Source: Picocystis sp. L7 (taxonomy: Eukaryota > Chlorophyta > Picocystophyceae > Picocystales > Picocystaceae). Taken from it: a DNA stretch of 64,000 nt. A model generated the notes under the pieces. The model had not been told where the DNA came from. It saw only the letters and a list, made by a program, of their open reading frames with translations, and searched no databases. The stretch spans positions 186,001 to 250,000 of the forward strand of contig QXJR01000018.1 of assembly GCA_020975725.1 (NCBI GenBank), in the 5' to 3' direction. This document shows, piece after piece, positions 1-64,000 of this stretch (within the stretch, counting starts at the first letter, position 1; the number at the start of each line of letters is the position of its first letter). The position numbers were made by a program, and so were the translations under genes.

Positions 1-2049
1 ATTTATTGCTCCCGGTCCGGTGAGAGCAGTAGAAAGGTTGTCAACGAAGATGAAATCATTCAAGCAATCAAGGACGAATTTCCGGAAGACGAGGTTGTTG
101 TTTACACCTCCATCAGCGATGCACGGGAAGTCATTGATCTCTTCAAGCATGCAAAATTGGTTGTGGGTCCACACGGTGCAGGGCTTTCACACATACTGTT
201 TGCTGCCCCGGGAACACCCGTCGTTGAATTCTTGTTTATGCAAGATCCACCCATGATGTTCTGGCATACATCAGCGTCTATTGACCTTGATTATTGGATG
301 GTGCCAGTTCCACAGTCAGACTGGATGGGATCAGTCATGGAAGTGCCGATCCAGGAAGTTGAAGACGTTCTCCATGCTATTAAGACTGGTGCGGTGGACT
401 TGCCAACCTGTCAGCCAGGAACTGCCATGCAACAGAATGGTGACTGTGTGCCCTGCAGCGCGGGGACGTACGCGTTTTCGATGGATGCTCCTATCTGTAA
501 GCAGTGCTTCCAAGGTCAAGTTGCGGAGGGCGAAGGCAGCACAGCGTGCCGCACTTGTCCGCCCAACACGTATGCTGCCGAAGGAAAGTCCTGTGTCCCT
601 TGTCCAGATGGGACGACTAGTCCACTTCCTGGGGCATACAAAAAGGAGCAATGCGTCCCTTCTTCTACGGCACGCGGACATGGCCTGACCAAAAGCATGG
701 AGATCTTCAGGAAACTTTCTCCAGGCATCACTGGGGTACGTGGTAGAATGGCTCAAGAGGTCGATGAAATGCTTAACTCTCCTGAATTTACAAGTGCAGC
801 TGCCTGCCAGTTGATTCGTGCAATTGCAGGTTCTATGAGTGGTGACTACTTGTACTCAACGACTGCTTCTTTGGAGGAGTGTGAAAGCCTGGAGGATATC
901 AGGAGAGAAGAGGCACTGGCAGCCGCTATTGAGGATGGCATTGAAGAGACTATGGAAGAAGAGGACATGCTGGAAGATATGGAAGCCCCAGCACCCGAAC
1001 CCGAGAGTCTGGGAACCGCAAGTGAACCAGATACAACACTGATAGAAGAGGACATGCTGGAAGATATGGAAGCCCCAGGACCCGAACCCGAGAGTTTGGA
1101 AAACGCAAGTGAACCAGACACAACACCAATAGAAGAGGACATGCTGGAAGATATGGAAGCCCCAGTACCAGAACCTGAAAGCTTGGACAGCGCATTCGGA
1201 CCGGAGACCACGCCAGAAGAAGAATCCTCGTTCTGGGAAGAGGAATACATTGTTGGAGGAGTGGTCATTCCTCGAGTGGACGAACCTGCCCCAGCACCTG
1301 AAGATGAAGACGAATTTGAAGTGGCCGATGGTGGAGACATTCCTGAGGACGACGATGTCGTCTTGAATGAGGAAGTGGAGGTGCTTGCCCCGGCGCCAGA
1401 GGAGGAGTTCATCGAAGAAGAGGAAGACCAGATCCCGGCTCCTGAATTCGAGGACGAGGAAATCGAGGAAGACCAGGTACCGGCTCTCGCTCCCGAGGAG
1501 GAAGAATGGTATTCTCCTGCACCCGAGCATGAGGGAGAGGAGCCGGGATACGATGTACCCGAAGTGGAGTCCACCGAAGTCGACATTTCTCCGGTGGATC
1601 ATCGCACTTTCGTTTCTGATGAAACTTGTCCAACCGGTGTTGCATACCAAGTACCGGATGTTGTGCGTGCCAGCTCCGGTGGCGAAGACACAAGATGCAT
1701 CGAATGCGAGCAGCGGATTCTCGCAAGCATTCAAGCATGCCAATCGCTCTCAGATGATGAAGCTTGCTGCGATGCAGCGGCAGCCTGGAACAACGGAGGC
1801 TGCTACTGTGTCCAAGACAGCGCAGAACGTGCAGAGGAGGCTGGCGCCACGTTGCACTTCATGGATCTCATTGCACCACTTTGTGGATTCGAGCGCATTT
1901 CACCGGAGGACCAAAACTGTCCCGAAACGTTCTCTGCGCCGTCCGAAGAAGGGGACAATGGGAGTGGTATCACGAGGCCGAGCTACTTGGTGGTGGCGCT
2001 GGGTGGCGCACTTGCCATTCTCCTGGGCACTGCAGCAAGCTACACATAA
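1..2049 (+). CDS. GT61-type glycosyltransferase with Cys-rich and acidic tail (5' partial)
   Basis: The reading frame is already open at base 1, so the N-terminus lies outside the window; 682 residues are visible. Residues 1-110 match the C-terminal half of family 61 glycosyltransferases (DUF563), which transfer sugars to glycans or EGF-like proteins in the secretory pathway; the hallmark GPHGAG lies near residues 56-61. A TNFR/GCC2-like cysteine-rich segment follows (about 137-219). Then comes a long acidic Pro/Glu-rich stretch (about 300-540) that includes three nearly identical 29-residue repeats. A second cysteine cluster (about 543-640) has the spacing C..C..CC..CxC..C..C. The protein ends in a hydrophobic stretch (about 660-682) that could be a GPI signal or a membrane anchor. 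The GT61 call is fairly firm; substrate and the role of the tail are unknown. Confidence 0.7.
   Translation: MYCSRSGESSRKVVNEDEIIQAIKDEFPEDEVVVYTSISDAREVIDLFKHAKLVVGPHGAGLSHILFAAPGTPVVEFLFMQDPPMMFWHTSASIDLDYWMVPVPQSDWMGSVMEVPIQEVEDVLHAIKTGAVDLPTCQPGTAMQQNGDCVPCSAGTYAFSMDAPICKQCFQGQVAEGEGSTACRTCPPNTYAAEGKSCVPCPDGTTSPLPGAYKKEQCVPSSTARGHGLTKSMEIFRKLSPGITGVRGRMAQEVDEMLNSPEFTSAAACQLIRAIAGSMSGDYLYSTTASLEECESLEDIRREEALAAAIEDGIEETMEEEDMLEDMEAPAPEPESLGTASEPDTTLIEEDMLEDMEAPGPEPESLENASEPDTTPIEEDMLEDMEAPVPEPESLDSAFGPETTPEEESSFWEEEYIVGGVVIPRVDEPAPAPEDEDEFEVADGGDIPEDDDVVLNEEVEVLAPAPEEEFIEEEEDQIPAPEFEDEEIEEDQVPALAPEEEEWYSPAPEHEGEEPGYDVPEVESTEVDISPVDHRTFVSDETCPTGVAYQVPDVVRASSGGEDTRCIECEQRILASIQACQSLSDDEACCDAAAAWNNGGCYCVQDSAERAEEAGATLHFMDLIAPLCGFERISPEDQNCPETFSAPSEEGDNGSGITRPSYLVVALGGALAILLGTAASYT
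958..1215 (+). repeat. 87-bp in-frame tandem repeat, about 3 copies
   Basis: The sequence gacatgctggaagatatgga recurs at 964, 1051 and 1138, an exact 87-bp period. It encodes about three 29-residue acidic repeats in the linker of the GT61 protein. Copies differ by a few substitutions, mainly at their 3' ends. Confidence 0.9.
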
Positions 2050-2570
2050 GCGCTCGATTGGAGCCACGCATGGAAAACCCTTCCTTATTTATCTGTGATC
2101 TTTCCTTTTGTCGACGAGTCCTTCGTTCCAGTTGTCCCCGCCCATTCACGTGGGTGGAGTAGCCAATTCCTCTTTTCTGTTGTCCAGGTGCATGTCAAAT
2201 CCTCCAGGATGTTGTGTCCATTCCTTCCTTCCAGTGGATCTCAAACAAAAAGGGGGGAGCTGCTCTTATCGTGGGATGGGCCCCGAAAGATCTTCCGGAT
2301 ATCGCTCCGGATCTCCATGTGCCGACGAGGCGTCCCGATCTCCCCCGTATCGTGAGTGATTTCGAGATCGTCCTCCGCGGGTCACGCATCCCATCGCGAC
2401 CGCTTCCCGTCCTCTGCCGTCCGCGTCTCCCGTCCCCCCATTCCGCCCGTCGGACCTCGGTCGAACCGACCCCGTTGGGTCCCTGTGCCGTGGAGGATCG
2501 GATCTCCAGGGCTCCTGGATGGGAATCCACGTGGAGATGGACGTCCATTTTTCGCCATTCGCCAGGCGGC
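2050..2570. other. intergenic, tandem genes
   Basis: This holds the 3' region of the glycosyltransferase gene and the GC-rich 5' region of the rhodanese gene. Overlapping open frames here lack an ATG and domain signal. No RNA gene or repeat was seen. Confidence 0.5.
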
Positions 2571-3440
2571 ATGGCGACGCATTCGGCGCACGCCACGTCC
2601 TCCAGGCGCGCCTCCTCGCCTTCCGGCGTCGTTTGCAGGCGTGGAAGGAGGTGCAGGACCGCTCGGCGAGGCGTGGGGGTGTGCCGAGCGGGCACCATGG
2701 AAGAGCAGGCCAAGGCGTTCGCCGACGCCGAGCGTCGGTGGGAAGAGAGCGTGCGTGTCGGTTTCGATCGCAGGAGGCGCAGGCGCGAGCGGAGGAGGCG
2801 GTGCACGGGCTGACGGGACGCGAGGCAGATCCGGCAAGGACGCGTGAAACCCGTGTCTTCGAAGGAGTTCCAGAAGCTGCGAGAGGAAGGGTGGACGGTG
2901 CTGGACGTGCGTCCGCAGGAAGAAGTGAACAAAGCGGAGGTGAAGGACACGATCAAGGTGCCTCTGTTCGTGGTGGACGACGATCCGAGCCTCGGCGGTC
3001 TGCTGAAGCAGGTGTCTGCCTTCGGCATGGGCGGTTGGTGGTTGGGTGGCAAGCACATGAAGCCCAACGACACCTTCGTGTCGCAGGTGCAGAAGCAGCT
3101 GGACCAGGACCAGCCGGTGATCGTGTGCTGCCAGAAAGGACTGCGATCCTTGTCGGCGTGCGAGCAGCTGGCTAAGGCCGGATACGTGCAGATCGGATGG
3201 CTCACCGGTGGTTTCGATTCGTGCGAGAAGGAAGACTTGGAGACGGTGACGGGGATCGACGTGCGCTATGCCGGCATCGGCGGACTTTCGGAGATGCTGG
3301 GATGGACGGAAGTGCAGCAGCGCGAGAAGAAAGGCTTCATGGGCGGGTTCGAGAACATCTTGAAGATATTCGCCGTGGTGTTGGTCCTCGACACCCTCCT
3401 GTTCGCCGCGGAAGCGCTGTTGGCCACCCTTCGCAAGTAG
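2571..3440 (+). CDS. Rhodanese-domain protein, predicted plastid-targeted
   Basis: Proposed exons are 2571-2750 and 2829-3440 (263 aa), with a 78-bp intron (GTGCGTGTCG...GGCAG) joining in phase 0. Exon 1 gives an ATG and an Arg/Ser-rich, acid-poor N-terminus like a chloroplast transit peptide. The body matches plant rhodanese-like proteins of the At3g08920 type: a VLDVRP start, the loop VCCQKGLRS whose cysteine (about residue 160) is the sulfur-accepting position, and IGWLTGGF. A hydrophobic segment near residues 240-258 suggests a membrane anchor, possibly thylakoid. Without the intron the domain would have to start at a GTG. Sulfurtransferase activity is inferred from the family. An alternative splice (2755-2838) keeps the frame but fits the family less well. 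Confidence 0.75.
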
Positions 3441-3580
3441 TGACAGCTTCCTGTTCGCGACGCGCTCGTCGTCCACGAGACCATCGCCGCGTCCTCCCAT
3501 CGATCTCCATCGCGTCGCCGAAGGACGTGGACCGCCTCCTCCAGAAGCGCGCGTCCAATTGGGTCCCGCGTCCTTCCCGC

Positions 3581-4540
3581 ATGCGCGCCACGTCCGCGTT
3601 CCGACGTCGCGTTTGGAAGCTTCCACGCCTGGCGATGGCGTCTCTGTTCCTCCTGTCCGTGCCGTGCATCAAGCAGTGGTTCCCAAACCGCGGCTTGCAT
3701 CCGCTGCAGGCGCGATCCGACGTTTCGTTCGATGGGACGAAGCTGCGCCAAGCCAACGAACGCTACTGCCGTCGTGGCGGCACGAAGGTGTGTGCGCACG
3801 GCGGAGATTCCGAGCGCCACGTGGCCAACACCATGGACGCGTTCCAGAGCGCCTGGGAAGGCGGCGTCCGCTGCTTGGAAGCGGATGCAGCGGCGACCAA
3901 GGACGGACAGCTGGTGGTCCTGCACGCCAGAGAACTCAACCAGATGATGGGAAAGAAAGACGTCCAAGTGGGAGACCTCACCTGGGAAGAGATCCAACAG
4001 CTCGGAATCCAAGCCAACGTGCAAGTGCCCAAGGTCGAAGACGTGCTCGTACGATACGCACACCTGGTGGATCTCTTGATCGTGGACGTGAAGACGCAAC
4101 GCGTACGTGACCAAACGGTGGACGAGGAACGTATCGCCCAACAAGTCGTGGACGTGGTGAAGAAGACCCAATGCGACACGTGCTTGGCGTGGTCCAAGTC
4201 GGAAGGAGTGATCCGATCCCTCCAAGGCGCATGGCCGTCCTTGTCCACAGGAATCGTGGTGCAGGGCAACCAAATCGTTCCAGGAAAGGATGTCCCAGAC
4301 AGCACACATCGACGATTGGCCAAAGTGGTGGCGTATCACCACGAGATGGTCGACGAGGACACGATCGCACAAGCCGATGCCCAAGGCAAGCAAATCATCG
4401 CCTGGACAGCAAACGACAGGGATTCGGTCCAACGTCTCCTGGACCTCGGTGTTTACGGACTCGTCACCAACTTTCCAATCCCAGTCCAAAGGGCGGTCGA
4501 CGAGCGAAACAAACAATGCAAGCCAATAAACACAATCTAA
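3581..4540 (+). CDS. Glycerophosphodiester phosphodiesterase family protein
   Basis: This 319-residue intronless gene starts at the first in-frame ATG after the rhodanese stop. A short basic start is followed by a hydrophobic stretch (about residues 18-32) that reads as a signal anchor. The domain carries the GDPD hallmarks: CAHGG near residue 71 in place of the usual HRG, then the LEADAAATKDGQLVVLHA block supplying the metal and general-acid residues, LIVDVK, and a C-terminal AWTANDRDSVQRLLDLGV strand. Family members hydrolyse glycerophosphodiesters to glycerol-3-phosphate and an alcohol, recycling lipid head groups. The gene is convergent with the bZIP gene, with 66 bp between stops. Confidence 0.75.
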   Translation: MRATSAFRRRVWKLPRLAMASLFLLSVPCIKQWFPNRGLHPLQARSDVSFDGTKLRQANERYCRRGGTKVCAHGGDSERHVANTMDAFQSAWEGGVRCLEADAAATKDGQLVVLHARELNQMMGKKDVQVGDLTWEEIQQLGIQANVQVPKVEDVLVRYAHLVDLLIVDVKTQRVRDQTVDEERIAQQVVDVVKKTQCDTCLAWSKSEGVIRSLQGAWPSLSTGIVVQGNQIVPGKDVPDSTHRRLAKVVAYHHEMVDEDTIAQADAQGKQIIAWTANDRDSVQRLLDLGVYGLVTNFPIPVQRAVDERNKQCKPINTI

Positions 4541-4606
4541 AACAATTTATTTATACACAACAGTCGTGTGCACACATGCAGCTTCCGTATGCGAAGCCCC
4601 AGAGGA

Positions 4607-6064
4607 TCAAGCAACGGTAGGTCCGCTCGGCTCTGCCAGGGCTTCTATGCGCTTTTGCATCTCCAAGCCTATCCGGCTTGACTTGAGATTGTCTTCTAGT
4701 ATCTTGTTTGCATGCTGCGCAAACACGTTACTCACAGCTACCACATCCATGTGAAACGGATGAGCGTTGGATATCAAGACCGCAGCCTGAAAGGGATCAA
4801 GGATGCCACCCAACATGGAGACTGTGAATTCCGACAGCGTGCGCTGTTCCTGTCGAAGATTCTCCTTCAATTCGTCTAGCACACCGCTCAGCTCTGCCCT
4901 GGTCGCAGCTCTGTTGAGGCAACCACCCGATGCTGCGCCAGCCGAGGAAATCTGAAGGTCACTTGCTTGCATTGTCAGTGCGTTGCAGTTCAATATGCGT
5001 CTCTTCTCAAACGTGTCCTCCAATTTCAAGAGGAACTTCTTCCTGGCGTCAAGGATTTGCAGAAGCTTTTCGGGTGGCAGGTACAGTGCGGATGCAACCT
5101 TCTCCCAGTGATTGTTGTTGTCTTGCAAACCCATCGACCTGAACCTAGATATGCACCCGCTCACTAAACTTCTAACGTTCGGGCCTTCGCAACGATGCAC
5201 AGCTATACACAAGCTGATGGAGTCCGACACCAGCTCCCGAAGATCGTCCACCAGGCTGGAAGGAATGTCTCTCGCAGAAATGGCCTTGTGCTCACGCTCT
5301 GCGACCTCCACGGCGGATCTCATCCTGTCCAAGTGGTCCAACCAGAGCTTGTGAAGTGCGCCTATGTTTTCTGGCGTCCACTCTGCTTCTGCAATATCGT
5401 GGGAAGATAAGGCTGCCACGGTCTTCATGTGCGCAAAATTGATCACACGGTGCTTGGGCTTCTCCGAGTCGTTAGCAGGGGCACAGGTGATGTGGGTAGA
5501 CATGCGCTTGTCCATGAACTTTTGCAGTTCCTCTATCTCTGAGTTTCTCAGCTGCAGGGCGTGCTCCAGCTCCCTATTCTTGTCTTGCAGGACAATCTTC
5601 TCCTCCTGCACGGATTCCAGGAGCTTCACCCGTGCCGTCAGCTGTGTGACGCTCCTTTCGAGCTCGGCAGTTCTCTGCTTCTGCCTTTCCCTGTAGCGCT
5701 TCTGGGCCTTCTTGTTCTGTTCGTGCTGCTTGGTCGTCTTCCTTGTTTTCTGTCCAGCCACGAGTTTCTCTTCCTCCTCGGCCGCATCCGTACTCCCGTT
5801 CGGAGTGGTATTTCTCCCGTCCTGCTCGGTAGAGGTGGACGGGTTCACGAAGTCCGAGAAAGGGTTTCCGTCGTTCGCGTACCGTGGGTTCACGGGCGGC
5901 ACACCCGCTCCCGCATACCTGGGCAAGTTCTGTCCTTGCATCTGCATCTGAACCAAACCTTCGTTGCGCAGAGTCGCGAGGTAGTTGTCGAAGAACGTGT
6001 CCACCGGAAACTGCTCTCCGAAGGCGGCCGAATTCGGATCCAGCCAACCGTCCGCCGCCTCCAT
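4607..6064 (-). CDS. bZIP transcription factor with helical C-terminal domain
   Basis: The gene encodes 485 residues without introns. The first ATG with plausible protein is at 6064; the open frame extends upstream but reads promoter repeats. Residues about 100-165 form a basic region with the N-x7-R signature (QNKKAQKRYRERQKQR), followed by leucine-rich heptads ending in a NSEIEELQ coiled coil. The remaining ~290 residues are helical, with LHKLWLDHLDRMRSAV and an LDPFQAAVLISNAHPFH-type motif. I associate this layout with green-algal bZIP proteins; it also recalls the DOG1-type C-terminus of plant TGA factors, though I cannot prove homology. It should act in the nucleus as a dimeric DNA-binding regulator. 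Targets are unknown. Confidence 0.75.
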   Translation of the reverse strand: MEAADGWLDPNSAAFGEQFPVDTFFDNYLATLRNEGLVQMQMQGQNLPRYAGAGVPPVNPRYANDGNPFSDFVNPSTSTEQDGRNTTPNGSTDAAEEEEKLVAGQKTRKTTKQHEQNKKAQKRYRERQKQRTAELERSVTQLTARVKLLESVQEEKIVLQDKNRELEHALQLRNSEIEELQKFMDKRMSTHITCAPANDSEKPKHRVINFAHMKTVAALSSHDIAEAEWTPENIGALHKLWLDHLDRMRSAVEVAEREHKAISARDIPSSLVDDLRELVSDSISLCIAVHRCEGPNVRSLVSGCISRFRSMGLQDNNNHWEKVASALYLPPEKLLQILDARKKFLLKLEDTFEKRRILNCNALTMQASDLQISSAGAASGGCLNRAATRAELSGVLDELKENLRQEQRTLSEFTVSMLGGILDPFQAAVLISNAHPFHMDVVAVSNVFAQHANKILEDNLKSSRIGLEMQKRIEALAEPSGPTVA

Positions 6065-7428
6065 CGCCCCTTCCAACGCTTCCTCCGCCTGCCTGGCTGC
6101 GCCTCGCACCTCCTGCACGCCTAACCGACGGTCCCTGGCAGGATCGTGTCGTGCGGCAGGACGCGCGCACGTGGCCTTCTTCTTCGCGACGTGTTCGAAA
6201 TGGACCAAAGCACGCGCTCGCGAGTTGATGGGATCGGAGGAGGAACCCGGAATAGACCCGAGGGCCTTCCGGTTCGATCGGGACAGCTCGAAAGGCACAG
6301 ACCCGAAAGAGGGCCGGGTTCGAGCGGGATGGAAACCCCGCTTCGAGAGGGACGCGTGTCGCCGGTTGTCGTCGAGGACGAGGGTCGGGCTCGGGGGGCA
6401 CTCTGCGATGCAGGGGAGGATCTTCTCCCGAAAGGAGATCCGGCCCCCAGGGAGAGGATCGGCCCCGAAACGAGCACCGGTATCGAAGCGTGTGCCGCCG
6501 AGGAACGCGGGGGGAGGAAGCAGTGCCCCCCTTCGACGCTCGGTGGAGGGGGAGGATCCGTCCGGAAAAGGGGGGCATTCGATCCCACCCCAGGACTCGA
6601 GGGGCGGGTCGCCCGCGTCCTCTTCGCCATCCGATAAAAGACAGGGGATTGTGGTGCGGACCGAGGGTCGATCGGACGAACGAAGCACCGACGAGGTACG
6701 GTTGCGATTTCGACTCGTCTTCACGTGGTTCGCGACCTCAAGCGAGGAGAGGTACACGTTGACGTCGGGTGCGGCATGGGGAACGCAGAACGCTCGTCCT
6801 CCCACACTTGGATGATCCGTTCCATCCACGTCTGGTTCAAGGGACGGACGGGTTCGCGTCCCACCGCTCGGAAGAAGCAATCCGTCGTCTGGGCTGCACG
6901 TCCCACGTGCATCCCCTGGCGGCGTTTCGAACGACTGGGTGCGTTGTCGCATCGCCTCGTGACTCGCACCGACGCTTTCCTTCGGCCAGCTTCCCCGTTC
7001 TCCCCTTGCGATAGCAAAAAGCGCGGTGGATCCCGGTCAACGCCCTGGTTTCACGGACCGGATCCTCCTTTCCTCTTCCCCGGATGAACCGGGTGAACCC
7101 GGGTCTATCCCCAGCGAACCGGTGGTCCCTGGGCTTTCCCTCCCATCACCCAAACCCTCACGTCATGCACAGCTGGAGCCACGACCTCCTCACCGCCCCT
7201 GTAGCAATCCCCGGGGGTCCGTCGGACGGAGGGAAACGAAAATCGGGCCATCTTCGATCCCCCCCGGAATTCTCGTGTCAGGGATCGAGGGACGGGAGAC
7301 ACGAAAATACTTGTATTTCCGGTCCGGAGAGGTGTTTTCGGTGGATAAACGGGGCGGTCCTCGTGGACCATGTCCGAGAAACGTCAGAAGGCGTCTCTAG
7401 AACCAACCAAGTCGATCCAGACAAGCGC
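6065..7428. other. divergent intergenic region bZIP / quinone reductase
   Basis: About 1.36 kb of GC-rich DNA with no convincing gene. The bZIP side has several TTCGA-type motifs (for example ctcgaaagg at 6287-6295) in the style repeated before many genes in this window. Antisense open frames of 80-170 codons here are compositional. Confidence 0.5.
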
Positions 7429-8200
7429 ATGGGATCCGGCGCCGGATCGTGCACCAGCAAATCGTCGCAAGAGAACAAAGAGAAGAGCCGTTCGAAGCAG
7501 AAGAACCAGATGACGAAGGTGCGATCGAACCACGAGGCACCTACTCTGAAGAGCAGGACGACGAAGCGACACCGGACTGACTTCGGATCCGTCGATCGTG
7601 CAGATTTACATCGTGATCTACACCACCTATGGGCACGTCTTCAAGATGGCGGAGAAGGTCAAAGAAGGAGTCGATGCAGTGGATGGGTGCGAAGCTAAAA
7701 TATACCAGGTCCCAGAGACCCTGCCGGCAGAGGTGTTGGAGAAGATGCATGCCCCTCCCAAACCAGATGTTCCCATCATCACCGCCAACGAACTGAAGGA
7801 GGCAGACGGTATCCTGTTCGGCGTTCCCACGAGGTTCGGTATGATTCCGGCACAGATGAAGGCCTTCTTGGATTCGACAGGAGGACTCTGGCAGTCCGGT
7901 GCCCTTGTCGGCAAACCGGCCGGCATTTTCTTCTCCACGGCAACCCAAGGTGGCGGGCAGGAAACTACTGCCCTTACCTTTGTGACGCAGTTGGCGCACC
8001 ATGGCATGATATTTGTTCCCACCGGTTACATTTCACCTGCAGAGCAATTCAACATGGAGGAGATCATGGCCGGATCTGCTTATGGTGCAGGTACCTTTGC
8101 AGGGGCGGATGGCTCACGCATGCCATCTGCAGGCGAATTGAATAGAGCGTTGGCACAGGGAAAGAGCTTCTCAGCAGTGGCAAAGAAGCTCTCTGCTTGA
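7429..8200 (+). CDS. Flavodoxin-like NAD(P)H:quinone oxidoreductase (WrbA/FQR1 type)
   Basis: Proposed exons are 7429-7518 and 7604-8200 (228 aa), with an 85-bp phase-0 intron (GTGCGATCG...CGTGCAG). The splice gives MTKIYIVIYTTYGHV, which matches the start of plant FQR1 proteins (MATKVYIVYYSMYGHV). The FMN-binding loop YTTYGHV, the GVPTRFG segment, and FFSTATQGGGQETTAL are classic WrbA/FQR motifs. The family transfers two electrons from NAD(P)H to quinones using FMN, avoiding semiquinones. The 27-residue N-terminal extension begins MGSGAGSC, a good N-myristoylation plus palmitoylation context, so membrane attachment is likely. Family identity is firm; the splice is well supported by conservation. 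Confidence 0.87.
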
Positions 8201-8931
8201 GGATCTGTTGACGATTGGAATTTGTCTTTGCTCTTGAATCAATCCACTCTTGGAGAAAGCCAGTCCGACGCACTCCTTTTTCCTCTGCGAGTGAAAGGCC
8301 ACACTTCATCCCGCCTGTTTCCCTTCAGCTACGGATACGGCCGAGCGCCCCCTTTTCACCCCATGCACGCTTCTCTTCCGGATCCTTCAGTGACAGTTGT
8401 TGGTTCATCCATATGTGCATTGGTTCCCCTGGTCTTGCAATCCGGACCTTTGGCTGCGAGTTCAAGCCATCTTTGACTGGGTGGAGCCATGAATGACAGT
8501 TCACGTCCATCGGGGGTACATCAGCACAAGAGAGTTTCTCATTCCCCAGCTGCCCCACAGCCACTGGTGTCCATGTGTGGGAAGTCCAACCGAGCCTGTT
8601 GGCCCCCTCGCCACCAGCCGGTCCTCCATCCCTATTCTACCGACACATCCACACCCCTCCTTCTCGACCAATCAGGAACGAAGCCACATGGCCGGGGTGC
8701 CCACCGGGGGTCCTTTTTCCCCTCCCTTTTTTCTCGGAGCTCCTCCCCCACCCGAGGCACCGCCTGGAGCTCCTGCCCCTTGCCTGGAGGGATAGAGGGG
8801 GGTCTCGATCCCCGATCCCGGTGTGAGGTCCTGGTTCCCCCGTCTCGAAGGTGGCTGAGTGTCTTGAACGTCCTCCATCGCATCCCGCATCGACGCGTCG
8901 CAAATCGCCTTCTCAAGCGGACCTCGGAGCA
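8201..8931. other. intergenic, tandem genes
   Basis: This holds the 3' region of the quinone reductase gene, then a C-rich promoter for the acyltransferase. Open frames on both strands lack family signals. Nothing else was seen. Confidence 0.5.
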
Positions 8932-10152
8932 ATGCAGACGAAGACGGTACGTCAGAAGACGGAATGGACCCCTCGCTGCACGTGGTCGCCCGCACGAGCG
9001 AGGAGAACCCGTGTGAAGGCGTCCGCTTCGGCGGCGCAGCCGTCCAAGCGTCTGTTTGCGGATGTCAGCACCAAGGAACAATTCATGAAGGCCGTTGCCA
9101 TGATTGAAGCCTCTAAAATGCTGCCGGAAACAGCTGCACCCGCCATCCTGGACCTGTACCGCAACTACAGCGGTGCTGTGGTGTCCAGTGGAGTTGAAAA
9201 TGCGGAGACTGTCGCCACGAAAATGATCGCCACGGTGGTCGACCGTGTGTTGTTGCAGTTCGAAGATCCTTACAACTTTCCATCCTTCCACCAAAGGATG
9301 CTGGAACCCTTTGACTACTATGATTTTGGACAGCAGTATACCGGGAATCTGGTCAACTTCCAGCAATCCTACGTCGGACACCTCGAGCGGTGGGCAGATG
9401 TGGCCAGGTATGTAGAAGCTGGAGACAATGTTGTCCTGGTTGCGAATCACCAAACTGAAGCAGATCCAGCCGTGTTTGCTCTCTTGTTGGAGGAGATCCA
9501 TCCAAAACTAGCCACAGATGTTATTTATATAGCAGGAGATCGCGTGGTCGGTGATCCAATGTGCAAACCTTTCTCCATGGGGCGGAACTTGCTGTGTGTG
9601 CATTCTAAAAAAAGGATAGATGATATCCCAGAACTGAAGGATGCAAAGATAAAACAGAATAGAAGGACTATCCTTGAGATGGCAAAGATGCTAGCCAAGG
9701 GAGGCAACTTGATATGGGTAGCTCCGGCAGGTGGCAGGGACCGACCCAGTGCAGAAGATGTGTTCTTTCCAGCGCCGTGGGATCCTTCCGCAGTAGAGCT
9801 GATGAGGAAACTTGGAACCTCTGCCAAACCCAAACTTCATATGTTCCCGATGGCGATGCTTTCTCACAACATCATGCCACCTCCAAAGGGTATCGAGAAA
9901 CAAATTGGTGAGCAGAGGGTCTGCGAATTTAGTGGTGTGGCAATCTCCTTGGCAGAGGAGTTAGATCTGGAAACAATCGCTAGGAATGCCCCAGAGGACA
10001 AAGAACAAGCACAAGAACAACTGAAAGACATTGCATATCAAGCAATGGAAAAAGAATATTGGATCCTGGATGCTGCCGTGCATAAGAAGGAAGTATCTTC
10101 ACATCTTCAACAGCCCTTCCCTTCGAAGCTACCTCTAAAAACGGGTGCCTGA
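8932..10152 (+). CDS. Plastid glycerol-3-phosphate acyltransferase (ATS1 type)
   Basis: The gene encodes 406 residues, intronless. The start is the first in-frame ATG; an upstream GTG extension is discounted. The first ~40 residues are basic and Ser/Ala/Arg-rich and read as a transit peptide. The body matches soluble plant chloroplast GPATs: NHQTEADPAVF near residue 172 is the H-x4-D catalytic block, GRNLLCVHSKKR follows, and WVAPAGGRDRP is the substrate-binding block. It acylates the sn-1 position of glycerol-3-phosphate from acyl-ACP, the first step of prokaryotic-pathway glycerolipid synthesis in the plastid stroma. Its stop lies 52 bp from the convergent S1 gene stop. The 5' third is visibly richer in G+C than the 3' half. 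Confidence 0.92.
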   Translation: MQTKTVRQKTEWTPRCTWSPARARRTRVKASASAAQPSKRLFADVSTKEQFMKAVAMIEASKMLPETAAPAILDLYRNYSGAVVSSGVENAETVATKMIATVVDRVLLQFEDPYNFPSFHQRMLEPFDYYDFGQQYTGNLVNFQQSYVGHLERWADVARYVEAGDNVVLVANHQTEADPAVFALLLEEIHPKLATDVIYIAGDRVVGDPMCKPFSMGRNLLCVHSKKRIDDIPELKDAKIKQNRRTILEMAKMLAKGGNLIWVAPAGGRDRPSAEDVFFPAPWDPSAVELMRKLGTSAKPKLHMFPMAMLSHNIMPPPKGIEKQIGEQRVCEFSGVAISLAEELDLETIARNAPEDKEQAQEQLKDIAYQAMEKEYWILDAAVHKKEVSSHLQQPFPSKLPLKTGA

Positions 10153-10204
10153 CCACCAACGTTGCAAAAATAAGGTTATTGTAACAACAGAAACGCGGCG
10201 TTGC

Positions 10205-11905
10205 TCATTCAATTACATCCCTGACCACGCTTACCATGCTATCCCTGCTTAATGTGGTCTTCACAATCACCTCTTGCACGTCATTCTCATACCTTGCAAC
10301 CAACTTGTGGCCGTGTTTCATACCCTCTGCAGCCATGAAGAGCTGGAAATCCGGAGAAAAAGCAGGGCCATGAATCTTTCTACCAACCAGGATATCGTCA
10401 ATGTCTCGGTACCTCTTCAGCTTTGTAATGACCATGCTGAGTGCAGGAATGATAGAATCTTCCCCAAGCTGTGTCGAATCAATGGCAACTTCGCTGTCTG
10501 CTGCCAGTTGTTGGAGAGTTTGCTCCAAAGGGTCTGGCATTGTCCGTCGAATAGACAGGGATATCCTCATTCTTTCAAAGTCCAAATTCAGAACTTGGGC
10601 ACGCACTTTTTCCCCAACAGCTAGAACTTCCCCAGGATGCGAGATTTTTTCCCAGGAAATCTCATTGACGTGGGTGAAGGCAGTCGTGCCCTGAAGCTCC
10701 ATGAACGCACCGTATTCGACAAGGTTTGTGACAACCGCCTCAACAAGTTCTCCTACCACTAACTTCCTCATTATTTTCTCCTTATTGACTACAGGTGGGA
10801 CAGGTCGTTTGCGCTCTGAGAGGACAATCTTCTTTTTCTCTCTCTCTACCAGTATGACTGCCGCATAAACTTCAGCCCCGATGAGGACAGATAGTGCCTC
10901 CTTCCTCCTTTCTTTCGTGGCCGCCTCTACTTCTACGGCATCCTTGCCTTCTATTTCATTCCCGTTGCCCAGTGCAGCATCTGCTTCCTTTACTTGTTCT
11001 ACGTGTTCTTTCGAGAGCTGGGAATACGGGATGAAAGCTGGTGCAGCCCCCAGTCTAACCAACACCCCCCCTGCATTTACTCCAAACACCTTTCCATGGG
11101 TTCTCTCTTTCGACTCCAGTAACTTCTCGGCTAGGTCGTATGCTTGCTCAACTTCATAAGCCAAGTCCAACCTGTCAATGGATGGCTTTTCTGCCGGTTC
11201 TGGGACAGTCTGTTCATCTTCAATGTTCTCTGCACGCACTGTACGCAAAGGTGGGGCCAGCTGGGGGATGCGCGTAACAGGTTCGGCTTTGCCGTGGGAT
11301 ACCTTCGTTCCGGATTCTTCCTCCTCCACTTGAGCGCGTTGGGGCTTTGTCGGCAAGCTCGGTTTGCTTGTAGGTTCCGGTTGTTCCTCGTTCAGGGCCG
11401 TCGGTGGGTTCTGCTTCTCTGGTCTGCCATGCAATTCCGGTTGTGGTTCGACCTCCTTCGAATCGCTCCGTGTCTCGTTTGGGGACGCTCTAGGCGTTCG
11501 CGACGCAGCGTTTCCTGCAGGTCGCACCGCGGCGGTGAGGTCTCTCGTTGGCTCCTGGTTGGCGCGGGCCAGTGGTCCGAGTCCACGCTTCCCTTGCAAC
11601 AGCGCCTCGAACTCTTCGTAGGCTTCCTTGGTATCCTCGCCTGCGTTCGGATCGTCTGGAGTCTCCTCGCTTTTCCTCTGGCTCCCTTTTGAAGCGCTTT
11701 TTCGCGTGCTCTTCACCTTTCCGATCAACCTTTGAAACTCGTCGTACTGTTGGTCCACACCTTCGTCTCCCTGCAACGCTCGGCATCGCACGTGGGACGT
11801 CCTGGACACGGACACGTGCACATCAAGACGCCTGTCGGACGCGGGAACGCGAATCGGAGCGCACGTGCGCGCCTTCGCGTGCGGCACGGCGTCGACGCGA
11901 CGCAT
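10205..11905 (-). CDS. S1-domain RNA-binding protein, predicted plastid-targeted
   Basis: The gene encodes 566 residues, intronless, from the first in-frame ATG at 11905. An Arg/Ser-rich N-terminus with few acidic residues suggests an organelle transit peptide. A charged low-complexity region follows (about 55-255). Two S1-like OB-folds come next, the second clearest at about residues 383-455 (VEYGAFMELQGTTAFTHVNE, then RMRISLSIR). The C-terminus resembles plant chloroplast S1 proteins (RLSB/PDE338 or RPS1-like), which bind transcripts and promote translation; I cannot decide which. It is convergent with the acyltransferase gene, and its promoter contains two copies of the TTCGAA motif. Confidence 0.7.
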   Translation of the reverse strand: MRRVDAVPHAKARTCAPIRVPASDRRLDVHVSVSRTSHVRCRALQGDEGVDQQYDEFQRLIGKVKSTRKSASKGSQRKSEETPDDPNAGEDTKEAYEEFEALLQGKRGLGPLARANQEPTRDLTAAVRPAGNAASRTPRASPNETRSDSKEVEPQPELHGRPEKQNPPTALNEEQPEPTSKPSLPTKPQRAQVEEEESGTKVSHGKAEPVTRIPQLAPPLRTVRAENIEDEQTVPEPAEKPSIDRLDLAYEVEQAYDLAEKLLESKERTHGKVFGVNAGGVLVRLGAAPAFIPYSQLSKEHVEQVKEADAALGNGNEIEGKDAVEVEAATKERRKEALSVLIGAEVYAAVILVEREKKKIVLSERKRPVPPVVNKEKIMRKLVVGELVEAVVTNLVEYGAFMELQGTTAFTHVNEISWEKISHPGEVLAVGEKVRAQVLNLDFERMRISLSIRRTMPDPLEQTLQQLAADSEVAIDSTQLGEDSIIPALSMVITKLKRYRDIDDILVGRKIHGPAFSPDFQLFMAAEGMKHGHKLVARYENDVQEVIVKTTLSRDSMVSVVRDVIE

Positions 11906-12989
11906 GGCGAAGCGCAGCACGAACGGATGACGTGGCGGCTGCCTTTCGAACCCGAAGGGACTCGGGTCTGTCCTTTCGAACGCCTCCAATCAAGTTCGGG
12001 AATGTCCGATCAAGGAACCCGAAGGACGTTCGGACGGGTGAGCATGACACTCGAGGGATGGTTCGAGACGAGCCAACTTCCACACACATGATTGGGATGG
12101 GTGTTGGAGCGCCCACCCATGGCTTCTCTTCGTGCGCGAGAGGACGTGGGCGGACGCCGAGGGCATGCGTGCGGTGCGAAGACCTTCGTCATTGCTTCGA
12201 CACGGGGATTCCACTTGGACCTGTTTGTGGGTAGGAACGCCCCCTGGGCAACGCAACCGAACCTTTCGCCAAAAGAGTTGTTCGACATCAATCCAAGGCG
12301 GAAGAAAGGATTGCCATGCGGTGACAATGTTCGAGAATCGAGTGCATGAACGAACCGCTCTCCGACCATCCTAAGGAAGGCAATGATGTCCTACGTTCGC
12401 TCCTCCCGGCAATGGCACGCCCATACCCCGCCTTTGCAAACACGTTGCCCCCTGGATGGCGTGGAGCGCATCTTTAGAGTCCATTTTCTCTCGTCCTTCC
12501 TTGTGCTTGTTTTGTCTTCCTGACGAGCTCCCAACGACCACCATGGCTTCTTCACAACCCCCGCAACAAGCCGTGCGGTGTAATGATCGAGGGGAGCTGA
12601 TAGACGAGGGATGAAGCATCCTCCTGTGCAGTTCCTCTGCTCATTGTCTTGTGTGAAAGACACATGGGGATTTGTTGGCTTGCTTGTGCGCTCGCCATCC
12701 TTCCTTCCAGGCACGGATGCGTCTCCACGAAGCAGAGGGGCACTTTCGGCTCCTTCCAACCCGATGCTTTCCCAATCGATTGGATCGTGCTTTCCCTTTC
12801 GTCCCGGTCTCCTTCCGGTCTGTTTCTGGGAAACCTCCTCCCCCCCGTGGTCCTGAACTGGATCCTGAACTCCATCCATCGAGAGGCGTTCCCTGAGGGT
12901 TAACATTCGTAAACAAGGAGGGGGGACGAGGGGATGGGTGGCTCCAGCTTCGTGTCTTCCGAGAGAAAAGGCGCGCAAGCACGGACGGC
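11906..12989. other. divergent intergenic region S1 / UBL-ZZ
   Basis: About 1.08 kb. It contains cctttcgaacccgaa at 11942-11956 and cctttcgaa at 11972-11980. A 195-codon minus-strand frame (12391-12978) has no recognisable domain and is not called. No RNA gene was recognised. Confidence 0.5.
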
Positions 12990-14804
12990 ATGGCGGCCTC
13001 TCCGTCGCTTCATCTGCGCATCAAGGCCACCGAAGGGAAGGGAAACCACACGTACGAGGTGGAAATGGCGGAAAACGCCACCGTGGCCCAGGTCAAAGCC
13101 GCACTCGAGGCCCAAGGGTCCGTGCCGGCGGACAAGCAGCGTGTGATCTACCGAGGACGCGTGCTCGGAGACGACAAGACGCTCGTGGAGTGCCAAGTCG
13201 AAAGCGAACACACGCTTCACATGGTGGAGAAGCTCCACGCCGAAGTGAGACGCACGGGGACGAGATCCGAAGAACTGCGCGAGGAAGCCACGCCAGCAAG
13301 AAACGGGACCAGCAGCCAAGAGACGCAAGGGGGAACGCAGCTCTTTCCGGAAAGTGGCATGCCCAACCTTGGAAACTTGCTGCAAAGCATCTTCAGTGGA
13401 ATGGGACTCAACATGTCGGGAGCTAGTGTCGTCCTCCATCCGACGGCTGGAGGAACCATGGACGCACTTGCCCAAAACTCGCTCACACGGGTGGACATCA
13501 ACATCCCCATGGCGTCGGAAGGTGGAGAGAACCAGCAAGAATCCACTCCAGGGGATGCAATGAGATCAATGCGCACCTTTCTCGACATGTTGGAAGGAGT
13601 GACACGGAGGTATGTGACTGGACCGACAGTGGTGATGCCAACGGACGAAAACGGGCCAGTGGAAGAACAGGGACCGAACAGGAATGTAGCGGAAGACGGC
13701 AGATACATGTCCGTTCTACACGCTGGAGTCGCGTGTGATGGTTGCAGGATGTCACCCATTTCAGGGCCGCGATTCAAAAGTCTGTCGGAACCAGACTATG
13801 ATTTGTGTGCCAACTGTTTCCGTAGCCACCAAGCTCGTAGCCATGGGCCGTACACAAAGATCGAGATGCCAGTGCCAAACCCCCCAACCCATGACATGTT
13901 TCCGAATCACATGCAATTACAAGACAATTCCAGGAGTGCGCAGCAGGAAGGTACGGGGAACCTGCCACAAGCCCCTCCGCATGTGACAGAAATGGTAGGC
14001 TTGCTCAGATCTGCACGGAACGCCCTGGCATCTGAGACCATCCCTGCAATCGATCGTGCCATCGAGGGCATTGAGGGAGAGCTATCGTCCCGCGCTAGTG
14101 GCTCCCACGCTTCAGAGACACGTTCGCGTGGAGAGGTCTTGCAGATCGCGTCCATTTTGCACTCTTTTGGTTCATTGCTACTGGAAATTGCTAGAAGCAG
14201 TTCAGCCCTGCGCATTGGGAGCAGTGTGCAAGAGAGGCACCCACCCCTCTACCTTCATGAATCAGGCAGGCAACCACGGGTGGTATTACCAGTCAATCAA
14301 TCGAACCTGAACTCGTTGAGCGGGTTGGCCCTAGCTAGGACAGACACCCCTAGTCAAACACCCCCCACGCTGCAAATGCCAGACTCAATACAGCAAAGAG
14401 TAGCACAGGCGGGAAGGAGGCGGCAGCAGAGAAGGGGCACACATGTTAGCGAGTCACGTCCGATTCATCCAGATACAACCGCTGTCAGAGAGCCAACCAT
14501 ATCTAGTCTTCCTGAGCCTAGTCAGACTCTTGAACCCACTCAGGATTGGCAGTCGTTGGATGGCAGCTTAAGCCCGGTGCAGGAGGGCATGATTGGCGGG
14601 GCAACCCTTCCTACCAGTGAACAGGCCCAAACCACAGGCAACGAGGTGACCGGTGGAGATCCTATTGAAAACAACCAATATTGCACCACGGGGGAAGCTG
14701 AAGCTCCGCCTAGTACATCAGGAAGCCCTACTGCAATAGCAGATGAAACACCACGTGCAAAGCGGAGGAAGTCAGACAGGCAGGCAGGGAGGTCGACTGA
14801 GTGA
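12990..14804 (+). CDS. Ubiquitin-like domain plus ZZ zinc-finger protein (BAG6/scythe-like)
   Basis: The gene encodes 604 residues, intronless, with a clear ATG. Residues 7-80 form a ubiquitin-like fold with VAQVKAALEAQGSVPADKQRVIYRGR-style core and DDKTLVECQVESEHTLHMVE. A ZZ zinc finger sits near 243-288 (ACDGCRMSPISG, then DYDLCANCFRSH). The region between and the long Ser/Thr/Gln-rich C-terminus are low complexity, and the last 15 residues contain a basic KRRKSDRQ that could be a nuclear signal. The arrangement is like BAG6/scythe relatives that escort hydrophobic clients to the proteasome, although no BAG domain is evident. The 5' end is GC-rich and the 3' end much less so. Confidence 0.72.
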   Translation: MAASPSLHLRIKATEGKGNHTYEVEMAENATVAQVKAALEAQGSVPADKQRVIYRGRVLGDDKTLVECQVESEHTLHMVEKLHAEVRRTGTRSEELREEATPARNGTSSQETQGGTQLFPESGMPNLGNLLQSIFSGMGLNMSGASVVLHPTAGGTMDALAQNSLTRVDINIPMASEGGENQQESTPGDAMRSMRTFLDMLEGVTRRYVTGPTVVMPTDENGPVEEQGPNRNVAEDGRYMSVLHAGVACDGCRMSPISGPRFKSLSEPDYDLCANCFRSHQARSHGPYTKIEMPVPNPPTHDMFPNHMQLQDNSRSAQQEGTGNLPQAPPHVTEMVGLLRSARNALASETIPAIDRAIEGIEGELSSRASGSHASETRSRGEVLQIASILHSFGSLLLEIARSSSALRIGSSVQERHPPLYLHESGRQPRVVLPVNQSNLNSLSGLALARTDTPSQTPPTLQMPDSIQQRVAQAGRRRQQRRGTHVSESRPIHPDTTAVREPTISSLPEPSQTLEPTQDWQSLDGSLSPVQEGMIGGATLPTSEQAQTTGNEVTGGDPIENNQYCTTGEAEAPPSTSGSPTAIADETPRAKRRKSDRQAGRSTE

Positions 14805-15119
14805 TATGAGTGGCAAAAATCGTGCGTGATGACATGGCATGAGAGTCTTTCTGTTGAAAGCGTGTGTTTGGTATATGAATAACTGACACTTTTTGCAGCC
14901 TGAATATTCCACTGCTGGGACACTTTGCTTGCTGTGTAGAGGGTGTGAAAGGTCTGTGCTTATGCACCAAAATGCTGCGCGTCCTGGTTGCTGCAAGAAA
15001 GTGCCTTAACTTGTAGGCTTTGTCGCTGCATTGGTGCAGCAGGCAGGATATGAGGGAATTTGCAGTGAAAAAATCCTTGTGCAGAGGGGATACCTGTTGA
15101 TTTCACGAGGTTCATGCGT
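14805..15119. other. convergent 3' regions
   Basis: A 315-bp spacer between two converging genes, AT-richer than the flanks. No gene or repeat was seen. Confidence 0.5.
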
Positions 15120-15863
15120 TCATTCTCTGTGCGTCGTCAGGGACTCTGCATCGCTTCCTTGTGCCCGGGTGGAAATCATGGATATGAATTTCCTCATTGC
15201 TGCTGTGGCAAGCCGATCTGAAATTTCTCCCTCTATATGCTGGCACCTTTCCAGGAAAAGCTCATTATCGGCGTCATGGGGAGGAAACAATGACAGTATT
15301 GTCGACAACGAACGTGCAAGCTCAGGAATCAATTTGAGCGTGTGCTCCTCACGGAAGCTTGCAAGCTGACACATATTTCTGACCTTCAATTTTGTCATGA
15401 GCTCTTTTACTAATTCAACGACGTGTTCACGCACCTCAGACTCTTCGATCCCTACCATCCCAACAAAGTCGAAAGTGAAAAGGATTGGGGTCGCGTTGCC
15501 CTCGACGAGCCTAGACACTTTCAAGAGTACAAGGGAACACGATTCTTCCATTTCTTCGTAAGTTTGACCAGAATACAAACATCCGAATTCGTCCAGTGCT
15601 TTGTCACCAAGAAAATGCTGCTTGATGCACTGCAGCACGGTGTCACTTCCTTGTACCAGCAGAACAGTGCAAGGTTCGTCCTGCTTGGCTCCCAGGTCCA
15701 CCACAGCAGACGCGAACCCTTCACCACCGATGCGCGCGTCTCTCCGAGCCACCTCCACGTCCAGATGAGACGAAGAAGGCACCAACCCGAGGTTTTGGAG
15801 CCACGAGAGCGCCTTTCGAGCGTGTTGTTCGTGCTCGTGCTCCCACGCAGCACGTGCGTCCAT
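15120..15863 (-). CDS. Unrecognised soluble protein
   Basis: The gene encodes 247 residues, intronless, from the ATG at 15863; the open frame further upstream relies on a TTG and reads promoter sequence. The protein is mixed alpha/beta with no signal peptide or membrane span. Visible landmarks are a PCTVLLVQGSD strand, LFTFDFVGMVGIEE, and a long amphipathic C-terminal helix region (HVVELVKELMTKLK). Its codon use and length look like a real gene. I do not recognise the family and give no function. Confidence 0.6.
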   Translation of the reverse strand: MDARAAWEHEHEQHARKALSWLQNLGLVPSSSHLDVEVARRDARIGGEGFASAVVDLGAKQDEPCTVLLVQGSDTVLQCIKQHFLGDKALDEFGCLYSGQTYEEMEESCSLVLLKVSRLVEGNATPILFTFDFVGMVGIEESEVREHVVELVKELMTKLKVRNMCQLASFREEHTLKLIPELARSLSTILSLFPPHDADNELFLERCQHIEGEISDRLATAAMRKFISMISTRAQGSDAESLTTHRE

Positions 15864-17256
15864 CGCGAACTTCCGAACTGTCAGGAGACGATTCGAGAGA
15901 CCCGAGCCACACCCGGTTCGATCGAGAAGGAAGCGATCGATCGAACCCAAGTATGTCCCCCGATTGATCCGGGTCGCCGATCGGGGTGAAAGGAGGACGG
16001 CAAACGGGGTCGACTCGGGGAAGCGTTCGAGACCAGGTTTGACACGGCATGTCTAAGAAGCGACCACCCAAAACGAGGTTGCTTCCATGCAATGATGGCC
16101 AACATCGAAAGCACTACATGTGTTCTCTTGCAATTTGGACTGTGCGTCGCGAGTGGGATTCTCACTCGTTCAAGTGAGCATTCGAAAATCCGCCTTGAAA
16201 ATAGTGTGTTGTAAAAGTGCCCCCTTGTTTTCATGCAAACCCCATTTCTTTGGTAAACGACCCCTTGAACCCGCTCAACGATTCTTAAAAATGTTGCTTC
16301 ACGTATGGCCCCAAGCGTACCTTTACCAATCATTGCGTGCACCAAAACAAGCGTTACTTTTGGTCATGTTGCTTGACGAAGGGGCCCTTGTGCTCATGAG
16401 AAAAGCGCCAATCGATGATGGCAATAGCTTGATCATCATATGTTTGTTGAACCGTTCTTTTCTTGAGCGATTTTTTTCTTGAATGGGATGCGACCAACAA
16501 ATTGCACAGTCTATTCATGCATACTTGGAGGTACATCCGTTGCATACCTTGCAACCTGCCCCTCCATGTGGTGTGAAACGCACGACACCCATGCATTGTC
16601 ACAATGCTTTGCTTTTACAGTACGGGCGGAAGATGCCAATAATGTTCGATTGGAATGCCGATATTGTGTTGTAAACCCTTGTGCATCGGATCTTGTTTGC
16701 TTCACGCCTAGCCTTTGGCAACGTCTCTTTCATGCGCAATGCTTTCACTTACTACGCTTGCTCCACCTTGAACATCTTTGGAAGATTCGTTTTACTTGAA
16801 AACTAGGATTCCTTCCTTGGAGCACATGCTCATGCTAGGATGCATGCAAACCTGAGATTTGCAATGGAGCACAACGCTTCCGGCAGCTACGCTGCTCGTA
16901 TGACAAAACATGTTGGCGGGTCATGCGTGCCATTCGCTTGATCACCATGTTCTACAAACCATGGTAAGAGGTTCTGGGACAGCGATGTTGTCGCGTTGGG
17001 CATGGAAGAACCATCCTCGGCCTCATGCCCATGGTTTGTTTCCTTGCTTGGAGCATTCCTTTGAATAAGGCATTATTTTCGTGCCTATCGCTTCCATGCT
17101 TGATCTTTCCCATCCTCAAAACAACGTGGTCATCAACCCTTGGTTCCCACGGGTTCGAGACAGCCAACCAGGGGGGAGACTCCGTCCCTTCGACAACGAG
17201 GCGAAATCCAAGGTTAACCTCCCCTCCTTCCCCCCTGCTTTCGGATATTAAGTGAG
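15864..17256. other. divergent intergenic region
   Basis: About 1.4 kb between the unknown minus-strand gene and the SUMO ligase gene. The middle (about 16100-17000) is distinctly AT-richer than the flanks and holds only short frames. No RNA gene or transposon signature was seen. Confidence 0.5.
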
Positions 17257-19389
17257 ATGTTTACGTCTTTCGGCCTGGATGGGAAGCAGGCTCGTGCTTT
17301 GGTCTTGATTCATTCCATCGCGTCGGAGGACGCGTTGCGCCGCACGTGCGACGATCTGCTTCGCGAAAACAGCGCGAGGATGGACCCTCGAGCTGCAGGA
17401 AGTGCTGGCGAGGAGGTGTGGGGTCCCTACCGGGAACAGGTGGAGGAAGAAGTGCGGTCGACCGTGTCCGCATTCGGACAGATGCGGGACGTGGTGGACA
17501 GCTTCTCCATGCTGCAAGGATTCAAAGTTGATCAGCTGAAGCGATGCGCCTCGCTCCTCTTCGTATCGAAGAACGGAAACAAGAGTAAGCTGCAAGAAAA
17601 TTGCATGGAGAGAGTGAGGTCTTGTCGAAACGTGCACGACAACCTTGCAGACGACATCGTGCTCTGCGTGCACCTCGAAGGACGTCCCACGAAACCGGAC
17701 TTCCGCGTCGATCCAGCACCTCTTATCTTAAGGAGAGAACCGGTGGCGCGGCATTATACGATGCAAGCAGCACTTCGTCCTCCAGACGACCATGACACGG
17801 ACTTTCGTTGCCTTTGTGGTGGTGCAAGAGGGCGCCTGCCGGTGGTGTCCTGTACGCTTTGCAAGAACGAAGTTCATCCGACTTGCTACGCGGTTCGTCC
17901 CAATGCGACAGGATTCGTGTGCGAGATGTGTAGAACCAAATACAGTGATCCTTTCTGGAGAAGTGTCGGGACTGTACCATCTCAGCCGTTGTTGCTGAAA
18001 GCTTCCAGGTGGAGCCAATGCAGAAGCTACATGACATCGGGTCAAGTAGGGGGTGAAAAAACCTTTGCACTGAGGAAAGATGACGTGTATGAACTCAGGA
18101 AGAAAAAAAAAGCATTCACTATTTCGTGCCATCTGTTGGTGGACACAATTATGTACAGAAATCATTGGCCACCAGCAGCCATGGTAACAGTAAATGGGCG
18201 CCGGTTCCGTCCCACTGATAGAGGTTACAACCAAAAGCTAGGGAAGAAATCATGTGAAAAAAGATTGGACATCAGCGAGGCGCTTCATGAAGGGTATAAT
18301 AGTTTGTCTATTACTGGACAAGATTACCGCTTGTATGTGGTTGTTTTCCAGTTTGCTCAGCGACTAGGATTGAAAGAAGTTGTGGAAAAAACTAGAGAAT
18401 CATTCAACAAACGCAATGCTCGTGCAGCAGGCGAGAATCTGAAGGCTGAAGAGAGGGCTAGAAAGATATGTTCAGGCAAGGGAGAAGAAGATATTGTTGC
18501 TCTGTCTTTGCGTGTCAGTTTGCGCTGCCCTCTTGGCGGAGTGATTGTGAAGGACCCTGCACGTTTTGCAAGCTGCAAGCACCTTGCTTGCTTTGACCTT
18601 GGATGTTTCTTACAAATGTGTTCCCAGACTGGGAAGCTGCAATGTCCTATTTGTATGAACATAGAGCCCTATGCCAACTTGAGAATCGACTGGTTCCTCA
18701 ACACCGTTCTGAAGCAGTTATCTGCCTGCCAGTTTAACGAAATTAGTGAGATAGAAGTTGATCCATCTGGGAAGTGGAGAGTACCAGAAGGTAGGTACAG
18801 GCAGAAGGACTGGCATAGTATTTGTTCAGAAGACCCCCCAGAGTTCTTGGACAATGGTGTCATGGATCTTGACGTGAAACGCGAGCAGAAGGAGGATTCT
18901 TGCCAAAACGATGGCGAGCTTTCTGAACTAGAGGAATTAAGACAAGCAGCTGCAGCATGTGCTACAAGTGGCAAACATGAACATCTGGAAGACGAGAAGC
19001 AAAATTGTGGGATGGGACCTAGTGCTGGATTGGGGCAGAAACGTCAGATAGTTGTTGTGGAGAGTGATGATGAGCAAGAGACTGGATGTGCACGTGAGAA
19101 TGCCATGGACAGGTCAGCAGCCCTTGCTCTGATGGCAAGCATGCGTAGTCACCACAGTGAGCAAGACTGTCAGAGTTTCATTGGTCTTATTGATCAGTCT
19201 CTCCCCCAAGATGGATATTCAGATGAAGACATGCTATCACTTTTGACCAACCGCCGTATGAGGGCCAGGGGGCCACTGGATTCTTTTGTCACTCAAAATC
19301 AAAGTAAACGTCCTTGTGTTTTGGGTGGAAGAAATGAAAGGCAGAGTGATCAGACTCTGAATGGGGTGCCCGTAATTGAGATAGATTGA
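17257..19389 (+). CDS. SIZ1: SIZ1/PIAS-type SUMO E3 ligase with SAP, PHD, PINIT and SP-RING
   Basis: The gene encodes 710 residues, intronless, with ATG at 17257. Domain order matches plant SIZ1. A SAP-like helix pair lies near residues 85-122 (FKVDQLKRCASLL). A PHD finger near 181-228 reads CLCGGARGR, CTLCKNEVHPTCY, CEMCRTK. A PINIT region spans about 245-390. An SP-RING near 418-468 contains RCPLGGVIVKDPARF, CKHLACFDLGCFLQ and LQCPICMN. An acidic C-terminus contains VVVESDDEQ, a candidate SUMO-interacting motif. It should act in the nucleus by bringing SUMO-charged E2 (UBC9) to chromatin and transcription substrates. A PHD finger in this family is typical of the plant lineage, which supports the organism call. 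Confidence 0.92.
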   Translation: MFTSFGLDGKQARALVLIHSIASEDALRRTCDDLLRENSARMDPRAAGSAGEEVWGPYREQVEEEVRSTVSAFGQMRDVVDSFSMLQGFKVDQLKRCASLLFVSKNGNKSKLQENCMERVRSCRNVHDNLADDIVLCVHLEGRPTKPDFRVDPAPLILRREPVARHYTMQAALRPPDDHDTDFRCLCGGARGRLPVVSCTLCKNEVHPTCYAVRPNATGFVCEMCRTKYSDPFWRSVGTVPSQPLLLKASRWSQCRSYMTSGQVGGEKTFALRKDDVYELRKKKKAFTISCHLLVDTIMYRNHWPPAAMVTVNGRRFRPTDRGYNQKLGKKSCEKRLDISEALHEGYNSLSITGQDYRLYVVVFQFAQRLGLKEVVEKTRESFNKRNARAAGENLKAEERARKICSGKGEEDIVALSLRVSLRCPLGGVIVKDPARFASCKHLACFDLGCFLQMCSQTGKLQCPICMNIEPYANLRIDWFLNTVLKQLSACQFNEISEIEVDPSGKWRVPEGRYRQKDWHSICSEDPPEFLDNGVMDLDVKREQKEDSCQNDGELSELEELRQAAAACATSGKHEHLEDEKQNCGMGPSAGLGQKRQIVVVESDDEQETGCARENAMDRSAALALMASMRSHHSEQDCQSFIGLIDQSLPQDGYSDEDMLSLLTNRRMRARGPLDSFVTQNQSKRPCVLGGRNERQSDQTLNGVPVIEID

Positions 19390-19810
19390 CTGAATTTTTT
19401 GCGGATATTGTAGCAGTGTCCAGTCGCTGTGCAAGTCAGGCATTCCTATTGAGGCAGGAAATAAACATCGCATTTGTGATGGGAGAGGACATGGAGACTG
19501 CACACTATCCATATGTGCTGCTGGAGATGGATGGACAAGCCATCTTACCACGAAATGTTGCTCACCCCTCACCCAGCAAAACATGGACAACTGAAGCTAG
19601 GCTAACACTAGCATGGGAAGCCGACTGATTTACAAGGGATGGGCTCGATGATGACAAAATAAAAAAGTGGAGCAGCATGAGACATTTACAAGTCAAAACT
19701 TTTGTTTTGTGTCGCTTCTTGGTATATACAGGAGATAAAGTCTGCTAACTTCAAACTGCAGGAACAGCAGCATTGTGCAGAGATAGTAAAAAAAAAGTGA
19801 ACAATCCTAC
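19390..19810. other. convergent 3' regions
   Basis: A 421-bp spacer with A-rich runs (aataaaaaagtgg near 19659 and a nine-A run near 19789) that are plausible 3' end signals for the flanking genes. No gene was seen. Confidence 0.5.
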
Positions 19811-21100
19811 CTAAATCTTCCAGGCATCGCTTGCCTGCGTGGCAGCTTGGTACGGCCCTCCGATGAGCTGGTTGCTCTTTGTATCTAGCAGGTAATACAG
19901 CTTGTTGTGTGAGTCTGCGAGTACCCTAGTCGTTTTCGGATCTGGGCCAATGCCCACCACTGCCTTCTTCTTTTCAGCACCTTTGATAGAATTCTTCCAT
20001 AGATTTGACTCGGTCAGTGGGAACCTGATCTCCTTCAACCTGATACCCAGACTTGATTCTAGGGAGGCCTTCTCTTGAGCTGGGCTCTGTCCAGTTTTCA
20101 CCTTGTGGTGTGAGCCCTGACGCTTGATGAAAGTGTCATCTGGCGTGATCTTTTTATTGACCCCTGTGCACCTTGAAACCCAACTACCAAATTCTGCTAG
20201 ACATATCAGCAAGGAATCTGGACGCTTCCAAAAGTCCTTAGGCCGGTTCAACTGCTCCCAGACTTCGAACTCTGGTTGTTCCCCGAACAAAGCCTCAACC
20301 CACCGCCTCAGATCCTTGGAGTTCTGAAGCCCTCCTAGCTTCATTGATTTTCCAGGGTCCACCATACGCTTTAAGCATCTGAGGTATGATTCTTTCTCCT
20401 GAAAGGCCCTCCAGGAGTTCTTCACTTGGACGGGTTCGGATGGAGGTGGAAGTGTCCTGTAGTCCACAAGCTTTGTCTTCTTTTGCAGAGGCGGCTTCAT
20501 GTCGTTCGTTCTTGTCGTCCCTGCCGCACTCTCTGGAGGCGAGGCCTCGGCCGGTGCCTTACGTACGAGGCCGTAGTCTTTCGAGGTCCTGCCAGCATGC
20601 TGGTTGTCTTGCGACGGTGGCATGTTGAGCATGAGTTCCAACTCGTCCATGGAGAACTTGGGCGCGGACGACGTGAACATGAGGCCCGTGTTGTTCCCCG
20701 GAAGCGTCGGCATCTGCTGGCAAAGCTTTCCCGGTGCGTCCACGTTCTCGATGTTCTCCAGGCCGTCAAAGGCACTCATGCCCGAGTACGAAGGGGTGAG
20801 TCCGTTCGAGTAGCCCGTGTTCATCGTCGAGAGCATCCCGTTGTTGTTCGTCATGCTCCCGTTCCCGTTCCCAGGTCCTGAGAGACCAGTGTAGCCTTGT
20901 CCCAGCGGAGGCATGAACTCCTGCTTCACCGAAGTGGGCGTCTTCCCTGCGTTCGGCGTGCCGGCGAAGCCCATAGGCCTTCCCTTCTGCGCGTGTGTCT
21001 GACCCTCTCCCTCCACGGAACCTTCTAGACGCCTGCGTTGGCTCGTGCGCTTGCTTTCCGGCGCCGACTCTCGCGCGTCTTTCGCGTCCTCCACGAGCAT
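19811..21100 (-). CDS. Unrecognised protein with low-complexity N-terminus
   Basis: The gene encodes 429 residues, intronless, from the ATG at 21100. Further upstream the open frame only translates promoter repeats. Residues 1-190 are Ser/Gly/Asn/Met-rich with basic clusters (KRTSQRRR) that could direct nuclear import, and a short acidic MDELELMLN helix of the sort found in activation domains. The C-terminal half (about 225-429) is globular, with NSWRAFQEKESYLRCLKRM, a Trp-rich stretch (RRWVEALFGEQPEFEVWEQL) and LCLAEFGSWVSRC-like sequence. I do not recognise the family. A nuclear regulator is a guess from composition only. Confidence 0.6.
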   Translation of the reverse strand: MLVEDAKDARESAPESKRTSQRRRLEGSVEGEGQTHAQKGRPMGFAGTPNAGKTPTSVKQEFMPPLGQGYTGLSGPGNGNGSMTNNNGMLSTMNTGYSNGLTPSYSGMSAFDGLENIENVDAPGKLCQQMPTLPGNNTGLMFTSSAPKFSMDELELMLNMPPSQDNQHAGRTSKDYGLVRKAPAEASPPESAAGTTRTNDMKPPLQKKTKLVDYRTLPPPSEPVQVKNSWRAFQEKESYLRCLKRMVDPGKSMKLGGLQNSKDLRRWVEALFGEQPEFEVWEQLNRPKDFWKRPDSLLICLAEFGSWVSRCTGVNKKITPDDTFIKRQGSHHKVKTGQSPAQEKASLESSLGIRLKEIRFPLTESNLWKNSIKGAEKKKAVVGIGPDPKTTRVLADSHNKLYYLLDTKSNQLIGGPYQAATQASDAWKI

Positions 21101-22670
21101 TTCTGACCGACGTCGCTTCTTGTCACCAGTAGTCACCCCGAGCAGACGGTACGGTTCGATCGGGTTTCGAAAGGGGGCTCGAAAGGGGAGCTTGAAAGGG
21201 CGAAACCGGGCGCGATTCCGTTGGAGGTTTCCAACGGACTGGCCGAAGGGGAAGGAGCGGGGATCGATCGGACAAAGACCGGTTCTGAAAGGGAGGATTG
21301 AAGGGACGGAGGGGAGGGAAGAACCCACGAGCAAGGGAGGTGAAGAAGAAGCTGCACAGAAACCATCCTACGACGAGGAATCGACGTTTCGAGACGCTTC
21401 TTCAGTGTGCCCAGGGGAGATCTTCCCGAGATCTCGTATCCTCGTCGGGGTATGGAATTTTCCCGGTCCATCGGCTGCCGAGACGTGACCGGGATCGACG
21501 TGGCTCACCTTCCCGTCGAAACGTGGCCGAGACGTTCCCCGGTTCCGACCTGCCCCGCAGAGGGCCCCTACCCTCCCCGAGACCCTCCGCGGGCCATGTC
21601 GGTGCTGCCCCACGTTTCGATCGAGCACCGATCCCCGCCCCGGGACATTCTCGTCATCTCCATCGGTCGCTTACGTGAAGGAACGGGGTGCAGTGATGGG
21701 GGGAAGGGGCTGTAGCCTGGACCGAGACGTCTCCACCAACCAGGGACCTCTCCGTTCTCCAACCCGGGTCCGAGGCGCGGGGCGGCCTGGGGCGAAGCCT
21801 GGGGGTTGTGTCGTATGAGCCCCCCTGCTGACGAATCAGGTACACGTGTCACCATCCAGAGAGACCGATCGTACAGGCACGGAAGACCCTGCACGATCCT
21901 CACGTCATGGATGGGGTGGGCGACGAACGCGAGTACGGCAGAGATGCCGAGATGGGCCGTCTTGCGGATGGATCCAAGTGCAGACACGTCGTCTGCTGGG
22001 AATTGGTGCGAACACGTCTGGGAATAGGATGGTCCAGGATCCTCTTGGGGACGTGCGCGACACCCAGGACACGAAGGTGTCCCACCGCGAGATGCGCGTT
22101 CGGGTACCATCTGTTGCGTCCGTCTACGGCGCCTCCTGCCCAAACATGGATCCCCTGTTGGTCTTCCTTACACTCCTCGTCTACGGAGGAACGAATGCGA
22201 CGAACCGAGCCGTGGCATTCGCATCGTTCCATTCCTTCCGATTGGCACCGGTTACAGGGAGTGTATGGATTCCTACGTGTGCATCTCCTCGCTTCCCGCA
22301 CGTCCAACATCACCCTTGGACGTGAACGTGTAGACTCAAGGATCACTCTGTGGGTCTCGTTGGCATCCATCTCGGCCATGCTCCTTTCCCCAACCCGGGT
22401 ACGACCCCCTTTCCAAAGGGGTTCGAACCCGAAAGGATCCCCTTGTGCCTTCGGGTTCGAAAGGAACGTTCCTCCTTTCGTCCACAAGACCCCTTCTCCC
22501 CTCCACCGATGTTAAGCGATGATTAACCCCTCGACGCCAGGGGATCCGGAAGGTAGCCTCGATTGTAACCTCGAAGTTAAGCTTCGACCGGTCTCGCCAT
22601 CACCGAATCCATCGTCGAAAGGAATCCATCCGGAAGAGCGCGTCGCGGCGTGCTTGCCTCGTCCATCGCG
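21101..22670. other. divergent intergenic region with TTCGAA motifs
   Basis: About 1.57 kb. Motif copies occur near both genes: tttcgaaagg at 21165-21174 and ctcgaaagg at 21179-21187 on the left, ggttcgaacccgaaagg at 22420-22436 and ttcgggttcgaaagg at 22450-22464 on the right. A 195-codon minus frame (21900-22487) is not supported as a gene. Confidence 0.55.
22450..22464 (-). promoter_or_regulatory. TTCGAA-centred 15-mer upstream of ISY1
   Basis: The reverse complement is cctttcgaacccgaa, identical to 11942-11956 (S1 promoter) and 45239-45253 (plastid L6 promoter). A role in transcription is inferred from its recurrence only. Confidence 0.5.
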
Positions 22671-23492
22671 ATGTACGTGGGAATCTCACGCGAGAAGAAG
22701 GAGGTGAAGGAGGAACAGAAGGAGGGCTGACCTGAAACGCCGCCACGCAGGGCACGGAACGAGGAGAAGGCGGCCTCCATGCTGAACAAATACCTCGAGG
22801 CGAAGAAAGGAGATGCGCCGAAACGAGGCAGGAAGAGGCCTTTCCTCGCCTCAGAGTGCAAAGATGCGGATGATGCGGACAGGTGGAGGCAGCAAGTGCT
22901 CCGAGAGATAGGGAGGAAAGTCATGGAGATCCAGAACGAAGGATTGGGCGAAGACCGGATACGCGAGCTCAACGACGAAATCAACAAACTGATTCGTGAA
23001 AAGGGACACTGGGAAAAACGCATCGTACAGCTTGGAGGACCGGACTTCTCGAAAACTGGCACTGGTTTTGGAGAGGAAAAGGAAGGTATAGGAGGAAGGC
23101 ATTACAGGTATTTCGGTGCTGCGAAGAACCTACCAGGCGTCAAGGAGATGTTGCAAGCCGATGCACCTCAGAAAGCCAAGAGAACTCGTCAACAGATGTA
23201 CAAAAGCGTCGATATGGATTACTTTGGCCTGAGAGACGACGAAGACGGCGTCTTGCAAAAGCTGGAAAAAGAAGCAGAGGAACGCTTGAGGGAAGAGGAA
23301 ATTGAAAAGTGGAAACGAGACCACCCGGCCTATGCGCACCATGATTGGAACACAGACGAAGAGCTGGAAAAGGTTACGGGACTGCCTGCAGGATTCATGC
23401 CATCTGCCATGCTCCCAACCAGTGAAGAAATCGAAAAGCTCGTCTTGGAGAAGAAGAAACAGGAACTCCTTGCAAAGTATGCATCAGCGTAG
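22671..23492 (+). CDS. ISY1: ISY1-like pre-mRNA splicing factor
   Basis: Proposed exons are 22671-22672 and 22751-23492 (247 aa). Exon 1 contributes only AT of the start codon; a 78-bp intron (GTACGTGGGA...CACGCAG) is removed and exon 2 supplies G, giving MARNEEKAASML, which matches the conserved N-terminus of human ISY1 (MARNAEKAM). Other family blocks are RPFLASEC, LGEDRIRELNDEINKL, REKGHWEKRI, LGGPDF and YRYFGAAKNLPGV. ISY1 is an NTC/Prp19-associated component of catalytically active spliceosomes. If the splice is wrong, translation would start at the internal ATG 22779 and lose ten conserved residues. The gene is convergent with SEC10, 33 bp apart. Confidence 0.87.
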
Positions 23493-23525
23493 CATGTCGG
23501 GATTCTTGTTCAAGATTTATTTGCA

Positions 23526-25877
23526 CTAGGCAACTACTTGCCCTGGTTGAGACAAGAAGGTTCTGATGCTCCTGTAGTCGTTGCGGAGTTGCAGGTAAAG
23601 CATGAGGTCTTCGTGTGGCAACTTTATGCTTTCCATCACGATGGGTACGATTTCTGGCCCAACCAGCAACAAGTTTGCAATGGTGGCTAAGGTTTCGTAC
23701 ATACCAATGACTTGTTCGACCCCTGTATCCCTCATCGTCCGTAAATATTCTGAAGTATCTCGCTTGAGTTGCACAGCCCCAGCCATGTTGTAGTAGTATC
23801 GCTTGATGTGTGCCATGAGCACAGTGTGGAGGCGAAGGCTCACTTCTGTTGTGAATGACATTCCATTCTTTTCACCAAGCAGCAACTGAGCATTACGCCT
23901 TATTTCAATAAATACGTGCAGGCAAAACTGACACGCCTGCGATGGTTCCAATATATCCATCTCTGTCCTTCGTGAAGGCGTGAAGTCTTCTTTGCGTTGC
24001 TCGAAGAATAGAACCTTGTCAAGAAGAGTGCTACAGGCGTTGGCCCCAGCCTTGAGAGCTACAAGAACCTCGTTTTCCATGGTAACGATGAAATCTGCAA
24101 ATGCATGCCTGCACTGCCCGTGTGTGGCAGTGGATGCTCGAACAACAGGCGAAATAACTTCCTGCAGGAAATTACGAAGGGTCTCCATGCATGCTCCTGT
24201 GTTGTTGACGGCCACAAGCAAGGGCTCGGCCACCTCATTTACAAGTGCTTCTGTTTTCCTAGAAAGCTGAGCAGCGAAGTCTATGTCCTGCTCTGTCCGG
24301 AGCCGATTTCGGTTGATGGCCTTACTACCACTTTCACAGCTCTGCAGTGCGTGTTGAAGCCTGTCGCTCAAATACGACGACGCAAGTTTCAGCAGCACCA
24401 GCAGAATCTCCAGTACATTGTGAGCCAAGAGCGTCTGATGCAACTTGAAGAGTTCCATACACCGATCAATGGCATCCTTAGCCCAATCAACAACTTGCTT
24501 CAAATCCTCCACGGATACACGGTGTAGACGTTCAGTTTCTCCACCCACAAGGCTTCCCCTGTAGCGTACAGAACCTGCCCCCTTCAGAGAGAATTGCTTT
24601 GCTCCGATCTCTTCTAGAAGTTCAGTCTCGTGCTGTAAGTAGTGCTCTCTGAACCCTCCAAACAGAGAGTCTGCTATTTGAACCATGTCTGTACCTGGAT
24701 CGCTCATTTCTTGGAGTGAAGAGGCCAAATCGACCGTTTCCTTGTACGCCACTAGGATGAGCATCATCCTGTACCTATTGTCCTGGAGCTCACTATCGTC
24801 GCAGGTCAAAACCAAGTCCAGAGTGCTTTGAATCTGCTGCTCAAGCAAGCGCTGGATCAGGGTGGTCATAACCTCCATTGGGGCAGGAAATACTTCTTCG
24901 GTGGTAACAGCTTCTTCCTTGGTAGCAGCCAACAGTTCGTCATAAAGTCCTTTTAATTTCTTCTGGACCTCGCTCACTCTTTCAGTTCTACTTTTCGCTG
25001 CACCTGGTGTGCCACTGCTGTACTGCCCTGCATTTTCTTCGCCTGTTGCAGGCAGCATTTCTTCCACACCAAATCTACCAGCAACTTCATTAAAGATGGG
25101 CCTAGACGAGATGTAGCGCTGGACAGCCGCATCGCCTGCTTCCAGTTCGTGAAGTGTCTCAACACAATCCCTCATGGTTTGGCAATCCCTTTTTTTGAGT
25201 GCTTCTTCAAATCGATTGAGGATGGTGATCTCCAGCTTGTGGCAATATGTTTGCACATTCTCGGCGGCGACAGCGAGACTAAAGGGTGTTTCGAAAGCTA
25301 TTTCTCCGCGCGTATTCCGGGCATGAACATGCGGATTCTTCCCTTTCGATTCCGAAACGAGGTCTTCAGCTATTTCACGAAGTTTGTTGGCAAGTTGAGC
25401 GGCTTCCTTGCACCTCATTTCGTCGGCGAACAAGGGAGGCAGTGCTTGCAGCGCATCCGGCATCCCGAATGCCCGCAGATGGGCCAGCATCTTCGCCATT
25501 TCTTCCGCCATGCTCTGTTCTTGGTTGACCATTTGAAGCTTTCCTCCCAGCCGATTCGCTGCTCTTCCAACACGTCCCAGCTTCGAGTCCAGCTTTTCGG
25601 TCCTCGTTGCTACTTCGGCCATGGAGGCACGCAATCTTTCGGCCGATGCGACGTGCTTCTCCGCCATTTCGGAGGCTTCCTTTTCTGCCTGCACCACCTT
25701 CTCCCTCGCTTCGTCCCTGGCAGACGTCGTGGTATCCAGGACGCTTCGCAGCGCCTCCGCCAATTGACGTGCAGCGTTGCCATCATTCCTGTCCTCCTTC
25801 TCCGCGGCCGTGGCGTGGGCGAGGACCCTCGCGATCTCCTTTTCCGCGTCGAAGTCCTCGTTCATCCACTCTTCCAT
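23526..25877 (-). CDS. SEC10: Exocyst complex subunit SEC10 (EXOC5-like)
   Basis: The gene encodes 783 residues, intronless, from ATG 25877. The frame is open 250 codons further upstream, but that part reads promoter repeats and lacks homology. The N-terminal ~130 residues are coiled coil (KVVQAEKEASEMAEKHVASA), followed by helical-bundle sequence. The segment with AVQRYISSRPIFNEV corresponds to the conserved RPMF region of Sec10. The C-terminus is helical (MAGAVQLKRDTSEYLRTM). Sec10 is one of eight exocyst subunits that tether Golgi-derived vesicles to the plasma membrane. I place it by this motif and overall design; another CATCHR tethering subunit is possible but less likely. Confidence 0.72.
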   Translation of the reverse strand: MEEWMNEDFDAEKEIARVLAHATAAEKEDRNDGNAARQLAEALRSVLDTTTSARDEAREKVVQAEKEASEMAEKHVASAERLRASMAEVATRTEKLDSKLGRVGRAANRLGGKLQMVNQEQSMAEEMAKMLAHLRAFGMPDALQALPPLFADEMRCKEAAQLANKLREIAEDLVSESKGKNPHVHARNTRGEIAFETPFSLAVAAENVQTYCHKLEITILNRFEEALKKRDCQTMRDCVETLHELEAGDAAVQRYISSRPIFNEVAGRFGVEEMLPATGEENAGQYSSGTPGAAKSRTERVSEVQKKLKGLYDELLAATKEEAVTTEEVFPAPMEVMTTLIQRLLEQQIQSTLDLVLTCDDSELQDNRYRMMLILVAYKETVDLASSLQEMSDPGTDMVQIADSLFGGFREHYLQHETELLEEIGAKQFSLKGAGSVRYRGSLVGGETERLHRVSVEDLKQVVDWAKDAIDRCMELFKLHQTLLAHNVLEILLVLLKLASSYLSDRLQHALQSCESGSKAINRNRLRTEQDIDFAAQLSRKTEALVNEVAEPLLVAVNNTGACMETLRNFLQEVISPVVRASTATHGQCRHAFADFIVTMENEVLVALKAGANACSTLLDKVLFFEQRKEDFTPSRRTEMDILEPSQACQFCLHVFIEIRRNAQLLLGEKNGMSFTTEVSLRLHTVLMAHIKRYYYNMAGAVQLKRDTSEYLRTMRDTGVEQVIGMYETLATIANLLLVGPEIVPIVMESIKLPHEDLMLYLQLRNDYRSIRTFLSQPGQVVA

Positions 25878-26272
25878 CCTCTCCTCCGTCCCTTTCCGGT
25901 CCCCAAGCGCAAGCAGGCGCGACGTGCTCGAGCGCAGCACGCGCAGCACGCGCAGCACGAGTGATGGCGTTGGGATCGGATTCGAATGGGAAACCTCCCC
26001 TGGTTCCCACACCACCAACCCCAAGGGAGTTTCTTCTCCCCCTTCCCCCCTTCGACGAGGAGGGAGGGAGTTTCTTCTCCCTTTCGACGAGGGGGGCGAA
26101 GGAGTTTCTTCTCTCCGGGCGTGGACGGGGTGGGGACCCCCGGGTTCGATGGGAGGATCCCGTCCGATCGAACCCGAAGGTCTCGGGTTCGAAGTGGGAA
26201 CCGAAAGGGAACCCACCAACGAGGGATCCGTTCGTTCCCCTTTACGTGTCGGAAATCGCACAAGGTGTGGAC
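25878..26272. promoter_or_regulatory. bidirectional SEC10/DEG15 promoter with triple GAGTTTCTTCTC repeat
   Basis: A 395-bp divergent promoter. gagtttcttctc occurs three times, at 26027-26038, 26068-26079 and 26102-26113, separated by ccttcgacgagg-like spacers. Nearer DEG15 there are gatcgaacccgaag and gggttcgaag copies of the TTCGAA motif (26166-26192). Confidence 0.55.
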
Positions 26273-27862
26273 ATGGCCGTCGCACGTCCAGCTGCCGTGC
26301 GATGCCGGAAGAAAAACGGGAAGAAGTGGAAGGTGTGCGGTGGATGGATAGGCACGTACAAAGAAGGAGGCGAAGTGGTGTGCATCGCACACGCCGCAGG
26401 GATCGACAGCGAATCCAACGACGGGGACGAAGACCTCGAATTCCAGGTGCGAAACGAAGGCAAAAATCATCCATGGAGAGTAGCCCAGCTGGTGGAGACA
26501 AGAAACTTGCACGCACTGGTACAAGAGATGGAAAAGTGCACACTAGGTCGGTCGTGCAGCGGACGAATAGAATGGGAGTTCGGATGGAGGACGAGCAAGC
26601 GAGCAAATGGAAACCTAAACCAAGCATTTCGCGTAGCCGTTCTCACGGTCAAATGGGATGACCACGAGGATCGACCGCCGCCTTTTGGACAGCAAATATC
26701 CAACGAATGCGACACTGGAACTCCGTTCACCGTTCAATGCACACCTTTTGATGAGTCCTCCCCGCTTTTTGCCGGATCCCATCTGGGAGGCACCCTCTCC
26801 AACACATGGTACACAAATGACGCTGCGATTCTCTACTGCCTAGACATCAAAGCATTGCCAGGCATGGAAGGATCCTTGATGCTGGACGAAAAAGGCAAAG
26901 CCATGGGAATGTTGATGTTGCCGCTGCAGAAGAGAGGAAGCCACGTAGAACTTCCACTGGCCACTCCTATACTTACCCTAGCATCCACATTGCCTGAGCT
27001 CTTTCACGGATTCAGCTTGTCATCCAGAGAGACCACGTTGGAAGATCCTTCATCTACGGTTTCCAGGGCAACCGATTCCGTTGTACTGGTTGCGGGAACA
27101 ACATTCGCTTCTGGGATTGTGCTTGGAGAAAAAGGGTGGATATTGAGCAGTGCGCATGCTTTTCCCAGCACTGAAGCTGCTGAACATCCAGTGCAAGCTC
27201 TTTCCATTAGAGTTCAACGTACAGATACACGTGGGGTGCCCCACTTCAGCTGGCATAGGGGTGTCCTCTTCTGGAAGTCTGTACCCTCCCTGGATACTGC
27301 ACTAGTGAAGATATTGAATCCCCCAGGATGCATGAAAGGCATACCTTTCCCATTAAGAGACGACTATCATGTCGGTAAGCACGTGTGGGTCATTGGACAT
27401 GCACATTTTGGCTCGACATTGGAGCTGCCCCCCAGCATCTATGGTGGGACTATCTCCTCGATCGAAGAGGATGCCGGGGGCTTTCCGACAGTGATCCAAA
27501 CTACTGCCAACATACATCCAGGATGTAGTGGCGGTGCACTTGTTGATTCTGATGGGCGGCTTGTAGCCCTTGTTGCAGGTAACTCGGTTCACAAAACCGG
27601 CCGCGCTCTCCCGCATCTCAATTTCTGCGTTCCATTTACGTTGCTTCGTTCCATTGTCAATGTTGCAGTGTCTGCTATTGAAGATGAACAAAAGATGATC
27701 CAGCTCATGGCAGCGCAACAAAAGTGGGCTTCGTATCCGTCCGTATTTGATCTGCAAAGGGGAAAGGCGATGCACGAAGAGCAAACGGCAGAGACAGATT
27801 TACCTCCCGCACTGGCAAGATTTTTGAAAAACAATAAATTCGAGCTGCGCAGCAAGCTCTGA
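26273..27862 (+). CDS. DEG15: Peroxisomal trypsin-like processing protease (DEG15/TYSND1)
   Basis: The gene encodes 529 residues, intronless, from ATG 26273. The C-terminal half is a trypsin-like serine protease: His295 in LSSAHAF, Asp341 in SLDTALVKI, Ser419 in HPGCSGGALVD. The protein ends in SKL, the canonical type 1 peroxisomal targeting signal. The N-terminal half holds a second, divergent barrel-like region (GSLMLDEKGKAMGMLMLP). Plant DEG15 and animal TYSND1 remove the PTS2 presequence from imported matrix enzymes. The PTS1, triad and length support this identity strongly. The gene is divergent from SEC10 and shares its 395-bp promoter. Confidence 0.9.
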   Translation: MAVARPAAVRCRKKNGKKWKVCGGWIGTYKEGGEVVCIAHAAGIDSESNDGDEDLEFQVRNEGKNHPWRVAQLVETRNLHALVQEMEKCTLGRSCSGRIEWEFGWRTSKRANGNLNQAFRVAVLTVKWDDHEDRPPPFGQQISNECDTGTPFTVQCTPFDESSPLFAGSHLGGTLSNTWYTNDAAILYCLDIKALPGMEGSLMLDEKGKAMGMLMLPLQKRGSHVELPLATPILTLASTLPELFHGFSLSSRETTLEDPSSTVSRATDSVVLVAGTTFASGIVLGEKGWILSSAHAFPSTEAAEHPVQALSIRVQRTDTRGVPHFSWHRGVLFWKSVPSLDTALVKILNPPGCMKGIPFPLRDDYHVGKHVWVIGHAHFGSTLELPPSIYGGTISSIEEDAGGFPTVIQTTANIHPGCSGGALVDSDGRLVALVAGNSVHKTGRALPHLNFCVPFTLLRSIVNVAVSAIEDEQKMIQLMAAQQKWASYPSVFDLQRGKAMHEEQTAETDLPPALARFLKNNKFELRSKL

Positions 27863-28016
27863 TCACACTCTTGCGGGTGAGTTTCATCAGTGCTGCATAT
27901 GCACATGCATCGAACACGCAACGGATGACAAAGAAGTGGTATCTTAGATTACCAAAGTCTTTCAATTTCATATGCAGCTATGGCATGTGGAGATCTTGAG
28001 AGAACCGTTCCGTATC

Positions 28017-29066
28017 TCAGAGAACGAAGTCAGCACCCAAAGGCAGGTGGTCACTGGGGTGGTAATAATTAGGCATTCCGTTGCCGATTGACTCCTTCCC
28101 ATGTCTTGCCGTCTTCAATATTGCCGAGATCTGAAGATCAGGGCTGTGTAATATATAGTCTATTGGGGCAATGAATTGGGGGATATGAGTGGTAAACTCA
28201 GGTTCTTGTCCCGTTGCTGTCACATACGCAGATCTCATCTGATATTCTTTAAAGGGGGCTGCGAATACTTGTTTTTTTGTTGATGATGGGGTGGATCCAG
28301 TGAGGACGCGATATACTTCACTGTCTGGCATGGAATTGGCATCTAAGCCTGCAACGGTGTGGGCTGCTCTCCACGCACTCGCGAAATGACCAATTCGGCT
28401 CACGAAGAGCTGAGCCTGCGCCAGTTTCACATCATTCATGGCCGGGTTCCAAAACAGGTGGGTAGTAGCCGCACAGACTACTTTCTCCGACCTGGTTTCC
28501 TTCAGCGCAGCAAGTATACCGATGCAGTCTCTGTGGTATCTTCTTCGATTTTCTTCTGCATCCTCGTCCGTATCCCTGATGTATCCGACGAGTTCGTTGT
28601 ATTCGATTTCTTGTATGCCCAGACATTGGAAGCGATCGGATTTATACGCAATGGCCGATCCGTCTTTTTTCGTTCCCGTTCTCTGTTTGTGCTTGAGTCC
28701 GTATCCCAGTTGTTCGAACAGTTGTTGGTACTCTTGCAGGTTGTCGACCTCCTGGAGGAGGTAGATGTCCGCGTTTAGATGCTTGAGGTAGAGTGAGATG
28801 GCTTGGAACCTCCTTTTCCACCGTATGGAGGGATTCGGCGCGTGCGGGAACCAGGAGCTCCTCGTGTACACTTGTGCAAGCACGTTCCACGACACCACGC
28901 GCACTTCCGTTGTTCCTTCCGACACGTCGCGGTGACGCTCTCCTTGGACGGGTTCCAGGACGCAGGACCTCACCACGTGCTGTTCCACATCCTCCAGTTC
29001 CACCACGTGCGACATGGCTGCGATTTGGACCAGTCTTCGATGCCTTGCGCCGGACGCGACGCGCAT
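28017..29066 (-). CDS. CCR4-like endonuclease/exonuclease/phosphatase-family protein
   Basis: The gene encodes 349 residues if started at ATG 29066, or 332 from ATG 29015 (MSHVVELEDVEQHVV). The 17 extra residues are basic and could be a mitochondrial signal. Catalytic blocks of the EEP fold are in order: VVSWNVLAQVYTRSSWF, DIYLLQEVD, AGLDANSMPDSEVY and HPSDHLPLGADF. These fit CCR4-like deadenylases and nocturnin/angel relatives, Mg-dependent enzymes that remove poly(A) or related 3' ends. There is no leucine-rich repeat, so it is not CCR4 itself. A gagtttcttctc motif lies 80 bp upstream at 29146-29157. Confidence 0.82.
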   Translation of the reverse strand: MRVASGARHRRLVQIAAMSHVVELEDVEQHVVRSCVLEPVQGERHRDVSEGTTEVRVVSWNVLAQVYTRSSWFPHAPNPSIRWKRRFQAISLYLKHLNADIYLLQEVDNLQEYQQLFEQLGYGLKHKQRTGTKKDGSAIAYKSDRFQCLGIQEIEYNELVGYIRDTDEDAEENRRRYHRDCIGILAALKETRSEKVVCAATTHLFWNPAMNDVKLAQAQLFVSRIGHFASAWRAAHTVAGLDANSMPDSEVYRVLTGSTPSSTKKQVFAAPFKEYQMRSAYVTATGQEPEFTTHIPQFIAPIDYILHSPDLQISAILKTARHGKESIGNGMPNYYHPSDHLPLGADFVL

Positions 29067-30350
29067 TCATTCCATCGATTCCGCGACTCGAAGGACCTCT
29101 CCTTCGACTCCTTTCAAGGCGGTCTGGACCCAAGCCCTCCCATGGGAGTTTCTTCTCGCACGTGGTGGTGGTAGACATGGTGGTTGGAGGAGGGCCAAGC
29201 CATGGCCATGGCCGAAAGACGGGGAAGGGAGACGGATGGGACGTGGAAACGGTGCAGAAGAGATGGCCGGTAGGAAAAGCCATGGATGGAAAGGTGTGCC
29301 TTTTCGTCCTCCGTGGAAGTGGATTCCACCGGTGCAATGCCGGGAGCGTACCCGTCGGGAACCATCAAAGCATCACACAAACCATGGTTCAACGTCTTGT
29401 TCCCAATCATCCTTTTGGATCGTTTCTCATCCAATTGGATCCCTTCTGGGGGCATCGGTCCGACATGTATGCACGAGAAGGAGAACACCTTCCTTGGATA
29501 GAGTACATCTCATGAGCGAGGAGGGAAAGTGTATAGCGCGCTGTTCTTGGGATGGATGAATGGCTGGCAATTGCAATGCATGATTCACACAGCCCCTTTC
29601 AAATGCCGAATTGGCGAAGGCCTCTGACTTTCACGGATTCATCGTACAAACACTCCCTTCGACCGAAACACCGTCTAAGACGAAGCTATCGTCCTCGCCG
29701 ACCTACCAAAGACATTCCGTCATTTGGCATGGTTCATCTGACATGTAGCCCGCTCGCAAAAGGAACCAATATGACTTGAGGCCCACTCCCACCATGATAG
29801 CGGGTGGTATGGCGACGTCAAGAGATCCCGGCCGACGAAACGATCCGAATCGAGCGGTCTCTGCGGTCCATCAACCGTCCATGGACCGCCTCACCGGGGA
29901 TTCTGGTATTGGCGGGATTTCCAAGTGTGCACAGGAAATGATGGGGTCGAATTGTTGCTGCACATTTCCACCATGGTGGGGACAGAGGTCCACAGTGCGG
30001 TGCCTAGTGCGTGCCGCATTCAAGATTGGGACAGGAAGGGCAAGAGAGACAATTTGGTATGGCAGAACCGGGAGGCAGTCTTCTTCGAAGAAAGTCCATA
30101 AGAGAACAGCAACAAGCGGGAGCGAACCTCACATTACCCGACACCGGCTGGACTTTTTCATGGCAAATGTTACTTCCTCGTAAGTGCTTCGATATCGCAA
30201 CACACCGGTGCCTGGTGTGGAAATTATCAAACCTTATTGAGAACTCAGGAAAGTACACGGCCTGCAGCAAGGGTTCCATCGATGAGTTGGAGACCAGCAT
30301 CCTGCCGTTCGATGATCTTGAGCGGCGAAGGAATGCTGTTCGCTCCAGTG
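29067..30350. other. intergenic region without recognised gene
   Basis: About 1.28 kb between two minus-strand genes. It contains the promoter side of the CCR4-like gene (gagtttcttctc at 29146-29157) and the ASF1 3' region. Several 100-180 codon frames have no domain signal or coherent start. No tRNA or snRNA recognised. Confidence 0.5.
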
Positions 30351-31067
30351 CTACACTTGCATGGCTTCAGCGTCGTTGTTCTCTGGTGGTGGTGCTGCAG
30401 CGTACATGGTCGTGTTGTTTTTGTCTTCTTCTACATCGTCAAACGAGATGGGGAACTTGGTGACCCTTGGCTTGTCTGCCAGTATTGATCTCTGTATTTT
30501 TTCGATTTCCGGTACTTGCGGGGGTTCCTGCTGTAATTGTTCGTCTACGTACTCGTTGTTTACGTAGTATCCTACCCTGATAAATTCCTTCCCGCGATAT
30601 GCACATGTCAACAGTATGACGGTCACTCCCGTGATGTCCATGGGTGGAATCTTCGTCCAGTCCGGAGGATTGGCTTGGAACACGAAACGGTAGGATCCGA
30701 CTCCCACTGGTCCGACGAGCACGCTATCGAGGACCTGATCGTATTGTTCGTCCTCGGCCGATCCTACATACACGATTTTCCACTCGAGGTCTTGGTTTTC
30801 CCGCGGCGGGAAAAGGACCGGGACGTCTCCTCGTCAGTCTTGGAGCTTCCTTCTTCGGCATGCTTCGGCCTCGTTTTTCTCTCCTTTCGGATCCTTCCAA
30901 GTTCCGCTCGGATCCACGTTCGCTTCTCACGTGCGCCATTCGGGTTCCGTTTTCTCACCGTCTTGGAGTGCGTACAGGCACTCGTACGAGATCTCGAACT
31001 GGAAGGGGTGGGTGTACGGCGCCGGGTTCCCCAGCACGGACACTTGCGTCACGTTGATGGCGCTCAT
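30351..31067 (-). CDS. ASF1: Histone chaperone ASF1
   Basis: Proposed exons, in transcript order, are 31067-30959 and 30790-30351 (182 aa), with a 168-bp intron (GTGAGAAAA...ACCAAG). The splice restores [13 protein letters not shown] across the junction, exactly the family sequence. Exon 1 reads [16 protein letters not shown], the invariant ASF1 start; exon 2 contains [31 protein letters not shown] and [15 protein letters not shown]1 binds the histone H3-H4 dimer and hands it to CAF-1 or HIRA during nucleosome assembly in the nucleus. The C-terminal tail is short and acidic. It is divergent from the hydrolase gene across a promoter holding a 52-bp minisatellite. Confidence 0.95.
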
Positions 31068-31628
31068 CTCTCTTCCTTGCGTTCCCACGCCACGTGGGAA
31101 GTGGAACGCGCCCAAACGAACGCGTACAAGAACGGATCCGGATGGGCAATGGCCACCACGAGAAGGATGGGATGGCGGGACGTGTGGATGAAAGGAGCCT
31201 TCCCTTTCCTTCCCTTCTATCTGCCACCCCCAAGGGGGGACGATCCCGGTCTCTTTCCCATCCAGACCCGAACCCTCCCCCGAGGTCCATGGAAAGATCG
31301 CAGAGACCGTCGGTCCATGCGATCCGAACACCGTCCTCCGGGAAACAACGGGGTCCGCGTTCACAACGGGTTCACAACCGTCGTTGGCGGGGAAAGAAGG
31401 AGGGGTCCGCGTTCACAACGGGTTCACAACCGTCGTTGGCGGGGAAAGAAGGAGGGGTCCGCGTTCACAATGGATTCACAACCGTCGTTGGCGGGGAAAG
31501 AAGGAGGGGTCCGCGTTCACAACGGATTCACAACCGTCGTTGGCGGGGAAAGAAGGAGGGGTCCGCGTTCACAACGGATTCACAACCGTCGTTGGCGGGG
31601 AAAGGAGTGTCGGAGCGCATCCGACGGG
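31068..31628. other. divergent ASF1/hydrolase promoter
   Basis: A 561-bp region with no gene. The right half (31352-31606) is a 52-bp tandem repeat, listed separately. The long frames crossing it in all three phases are produced by the repeat length not being a multiple of three. Confidence 0.6.
31352..31606 (+). repeat. 52-bp minisatellite, about five copies
   Basis: Unit starts (ggtccgcgttcacaac) fall at 31352, 31404, 31456, 31508 and 31560, an exact 52-bp period. Copies differ at only one or two bases (acgggttc, atggattc, acggattc variants). The last copy is truncated 23 bp before the hydrolase ATG. Confidence 0.95.
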
Positions 31629-32462
31629 ATGGAAGGCGCGTCGACCACGACACAGCGACCGATGGGAACCCAATTGCGCACCGCGGTACTGTTCCTGGCG
31701 TTCCCGATGCTGGTGGTGGTGCTGCTCTACGCCGGCGCGTACGGAGGGAACCAGCAAGTCAAGCCTGTGGTGAAACTCGAACAGGACGCCTGGGACGCGA
31801 GGTATCCCGAACCAGTGGTCGTCCAAGCCAAAGGGAAGCACAGCGCGACGGTCATCTTCTGCCATGGACTGGGTGGTAAAGGAAAGGCCTATGCGTCCAA
31901 ATTCGATGCCCTCGGAGATGGAATGGCGCACGTCAAGTTCGTGTTTCCGAATGCACCGGTGCAGCCCATCACCAGAGCAGGAGGGAAGCGATTGCCCGCC
32001 TGGTTCGACATGGTGGGGAAAGCAGACAGAAGGGAAGAACCAGGTCTAGGAAAAACTAGCATTCAAGACTCGCAGAAGCACTTGGAACGTCTCATTGGAC
32101 GAGAAAGGGCCGCAGGGATCCCCGCGAACCGCATCGTGATCGCAGGCATCAGCCAAGGAGCCGCACTCTCTCTGTATACGGGCATCAACCTCGCAGTGCC
32201 CGTGGCTGGCGTGGTCTCCTTGAGTGGATACATCCCTCGATTCAACCAGACAACCGTGCAGAACACCAGCAGCAAATACTTGCTTTGTCACGGCAAGGCA
32301 GACAGCATGATCTCCCCGAAGATGAGCCAGCTGGTGTACCAGCTCTTGCAATCCTCCGGTGCCTCCGTGGAGCTGAAGCTGTACGAAGGGCTCCAGCACA
32401 CCACCAATGCCCAGGAGCTGAAAGACGTGCAGTCTTTTCTCCTCCAGTGCTTGCCAGCATAA
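31629..32462 (+). CDS. Acyl-protein thioesterase-like hydrolase with N-terminal membrane anchor
   Basis: The gene encodes 277 residues from the first in-frame ATG (31629), or 266 from ATG 31662. An N-terminal hydrophobic run (LFLAFPMLVVVLLYAGAYGG) reads as a signal anchor. The alpha/beta-hydrolase body matches the phospholipase/carboxylesterase family: VIFCHGLGGKGKAY, FPNAPVQPIT, the nucleophile elbow GISQGAALS, CHGKADSMI with the catalytic Asp, and a His in GLQHTTN. Cytosolic APT1/2 relatives remove palmitate from proteins or deacylate lysolipids. The anchor makes this a likely membrane or luminal form, which is unusual for the family. The substrate cannot be told. Confidence 0.85.
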   Translation: MEGASTTTQRPMGTQLRTAVLFLAFPMLVVVLLYAGAYGGNQQVKPVVKLEQDAWDARYPEPVVVQAKGKHSATVIFCHGLGGKGKAYASKFDALGDGMAHVKFVFPNAPVQPITRAGGKRLPAWFDMVGKADRREEPGLGKTSIQDSQKHLERLIGRERAAGIPANRIVIAGISQGAALSLYTGINLAVPVAGVVSLSGYIPRFNQTTVQNTSSKYLLCHGKADSMISPKMSQLVYQLLQSSGASVELKLYEGLQHTTNAQELKDVQSFLLQCLPA

Positions 32463-32690
32463 CTTCCATCCATCCTTCCTTGGTCCCTGTACCTCGTTCT
32501 TACTCCATCCTTCCCTTTCGAGGACCGCAAAGACCGTCGGTCTCTGACACGTGTGGGTGACAGTTGTTGCGCCACGTTCGAAAGGTCGCACTTGTCGTCT
32601 GGCGCACTGGGACTGCGTCGAAAGCGCCTACGCCTGGTGCGGCTGAGCACGTCTCGAAGCACGTGTGTCGACGGTTCCGACGAGGTAGGG

Positions 32691-32939
32691 ATGGAACCGC
32701 ACCCGCCACACGCGCTGCACATCGCACCTGGACCGGACGAACACATCTGCGGACAAACGTGCCACATCGTGCACGTCATGGGAAACCTCTACCAGTGCAC
32801 CAGCAGCGGACAGTGTCACGTGTGCGACCGCGGATGCCAGCAACGTGTCGTGTACAGTCCGAACGAGACCATCTGTCGACTCAGCCGAAGGGTCTTCAGG
32901 AACGACGAGCTCGTGGGAGTTGCACCGCCGGATTGGTAA
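32691..32939 (+). CDS. Small Cys/His-rich protein, probable zinc binder
   Basis: The gene encodes 82 residues from the only in-frame ATG; an upstream extension would need GTG. It has a dense metal-ligand pattern: HICGQTCHIVHVMGNLYQC, then SGQCHVCDRGCQQR, then a final ETICRLSRRVF. The spacing YxC-x2-SGxxHxCDxxC resembles short zinc modules in small algal proteins, but I cannot name the family. It lies in the 720-bp gap between the hydrolase and the convergent FAD enzyme. Whether it has a further upstream exon is unclear. Confidence 0.5.
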   Translation: MEPHPPHALHIAPGPDEHICGQTCHIVHVMGNLYQCTSSGQCHVCDRGCQQRVVYSPNETICRLSRRVFRNDELVGVAPPDW

Positions 32940-33186
32940 GGACCAGCGCTCTTCGCACCACGAATCCGACGTGGAAAACACGTGGTTCACACCGACTGAC
33001 GATCGGATGCGAGAAGGATCAACCGCAAACGCGACTCCATGGAACGAGGGTTCGGCCTACCAGAACACATCGATCTGGAGGCACACCCTTCCAAGCGCCT
33101 GCACCAATGAACAAAGACAAGCTTGCGTACAGTTGACCGGCCGTGTGATTGCCGCCGGGTGAGTTCCGAAACAAAGCCGCCTGTTG

Positions 33187-34512
33187 TTACAGTGAAATTT
33201 GGGGAAGAACGCCACAATCGTACATGGTGTGGTCCAGGAAGTGATCGGGCTTGAACGCCGTGGATACAATGAAGTCTCTTGCCATTGTAACGGGTTTCGA
33301 GGGCAGCTGCAGCAGGGCTCCGAACACGCGAGAACGCAAGGTTAAGTAGGCCGCACGTCCCATGCGCTCTTTTTCGTAGGATCGCAACGCATCGATGGTA
33401 GTGGGGCCAGCACGAGAGCCACTCAGCATTCTACCAAGAACCACCGCATCCTCGAGTGCACAACATCCTCCTTGACCCAAGTTGGGCGTCATCGGGTGTG
33501 CTGCATCGCCAGCCAGTGATATGTATCGCCTGCCCCATTGAACCTTGAAAGGGGGCAATTGCAACCGATCCCCGATTTTTGAACGAACGATGTTTTCTTC
33601 GGGTGTGTTGCGGACAACTTCCGCAACATCAAACCCCCAATCTGAAACGAAGCGAAGGGCATCGGCCTTCCTTTCTTTGGGCGACATACGTGGCATCTCA
33701 TCAGGCCAGTTGAAGCATACAAACCAGTACACCTCTTCCCTGTTCATTGGGTACATGCCAAACCTGGTTCCCGAAGCCCCTCCTACATGCCACACCTGAT
33801 AGACTGCCCGCTCGAAAGGAATTCCTCCGTCGAATTTGGCCACTCCTCTGTATGCTTGATAGCCCGAGTACATAGCAGGAGGGAGCCCCAGGGACTTGGC
33901 AACATTGGACCGCACGCCATCACATCCAATGACTGCTCTGCAAGGAAACGATCGTCCATCCTCCAATTCAACCAATGCACCATTCTCTGCGTTCACGGCA
34001 CCCTTCACCGGACAAGAATATTGGAACATCCCTTCAGGCATATCCTTCTGCAGCAGTTGCAAGAGCTTGGCGCGTCTCACTCCTCTAAATTCGTGCGGCC
34101 CACCGTCGCATTCCTTGAGTTCAAACTCCTTCAGTATTCTCCCATTCTGATTGCAGAGTTTGAAGCGTTCGAGATTCTCGTACTCTGTCCGGAGTTCGTC
34201 CCCAACCCCTAGCGCATCCAAGGCTCGAAACGCATTCACCCACAAGGCAATGGCGGTACCTTCTCTGCGGCTCTCATCTTCTCCTCTTTCCAGGACGACG
34301 GATGGTATTCCCACCATGTTCAGTGCTCTTGCTGACGCCATCCCAGCGATTCCTGCACCGCAAATCACCACTGTATCCTCGTTCACGTTCGTCACCTTCC
34401 CGACGTCTCGACTGGCCCAGGTTCTTTCCTTCCTTCCACGCACATGTCGCGTTGAGCTCGTCCATCCCGCTTCCACGCCCACTGGGACCTTCTTCCACGT
34501 CGCATTGGCCAT
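33187..34512 (-). CDS. FAD-dependent monooxygenase (zeaxanthin epoxidase / salicylate hydroxylase-like)
   Basis: The gene encodes 441 residues, intronless, from ATG 34512. The Rossmann FAD motif VVICGAGIAGMASARAL lies near residues 43-60, followed by LERGEDE. The second FAD block, GDAAHPMTPNLGQGGCCALEDA, lies near 333-355, and the intermediate CDGVRSNVAKSLGL is also typical. These define class A flavin monooxygenases, which use NAD(P)H and O2 to hydroxylate or epoxidise substrates. A basic N-terminus could be a plastid signal. It lacks the FHA domain of true plant zeaxanthin epoxidase, so it is a relative of unknown substrate. It is divergent from the next gene. Confidence 0.82.
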   Translation of the reverse strand: MANATWKKVPVGVEAGWTSSTRHVRGRKERTWASRDVGKVTNVNEDTVVICGAGIAGMASARALNMVGIPSVVLERGEDESRREGTAIALWVNAFRALDALGVGDELRTEYENLERFKLCNQNGRILKEFELKECDGGPHEFRGVRRAKLLQLLQKDMPEGMFQYSCPVKGAVNAENGALVELEDGRSFPCRAVIGCDGVRSNVAKSLGLPPAMYSGYQAYRGVAKFDGGIPFERAVYQVWHVGGASGTRFGMYPMNREEVYWFVCFNWPDEMPRMSPKERKADALRFVSDWGFDVAEVVRNTPEENIVRSKIGDRLQLPPFKVQWGRRYISLAGDAAHPMTPNLGQGGCCALEDAVVLGRMLSGSRAGPTTIDALRSYEKERMGRAAYLTLRSRVFGALLQLPSKPVTMARDFIVSTAFKPDHFLDHTMYDCGVLPQISL

Positions 34513-35391
34513 TCTAGTTCCCAAAAAGACGCTTTGGACGTCGATGTGCGCGGTTTCGGGACGGCGAAACCGCGCCACGTGGACGGTCCTCGTGTGCCTC
34601 CACTGCCATCCCCTAGGAGAGTTTCTTCTCCATTCCCAGCCATGGAGAATTTCACCTCTTAGGATATAGGATGGAGTTGGGGGTCCCATGGAAGGGAAGC
34701 ACGAACCGTGAAAAGTGTGGTCGATCGTGAAGGAAAGTGGAAGAAAATAAGGGGCGCATGATTGGGAACGGAGGGGTAGGTTGTTGATGGCGGAGGGAGC
34801 AGTTGCGGTGCATCGGATACCGGCTTGGTAGGATTGCCAGTAGGAGCCTTTCCTGCGAACGGTGCTTTCCACGGCCATCCACGCACGTCCATGTCTTCTT
34901 TCAAGGCCCGCATCCGTCCGTCTTTTGCCGAGCCACGACATGCCCGTCTTCGTTGTCTCCCTATACCGCTCCTTGGTCCTACGATATACAACCTCCCCTT
35001 GTGTTTGTGTGTTTGCATTTCCTCGGTGCAAGGGTCCATGGATCGAGAAGAAACTCCCTTGGGTTCGTGGCCCGTGGCTTCGCTTCTGAAATCCCTCCCA
35101 TTTGGTTCGTTTCGAGTGAAGAAAAAACCGCCACGCTTGGGACCAGCTGGTAAGCTTGCACCACCACCGCTTGCTGGGCGCTCGAAGGAGGTTGAACAGG
35201 CGTGCAAAGGAAGGCCATGGACGTCTCTCCCCTCCAGTCCTTCGACCTGTCGGGAAGAGAAAGCTCCGGGTAGGTTGCGACACCGAAGCAAGGCAAGGAA
35301 AGGTCTAATCTCGGACAGAGAAGTACCACCTTCGACGACGTGGAAGACTGACGCCATGAAAATGCATTTGTGACGAAGAGGAAAAGTCAAC
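34513..35391. promoter_or_regulatory. divergent promoter with two opposed GAGTTTCTTCTC motifs
   Basis: An 879-bp gene-free region. gagtttcttctc lies at 34619-34630, near the FAD gene. The 19-mer gagaagaaactcccttggg at 35045-35063 is the exact reverse complement of 26020-26038 in the SEC10/DEG15 promoter. No gene or RNA was recognised. Confidence 0.5.
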
Positions 35392-36483
35392 ATGGGCTCA
35401 CCACCATCCTCCCACCTGGCCAGCCTCTTCAAACAAGGAATGACGCCGCTGAGCGAAGAAGCAGCACGTCGGTCGCTGTCTTACGGGTCCGTCCCCGTGC
35501 ACAAGGAAACTGCAGATGGTACTTCCGCCAGAAAACAAGGCGTGCGCGAAGAAAAGACGAACGGAAACGAAGGAAAATATGGCGCTTCGGCGGGTCCACT
35601 GAACGCTCCCTTCCTTGATCTTGCTTCACCTGCCTCCGGGAGCACGGGCGCTGATGATGCGGCAGCTCCAGAAGTGGATGGAGTGGTGCCCAAAGGAGTG
35701 GACTCCGTCTCCTATCTCTGCGGGGAGAGATCCGCACTCCTGCGGGCGTTCAAGCAAGTGATTCCACACCAACAAACTCTTGGCGCCTTGCAAACTTCGT
35801 TGGATGAACTCAAGGGGAATCTGAAGCAAGAAACCCACAATTGGAGGTCATTAGAGGCACGCACGGAAAAGTTAGAATACAATGCATCGTCGCTGCAAGG
35901 TAATATCTCATATGTGGAAAAGGTCCAAATTCCCAAGCTCCAACAGGCCATTTCAGAACTGCAGGGTGTTTCTGGTATTGAAGGTACTTTGATCAGGGAT
36001 TTGAAGGAACTGCTGCGAGACAGACCGACGAACGTTCCAGCAAGTCAAGTTTCCTCAAGTTTTGGTTATATGGGTGGGGTAATGGGGTCTACTTTGGGCA
36101 GCGTTTTCCGTCCAGTAGCTCGCCAAATCGCACATGGAGATGAATTTGTTATTGCACTAGCACGAAAAATACTATACGGGACAGAGAGCACGCTACAAAG
36201 CATCGAGCAGAGTCCCATCAAGGCAAGAACCAGGAAGCTCATTTCAACTCTTCTTTTGCTCAGCGCCATTGAAGCTTCGTGGAAAATGCAGCTTCTGGCT
36301 TCGAACAAGTTGCCTAAGGGAATCCAGCGCTTTATGAAGCCCATTTCTTACGGGATAAAGACATCAAGATTCTGCCTGTGGTCATCTGCTTTTGTGCTGG
36401 GTGTTGTCAACCTGCGGGAGTTCTGCTCCACGATTGCATCCCGTGCAGTGAATTTCGGGGAAGAAGAAGACCTGCTTGATTAG
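35392..36483 (+). CDS. Unrecognised coiled-coil protein
   Basis: The gene encodes 363 residues, intronless, with ATG at 35392. The first ~100 residues are low complexity. A coiled coil follows (about 130-195; LQTSLDELKGNLKQETHNW, TEKLEYNASSLQGNIS). The C-terminal third is compact and moderately hydrophobic (KLISTLLLLSAIEASWKMQLLA, CLWSSAFVLGVVNL) and may contact membranes. I recognise no family. Its stop lies 46 bp from that of the convergent PRCC-like gene. Confidence 0.6.
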   Translation: MGSPPSSHLASLFKQGMTPLSEEAARRSLSYGSVPVHKETADGTSARKQGVREEKTNGNEGKYGASAGPLNAPFLDLASPASGSTGADDAAAPEVDGVVPKGVDSVSYLCGERSALLRAFKQVIPHQQTLGALQTSLDELKGNLKQETHNWRSLEARTEKLEYNASSLQGNISYVEKVQIPKLQQAISELQGVSGIEGTLIRDLKELLRDRPTNVPASQVSSSFGYMGGVMGSTLGSVFRPVARQIAHGDEFVIALARKILYGTESTLQSIEQSPIKARTRKLISTLLLLSAIEASWKMQLLASNKLPKGIQRFMKPISYGIKTSRFCLWSSAFVLGVVNLREFCSTIASRAVNFGEEEDLLD

Positions 36484-36529
36484 CTGCTATGAATGCGTTC
36501 GTTTCTGTGTATTTATTACTCCATCCTCC

Positions 36530-37456
36530 TCACCAGCCATATTTCGCCTGTGTTTCTTTTCTCGTTTTCATTCCCTGTGCTCTGTTCTCCTTGATCGAGA
36601 GCTCCCGTTGCTTTGCTTCGTAGTAAAGTGAGGTAATTTGGTGTTTCCTTTTCGTCGTTTGCTCGGGACGTGGTGCCCCACGCATGACACTCAATCCTGG
36701 TGCTGCTGCCTTGGATTCGGTTGGATTGTGCCCGATGATGGGTTTGCTGGTAAGTTCAGCTTGTTTGATCTCAACTATGTTGGGGGCCTCCTGGACAAAC
36801 GTCCCTTTCCTTTTCCTGTTCATTTTCCTGTGCTCGGCTGTGATGAGGGACGTCAAAACCTCGCTTTCTGACTTGCGCGGCCCAGCTTCGGGATCAATCG
36901 TATCCTGAGTCGGCGCAACGGTGGGTCCTTCCACAGGACTGTCGGCATCAACTCTGTACAGAGAAGAGGCATGGTATGACTTCGTACATGGAGCGTCCAC
37001 CTCCTTTTCGTCACGCTCAGTGTGTTCAGCTTCGTTCGATGTCCTTGGGGTTTGCGAGAGCGTACTTCTGGAGCCGTGGAACGTTTGTTTGGGCGGAGGA
37101 AGCGTTGCCAAGAAGTCTAGACCAGTTTTGGGCTCGGTTGCTGCGGGAAACAGCGGTCCTGAGTGCTGCAAACGAACGCCTACGTCAGCATGGTGATCAG
37201 AATCATCCTTCGGAAACCGAATCGTCGCAGATGCACGCACCGTTTGAACCCGAACCTCTGATTCTTTCGGTGGGACGATCGGTCGTCCGACCTTCACCAC
37301 GCGTTTGGGTTCGGCGTGTGTCGTCTCCTGTTGCACCTGCATCCTTCTTCGACCGTCTCCTGGTTCTTCTTCCGATGCCTTACCGTTCGCATCGTCCGCC
37401 TTCGCAAGCTCTTCCTCGTCGGAAGAACCATAGCCGCCTGCGAGAAGCGCTTCCAT
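36530..37456 (-). CDS. PRCC-like nuclear protein
   Basis: The gene encodes 308 residues from ATG 37456; a longer frame would require GTG. It starts MEALLAGGYGSSDEEEL, like the short acidic YxSSDEE start of PRCC proteins. It ends in the conserved tail KRKHQITSLYYEAKQREL...RKETQAKYGW, which closely matches the human PRCC C-terminus (KRKHQLTYLIHQAKERELEL, ending AKYGF). The middle is Pro/Ser-rich and disordered. PRCC associates with spliceosomal proteins and in animals with MAD2B. It stands convergent with the unknown coiled-coil gene, and a retrotransposon begins 236 bp upstream of its start codon. Confidence 0.8.
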   Translation of the reverse strand: MEALLAGGYGSSDEEELAKADDANGKASEEEPGDGRRRMQVQQETTHAEPKRVVKVGRPIVPPKESEVRVQTVRASATIRFPKDDSDHHADVGVRLQHSGPLFPAATEPKTGLDFLATLPPPKQTFHGSRSTLSQTPRTSNEAEHTERDEKEVDAPCTKSYHASSLYRVDADSPVEGPTVAPTQDTIDPEAGPRKSESEVLTSLITAEHRKMNRKRKGTFVQEAPNIVEIKQAELTSKPIIGHNPTESKAAAPGLSVMRGAPRPEQTTKRKHQITSLYYEAKQRELSIKENRAQGMKTRKETQAKYGW

Positions 37457-37687
37457 CGTGTCGAGGACGTCGGGTCCGCTTCTTCGCACCACTAGTTTCC
37501 CGTCGGGACCGTGATCTTCCCCCTTTCAAGCCTTGGGAGGTCCCTTTCAAGGGCTCCGTACAACCGACGAAAGAGACCGGTCTGTCCTCCTTCTCCCCCA
37601 TTCATCGAGATCTTTCTCTCCTCTCGATTCATGTCTCGATATGTCTCGAAGATCTCGATGACCCGGTCGAACCCCACTCGGTGTAGA

Positions 37688-37692
37688 CACGT
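37688..37692. repeat. 5-bp target-site duplication, left copy
   Basis: CACGT immediately before the 5' LTR is repeated at 45147-45151 after the 3' LTR. This is the footprint of integrase-mediated insertion and fixes both element ends. Confidence 0.9.
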
Positions 37693-38128
37693 TGTGACGC
37701 CCCGTGCCTCGTCACAATATTAACTTTGGTATAAACACGCTGTGTCTCGGTGAAGACCCTACAGACCGGACAGAATCGCAGGGTCTCTACCAGGTCCCTT
37801 ATGGACAGGGTCCCCCCGTAGTCAATCGGTCAACGATTCGACTTCCGACAGCCCCTATATATGGCACACGCTGTGTTGTAATAGATCAGATCCCTTTTGA
37901 CTTGACTAGCCGTGCACCTCTTGACACCTTCGCTAGCCACAAGTCCGGATCATCAACAACACGTTCCAACTCTCGCTCTTGGAAGAAGACATCTACCTCC
38001 AGCAACCCCGCAAGTCACCGTTGCTCTTCGAAGCCAAAGTTCAAGCAGATTCCAAGAAGGCCCTCCAAGAACCCCTTTGTGGACCCACTTAAGTGTTATT
38101 CTGTGTTAACATAGTGGGCAGCACCACA
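37693..38128 (+). repeat. 5' LTR (436 bp)
   Basis: It starts TGTGACGCC and ends ACCACA, so it has TG...CA ends. A TATA box (tatatat, 37856-37862) supports a promoter about 160 bp in. The first 24 bp contain a 7-bp inverted repeat, TGTGACG...CGTCACA. I saw no differences from the 3' LTR. Confidence 0.95.
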
Positions 38129-38164
38129 ATTAGAAACTGAATACAAGTTTGGAAATCTATAACA

Positions 38165-39694
38165 ATGGCACCGAAGTCCAAACCAGCAGCTTCCACCGGC
38201 GAAGAAGGTGAAGGAAGTGATGTGCAAAGTTTCGCATCCGTGGAAGATGTTTCCAGCCTCCGCGAAACGGTGAATCAGGTCACCGCAAGTATTCAAGACC
38301 AGCTGGAAAAGTTTCAGACTCAATTCGAGACCCAAGGACAACAAGCTTTGGCCCTCCGTACAACGTTGGACCAGATCCTTCGACACCTCGAACCACCTGG
38401 GACGACCTCCGTCCCTTGGTCTTCGACCCAGGGAAACGCCCCAGTACCAGCCCCAAACCAGCCCCGGGCAGGGATACCCCAGGATTCACCCAGGAACCCA
38501 ACCCAGGATTCCCCAGTATCCCTTCCTACTGGACTCCAAAACCAGACCTTACAGAAAGCTTCCAGAGCTTCCTTGGGATTGCAACAGATTGCTTCGAGAG
38601 TGGGCAAATACAAACCCGAACAGCCCAGAAAGTTCAATCTGGACCAGGGACAGGAAGCCACTGCCCTACAAATTGTTACTCTTAAAGGACAGTGGAAAGC
38701 CTTTGGTATGAAGCAAAACTGGAACGAAATGGAGATTCTCGCTACGATACTCACCGAAGGCTTGGCTGGAAAATATTATGATTGGGCCAACAATCAAGAA
38801 CAGTTTGAGTCCACACAATTCAGTAGCCTTCATGATTTCTTCCAGCGGCTTGCGAAGTTCCACCTGGCTGAAGAACCGATCACGAAAACGCTCGTGGACA
38901 TACAACGCGCGTGGCAGCGACCGGACGAATCCCCGCAAGAATTCGCCACCCGTCTTGATGGGTATCAAGCTGTACTCAAGCACTTTGGACAGGAATCAGG
39001 AGCCCAACTCCATGATGATAAGAAGCAATTGCAATTCCTGACAGGCTTGCAACGTTACATATCGCAGCAACTCCATACCGCTTTCATGGGAAAAGCTTTG
39101 GAAATGGACAGGACAACTTTGTCCATACTCACAGAAATGCCGTTCGCCCGAATCGTCCAGGCCGCGCAAGCGATATGGCAGCAGCAGCAGCAAAACAAAT
39201 TGCGTGCTACGATCGTCCGCGACAAGCCGCCCTCGTATTCGATGCCGAACGTCACGAAGCCACAATCAGTCCATGCTACCACCCAAGATGAGGAGATCGA
39301 AAACTTTACGAAGCGCCAGCTTTCCTTCCGCCAGCGATTCCTACATAAAATTCTTACACCCGATCAGATCAAACAAGCAAGAGAATTGAATTTATGTCTC
39401 TGCAGAATCAAGAAAGCAGTGGTGTGTCTCTCCAGCGACCACATCGCCCGTGACTGCCCGTTACGAAAAGTGATGGCAGGAGATAGCGATCCCCCCGCGG
39501 AATATCCAGGACATCATCAGTCACACTTCGTTGAAAATGAAATCTCTGAAGATAAAGATGAAGAAGATCCTCAGGAAGACATGGATCCCGAGAGTTGTTA
39601 CTTTCTGGACATGGACCTTTCCGATCCCGTGTTGGAACAGATTTACTGTGAAGAGGAGGAGGCCCCGGAAAACGGTCAGGCTCTGTCTCACTGA
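38165..39694 (+). CDS. Retroelement gag region
   Basis: An open frame of 509 residues beginning 37 bp after the 5' LTR. The N-terminus is charged, the middle has the helical retrotransposon gag core (WKAFGMKQNWNEMEILATIL, WQRPDESPQEFATRLDGYQ), and a Cys/His stretch near the C-terminus (CLSSDHIARDCP) resembles a nucleocapsid zinc knuckle. The end is acidic. It would form the particle that packages element RNA. Confidence 0.85.
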   Translation: MAPKSKPAASTGEEGEGSDVQSFASVEDVSSLRETVNQVTASIQDQLEKFQTQFETQGQQALALRTTLDQILRHLEPPGTTSVPWSSTQGNAPVPAPNQPRAGIPQDSPRNPTQDSPVSLPTGLQNQTLQKASRASLGLQQIASRVGKYKPEQPRKFNLDQGQEATALQIVTLKGQWKAFGMKQNWNEMEILATILTEGLAGKYYDWANNQEQFESTQFSSLHDFFQRLAKFHLAEEPITKTLVDIQRAWQRPDESPQEFATRLDGYQAVLKHFGQESGAQLHDDKKQLQFLTGLQRYISQQLHTAFMGKALEMDRTTLSILTEMPFARIVQAAQAIWQQQQQNKLRATIVRDKPPSYSMPNVTKPQSVHATTQDEEIENFTKRQLSFRQRFLHKILTPDQIKQARELNLCLCRIKKAVVCLSSDHIARDCPLRKVMAGDSDPPAEYPGHHQSHFVENEISEDKDEEDPQEDMDPESCYFLDMDLSDPVLEQIYCEEEEAPENGQALSH

Positions 39695-39765
39695 GTGGTG
39701 GACAGGCAGAGCAAAGCAAACTAGACACCACTCATGGCACAGATCCCGCGATCGGTAACGATCAG

Positions 39766-42700
39766 TTGGTCACGACCTTACAATCTTTTCATGTACAGCA
39801 CCAGCCCATGACACGAACGGTCACCAAGCCACCAACCGCTGACATTACTTATATCGATACGCTGGAACACTGCAGATACTTTATAACTAGTGGTCAAGCC
39901 ACTCCACCTGATGAAAAAGGATTTATGGAATTACAGGTGCTTTGGGACACCGGAGCATCGCACAACTTCATCAGCAAAACATGGCTGGATCGTTACGAAA
40001 AACAATTTGGTACCTGCCCGGTTGTTTCAAGAAACGTACATTATCGCATTGCTGATTCTCCCGTGGAACGCCATACGTACGCTGTACGACTGAACATCAG
40101 CTTGGGAAATGGAATCAAAACATCAGTATGCTGTTCTGTTTTGCCAGAGACTCCTACCTATGATTTACTGTTGGGAAAATTATGGATGCAACAGCATCGC
40201 ATCGTCCTGGATACTTATCGCAACTTTGCTACTGGACATTTCAAAGGAAAGGTGATAGGAATACATGGAGAACATGGTGTCAAACATCAACACCCTGCCA
40301 GTAACATCCTTCATAATATTGAGGAGATCAAGTCTCAGCTCAAGAAATGCAAGCAAGAAGGTTTGAGACCTTTGTTTGTTCAGGTGCAATTGGTGTCTCA
40401 GGCTACCAGTAAATATGTGGAGAACTCCCACAGTGACAGCAAGGACAAACTGTACAGTGTCCATGACTGTGCAGGCGGCAGCCTAGCTGACCGCGATCGA
40501 GCACTTCAGCAAGTTGAGGAATTAAAGAAACAGTATCACTTTCTGTTCAAGGAATGGGAACAGGATGACTTACCACCGGTACGGTCAGATTTCGATCATC
40601 GCATTGAATTGCAGCCTGGATCGACGATTCCGCATCGTAATTATTATCCTATACCAGCAAAAATGCAGAATGAAGCAAGGCAACTGCTAGCTAAGTTTCT
40701 AAATGCTGGGTTTCTTCGATCGAGCAAATCGCCGTTCGCAGCTCCAATGATGCTTATTCCTAAGAAGACCCCTGGACAGTGGCGTATCGTATTCGACTTC
40801 CGAGCGCTCAACGCAATCACTGTCAAGGATCGTCATTCGATACCGCGCAGCCAAGAATTATTTGACAGTTTGTATGGAAGCAGAGTGTATTCTACTTTTG
40901 ATCTGCAGGATGGTTATTACCACATGAGAATCAGGGAAGAGGACATTGCAAAAACAGCAGTTACCACACCCTTTGGACATTATGAATGGGTAGTAATGCC
41001 CATGGGATTATGCAATGCCCTGCTACTTTTCAAAGATTTGTGAATCATGCCTTTTCAGAGTTGGTACATCAATGGTCATCCCTGAAAGTGTATTTAGATG
41101 ACTGCTTGATTCATACTGCTGATTACGCATCGCATGTGCGCAGTATTCAACGCTTCTTTGAACTCTGTCAACAGCATCACATAAGACTGAAGATGAGCAA
41201 AGCATATTACTGTCAAACAGAAGTGGAATTTCTTGGTTATGCCCTTCACAATGGTACACTCACTCCTGCTCAGCACTTGTTGGAAGCCATACGTAATGCG
41301 CAACCGCCTCAGTCCATAAGTCAGGCTCGATCTTTTCTAGGCCTGGTGGGTTTTTATCGGCAACTGATACCGCAGTTCGCACGTATTGCAGCCCCAATTA
41401 CAAAGCTCACCAAAAAGGAAGAACAATGGTGCTGGGATAGTGAACAGCAGCAGGCCTTTGTGAAACTAAAGGATTACTTTTTACATGGTGAACCGCCCGT
41501 TGTACGCATCTTTGATCCAGATAAACCCATCAGAGTACATACCGATGCCAGCAACCATGCCGTGGGAGGATGCCTATCACAGTTACATGGCAAGAATTGG
41601 CACCCTGTAGCTTTTTATTCACAGGTGCTGAATCCTGCACAACGTCGATATTCGACCACCGGAAAAGAAACGCTCGCTGTGATTTCATGTTTGCGTAAAT
41701 GGAAGTTCTACCTGCTGGGTCAACATTTCCATTTGTTTACAGATCATATTGCTATACAATACCTGAAAACAAAAAGAGCAGAACAACTCACTAGAGTGGA
41801 ACAAGGCTGGATCGATATACTTTCGCAGTTCGATTATACGCCCCAGTATGAACCTGGACCTAAGAATGTCGTTGCGGATGCAATCTCCAGATGGAACACT
41901 TATCCTACACTTACTATATTGGAATTATGTGCTGGAGGCACAGGAACATTACTCCATGCACTTGCCGCGGAAATGCCAGATTATGTACGCGTATCGTACT
42001 ACGCTGTGGAACATGATTTATCAGCAGCTAATTCATTGAAATCAGCTTTCGCACACGTACAGAAATTACGACCGCATACATTTCTTGGATCAGTGGACAA
42101 CATCAACTGTTTTGGAACAACCATCGCAGACGCAAAACTACAGGAACTACCCCAAATACATTTGTTGTTTGCTGGAGTTCCCTGTCAACCTTTTTCTCGC
42201 GCAGCCGGTTCCAACGCAAAAGGTTTGAAAGATCCAAGACAGTGTTTCACACAAGCAGCAGAGCTCATACAGATAGTAAAGCCTCACAACTTTGCAATTG
42301 AATGTGTCCCATTTGCAGAACATTTGCAAAAGGACTTGGAGACAGTCAATACAATGTTGCAATGCAAACCGCAGGTACATCATCTTGATCGATACACCGC
42401 GCAGAAACGTATCCGTTGGCTATGGACAAACATTAAGCTTGACAATGAGCAGATCAGCAAAACATGTGCAGAATCCGCCCCGCTCTGGATCGATTGCTTA
42501 ATCAACGCTGTCCCGCAACTCGATGTGAACGGTGTACCCCGCAGAAAGTCAGCAACATTAATGGCTTCATCTAATACCTACAGTGACAGAAACAAAGCAA
42601 TGTGGGTGCATGATACCACGAGAGCAATGAGATTACGACCGATGACGCTGGACGAAAAAGCAAAATTGATTGGATTGCCATCAGCCAGCCTGTTGATGGG

Positions 42701-44699
42701 TAACCAAGAACAAAAGCAACGCTTTCTCGGCAACGCAATTCCAGTTCAGTTCTTGCAGCTCCTTCTTAAACATTTTATACCAAGGTGGGTATTTCATAGT
42801 GGGCCTACCACTATTCAGTTTCACACAGATATGAATCAACCGAGTACTCGGGTTGACGACGTATGCGACAGTGTCCAGTTGGCACATACGATCGACAGCT
42901 ACGTTGTGTCAGACGAATTGTACCAACGCCTACTTCAAGCAGCAGCTAATGATGACAACTATGATGAGTCTTCAGGTTTACAAACTGTAGAGGGTCGCAT
43001 CGCTGTACCGAACGATGCCGATCTACGAAAGCACCTGATGTACATCAACCATGACCTACCCACTGCAGGACATCCTGGACAGAAAAGGATGCTGGAACTG
43101 ATGAAAAGACAATATATTTGGCCTGGAATGACACGTGACATCAAGGAGTATGTGGAAAGTTGCAGAGCATGTCAACTTGCTAAACCGTCTTACCGGCGTA
43201 AAGCACATTTACTGCAGCGTATGCCTACACCCACAGGACCATTCACAGATGTTTACTGTGATCTCACAACAGACTTGCCACTTACAACTACAGGATACAA
43301 CTCAGTATTTGTGATTGTGGACAAATTCACCAAGATGACAATTTATATTCCAACAGTAAAAGCAGCCACAGCCTCCATGTTAGTGCATCTCTTTCTAAGA
43401 CACGTTATTTGTCATTATGGAGCACCAGAAAGGCTCTTCACAGACCATGACACGAGGTTTGTTGGAGAAATATGGCATGATTTTGGATTGATGCTCGGTA
43501 CCAAACTGCATCGAGGTACTCCTTATCATCCACAATCTGATGGACAGACCGAACGACAGAATCAAACATTGAAAGCAGCCTTGCGCACAATGATGGCACA
43601 TCCAACAGACTGGGACAATCTGTTACCGATGATTCAATTTGCGCACAACAACGCCGTAACAGCTTCGACAAAATATTCGCCATTTTACTTGCATATGGGC
43701 AGATCGCCGCGCTTACCGACGCTCGTCACCGCCTGGCAAACCATCAGCGCCCGTAGCGAAGAAACTCAGCAGCGACTCGCAGACGTTTACCATGAAGTAT
43801 TTGAGAATATGGATGCTCAGTACTCCAGAATGGAAAAATATGCAAATCAGTCAAGACGCGAAAAGCTATCGCAGTTTGCTGTGGGCCAACTTGTCAAGTT
43901 ACGTAGACTTGGTCGACTCGCAAAGCATGCTACTCCTTTCTGTGGACCTTTCAAAATTCTGGATGTACTACCCACTGGAGCAATTAAATTGGATCTTCCT
44001 GCAGGTTCACGCATCAGTGCATGGGTGAATGTGGAACACTTGGAACCATTTTCAGGTCCCATTCAGTCCTCAGGAGATGTTGTCTCACCCTCTATGCCAT
44101 CTGACACTCAGAGTACCACTGTTGAACAGTACATACTCCGTGATTGGGCCACTATACCGCCTCGATATTGGGTTCAATGGAGAGGACTAGAAGGAAGCAA
44201 CCGTGAATCGTTCCTCGCAGAACAACAGGCACCAGGAGGTGTACAAGCTATATTGGACTGGGAATATCAGCATGGTCCCATTCCAGAACTCAACATCACT
44301 CAAGGTGACACATCCTTACAGCGAAGTCGTCACCGCGAGCAAGTTTCAGAGTACAAGTACAAGGTTTACCGCCAGTATTTTCCAATTCTGCATGACACTT
44401 GGACAACAGAACATCCAATGAAGACTTTTACACTTACAGGCCGCCATCGCTCCGTCAGACCTAGCCAACCAATGGTATTGGATCCTCAAGAAAATTTGTT
44501 GTATCGGATTGTTTGCAAACGTTTTGTGGATGAAACAGATACAGAACGGTGGTACAAAGGAAAAGTGATGGATTTTACTAATGATGGATACAGAATCAGA
44601 TATGAACAAGGTGATGTAGAATACATATCACCTGAAGAACTTGTCAGTTTGCTCCAAGATACCCAGAAAATCTTTCAAACGAGGACGCTTGGTATCTAA
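39766..44699 (+). mobile_element. Retroelement pol region (PR-RT-RNH-DNMT-INT-tail)
   Basis: Protease is marked by VLWDTGASHNF (about 39937-39970). Reverse transcriptase has VYLDDCLIHT as its catalytic block, and RNase H begins IRVHTDASNHAVGG. The methyltransferase domain follows at about 41905-42780. Integrase has an H-H-C-C zinc region (about 43040-43180) and a DDE core including LFTDHDTRF and PYHPQSDGQTERQNQ (about 43240-43570). The tail has a chromodomain-like YWVQWRGLEGSNRESFLAE (about 44168-44260) and a Tudor-like RWYKGKVMDF...EYISPEELVSLL segment (about 44545-44655). The region is carried with about one break. Confidence 0.9.
41905..42780 (+). other. Cytosine-5 DNA methyltransferase domain inside pol
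   Basis: About 290 residues between RNase H and integrase. Motif I is LELCAGGTGTLLHAL (S-adenosylmethionine binding). Motif IV is FAGVPCQPFSRAAG with the catalytic Pro-Cys-Gln (about 42180-42190). Motif VI contributes the Glu in AIECVPF. A target-recognition-like region follows, then motif X, FLGNAIPVQFLQLL (about 42727-42758). These are the ordered motifs of DNA C5-methyltransferases, which methylate CpG or other cytosines. It lies in the same frame as integrase, so it would be made as part of the polyprotein. Confidence 0.9.
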
Positions 44700-44710
44700 G
44701 GAGGGGGGAC

Positions 44711-45146
44711 TGTGACGCCCCGTGCCTCGTCACAATATTAACTTTGGTATAAACACGCTGTGTCTCGGTGAAGACCCTACAGACCGGACAGAATCGCAGG
44801 GTCTCTACCAGGTCCCTTATGGACAGGGTCCCCCCGTAGTCAATCGGTCAACGATTCGACTTCCGACAGCCCCTATATATGGCACACGCTGTGTTGTAAT
44901 AGATCAGATCCCTTTTGACTTGACTAGCCGTGCACCTCTTGACACCTTCGCTAGCCACAAGTCCGGATCATCAACAACACGTTCCAACTCTCGCTCTTGG
45001 AAGAAGACATCTACCTCCAGCAACCCCGCAAGTCACCGTTGCTCTTCGAAGCCAAAGTTCAAGCAGATTCCAAGAAGGCCCTCCAAGAACCCCTTTGTGG
45101 ACCCACTTAAGTGTTATTCTGTGTTAACATAGTGGGCAGCACCACA
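44711..45146 (+). repeat. 3' LTR (436 bp)
   Basis: Identical by eye to the 5' LTR at a fixed 7018-bp offset, preceded by the purine tract ggaggggggac. It ends 172 bp before the plastid L6 start codon, so its promoter could read toward that gene. Confidence 0.95.
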
Positions 45147-45151
45147 CACGT
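45147..45151. repeat. 5-bp target-site duplication, right copy
   Basis: CACGT directly after the 3' LTR, matching 37688-37692. Confidence 0.9.
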
Positions 45152-45238
45152 CCTTCCCCCCCGAGGATGGAACCCCATCCTTCCCTTTCTCCCTTCCTTC
45201 TTCCCCTTTCGAACCCCCATTCGACCCGTGCATCGTTC

Positions 45239-45253
45239 CCTTTCGAACCCGAA
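45239..45253 (+). promoter_or_regulatory. TTCGAA-centred 15-mer upstream of plastid L6
   Basis: cctttcgaacccgaa, identical to copies before the S1 and ISY1 genes; a shorter copy (cctttcgaa) lies at 45205-45213. It sits 66 bp before the ATG. Confidence 0.5.
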
Positions 45254-45318
45254 CCCATCCGGATGGACCAGGGACAGTCCAGGACGCACCCAATCCCTAT
45301 CCACGCGCCGCCAACGTC

Positions 45319-46369
45319 ATGGCGCTGTCTGCCGGCCATTCGAGCACTTTCCTGGGAGGAAGCGCACTCTCTCAACGCTCCAGAAACCGACCTGGAGCCG
45401 CACAAGCACGCCAGGGCCTCGTCGTCCGGTGCGGAGAGAGCCGCATCGGAAAGCTGCCGGTGACCGTGCCTAGCAACGTCAACGTGGACCTCAAAGGACA
45501 GTACCTCAAAGTCAAGGTGCGCCGAACGAAGCGAACGGACACGAGCCGATGGAACATGCAAGCGGAGGTGGAGATGGCGGGCCTAGGAGGACGGCAGACC
45601 GCGTCGGACGTACGGACGGAGGTCGGCTGCGACGTACTTCCCTCTCCCTGCCCACTACCGTCGCCGAGCGCAGGCGATGACCTTTGCAGAAGGTCAAAGA
45701 CCTCTCCTTTCCAGCAAGCGGACGGTGATTCAGCCTTCGAGTGGAACGATGGAACTCGTCCTTTGCATGGTGGGTTCACTGGCTAACCTGCTCTTTTACT
45801 CGCGTTGTAGGGTCCCAAAGGCGAGTTGGACTGGACCTTTCCGGACCAGATTGCCATAACCTTGGTAAGTGATCGAAGCGATGCGAGATGTGGTCATGGC
45901 AAAGGAACCAGCACCATCTTGAACCAGAAACGCTGACAAAAAATGTACTCTTCCGACGTCGTAGGATGGCAACATCTTGACCTTCAAGAAGAAAAACGAC
46001 GATCGCAAATCTAGGCAGCTGCACGGTCTGTGTCGGACACTGGGATCCAACATGGTCAACGGTGTGTCTGCGGGCTTTGAGAAGAAGCTTCTCCTGGTTG
46101 GTGTGGGATACCGGGCGGCGATGCAGGGCAAAAACTTGGTCCTGAACTTGGGGTACAGCAATCCTGTGACGGTCACTCCACCCGAGGGCGTGTCTGTGGC
46201 AGTAGAGAAGAACACCACCATCGTCGTATCTGGTTGCAACAAGGAAATAATCGGTAACTTTGCTGCCATAGTACGCAGCAAGCGTCCACCGGAGCCCTAC
46301 AAAGGAAAGGGCGTTCGCTATGCCGATGAGTATGTTCTGCGCAAGGAAGGCAAAAGTGGGAAGAAGTAG
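45319..46369 (+). CDS. Plastid 50S ribosomal protein L6, nucleus-encoded
   Basis: Proposed exons are 45319-45516, 45811-45864 and 45965-46369 (218 aa), all phase 0. Introns are 294 bp (GTGCGCCG...GTTGTAG) and 100 bp (GTAAGTGA...GTCGTAG). The 38-residue N-terminus (Ser/Arg/Gln-rich, ending VVRC) is a transit peptide. The mature part reads [65 protein letters not shown] and LVGVGYRA, the bacterial L6 signature. The last block contains the usual [15 protein letters not shown]6 sits at the GTPase-associated base of the large subunit. Nuclear location of this gene is typical of green algae and plants. A retrotransposon ends 172 bp upstream. Confidence 0.95.
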
Positions 46370-46412
46370 GCCGCGGGATTGGTGTAAGGTATCTCTCGCA
46401 TTTATTGCACAA

Positions 46413-47171
46413 TCATTTTGCCTTGAGGATACTGTTTTGCACAAGTCCTCCCCATTCTTCAATCCCTCCCTTCTCGACCATTTGCACGTACAATTCTTCT
46501 TCCCCCATACCAGGTCTGAGATCGAGCGCCCCTTTCCTGAACACGACAACCTCGAAATTTTGTTCGATTGATGCTGCTTTGAACTCTTGTGGTCTTTCAG
46601 GTCGTATTCCTGGCCGCTTTTCGATGAACTCCTGCATGGTCGAGGCCAGATACATGAAGTTTCTAGCGTCTTGCGCGTCTTCGAAACACACGGCGTGGAA
46701 AGTCGGTTGAGCGAATGGCGTCATGTTGATGGAATATGGACCTCGCATGCCATCCCTCGGGTCGTCCATGGTCGCGACGTAGATGATGGGCAGAGACACC
46801 CACCATTCGTCTGCACGCTGCGTGGTTTCTCCCTCCGCATCCCTTCTTTCTTTGGCGTTGCTGGTTTCGGCGGCATCCACACTCGTGGGCGATTCAGTTG
46901 GTTCCCAACCCAGCATGTCTTTGGCAATGCCGAGGGGATCTTTCTCCTCGTCTATGTCGCGTCCACTGCTCTCTCCTTCCTTGGTCCATTCGACCTTCTT
47001 CGTGTCTCCCAGTTTCCTGGCCGTGTACAGCAGCACTCCGCGCATGGCCGCCACCGAAACCACGCAAACGCCGGTCCAGGCCACTTGGTTCGCATGGGGA
47101 AGCTTCAAGGGTGCCGTCCTCTCGTTCACCTTCTGCATCAGCCTCGCTTTCGGCGCCTTTTCCGTGGCCAT
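46413..47171 (-). CDS. Unrecognised membrane-associated protein
   Basis: The gene encodes 252 residues, intronless, from ATG 47171 (MATEKAPKARLMQK). One hydrophobic helix (about residues 31-50; AWTGVCVVSVAAMRGVLLYTA) suggests a single membrane span. A charged linker is followed by a compact domain containing DEWWVSLPIIYVATMDDPRDG, PTFHAVCFEDAQDARNFMYL and a final EEELYVQMVEKGG. It resembles plastid proteins annotated only as seed-maturation-like or DUF in plants, which is a weak memory match. Its stop lies 43 bp from the L6 stop. Confidence 0.6.
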   Translation of the reverse strand: MATEKAPKARLMQKVNERTAPLKLPHANQVAWTGVCVVSVAAMRGVLLYTARKLGDTKKVEWTKEGESSGRDIDEEKDPLGIAKDMLGWEPTESPTSVDAAETSNAKERRDAEGETTQRADEWWVSLPIIYVATMDDPRDGMRGPYSINMTPFAQPTFHAVCFEDAQDARNFMYLASTMQEFIEKRPGIRPERPQEFKAASIEQNFEVVVFRKGALDLRPGMGEEELYVQMVEKGGIEEWGGLVQNSILKAK

Positions 47172-47549
47172 CGTCGCCTGGACGAGACCTCTGTGAGGTT
47201 TCTGAGAGGGATCACGACCTCCCCCTCCCCATGGCCCGTCTCTTCGTCGCGATTCTTCCCTGCCCTCGTCTCGGCGAACGTCCTCTAGCAGGACGAACGA
47301 CCCCCCAACGCATGGGATGTGTACGAGGAGCTCCCCCCCCATTCGGGGTCGGTCCAGGGCGTGTCCACGCGTTCGTACCTGGAGGCGAGGCCCGAAGGAG
47401 GCCCACCCGATTCGGGATGGGATAGACGGGCCATCCCACCGGGTCAAGGTCGGGTCGAACCGGATCTCCCACGGGACTGATCCGGGGAACCGATCGGGTG
47501 AGACCCGAAGTGCTCCCATGGCCTCCGTCCAAAGGGCGGTGGTGCTGCG
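47172..47549. other. divergent promoter
   Basis: A 378-bp GC-rich spacer between two divergent genes, with gatcggg/gaccc-type words but no full copy of either shared motif. No gene was seen. Confidence 0.5.
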
Positions 47550-48368
47550 ATGATGGCGCGTGCAACGAGCGCACGTCCGGCGCTCTCCTGGCGCACCGGA
47601 GGCGCCTCGAGGAGAACCGCCGCACGTGCGAGTGGAAGGCGGGTGGTGGCCTCCCTAGACACCGAAAAAGCGCTGCGGGAAGCCGAAGCTATGGCCGTGG
47701 CGGGGCTGCCGGACGGTGCTGTGTGTGACGACTTCGAGTGCACCGTCTCGCCGGCTTGCGAACTCACCACCAAACAAATTGCCAGAAGCCTCGTCAAGAA
47801 AGAAACGGAAGCCTCCATCGTGGCCAAGGACGTCAAGTACAAAAATCCATACGTTTCGTTCACGGGGAAAGACAAGTATGCGGCCTTCAACTACTGGAAG
47901 GACGAGCTAGGGGATGGGAAAGTGAGGATTAGGAAGATGTCCATGGCGAAGGAAGACGTCGCGTGCATCGAATGGACGATCGAGGAAGAGAGCAAGGCCG
48001 GGAAAATCGTCGTGGATGTGAAGTCCATGTTCACGCTGAACTTGATATCGGGAAGGGTGCTGGAGAGGGAAGACACGTTCCGGTTGGACAATTGCCCCGT
48101 GCGGACGAAAGCGGTTTTCATCAGCTCCATGAGCGCGTACAGCCTGAAAGCCAAGGCCAGAGACATGGCTGAAGTCGCCAAGCGTATCTCTGGATCTTTC
48201 AGTTCCTTTGACGAATCTGATGAGGAATACTTTGCTGATCCCAGGGATCCCAATAAGTTCTTCCAACAGCAGGACAACACCATGTCCGATGCGTTCCAGC
48301 TTGCAACACTCATTGCTGCAATATATGCTGTGGTGAAAGTGCTGGAGCAGATCGAAGGTTTGAAGTAG
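47550..48368 (+). CDS. NTF2-like (DUF2358-type) plastid protein
   Basis: The gene encodes 272 residues, intronless, with tandem ATGs at 47550/47553. The first ~38 residues are Ala/Arg/Ser-rich without acids, a clear transit-peptide composition. The domain reads VKYKNPYVSFTGKDKYAAF, then RKMSMAKEDVACIEWTIE and VKSMFTLNLISGRVLEREDTF, the cone-shaped NTF2/SnoaL-like pattern of DUF2358 proteins found in plastids of plants and algae. A C-terminal hydrophobic stretch (LATLIAAIYAVVKVL) may be a membrane helix. No catalytic function is assigned in the family. Confidence 0.7.
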   Translation: MMARATSARPALSWRTGGASRRTAARASGRRVVASLDTEKALREAEAMAVAGLPDGAVCDDFECTVSPACELTTKQIARSLVKKETEASIVAKDVKYKNPYVSFTGKDKYAAFNYWKDELGDGKVRIRKMSMAKEDVACIEWTIEEESKAGKIVVDVKSMFTLNLISGRVLEREDTFRLDNCPVRTKAVFISSMSAYSLKAKARDMAEVAKRISGSFSSFDESDEEYFADPRDPNKFFQQQDNTMSDAFQLATLIAAIYAVVKVLEQIEGLK

Positions 48369-48563
48369 ACAGAATGCATTCCGGACGAATAAATCTTTTT
48401 TCTTGCAAGTTGTCGCGGCAAATTACAAACCTCAGTGTCGTCTTGCTTTTTTTTGGTAGAAACTAAGATCAGAAAAGGAAAAAAGAATCTTGATTCAGCA
48501 CTGCTAGGACCAACTGTAACCTATCGTTTCTTTTGAGCGGAGAAAATCAACCAGGGAATTCAT

Positions 48564-49817
48564 TCAAGGTTTGTAATACTTTGCTGGTACGAATGGCATC
48601 TTTGTCACCACTGCATCATTGGACTTGCCGCGAACAAGCACCGCAAGCTTTGTCCCTGCCTTTGCATAGGCTTTCTCGACATAACCCATGGCCACGTTCT
48701 TTTTCAAGTTGGGGCTGAATGCACCAGAAGTGACCTCTCCTACAACTGTGCCATCTGCCAATGCAATTTGAGCGTGGGACCTTGGGGGTGCTCCCTTTTC
48801 AGTGACCAAGCCCACGCGGCGTTGGGGTACACCTTCTGTCAAATGCTTCTTAATGGTTTCTCCACCTAAGAAGTCACATTTTTCACGCCTAGACTTCCCG
48901 ATGGTCCAAGTGAGGCCAGCTTCCACAGGGCTGATGTGCTCCTCCAGATCGTTCCCGTACAAGCACAAGCCTGCTTCAAGCCTCAAGCTGTCCCGTGCTC
49001 CCAGGCCTGTCAGACGGACCTTGTCAGAGGAGAGGAATGCTTTAGCAATCTGCAATGTGTTCTCGTCCGGGATGGAGAGCTCGAATCCATCTTCGCCGGT
49101 GTAGCCGGTTCGGGTCACCCAACAGGGTGCTCCATCCACATCAATCATCTTGAAGTCGCTGAAATACATGGATCCGAGGTCTTCCTTGACATACTTCTGC
49201 AATATGTTGGCCGCTTCGGGGCCTTGCAATGCCAGCAGGGACCTTTCATCATGAACGTGCATGTCGACATCCCCGCCTTGCGTTTGAAAAGCCTTCAAAT
49301 GCTTTTCAATGTGAGCCAAATCTTTCTCTCTGCACCCTGCGTTCACCACCAGGTAGATGTGATCATCGTTCACTTTCGTGATGACCGAATCATCGATGAT
49401 GCCCCCGTTTTCGTTTGTGAAGACGCTGAGCGTCCCCGTCCCTGGTTTGAGACTTTTGACATCTCCGACCACGAGTTTCTCGAGGAAAGCGATGGCGTCC
49501 TTTCCTTTCAGGCTCAATCCGCACATGTGTGCCACATCGAAGAGGGATGCGTTGGACCTGCACCATTGTGTCGATTCCATGATGGAGTCCTTGTACTGGA
49601 TGGGCATCGACCAGCCCGCGAAGGGCACCATTTTCGCGCCGTGTTCGACGTGGAAGTCGTGGAGGACGGTCTTCTTGAGGTCTCCTGCTTCCGCGGCGAG
49701 TCCTCGCTTGAGGATTCCCGCCAGGATGCCACGGCTGCCTTCATTTCCTTCCACTCCATCCACCACGGCTCTGGCGATCTTCGTCGCTCCTCTTGCGATG
49801 CGTTGCGTCATCGCCAT
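48564..49817 (-). CDS. GCVT: Aminomethyltransferase, glycine cleavage T-protein
   Basis: The gene encodes 417 residues, intronless, from ATG 49817 (a second in-frame ATG is two codons on). The basic N-terminus ([18 protein letters not shown]) is a mitochondrial targeting signal. The body is typical Gcv[58 protein letters not shown] and [16 protein letters not shown], with the folate-binding fold near the C-terminus. It transfers the aminomethyl carbon from the H-protein to tetrahydrofolate, releasing ammonia, in the mitochondrial glycine decarboxylase complex of photorespiration. It is divergent from an F-box gene over a 2.1-kb spacer. Confidence 0.95.
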
Positions 49818-51966
49818 CGCCTTCGTTTTCCTCCGTACAACGTTTGACGCCGCTCTTGGCTGGAACACACTCCATGCCCACCCCTTCCTTATCTGGAACC
49901 CGAGCCATAGCGCGCAGAGGAATCGGACCCCAGTGCTATGTGTCCCTACACGACGAGGGGGCCATTCCTCGACGATAGATGGAACCAGGTGGGGGGTCCC
50001 TGCGGATGAGGAGGGTGTCCGTACGATCGGGTTTCCAGACCAATGGATCTCTTCCTTTTCCAGCCCAAGTATCCGATCCAATCGGTTTGGCATCTCCCAT
50101 CCAAACCGTCTTTTACCAGGTACAAGGTCGAGGCGATCCATCCATCCCTGACTCCCTAGATGCCACCCTACATCCGCTACCATGGCCACGAATCAAGCGG
50201 ATCCGTACCTAGGCGGTGTGCCAACGTTACCTTTGCGTGCCGGCTATATTGCTCTCGTCTTGCTGACGGTCGAATTTGTCCAATGAATGAAAAATGTGGG
50301 TTGAAAGAAACAACAAAAAGATTCGTCATTTGTTTGCTCGTATCTTGCCCAGCGATCCTTCTCATGGATCCATTGAACGGACTTCACAAATTCTTTCCAA
50401 GTACGTTCGTAACTTCACTGATGCCCTGTTGTGGCACGAGGCACCGTTCCATCCATGATTCCAATCTACAAGTTTCATACTTTCCTCTGCCTTCCACAAG
50501 CAATGGCCTCTCGTTTATCCTTAGGTTCCTCGGGTGTGCGAGTCTTCCATTCGTTCCATGAGAACAGGGAATGCTTGCGGACGATGGAAAGGACAAGGAC
50601 TGTGAATCCCACTCCATCGACGCTTGATATTGTTGGGTAAGGTGCATGTTGTGTGCAACAAAGGCAGTATTCATGCCCGGTGTTGGATCAATGTTGTCCT
50701 TGGCTCCTTTGCATTGCGTCCAAGAGCGAAAGCCACTTTGGGGTGTCTAGGTAGGGTGACAAACCGTCAAGGCCTCATACCATGGGCCTACAATACCTCG
50801 CGGTACTACCTACCATGACTCACAATGCGCTTAAACACCTCTAGCATTGTGGTCCGATTGAATTCCGCAAGAATAATATGAAAACGTACCACATATAGTA
50901 GGGAAAAAGTAAGGTCACATCTGTGAAACGAACAGCCGATCAAGTGACTAGTTTGCGATTGTCTCACGAGTTGTTTTAGAGATCGAAGAGTTCTTGTTTT
51001 GTTTGGTAGGAAAAGTTCTTACCGAAGGACAAGCAACGAAAGTGGCGGGGGGGTTGGGCAAGATTTGCAGGTTCACCACCACAAACTTCAAGCACTCTAC
51101 GTAGTGGCTATATGATCTTTCAAATTTCTATCAAATTTGATACGCGCGGCTCTTTCAATTCGGAACGAGCGTCATATGAATCCTTCCTTGCTAAATAATC
51201 GAACGTCTCGGTCCCTTGTATTCGGTTCGAATTTTTCTCCTTTTCAAGAACTTGTTGTTTTTCCACAAAGCGGGAACGAATCTACTGCCCTACACATTTT
51301 GACTTGATTTGTCGTCACGAGATCTTTCTTTCAGAGATGATGGGCACACGTTGGTATGATATTGTTGCCAATTGTTGTTCGAAGTAGGGTTGATGGCTGC
51401 GCTTGGTGGACGTTGACACCTCGATCATCAATTCTCAAGTCCTGCCGAACATACTTGGAATCGAAAGTGGCTTTCGATTCATCTTTCCGGCTTCAAAGTA
51501 CTTGATGCGACAACGGAGGGGGGTTTGCTTTTCGCAGCCTCTTGTGGAATGGAGCTCGGGCCCGCGCCCAAACTCCCCGTGGGCTTGGGTTTCTCGTTCG
51601 CGCATGCGTTGGTGAACGGGCCTGTAAACCAGGGTCATGTCCGACACGTTTGGGTGACCTTGTCGTTCCACGAAACACCGATGCCAAGCCATGCATCACC
51701 GAACCCCTCTCTGTCGAGTCTCTTTCTGGTCCGAAGCCCAGGTCCGAATCGATCGATCCCGTTCTCGACCGGTGGGTCGGCGTGGGTTCGTTCCCAATCG
51801 CGTTTCCGGTTGAAAGGGGATGGGGATCCCCCTCCCTCCTTTCCACCCCTCTCCGAGACGGGGGGATGTGTCCACCACACGAAAACCTCGAACACAACAC
51901 ACCAAACCTGGGTGCACGTGTGCGGCGTGGTCACGTGAGATCACGTGCTCGAAGCATCGACGCGAC
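49818..51966. other. large divergent intergenic region, AT-rich core
   Basis: At 2.15 kb this is the longest gene-free stretch. About 50200-51500 is noticeably AT-richer than anything else outside the retrotransposon. It has an aaatttctatcaaattt near-palindrome (51121-51137). No frame above about 100 codons shows a domain. No tRNA or snRNA recognised. Confidence 0.5.
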
Positions 51967-53337
51967 ATGGAAGGAGGATGGGAATCCCTGCCGCCTGCCG
52001 TGCTGCAGCACGTCCTGGAGATGGCGCAGAAGAGGTGCCGAGGGAAAGGATGGACGGGGGAAGAGCTGCGAGCCGTCGCACGCACCTGTCCAGGCTGGGC
52101 CAGAGCCTTGCGAAGCAATGAAAAAACCTTCTGGAAGACCATGTGTGGAATCCGATGGAAAGCGTTGCAAGAGAAGGACGAGGGAACGGAACAGCAAGAA
52201 AAAAGGAGAGACGTAGACTGGTGCAACACCTACTTCGACATGACCTATGGAAAGAACTTTTGCAAGGAAGGGATGACGGCGGAAAGACCGACGCTCAGGG
52301 ACGTGTTCGGTGAAGGAAGGCTGAGGATCAGCAGCATGAGGCTCCTGGACAGCGGATGTGCCTTCGCGAGCATGGATGGGAGGTTGCGTGTGTGTCACCT
52401 CCGAAAAGACGGAGGAGGACAACTCAAGCACCTCACTCGTGAAACCAGCATCATGGCCGTCCTTTCCGTGGACATGTCGCATGGACTAGAAAACCGGTTC
52501 CTGTGCGTTGTAGGACTGGCCTGGGCCAACGATGAAACCTGCAAAGTAGACATATGGCACATCGATCCCAACTTTTCAGCACTCGCGCTGTGCATGTCCT
52601 TTCACGAAGAACGCAGGGTCATTGCTGCCTGTGCCCACCCCAACCCTAAAGGAGGGCTTGCATTGGTGACTTTCCTCGAAAAACACAAGGGACAACACTT
52701 TATCAAAATGTGGGCGGCCTCAGGCCTAAGAGTTCGTCCACAACCCATCGAGGCTGAAGTGCCCCACGAAATGACCTCTCTGAATGTGGTGGACGGTTAT
52801 GTCCACGGATGCCGACAAACACTTGTTTTTGCAGGGACTTCAAAGGGGGTGCTCTTGGTATGGCCTGTCTTACAAGGAATAAAAGGCCGGCCATCCTTGG
52901 GAGATCTGCAGGAGATTCACTTAGGCAAGCATATCTGCAGTATTAGGGAAATCAAGGCAACAGTAGACATGGCGATATGCCTAGGGACTGGGAGTACGGG
53001 TACGGAGGTGGTGATTGTTGTTCAGTTTTCACACAAGTATGGGTCCGATCCCACAGCCAAAACATTAGATTTCAGCTGGAAAACGTGGTCTGCTAATTCT
53101 CACGTTGAGAAACCGCTAGCTGCCTGTTTCGTGGAAGAGAGTGTCATGGTTCTAGACAGTCAAACAAGGATGTGGAGGTTCGTGCCAGGTCAGGATAAAG
53201 CTGGGCATTGTATTTACCAACACAGCAACAACATGATTATTGAAGGCGGAAACATAGAGCAAGTTTCCTCCACGGACCTTGCGATGATGACATACTCAGG
53301 AAACGATGTTTCAGTTGTACTTCTTAGTGCCCAGTAA
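51967..53337 (+). CDS. F-box protein with unassigned C-terminal domain
   Basis: The gene encodes 456 residues, intronless, from ATG 51967. Residues 1-45 fit an F-box (GWESLPPAVLQHVLEMA, then LRAVARTCPGWARALRSNE), the SKP1-binding element of SCF ubiquitin ligases. The rest is a beta-rich region with repeating short strand signatures (GCAFASMDGRLRVCHL, MAVLSVDMSHG, LVFAGTSKGVLLVWPVLQG) that read as a degenerate WD/beta-propeller, the usual substrate-recruiting half. I cannot name a substrate. The upstream frame is open but contains only promoter sequence. Confidence 0.65.
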   Translation: MEGGWESLPPAVLQHVLEMAQKRCRGKGWTGEELRAVARTCPGWARALRSNEKTFWKTMCGIRWKALQEKDEGTEQQEKRRDVDWCNTYFDMTYGKNFCKEGMTAERPTLRDVFGEGRLRISSMRLLDSGCAFASMDGRLRVCHLRKDGGGQLKHLTRETSIMAVLSVDMSHGLENRFLCVVGLAWANDETCKVDIWHIDPNFSALALCMSFHEERRVIAACAHPNPKGGLALVTFLEKHKGQHFIKMWAASGLRVRPQPIEAEVPHEMTSLNVVDGYVHGCRQTLVFAGTSKGVLLVWPVLQGIKGRPSLGDLQEIHLGKHICSIREIKATVDMAICLGTGSTGTEVVIVVQFSHKYGSDPTAKTLDFSWKTWSANSHVEKPLAACFVEESVMVLDSQTRMWRFVPGQDKAGHCIYQHSNNMIIEGGNIEQVSSTDLAMMTYSGNDVSVVLLSAQ

Positions 53338-53435
53338 TGCAAGCAGAACGGCACCACCGTAGCTTCACCAGAGTAGGAGCTTTCCATGGGTGGGCACTGG
53401 TCCATCATTTTCTCAACAACCCTAACTACATGAAG

Positions 53436-56400
53436 CTACTTTTTCACTTCTTTTGCAATTTCTTGTCTCCTTACTTCAGCATGCTGCAGTGCCCCATCCA
53501 GCAACTGCAAAGTCTGATGCTCCAGGTGTGTTGCCAACGCTTGGAAACGTGATGGTTCTTGAGTTTTGCAGGCACCCAACACATCAGAGAAGAAGACAAA
53601 CGGATCGATCTTGTCAAGTGGCGTACTGAATTCATCATCGTCGACGTAGAATAAATCATCGTCATCGTCATCATCTCCCTCAAGCCAAGAGAGGCCGTGA
53701 GCTTTCCTAGACAGTTTGGCCAGATACTCATCTTCCTCTTCGTCCGCCTCGTCATCTTGATCTTCCAAGTCATCGGCCTCATCGTCGCTCTCTTCCTCCT
53801 CTGAGGTTTCCTCTTCTTCTTGAATCCGTTTCTCCCGAAGGGCCTTCAAGTCTACCAAGAGTTTAAGAATACCGGATATCAGTTTGGACTCCCCAGCTTG
53901 CAACTCTGCAGGCAAGGTAGCGTGTGGCAAAGTGTATATTGAAGCCAACCCAAGGGCACACACATGCTTATCGTATTCCCGTCGAAAATGTCTAGAACTG
54001 GTGCCTTTTTTATTTGAGACAAATATTTGGTGAAACCAAAGGTCAAAAAATTGATGCAGCGCATCGTGCTTCTGAAGCAATTGCAGGGTAAGTGTAGGAT
54101 TGTAAAACAGAGCACTTGCCACGACCTCAATAAGCAAGTCCTGCATCATAGCGCTCTCAGCGCCTTGCAACTTCCGAAGAGCCAGCAGCAAATATTGCTC
54201 AAGGTACTCGTCAATACCACCTTTGCAATTCTGTATCACAGCACACAAGAGTTTGGGGGCAGGGATAACCTCTGATTCATCCGCCTCATATTCGAAGAAA
54301 GCCTTGTGGACCAAAGCTGCAACGCTACCTAGGTAGTCTGGATCTTTGCAAGTCAAGAATCTCTGTGTCCCCCTGGATACATAGTTGTCCATGGGGATGA
54401 GCATATTCTCAAAGTAATCCATTGCCCAATCGTTCATTGCGACAATCATCTGCGGCCAAAGCTCCCACATGCGCAGAGAAATTTCTGGTGTGAAGTACGT
54501 GAAATAACTCACTATTTCGAGTACCTCTTCCAGTACGTCCTGGCCTTCAGTAGATATCATTTTGCTCATAATCGGAAAAAGAACTTCCTCCATGGCTGGA
54601 TACAAATGCGGGAGAGCATTCACACTCTCCAATATCGTTGCAATAGCACGTAAACATCCAACAGCTGCCATGGCACCTAACTCATCCTCCTCTTCAACTT
54701 CAGACTGTATGCACTTCCAAAAGGCATTGGCAAGGCTTGTGCAGAGCCCTAGAGCATATGGCGCGATTTCCTCCCCCAGATTCTCTACGATAGTTTCAAG
54801 GGTAAACACAAGATCTTCATTATCTACCTCATCCATTAGTTTAAAGAGTTCGTCTAGCAAGTGGGGAAGGATTTCTTTCAAGAAATCGAGAGTTGATGCC
54901 TCATCCACAAACGTCCGCAGTGCAACAACTGCATCTACGCGTACTGGCAGCTCGGGATCCTGCAGGGCCCGAACTATGCACTCAAACAGTGAGCGAAAGG
55001 TTGGGCCATCTCCTTTCCCATCTGAAAATTTGAGATCTGCAAACTGCTGAGAGACCCAACAGGCCTTGGCACGGAGGAAACCAAATTGACTCTGGAACTC
55101 TGGAACTATGTACGTCTTCAACATGCTCTCCAAATCATTCTTGAAAATGCTCTTTTTAAGGATTTCACTAAGCGAGCCAATGGCGAGCATTCCACCATCG
55201 GCTTGCCTAGCTAAGGACATGTCTCCTGGTGCAGCAGCATGCTTAGAAAGTATGCCGGTGTGGTTTGCTGCCAAGAATGCAACAAACATCTGCAGATACT
55301 CTTTGCCGATTCTCTTCTTTGCACACAATTCGGTCAAAAAGTTGACAGCAGCGGTTCTAGGGCTGTACAAATCTTCAATGATATCGTAACCCTTTCGAAC
55401 ATATTCTTGAGGATCTTCCGTCCATAGTTCGGCATCTTCATCATTGAAGCACAGCAAAGGAAAAATGACATGCAGCAGTATATCATCAACCTGTCCTTTC
55501 ATAAGCTTATGCATTGCCGGAATCTGGACAGCATGCCCTACAAACTGCACTGCCAGATTGACAACCCTGCTCGTCATATAGTGTCCTTGGGCAAAACTGC
55601 TCAATAGAAAAAGATTTGCTTCAAGGAACTTCGTGGCGCATTCGTTATGAAACATTGTTGCAAACTGTTCTTGAACCTGTTGAATTTCTCCCTCATACAA
55701 GGACTTGACTGCTGCAGGGCTACCATAACGTGAGAATATTCTATAGCTCACATGCAGTGCCCATTTTTTGCATTTCCACCAGGGCCACGAACGCCTTCCT
55801 TCGATGTCTGTTGGCTGACCTTCAATCGGTACTTGAAACATGACAAGTTGAAGAAGGCAGCTCATCCAACCAAGGAACTGATCGTGCTGTACCAGCAGTG
55901 GAGGAATGAAGAGGTAAGTTGCGGACCAAAAATTTTTGCAAACGAGCTTGAGCAGTTCTCCTCTTTCGGGAGAGGGACTATCCATGGCCAGGAGCTGCTG
56001 AAACAAATTCAGCAGTGTGGGGAACGCGGTGGAGACAATGTAGGACATTTGTTCGCGGTCTTCCAAGACGCGAAACTCGTACTTTCGGGTGAGTTGGCGA
56101 AGGGCTAATAAAGCACCATAAATCTTGTTCTGGTCGTTGGATCCCAAGTATCCCACAATTGTCTGCAAGATGTCTGGCCACTCCGCAGGATAATCTGCAT
56201 AAACGATGCTTTTCACACACTCTGCTAGCTGAGTTCGAATGAGCGGGGGTGCATGTGCAAGGGCATCGAGAAGGTGGCTTCTGATGGCTGCCTTCTCCTC
56301 TTTCGGAACGAGTGTAACCTGCTCTTCCTCTCCCGTTCGTTCCTCCCAAGATCTGGCAACAACATTTTTGAATGTGATTGCCGCTGCTTGCCTCAGTGCT

Positions 56401-56555
56401 ATATCCAGGTTCGGACTGGTGGTGAGAGAAAGGAATCCCACCAGGGCTCCAGGCAGCCTTTGCGCTTCTCCCAACTGCTGTTCCGAGGCTTGTCGCACCG
56501 CAGGATCAGGGCTTGTGCATCCAGCAAGCACTCGGCACAGAGACTCTGTGTCCAT
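53436..56555 (-). CDS. Importin-7/8-like nuclear import receptor
   Basis: The gene encodes 1039 residues, intronless, from ATG 56555. The N-terminus is a typical importin-beta Ran-binding start (AVRQASEQQLGEAQRLPG, RQAAAITFKNVVARSWEE, ECVKSIVYADYPAEWPDIL). HEAT repeats run throughout. Landmarks of the importin-7/8 branch include YGALLALRQLTRKYEFR and a Glu/Asp patch near residues 908-945 (DDEADDLEDQDDEADEEEDE). This branch carries ribosomal proteins, histone H1 and signalling proteins through the pore with RanGTP control. Family length is about 1040, so it is complete. It is divergent from the citramalate synthase gene. Confidence 0.92.
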   Translation of the reverse strand: MDTESLCRVLAGCTSPDPAVRQASEQQLGEAQRLPGALVGFLSLTTSPNLDIALRQAAAITFKNVVARSWEERTGEEEQVTLVPKEEKAAIRSHLLDALAHAPPLIRTQLAECVKSIVYADYPAEWPDILQTIVGYLGSNDQNKIYGALLALRQLTRKYEFRVLEDREQMSYIVSTAFPTLLNLFQQLLAMDSPSPERGELLKLVCKNFWSATYLFIPPLLVQHDQFLGWMSCLLQLVMFQVPIEGQPTDIEGRRSWPWWKCKKWALHVSYRIFSRYGSPAAVKSLYEGEIQQVQEQFATMFHNECATKFLEANLFLLSSFAQGHYMTSRVVNLAVQFVGHAVQIPAMHKLMKGQVDDILLHVIFPLLCFNDEDAELWTEDPQEYVRKGYDIIEDLYSPRTAAVNFLTELCAKKRIGKEYLQMFVAFLAANHTGILSKHAAAPGDMSLARQADGGMLAIGSLSEILKKSIFKNDLESMLKTYIVPEFQSQFGFLRAKACWVSQQFADLKFSDGKGDGPTFRSLFECIVRALQDPELPVRVDAVVALRTFVDEASTLDFLKEILPHLLDELFKLMDEVDNEDLVFTLETIVENLGEEIAPYALGLCTSLANAFWKCIQSEVEEEDELGAMAAVGCLRAIATILESVNALPHLYPAMEEVLFPIMSKMISTEGQDVLEEVLEIVSYFTYFTPEISLRMWELWPQMIVAMNDWAMDYFENMLIPMDNYVSRGTQRFLTCKDPDYLGSVAALVHKAFFEYEADESEVIPAPKLLCAVIQNCKGGIDEYLEQYLLLALRKLQGAESAMMQDLLIEVVASALFYNPTLTLQLLQKHDALHQFFDLWFHQIFVSNKKGTSSRHFRREYDKHVCALGLASIYTLPHATLPAELQAGESKLISGILKLLVDLKALREKRIQEEEETSEEEESDDEADDLEDQDDEADEEEDEYLAKLSRKAHGLSWLEGDDDDDDDLFYVDDDEFSTPLDKIDPFVFFSDVLGACKTQEPSRFQALATHLEHQTLQLLDGALQHAEVRRQEIAKEVKK

Positions 56556-57173
56556 GTAAGCCTCCTCGAGTTTTGGAGGGCCTGTTGAGATTCACGCCTC
56601 CTTTCCTTCGTTGGTTCCTTCTCTGGCTTGGTTCCACCACTCGTGTCCAGTGCACGGTCGAGATGCCCCTGTCGTTCTCTCTGTGGCTTGTAACCTCGCC
56701 TTGTGATCGGTGGCTGCCTCTGCAACACGTCTACACTCGACCGATGCGACGGGAGAAGCAGCTATGGCGACGGTTCGTCGCACAACACTTGGTGTGCGCG
56801 ATGTCGGCGCTCGGACCACGCCGAGGACGTGGTGGATTCCAATTTCGACGCGTACCGCAGAGGATTTCGTCCGGCGTCCATGCGGAAGGACCCCCGGGTC
56901 CTCGACGGGAACAGGGATCGGTGGGATCCCTGTTGGTCGTTTCCCGCGATTCGGGACCGCACCCCTTCCCCCCACCGGAGAAAAAGACCGCATGTACCGC
57001 AAAGGACAGACGGTCCATACGGTCTCTCCAATGGTCTCCTCCTTTCGAGCGGGGACCCAATCGGAGGTCTCCTGGGATTCGAAGGGGGATCCAAAGGGGA
57101 TTCATCCTGCCGAAAGGGACGTTTCGGAACCACACGAAAGCGGTGGTTGGAGACGCATTCTTTCCACGAGACG
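56556..57173. promoter_or_regulatory. divergent importin/citramalate synthase promoter
   Basis: A 618-bp GC-rich spacer. TTCGA-type words occur at 57047-57056 (cctttcgagc) and near 57079 (attcgaaggg). No gene recognised; overlapping frames are artefacts of GC content. Confidence 0.5.
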
Positions 57174-58967
57174 ATGGCCGCCACGTGCCATGCTGCGCTC
57201 GCAATGGCGCAACACACGAGGAGAAGGAGGTGCACGAGAGCCAGATGCGTCGGATTCGACAAGGCGAAGGGGAAGAAGGAAGTGCAGCTCTACGACACGA
57301 CCCTACGAGACGGCGCCCAGATGGTGGACGTCGCCTTGACGCTCGAGGACAAGCTCAAAATCGCACAGCGCCTCTTCGAGTTCGGCGTCGGATACGTAGA
57401 AGCGGGTTGGCCTGGAAGCAATCCGAAAGACGCAGCGTTCTTCGACGCCTGGAACAAGCTCCATCGTGACGGACGTGTCCGTCCGCACATGACGAAACTG
57501 GCCGCTTTCGGATCCACGAGGAGGAAGGATGTGAGGTGCGAGGATGATCCGAACATCAAGTCGCTGCTGGATTGCCAAGCTCCCGTCATCACCATGGTGG
57601 CAAAGGCCTGGTCCGAACAAGTGATACACGTGCTCAACACGTCCAGAGAAGAAAATCTGAACATGATACGCGACAGCGTCACCTACTTCAAAGCCTACGG
57701 GAAGGAGGTCATGCTGGACGCAGAACATTTCTTCGATGGTTTCAAAAACGACCCAGAATATGCGATGGAATGTCTCAAAGCTGCAGCGGAAGCCGGGGTT
57801 GATGCGGTGGTGCTGTGCGAAACGAATGGAGGGTGTTTGCCTTGGGATGTTGAAGAGATCACTGCAATGGTGGTCGAAACATTGGCACCGTGGGAAGGAG
57901 TACGAATAGGAATTCACACGCACAATGACACGGGAATGGCAATTGCGAATAGCCTGGCAGCGGTGCGGTCCGGGGCAACGATCGTGCAAGGCTGCATCAA
58001 CGGAATCGGAGAAAGGACCGGGAACGCGGATCTCATCACCGTCGCAGCCAACCTGGAGTTGAAGATGGGCATGTCGTGCATGCCGGAAGGGAGGCTCTCT
58101 GAACTTACAGACCTTGCGCACGCGGTTGCAGACGTCTGCCACCAGCCGTCGCCCAAATCCAATCCTTACATTGGCAGCTCTGCTTTTGCACACAAAGGGG
58201 GGATCCACGTGGCAGCCGTACGTAAACTTCCCCACTCCTACAACCACATCGACCCGGGCCTGGTCGGCAATGCGATGAGAAGCGTTGTAAGTGAACTTTC
58301 TGGGAGAGGTAACATCTTGGACAAGGTTGAAAGCGCGGGGCTCCAGCTTGACAAAGAGGGTGTGGGAAGTGTGCTGGCCATGATAAAGCAACTGGAGAAT
58401 GAAGGCTTTGCCTTCGAGAATGCCGGTGCCAGTGTGGATATGATTCTCATCCGCCGGGGCAGCTCCTATGCAGCACCATTTAAAGTGCTGGAGTACACAG
58501 TCATGAGCGGAAATCGGTTGGAGGAGGAATCTAGCTCCAGGGAGGGATGTACTGCACGGGCGAGCACCAACCAGGCTATGGTGAAACTCGAAATTGATGG
58601 AAACACGTTCATGAGTGCGGGGGAGGGCAACGGTCCGGTCGATGCGCTGGCTGCCGCCTTGCGGACGGGCTTGTGCAGCAGGTTTCCTCAGATTGAAACC
58701 GTTCATTTGAAAGACTACAACGTCCATCTCTTGGACACACGAGGCAGTCAATCAACCACGAGGGTGACCATCGAATTCAGCAATCCGGCCTGTTCGAAAT
58801 GGAGCACTGTAGGTGCACACACTAGCATAGTGGATGCAAGCTTCCGGGCGCTTTTGGATGGCCTGGAGTTTGGCGTACTGAACTGCACCACGGACGGGTG
58901 CAACTTCAATGGCCAGTTGAACAGCAACATCTTGTCCACCCGTTCGACCAGCGGTGTTCCACCTTGA
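57174..58967 (+). CDS. Citramalate synthase (CimA family), predicted plastid-targeted
   Basis: The gene encodes 597 residues, intronless, from ATG 57174. The first ~30 residues are basic and acid-poor (AQHTRRRRCTRARCVG), fitting a plastid transit peptide. The TIM barrel reads VQLYDTTLRDGAQM, VEAGWPGSNPKDAAFF, KLAAFGSTRRKDV, MLDAEHFFDGFKNDPEYAM, VVLCETNGGCLPWDV and GIHTHNDTGMAIANSLAA, then SAFAHKGGIHVAAV. These are hallmarks of the CimA branch rather than 2-isopropylmalate or homocitrate synthase. A LeuA-like allosteric domain follows (about 430-585). The enzyme condenses acetyl-CoA with pyruvate to (R)-citramalate, feeding 2-oxobutyrate and isoleucine. Substrate is inferred from the family. 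Confidence 0.85.
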   Translation: MAATCHAALAMAQHTRRRRCTRARCVGFDKAKGKKEVQLYDTTLRDGAQMVDVALTLEDKLKIAQRLFEFGVGYVEAGWPGSNPKDAAFFDAWNKLHRDGRVRPHMTKLAAFGSTRRKDVRCEDDPNIKSLLDCQAPVITMVAKAWSEQVIHVLNTSREENLNMIRDSVTYFKAYGKEVMLDAEHFFDGFKNDPEYAMECLKAAAEAGVDAVVLCETNGGCLPWDVEEITAMVVETLAPWEGVRIGIHTHNDTGMAIANSLAAVRSGATIVQGCINGIGERTGNADLITVAANLELKMGMSCMPEGRLSELTDLAHAVADVCHQPSPKSNPYIGSSAFAHKGGIHVAAVRKLPHSYNHIDPGLVGNAMRSVVSELSGRGNILDKVESAGLQLDKEGVGSVLAMIKQLENEGFAFENAGASVDMILIRRGSSYAAPFKVLEYTVMSGNRLEEESSSREGCTARASTNQAMVKLEIDGNTFMSAGEGNGPVDALAAALRTGLCSRFPQIETVHLKDYNVHLLDTRGSQSTTRVTIEFSNPACSKWSTVGAHTSIVDASFRALLDGLEFGVLNCTTDGCNFNGQLNSNILSTRSTSGVPP

Positions 58968-59225
58968 GATGCATCCGACGTTCTTCGCGTGCAATAGCGC
59001 TGCCGTCTCTGTAATGTGGCTGCTGCTTCTTCGTTGTCTCTTTCTTTCTCCCACCCTTGAAACAGGGCAGTTGGTGTCCGCTTGTATGGTCTCCCATGTG
59101 GGTCTCATGGGTTCATCACGTGGGGCAATCCTGGGGCACATCGAAGCCATCCCTGCCACTGCACCAGTTCGAAGCCGACGTGCACACGCGTCGCAGCGCC
59201 AACAGGAATCGATTCCGACACCGCC

Positions 59226-60251
59226 ATGGACACATTCAATGCCCTTTCGCACGAAGAAGCCGTGAAGGTGCTCTGCGGATGGTGCGCCTGTCGGAACTGG
59301 TCCGAACGAGTGGCCCAAGCGCGTCCCTTCGAGAACGTTGACGCCTTGCGAGACGTTGCCAGGCACGTCTGGTGGAAAGAAACTGCCGTTGCAGGATGGC
59401 TGGAAGCTTACCTAGCGCATCCCAAGATAGGCGACGTCGATGAACTTCGAAGAAAATTCCATGGAAATGCCGAAGACAGTGAACAAGCCGCTGCACTCGC
59501 CTCCAACGACAAGGCAGTGCTCGAAGAGCTGGCCCGATGCAATCGCGCGTACGAGGAAAAGTTTGGACACATCTTCATCATTTGTGCGGCTGGAAAACCC
59601 GCCAATGCGATTCTTGCTGAAATCAAGAGAAGATTTCCAAACACGCCACACGAGGAGCTGGCCAATGCTGCAGGAGAACAGATGAAGATCACAGAGTCGA
59701 GGATGTGCAAGTTCTTTGCTACGGAGGGCACCGGTGGCGATGTATCGATGCAGCGTAGGACCGGGCAGATTCATTCACATTTGGTGCAAGGTATGCAATC
59801 CTTCACGTGTACACACGGTTTGGAACAGCTTGGCCCTCTCGCACTTTGGCATTGACTGACCCTGTTGATCCGTTTGGAATTAGAAAATGCAGGGCGTTCG
59901 CCGGTGACTTCGCACGTGCTGGACATTGGCTTGGGTCGACCTGCTGCGGGCGTGCCCTTGAAACTTCAAAAGCTCTTTGAGAAGAGCGACGGGGTCTTCG
60001 AGACGATCGGAGAAGGGGTCACAAATGCGGATGGCCGTGTGCCGACCCTCCTGAACCCCAGTCGTGTCCTTGAGCCAGGTACTTACCGGGTGAGGTTTGA
60101 TACTCGTACCTACCAACACCTCTGTGGTGTGTCTGGCTTCTATCCGATTTGCGACGTGACCTTCCAGATCCAGCCTCATCAAGTGAGGGATCATTTTCAC
60201 GTGCCACTCACGTATTCTCCGTTTGGTTATTCAACGTACCGAGGGAGTTGA
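59226..60251 (+). CDS. OHCU decarboxylase / HIU hydrolase fusion (allantoin synthase, TTL)
   Basis: Proposed exons are 59226-59790 and 59884-60251 (310 aa), with a 93-bp phase-1 intron (GTATGCAATC...GGAATTAG). A second in-phase acceptor ends at 59892. Residues 1-165 are OHCU decarboxylase: the catalytic His65 lies in HPKIGD, with EDSEQAAAL, NRAYEEKFGHIFIICAAGK and ILAEIKRRFPN. After the junction comes transthyretin-like 5-hydroxyisourate hydrolase: SHVLDIGLGRPAAGVPLKL, TNADGRVP, and the C-terminal signature YRGS. Together they convert urate oxidase product to S-allantoin. The plant fusion is peroxisomal through an internal PTS2 at the domain junction; RTGQIHSHL (59757-59783) sits there in the same place. 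Confidence 0.9.
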
Positions 60252-61043
60252 GTTCGATTGCTGCTGGGGCGTAATAAATCCGTGCTGTTTTGCTCTTGGA
60301 GGTGCCAACCATCCGATGGGATGCCCTTTTCCCCTCTCTTGACGGCTCGATTGCATGTGATGTTTTCCTCTTCATTGTTTCGGGGTGGATCTCCTCCCAT
60401 CCGCCGCACTCTTCGCGCTCGCTTCTGTGTTGTGTTCCAAGGCTCTGGATGGTGGGAACACCACCATCCAGGCTTGTGTTTGGGTTTGGAAAGGATCCTT
60501 CAGTTCGTTCCTTGGGTTGTTCCTTCGGATGGGTCCCTTTCTGATCGGGAATCCCTGGACGGGTTCGAACCGGAACACCTCGGATCGAAAGGGAAGGGGG
60601 GGGGGGGGGTCCTGCGATCCATTCGAATCTTCCACGGACACCCCATCCTTGCGGTCTTTTCACGGTCTCCGCTTCGTCTTCCCGCACACCACCTCCCCGG
60701 TCCCCGGGACGCGTCCTCCTCGTCGGTCCTCCTCCCACCCCTCCCCGCGTCCCCCTGCCCCTCTTCGCCGGCGAGGCCGTCCTCGACCCATCGCCGTGGA
60801 GGACGTGTCCCGCTGTCCCCCTGGGAGGACCGCCCAGGACGTCTGCCGACGAGGAGTGCCGACGCTTCCCGCCATCACCAGGCGCTCTTTGGCGCGCTCT
60901 GGAGCGCATCCGGCGCGTCGCTGGGATCCCTCCGAAGCACGAAAGACGCACCGAAAGGCGAAGAAGGCGTGGGCGTCGCGAAAAGGGACCGCCCGGATCC
61001 GTGCGCCATCAGCTTCCGCGGGAACCGCGAGGCCACGGTCGGC
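60252..61043. promoter_or_regulatory. tandem intergenic region before the H+-PPase
   Basis: 792 bp. Contains gggttcgaacc at 60561-60571, gatcgaaaggg at 60583-60593 and a run of 14 G at 60596-60609. Frames crossing it are compositional. No RNA gene recognised. Confidence 0.5.
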
Positions 61044-63568
61044 ATGGACGTGTCCCACGGCGAATTCGACGAGAACGATCCGCTCGCGCCGCGCTTCGGA
61101 GACAAGAGAACGTCGTTCGTGGCCACCAGTCGGACCAAGATGAACCCGGTGGGTGATGCAAGGCGAAAGAACGACCTCCGAGCGGAACGAACGCGTGCGC
61201 CGACGCCGACGGATCGGATTCGAACGAGACGGCTGACCACGTCCTCGGACAGATCGCAAGGGCGCTGCTCAGCATCGATCGAAAGGTGATCCGAGTGGCA
61301 GCGCTGGTGAGCTTTGTGACCATGCTGTTCGTGGCCTGGAAGACATCCTGGACCCTCGTCTTCGTGCTGGTGACCTGCGTCAGTATGCTGCTCTTCGCCT
61401 CCTACCTCGCCAAATGGGTGCTGGCCAAAGACGAAGGCACACCAGACATGACCTTCGTCTCCGACGCCATACGAGACGGAGCAGAAGGGTTCTTCGCCAC
61501 GCAGTACGGAGCCATCGGAAAGATGGCCTTCGTGCTTGCGGGAATCATCTACGTGATCTACATGTTCCGACAAATCACCCCGGACCAAGAGCTGGCAGGA
61601 CTCACCAGGATGTCCATAGCAGGGATCACTTGCATGTCCTTCCTTCTTGGATCCTTGTGCTCCGGCATTGCTGGATACACCGGGATGTGGGTGTCGGTCA
61701 GGGCCAACGTGAGGGTCGCTGGTGCGGCCAGACGTTCCGCCAGAGAAGCGCTGCAGATTGCATTGAGAGCAGGGGGGTTCTCCGCGCTGATTGTTGTGGG
61801 TATGGCTGTCCTGGGGATCAGCGTTCTCTTCTCTGTCTTCTGTCTCTACTTCACCATGGGGTCCGGTGGACACTTCACCATCAACGATGTGCCACTGCTG
61901 CTGGTCGGGTATGGGTTTGGGGCATCTTTCGTAGCCCTTTTCGCCCAACTTGGAGGAGGCATTTACACAAAAGCGGCTGATGTCGGAGCAGATCTGGTAG
62001 GAAAAATTGAACAAGAGATCCCAGAAGACGATCCCAGAAATCCAGCAGTGATTGCAGACTTGGTTGGGGACAACGTCGGAGACTGTGCTGCAAGGGGTGC
62101 TGATCTCTTCGAGTCCATTGGAGCAGAAATCATCAGCGCCATGATCTTGGGCGGTACAATGGCAAGAAAAGCTGGTATCGAGGATCCACGGGGATTCATT
62201 CTGTTTCCCCTGGTGGTGCACACCCTTGATCTCCTCGTGTCTGCCGTAGGCATCATGTCTGTGAGGGGTACATCCTGGCCCGGTAGTGCTAAGAGTGCAA
62301 TGGATGATCCCTACGATGTTCTCAAAGGAGGGTACAATATCTCTGTCTTCCTTGCCACCGTTGGATTTTTCGCAACGACAAGGTATATGCTTTTCGTACC
62401 ATCCGCCCCGCAGGCATGGATGCATTTCATGGGTTGCGGCCTCGTTGGTATTGTGACAGCTTACATGTTTGTACTGATCACTCAGTATTACACGGATCAT
62501 AAGTTTAGACCCGTAAGAATGGTTGCCGAGGCATCTTGTACCGGTCACGGTACCAACATCATCGCTGGAGTTAGTCTTGGCATGGAAGCAACGTGCTTGC
62601 CTGTCCTGACAATCTCCGCTGCGATCGTTTCGGCCTACTGGTTGGGTCACACGTCTGGACTTACAGACAGCAGCGGAAAAGCGTGCGGTGGACTTTTTGG
62701 CACTGCCGTGGCGACAATGGGTATGCTGAGCACTGCGGCATATGTGTTGACCATGGATGTGTTTGGGCCGATTGCTGACAATGCTGGTGGCATTGTTGAA
62801 ATGTCGGACCAACCGGAATCTGTCAGAGAGATCACCGATGAGCTGGATGCTGTAGGGAACACAACCAAAGCCACAACTAAAGGCTATGCTATCGGTAGTG
62901 CGGCGCTGGCATCCTTTCTGCTCTTTTCTGCGTATATGGACGAAGTTAGTAGCTTCACGTCCACCCCCTTTACTCAGGTGGACATTGCTATTCCTGAGGT
63001 CTTTGTGGGTGGACTCCTAGGAAGTATGCTCGTATATCTTTTTAGTGCCTGGGCGTGCATGGCCGTAGGCAAGAGTGCGCAAGAAGTTGTGAACGAAGTA
63101 AGACGGCAGTTCATTGAAAGACCAGGCATCATGACACATAGAGAGAAGCCTGATTATGCTCGTTGCGTGTCCATTGTTGCCGAATCGGCGTTGAGGGAGA
63201 TGATCAAACCGGGCATCCTGGCAGTGGGTGCACCATGTGCCATAGGTGTGGTGTTCCGTCTGGTTGGGAAGATGACTGGCGTTCCACTGCTCGGGGCTAA
63301 AGTGGTGGCGAGCATGCTCATGTTTGCAACCGTGTCTGGGATTTTATTGGCTCTGTTCCTGAACACGTCTGGTGGTGCATGGGACAATGCGAAGAAATAT
63401 GTGGAAACGGGCGCACATGGGGGAAAAGGTAGCGAGGCCCACAAGGCTTCTATTACAGGCGACACGGTTGGAGATCCATTCAAGGACACTGCTGGGCCTT
63501 CTCTCCACGTCCTGATAAAAATGCTTGCAACTATCACGCTGGTGATGGCGCCACTCTTCTTGGACTAG
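61044..63568 (+). CDS. Type II (K+-independent) H+-translocating inorganic pyrophosphatase
   Basis: Proposed exons are 61044-61148 and 61253-63568 (806 aa), with a 104-bp phase-0 intron (GTGGGTGATG...CTCGGACAG). The join gives a cytosolic N-terminus that aligns with Arabidopsis AVP2 (802 aa). About 16 membrane helices are visible. The PPi-binding motif DVGADLVGK lies near residue 278, then EDDPRNPAVIADLVGDNVGD. GNTTKATTKG near 565-575 has Lys where K+-dependent enzymes have Ala, marking the K+-independent class. Such enzymes are found in Golgi-type membranes in plants. It couples PPi hydrolysis to proton pumping. The MnmG gene converges on it, 153 bp between stops. Confidence 0.95.
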
Positions 63569-63721
63569 TCGATTTTGCGTGTAGTAATTTTCCTGAAGTC
63601 ACCATCGATAACTTATTAGCATAATGAGTGTGCAGCAAGAAATGTGAAATGCTTCAACTTTTTCCTGGCAATTGATGTTTTTGATCTGGGGCGTTTTTAC
63701 TTTGACATTCAGATCTTGCCT

Positions 63722-64000
63722 TCATTGATTCAATCCCTCCATAACAAGTTTAGGATTGCTAGCTCTTCGTCGACGGACTTCCAGGTGAAGAAGAAGCGCA
63801 GTTATGTCAGCCGGGCTAACACCTCCGATTCTTGATGCCTGACCAAGATCGACTGGACGAACTTTAGTTAGCTTCTCTCGCCCCTCCATAGATATAGTGT
63901 CAATGGACTGATAGTCGAGGTCCTTTGGAATGGTTTTAGAATACTTCGCAGATACACGCTCTAGATGTTGCTCCTGTCGCTTGATGAAACCCGAGTACTT
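63722..64000 (-). CDS. MnmG/GidA (MTO1) tRNA uridine modification enzyme (C-terminal partial)
   Basis: The last 92 codons of a minus-strand gene that continues past the window edge. It reads KYSGFIKRQEQHLERV, TIPKDLDYQSIDTISMEGRE, KLTKVRPVDLGQASRIGGVS and PADITALLLHLE, the conserved C-terminus of MnmG. The stop lies at 63722-63724. With MnmE it installs (carboxymethyl)aminomethyl groups on wobble uridine 34 of organelle tRNAs, using FAD, folate and glycine. The organelle cannot be told without the N-terminus. Confidence 0.9.
   Translation of the reverse strand, partial: KYSGFIKRQEQHLERVSAKYSKTIPKDLDYQSIDTISMEGREKLTKVRPVDLGQASRIGGVSPADITALLLHLEVRRRRASNPKLVMEGLNQ

Follow-up and report, generated by a model that had tools for sequence, protein, structure and literature searches.

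Structure of the element and its insertion site

A Ty3/Gypsy LTR retrotransposon was found at positions 37693-45146 of the window, the 64,000-nucleotide stretch of Picocystis sp. L7 contig QXJR01000018.1 that was analysed here. An earlier note on this DNA had placed the element at exactly these coordinates, which hold because its two LTRs, described there as perfect, were identical over 436/436 bp, ran from TG to CA and were bordered at both ends by the duplication CACGT. The features of the element were as follows:

37688..37692, no strand: left target-site duplication, CACGT (from the sequence)
37693..38128, + strand: 5′ LTR, 436 bp, TG...CA (identity to the 3′ LTR)
38165..39694, + strand: gag ORF, 509 aa from ATG
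39931..40221, + strand: aspartyl protease region (PF08284/PF13650/PF13975, E 7e-4 to 2e-3, below the curated cut-offs)
40756..41031, + strand: reverse transcriptase (RT), N-terminal part (PF00078, E 2e-13; ORF 39652-41043, frame breaks at its end)
41004..41243, + strand: RT, C-terminal part, in a different frame from the N-terminal part (PF00078, E 8.3e-10; ORF 40986-44699)
41433..41831, + strand: RNase H (PF17917/PF17919, E 2.9e-31 and 7e-31)
41898..42797, + strand: predicted DNMT3-type C5 cytosine methyltransferase (MTase) domain (PF00145; alignment motifs; DNMT3A/B best PDB match)
43014..43190, + strand: integrase H2C2 zinc-binding domain (PF17921, E 6e-21)
43251..43532, + strand: integrase core, rve (PF00665, E 7.5e-7; 29.8 bits, slightly below the cut-off of 32.6)
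43902..44051, + strand: SH3-like (Tf2-1) region (PF24626, E 0.003, below cut-off)
44508..44654, + strand: Tudor-type domain (PTM/DIR17-like) at the C-terminus of Pol (PF21743)
44700..44710, + strand: purine-rich stretch directly before the 3′ LTR, candidate polypurine tract (from the sequence)
44711..45146, + strand: 3′ LTR (identity to the 5′ LTR)
45147..45151, no strand: right target-site duplication, CACGT (from the sequence)

The ORF at 40986-44699 encoded, in this order, the RT tail, RNase H, the PF00145 domain, H2C2 and rve, which bears out the claim that a C5-MTase lies between RNase H and integrase and in frame with the latter. The pol of the window copy was not intact, as its reading frame changes inside the RT, where ORFs 39652-41043 and 40986-44699 meet; single open pol frames occurred in other copies. 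The overlap of the gag and pol frames is compatible with -1 frameshifting. No Pfam match to the gag ORF was obtained at E 0.01; gag-homologous stretches were present at the same place in seven of the eight other close copies and absent from the examined stretch of the remaining one (L011). The Tudor-type match scored 29.4 bits against a cut-off of 27.2 when the C-terminus was scanned alone and fell just below the cut-off when the whole ORF was scanned, and the SH3-like match was stronger in copies L023 and L029 than in the window copy. The break of pol inside the RT, the DNMT3 type of the MTase, the Tudor-type domain and the well over 100 further loci described below add to what the earlier note had listed.

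The element sits in a gap of approximately 410 bp between two divergent housekeeping genes, L6 and a PRCC-like gene, at 172 bp and 236 bp from their respective start codons (read by eye). The host genome encoded DNMT1 (with BAH domains), a chromomethylase (with BAH and chromo domains), a PWWP-DNMT and a chlorophyll a/b-binding LHC, and the L6 gene was plastid-type by eye; on the strength of the last four the host looks green, in agreement with the green alga that had been proposed. A possible further host DNMT was noticed on contig C20. A stretch of the host DNMT1 matched a EukProt protein under the label Pavlova_lutheri with 100% identity across 947 aa, and a 332-aa EukProt fragment with the same label matched the window MTase at 96%; this label is doubtful because the LHC, chromomethylase and PWWP-DNMT speak for a green alga.

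Class and catalytic residues of the MTase

A profile search, one of the two checks on which the earlier note said its claim could fail, matched PF00145 (DNA_methylase) in the window ORF with an E value of 4.8e-17 and 62.8 bits against a cut-off of 22. In the window copy motif I (ILELCAGG) starts at 41916, the Cys of PCQ is at 42183, the Glu of motif VI (ECVP) at 42300, QxRxR at 42402-42416 and GN at 42729. An alignment of 27 MTase copies, from which a profile of 334 positions was also built, showed the catalytic Cys of PCQ, the motif VI Glu, RxR and GN to be invariant in 27/27 rows; the Gln of QxRxR was present in 26 (Lys in L047) and motif I showed small changes. Motifs I, IV (PCQ), VI (Glu), VIII (QxRxR) and X (GN) were in the canonical, unrearranged order in the aligned MTases, so that the enzyme is not a rearranged DRM.

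Compared with the PDB, the 27-MTase profile matched DNMT3A/B best (profile positions 89-311 of 334, E 4.5e-12), and HhaI, DRM, DNMT2 and DNMT1 aligned with it over parts only. The AF2 model of the MTase had a pLDDT of 84, and all 50 Foldseek matches listed for it were from DNMT3 entries; the best of these had an E value of 1.8e-16, with TM scores of 0.57-0.66 by query length and 15-19% identity in the fold alignments. By profile and predicted fold, the element MTase is thus assigned to the DNMT3 type. The catalytic domain of human DNMT3A/DNMT3B, its best PDB relative on both counts, has the same unrearranged motif order. Motif VI of DNMT3A/DNMT3B is ENV, whereas the element MTases have ECVP or ECTP. 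Also unlike the human enzymes, the element MTase is embedded in Pol, and a Pfam scan of the window ORF gave no match to ADD or PWWP.

Copies in the genome

The earlier note had proposed counting related copies, and at least 156 MTase loci (fragments included) were found in the 20.5-Mb genome, 67 of them on two contigs that make up approximately 12% of it. Internal stops were absent from 108/123 scored MTase matches, and at MTase matches elsewhere in the genome the frame stayed open for up to 1,877 aa. Young copies, their LTRs 99-100% identical, also occurred in groups. The order RNase H-MTase-integrase was seen in 21/21 elements, all picked via the MTase search. The domain was present in eight other close copies of the window element, which answers in part the objection that it might be absent from the rest of its family; as the MTase served as the query, copies lacking it would have escaped this search.

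When Ty3-type RNase H matches were scored instead, 117/150 had the MTase directly downstream. A further 28 belonged to a family without the MTase, here called L060, in which a different segment of approximately 190 aa occupies the same slot between RNase H and H2C2; the MTase is therefore not needed to multiply in this genome. By eye the L060 segment looks co-linear with the MTase, and it was considered as a degenerate form of it. A local profile search gave a score of 2.3, with 5/2000 shuffles scoring higher, a glocal alignment to the MTase gave a z of 0.8 and the AF2 model had a pLDDT of 40; homology is not claimed.

Selection and shared history with Pol

The MTase is under purifying selection in diverged pairs: Ka/Ks was 0.07-0.11 in the five MTase pairs whose Ks lay between 0.5 and 2 (L014 being a member of two of them), and 0.02-0.05 for RT, RNase H and integrase in the window family. 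Constraint was weaker in nine very recent MTase pairs, in which Ka/Ks was 0.16-1.0 with few changes. The MTase and integrase have diverged jointly, their distances (integrase N-terminal part) being correlated over 26 rows with r 0.93, a value that 0/2000 permutations reached.

These data bear on how the domain was acquired. A bolder reading, tentative and on balance rather doubtful, is that a single old capture made a DNMT3 a core Pol domain of a whole Ty3 radiation in this green lineage, that families as diverse as 33-39% identity retain an active writer beside the integrase, with Pol ending in a Tudor-type reader, and that L060 replaced or eroded the enzyme. If true, these Ty3 elements would both set a chromatin mark of their own and recognise it, methylating their cDNA in advance and steering copies to marked chromatin such as the two element-rich contigs. 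It is quite improbable that each family instead acquired a DNMT3-like gene independently: although the branch that leads to the window clade's MTase is long, and in the RNase H tree this clade joins the other families without firm support, the MTase occupies the same slot in all 21 elements, its distances follow those of the integrase, and the identity of the window family to other families is similarly low in the MTase (38-39%), RNase H (33-42%) and integrase (32-35%). Nine viral loci in IMG/VR encoded partly similar C5-MTases (29-42% in short segments), and inspection by eye of the ORF lists of two of the nine showed no retroelement ORFs; a viral origin was set aside, these loci giving no firm pointer to the donor.

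Probable traces of methylation in element copies

In six pairs of close copies, transitions were in excess at CG and CHG (odds ratios of 2.2 and 2.3 against CHH), and this excess was absent from the transversions of the same pairs. Polarised C>T changes in close copies gave odds ratios of 2.1 for CG and 2.8 for CHG. From this excess the close MTase-bearing copies were probably methylated. A mosaic pair outside the six, L023-L028, showed changes at 7.1% of CG, 3.4% of CHG and 4.5% of CHH sites, with no CHG excess. Three Copia pairs, in which two of the copies (L054 and L055) are 99.97% identical, lacked the excess (combined CG and CHG odds ratio of 1.12 versus 2.25, z 2.65, p 0.008). In the MTase-less L060 family, one pair had changes at 10/124 CHG, 12/478 CHH and 6/226 CG sites, and this CHG excess suggests that the host may be the writer of the mark. 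Decay that is rich in CHG changes implicates the host chromomethylase no less than a DNMT3-type enzyme.

CpG observed/expected ratios were 0.67-0.83 in MTase-bearing Gypsy elements, 0.69-0.79 in six MTase-free Copia loci, 0.91 in the window flanks and 0.60-0.98 in seven host-gene loci. Since the Copia loci were as depleted as the MTase-bearing elements, CpG depletion was ruled out as evidence of self-methylation. Three 1.5-kb stretches of the L060 family were not depleted (0.98-1.01), as the idea of self-methylation would allow.

Proposed function

We consider it somewhat probable that this Ty3/Gypsy element carries a DNMT3-type de novo MTase in Gag-Pol that methylates the element's own new cDNA, so that copies arrive marked; self-methylation of this kind is plausible. 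The MTase would be packaged together with the RT and integrase. Its substrate would be the newly made double-stranded cDNA, methylated before or during integration and with CG as the most likely target. The copy would thus arrive already marked, and the host DNMT1 and chromomethylase could then maintain the mark and extend it to CHG. Such a copy would be quiet but alive, tolerable beside genes and a reserve for later expression.

The same catalytic step could have been selected for another reason, namely that the MTase makes new copies recruit host silencing immediately, which would limit both the damage and the number of copies, and does not serve to hide them. This is a real but rather unlikely alternative, which fits the position of the window copy between two housekeeping genes, the CG/CHG decay of close copies and the crowding of MTase loci on two contigs; set against it are the groups of young, nearly identical copies, and the present evidence fits hiding and restraint alike. 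Unlikely, too, is methylation by the host only, in which DNMT1 and the chromomethylase mark the elements and the element MTase acts on something else, such as element RNA or, in trans, host chromatin, or works just before integration and leaves no lasting mark: the host has the genes (chromomethylase, DNMT1 and PWWP-DNMT) and a CHG excess was seen in the MTase-less L060 pair, but the Copia pairs had no such excess. That the MTase fold serves Pol as a spacer or for binding nucleic acids, with catalysis irrelevant, is highly improbable; the L060 segment indicates that something in that slot may suffice, but the Cys, Glu, RxR and GN were kept in every aligned copy even though 23 of the 27 are just 33-39% identical to the window MTase.

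Comparison with known retroelement methyltransferases

The window element follows a principle that, as the earlier note had stated, is already known, DNMT-bearing retroelements having been described in Klebsormidium (Gypsy) and Symbiodinium (DIRS and LINE) (de Mendoza et al. 2018, PMC5890265). Among the papers listed by the literature searches, this was the sole one whose title or displayed abstract described such retrotransposons, together with its author correction (PMC5931568). KnitGypsy-Dnmt3 of Klebsormidium nitens is an LTR Gypsy element whose Pol ORF includes a DNMT3-type MTase, with Ka/Ks < 0.2, and shares with the window element this location, a green-lineage algal host and the retention of key residues (PMC5890265). 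The two differ, apparently, in host and also in their repeats, which are DIRS-like in KnitGypsy-Dnmt3 (Fig. 4 legend, PMC5890265) and plain direct LTRs with a 5-bp duplication here, and in the genome studied here the MTase stands beside most of the scored Ty3-type RNase H matches. Our protein searches, one of which scored 8000 candidates sharing most words, identified no Klebsormidium element for direct comparison. When the Klebsormidium enzyme was expressed in yeast no activity was seen, a result its authors call inconclusive (PMC5890265).

In Symbiodinium, SymbioDIRS-Dnmt3 and SymbioLINE-Dnmt are retroelement DNMTs of high copy number; those of SymbioDIRS belong to the DNMT3 type, and in yeast two of the copies carried out de novo methylation of CG (PMC5890265). 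The carriers there are DIRS tyrosine-recombinase elements and LINEs, whereas the window element is a Ty3/Gypsy element with an rve integrase. It is a new and unusually abundant case of a DNMT3-bearing Gypsy element, and the phenomenon reaches beyond Klebsormidium and Symbiodinium. The puzzle raised in 2018, why a transposon carries the type of enzyme that cells use for silencing transposons, becomes testable in a 20.5-Mb genome with more than 100 MTase-bearing loci, an MTase-less Gypsy family, abundant Copia and a host DNMT1 and chromomethylase. Accessory domains are known from other Ty3/Gypsy elements, such as the m6A demethylase of orchid elements (PMC9289625); that enzyme is an RNA demethylase and the one described here a DNA methyltransferase, both being nucleic-acid-modifying domains fixed in Ty3/Gypsy elements.

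Structure of the element and its insertion site

The part of the window between 37693 and 45146 is one LTR retrotransposon on the + strand, flanked at both ends by CACGT. The element occupies the gap of approximately 410 bp that separates two divergent host genes, and the features of the region were as follows:

36530–37456, −: gene of the PRCC family; 236 bp separate its start codon, placed by eye, from the 5′ LTR
37693–38128, +: 5′ LTR, 436 bp, TG...CA, identical to the 3′ LTR
38165–39694, +: gag, from ORF reading
39652–41043, +: ORF carrying the initial portion of the reverse transcriptase (RT) and a weak match to aspartyl protease
40986–44699, +: 1237-aa ORF with the remainder of RT, RNase H, a PF00145 cytosine-C5 methyltransferase (MTase), and H2C2 and rve integrase parts
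44711–45146, +: 3′ LTR, 436 bp, TG...CA, identical to the 5′ LTR
45319–46369, +: gene for ribosomal protein L6, judged by eye to be of plastid type; 172 bp separate its start codon from the 3′ LTR

The identical LTRs and the PF00145 match (E 4.8e-17) in the 40986–44699 ORF bear out the earlier note, which had described an LTR element with a C5-MTase between RNase H and integrase. The RT of this copy was spread over two frames, so that the copy as assembled could not make a full Pol; the split may be a sequencing or assembly slip. In both the window element (38165–41043) and L014, another of the elements read (1273–7829), pol lay in the −1 frame relative to the overlapping gag, which is compatible with programmed −1 frameshifting. 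A Tudor-type domain at the C-terminus of the window Pol scored above the Pfam cut-off if the C-terminus was scanned alone; this model was below the cut-off in L014 and had no match in the Pfam scan of copies L019, L023 and L029. Despite these differences, the C-termini were co-linear in alignment.

Classification of the MTase

Alignment of 27 MTases, retained from 41 fetched elements or stretches (window included) after 14 near-duplicate or broken ones were left out, showed PCQ, the motif VI Glu (ECVP/ECTP), RxR and GN to be invariant, with the Gln of QxRxR present in 26 of the 27. The best PDB matches of the resulting profile were DNMT3A/3B (E 4.5e-12, positions 89–311 of 334); HhaI, DRM, DNMT2 and DNMT1 gave partial matches only. 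An AlphaFold2 model from the same alignment (pLDDT 84, pTM 0.83) retrieved DNMT3 entries in all of the best 50 Foldseek rows (best E 1.8e-16). By profile and predicted fold, the MTase is DNMT3-type, and its unrearranged motif order shows that it is not a DRM.

Copy number and distribution

The window corresponds to G000:C16:186001-250000 of a 20.5 Mb genome in 30 contigs. Searches of this genome gave at least 121 scored matches to PF00145, at least 120 to the window MTase and at least 123 to the MTase of another family. Their union comprised at least 156 distinct MTase loci at E up to 0.001, a count that excludes host DNMT genes and includes some fragments; 108 of the 123 matches listed for the other-family query lacked an internal stop. 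Contigs C3 and C4 carried 67 of the 156 loci listed in about 12% of the bases, and we read them as element-rich chromosomes or regions. Copia RT had at least 150 scored matches in the genome, and 41 of the 150 listed were on C3 and C4 (counted by eye).

The window family comprised nine loci including the window (76–100% identity); as the MTase itself served as the query, the number of MTase-less copies in this family cannot be read from them. The RNase H matches give a less biased count than the MTase lists for families other than that of the window, none of whose nine loci was among the 150 RNase H matches listed. An MTase lay 0.3–1.2 kb downstream on the same strand in 117 of these 150; 28 of the remaining 33 coincided (by eye) with L060-type loci and five did not. 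L060–L062 (on C19, C11 and C4) represent a second Ty3 family, with 33 matches and open frames of up to 2672 aa, in which a segment of approximately 190 aa fills the slot held by the MTase in other families. The tests run did not support this segment as an MTase homologue.

The order RT-RNase H-MTase-integrase was found in all 21 elements read (the window and L011–L030), each of which had been picked through its MTase. Long direct repeats, 98.9–100% identical, were present in 16 of them and absent from L011, L012, L017, L018 and L020; within this count L029 and L030 form a tandem pair and L015 is truncated by the fetched stretch.

Selection and descent

Between the window element and L014 (Ks >1, many pairs being saturated at Ks), Ka/Ks was 0.076 for the MTase, 0.023–0.027 for RT, 0.024 for RNase H, 0.046 for integrase and 0.077 for the C-terminus. 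The less saturated pair of loci L039-L040 (Ks 0.5) gave an MTase Ka/Ks of 0.10. Nine recent MTase pairs, with few changes, gave 0.16–1.0, as expected for decaying copies.

Distances of the MTase and the integrase N-terminal part were correlated across 26 rows (r 0.93; none of 2000 permutations was as high, a test made less strict than it appears by the kinship of the rows), a result better explained by a single ancient acquisition, or by prolonged co-inheritance, than by swapping. Recombination of RT segments across families does, however, seem to occur: synonymous sites in the RT of L023 and L028 had reached or almost reached saturation and their MTase, integrase and C-terminus were nearly identical, so that the pair is probably a mosaic produced by template switching across families. 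The L060 family clustered with MTase-bearing families in the RNase H tree (89/91), in which the window clade had no firm position; MTase loss in the former and a separate history of the latter are thus possible.

Evidence of probable DNA methylation

Six pairs of close copies, from four families only, with no copy used twice and the L023-L028 mosaic left out, showed transitions at 3.4% of CG, 3.5% of CHG and 1.6% of CHH sites (odds ratios: CG 2.2, p 1e-10; CHG 2.3, p 3e-12); transversions in these pairs did not differ significantly between contexts. The mosaic pair gave 7.1%, 3.4% and 4.5%, respectively. Polarised C>T changes in three triples were found at 1.9% of CG, 2.5% of CHG and 0.9% of CHH sites (odds ratios: CG 2.1, p 0.004; CHG 2.8, p 5e-6); changes in the opposite direction showed no significant enrichment in these triples. 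Three Copia pairs, two of whose copies are near-identical, showed no CG+CHG excess (odds ratio 1.12 versus 2.25, difference p 0.008). CpG observed/expected was 0.67–0.83 in MTase-bearing elements and 0.69–0.79 in Copia; the L060 stretches gave 0.98–1.01 and the window flanks 0.91. The substitutions fit CG and CHG methylation of close copies, as judged from small samples in which coding constraint was controlled through the transversion and Copia comparisons only.

The preferred reading is that the MTase would travel in Gag-Pol and methylate newly made cDNA, either ahead of integration or as it takes place, and that the host would maintain and extend the mark on new copies. The L060 family, which has no MTase, speaks against this self-methylation as the source of the decay signature: in 1.5-kb stretches, in pairs that are not independent of each other, L060-L061 differed at CHG 10/124, CG 6/226 and CHH 12/478, L061-L062 at CHG 9/123, CG 10/222 and CHH 16/478, and L060-L062 at CHG 1/121, CG 5/229 and CHH 4/472. 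CHG is the context that a chromomethylase would write. The host encodes a chromomethylase (L003, with BAH and chromo domains), DNMT1 and a PWWP-DNMT, and the CHG signal may come from the first of these, which also counts against self-methylation. An analogy for the self-methylation reading is offered by the SymbioDIRS enzymes of Symbiodinium, two of which had CG de novo activity in yeast according to de Mendoza et al. (PMC5890265); the Klebsormidium and LINE enzymes were negative there, a result called inconclusive.

Comparison with known systems

Two 'ena' sequences (P0001, P0002) that combine RNase H, MTase and H2C2, together with three EukProt fragments covering parts of this arrangement, came out of protein searches restricted by filters on word matches and length. 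EukProt proteins P0003–P0005 and P0011, labelled Pavlova_lutheri, matched the genome analysed here, at 100% in a stretch of the host DNMT1. Like green algae, however, this host carries genes for chlorophyll a/b-binding LHC and for chromomethylase; the label, or the culture behind it, may be wrong. L063, an IMG/VR contig filed as viral, encoded at 2866–4005 a C5-MTase whose motif VIII (AQNRKRLYWTNIP) is akin, by eye, to DNMT3 and the element MTases.

In the literature searched, no title or shown abstract pointed to other reports of DNMT-bearing retrotransposons. That DNMT capture by LTR elements is a known principle, as the earlier note had it, is upheld by KnitGypsy-Dnmt3 of Klebsormidium nitens, a Gypsy LTR element of a green-lineage alga with a DNMT3 domain in Pol (PMC5890265). 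KnitGypsy-Dnmt3 has DIRS-like repeats whereas the window element has plain LTRs; further differences lie in an apparently different host, the large share of the Ty3 population that bears the MTase and, perhaps, the Tudor-type C-terminus of Pol.
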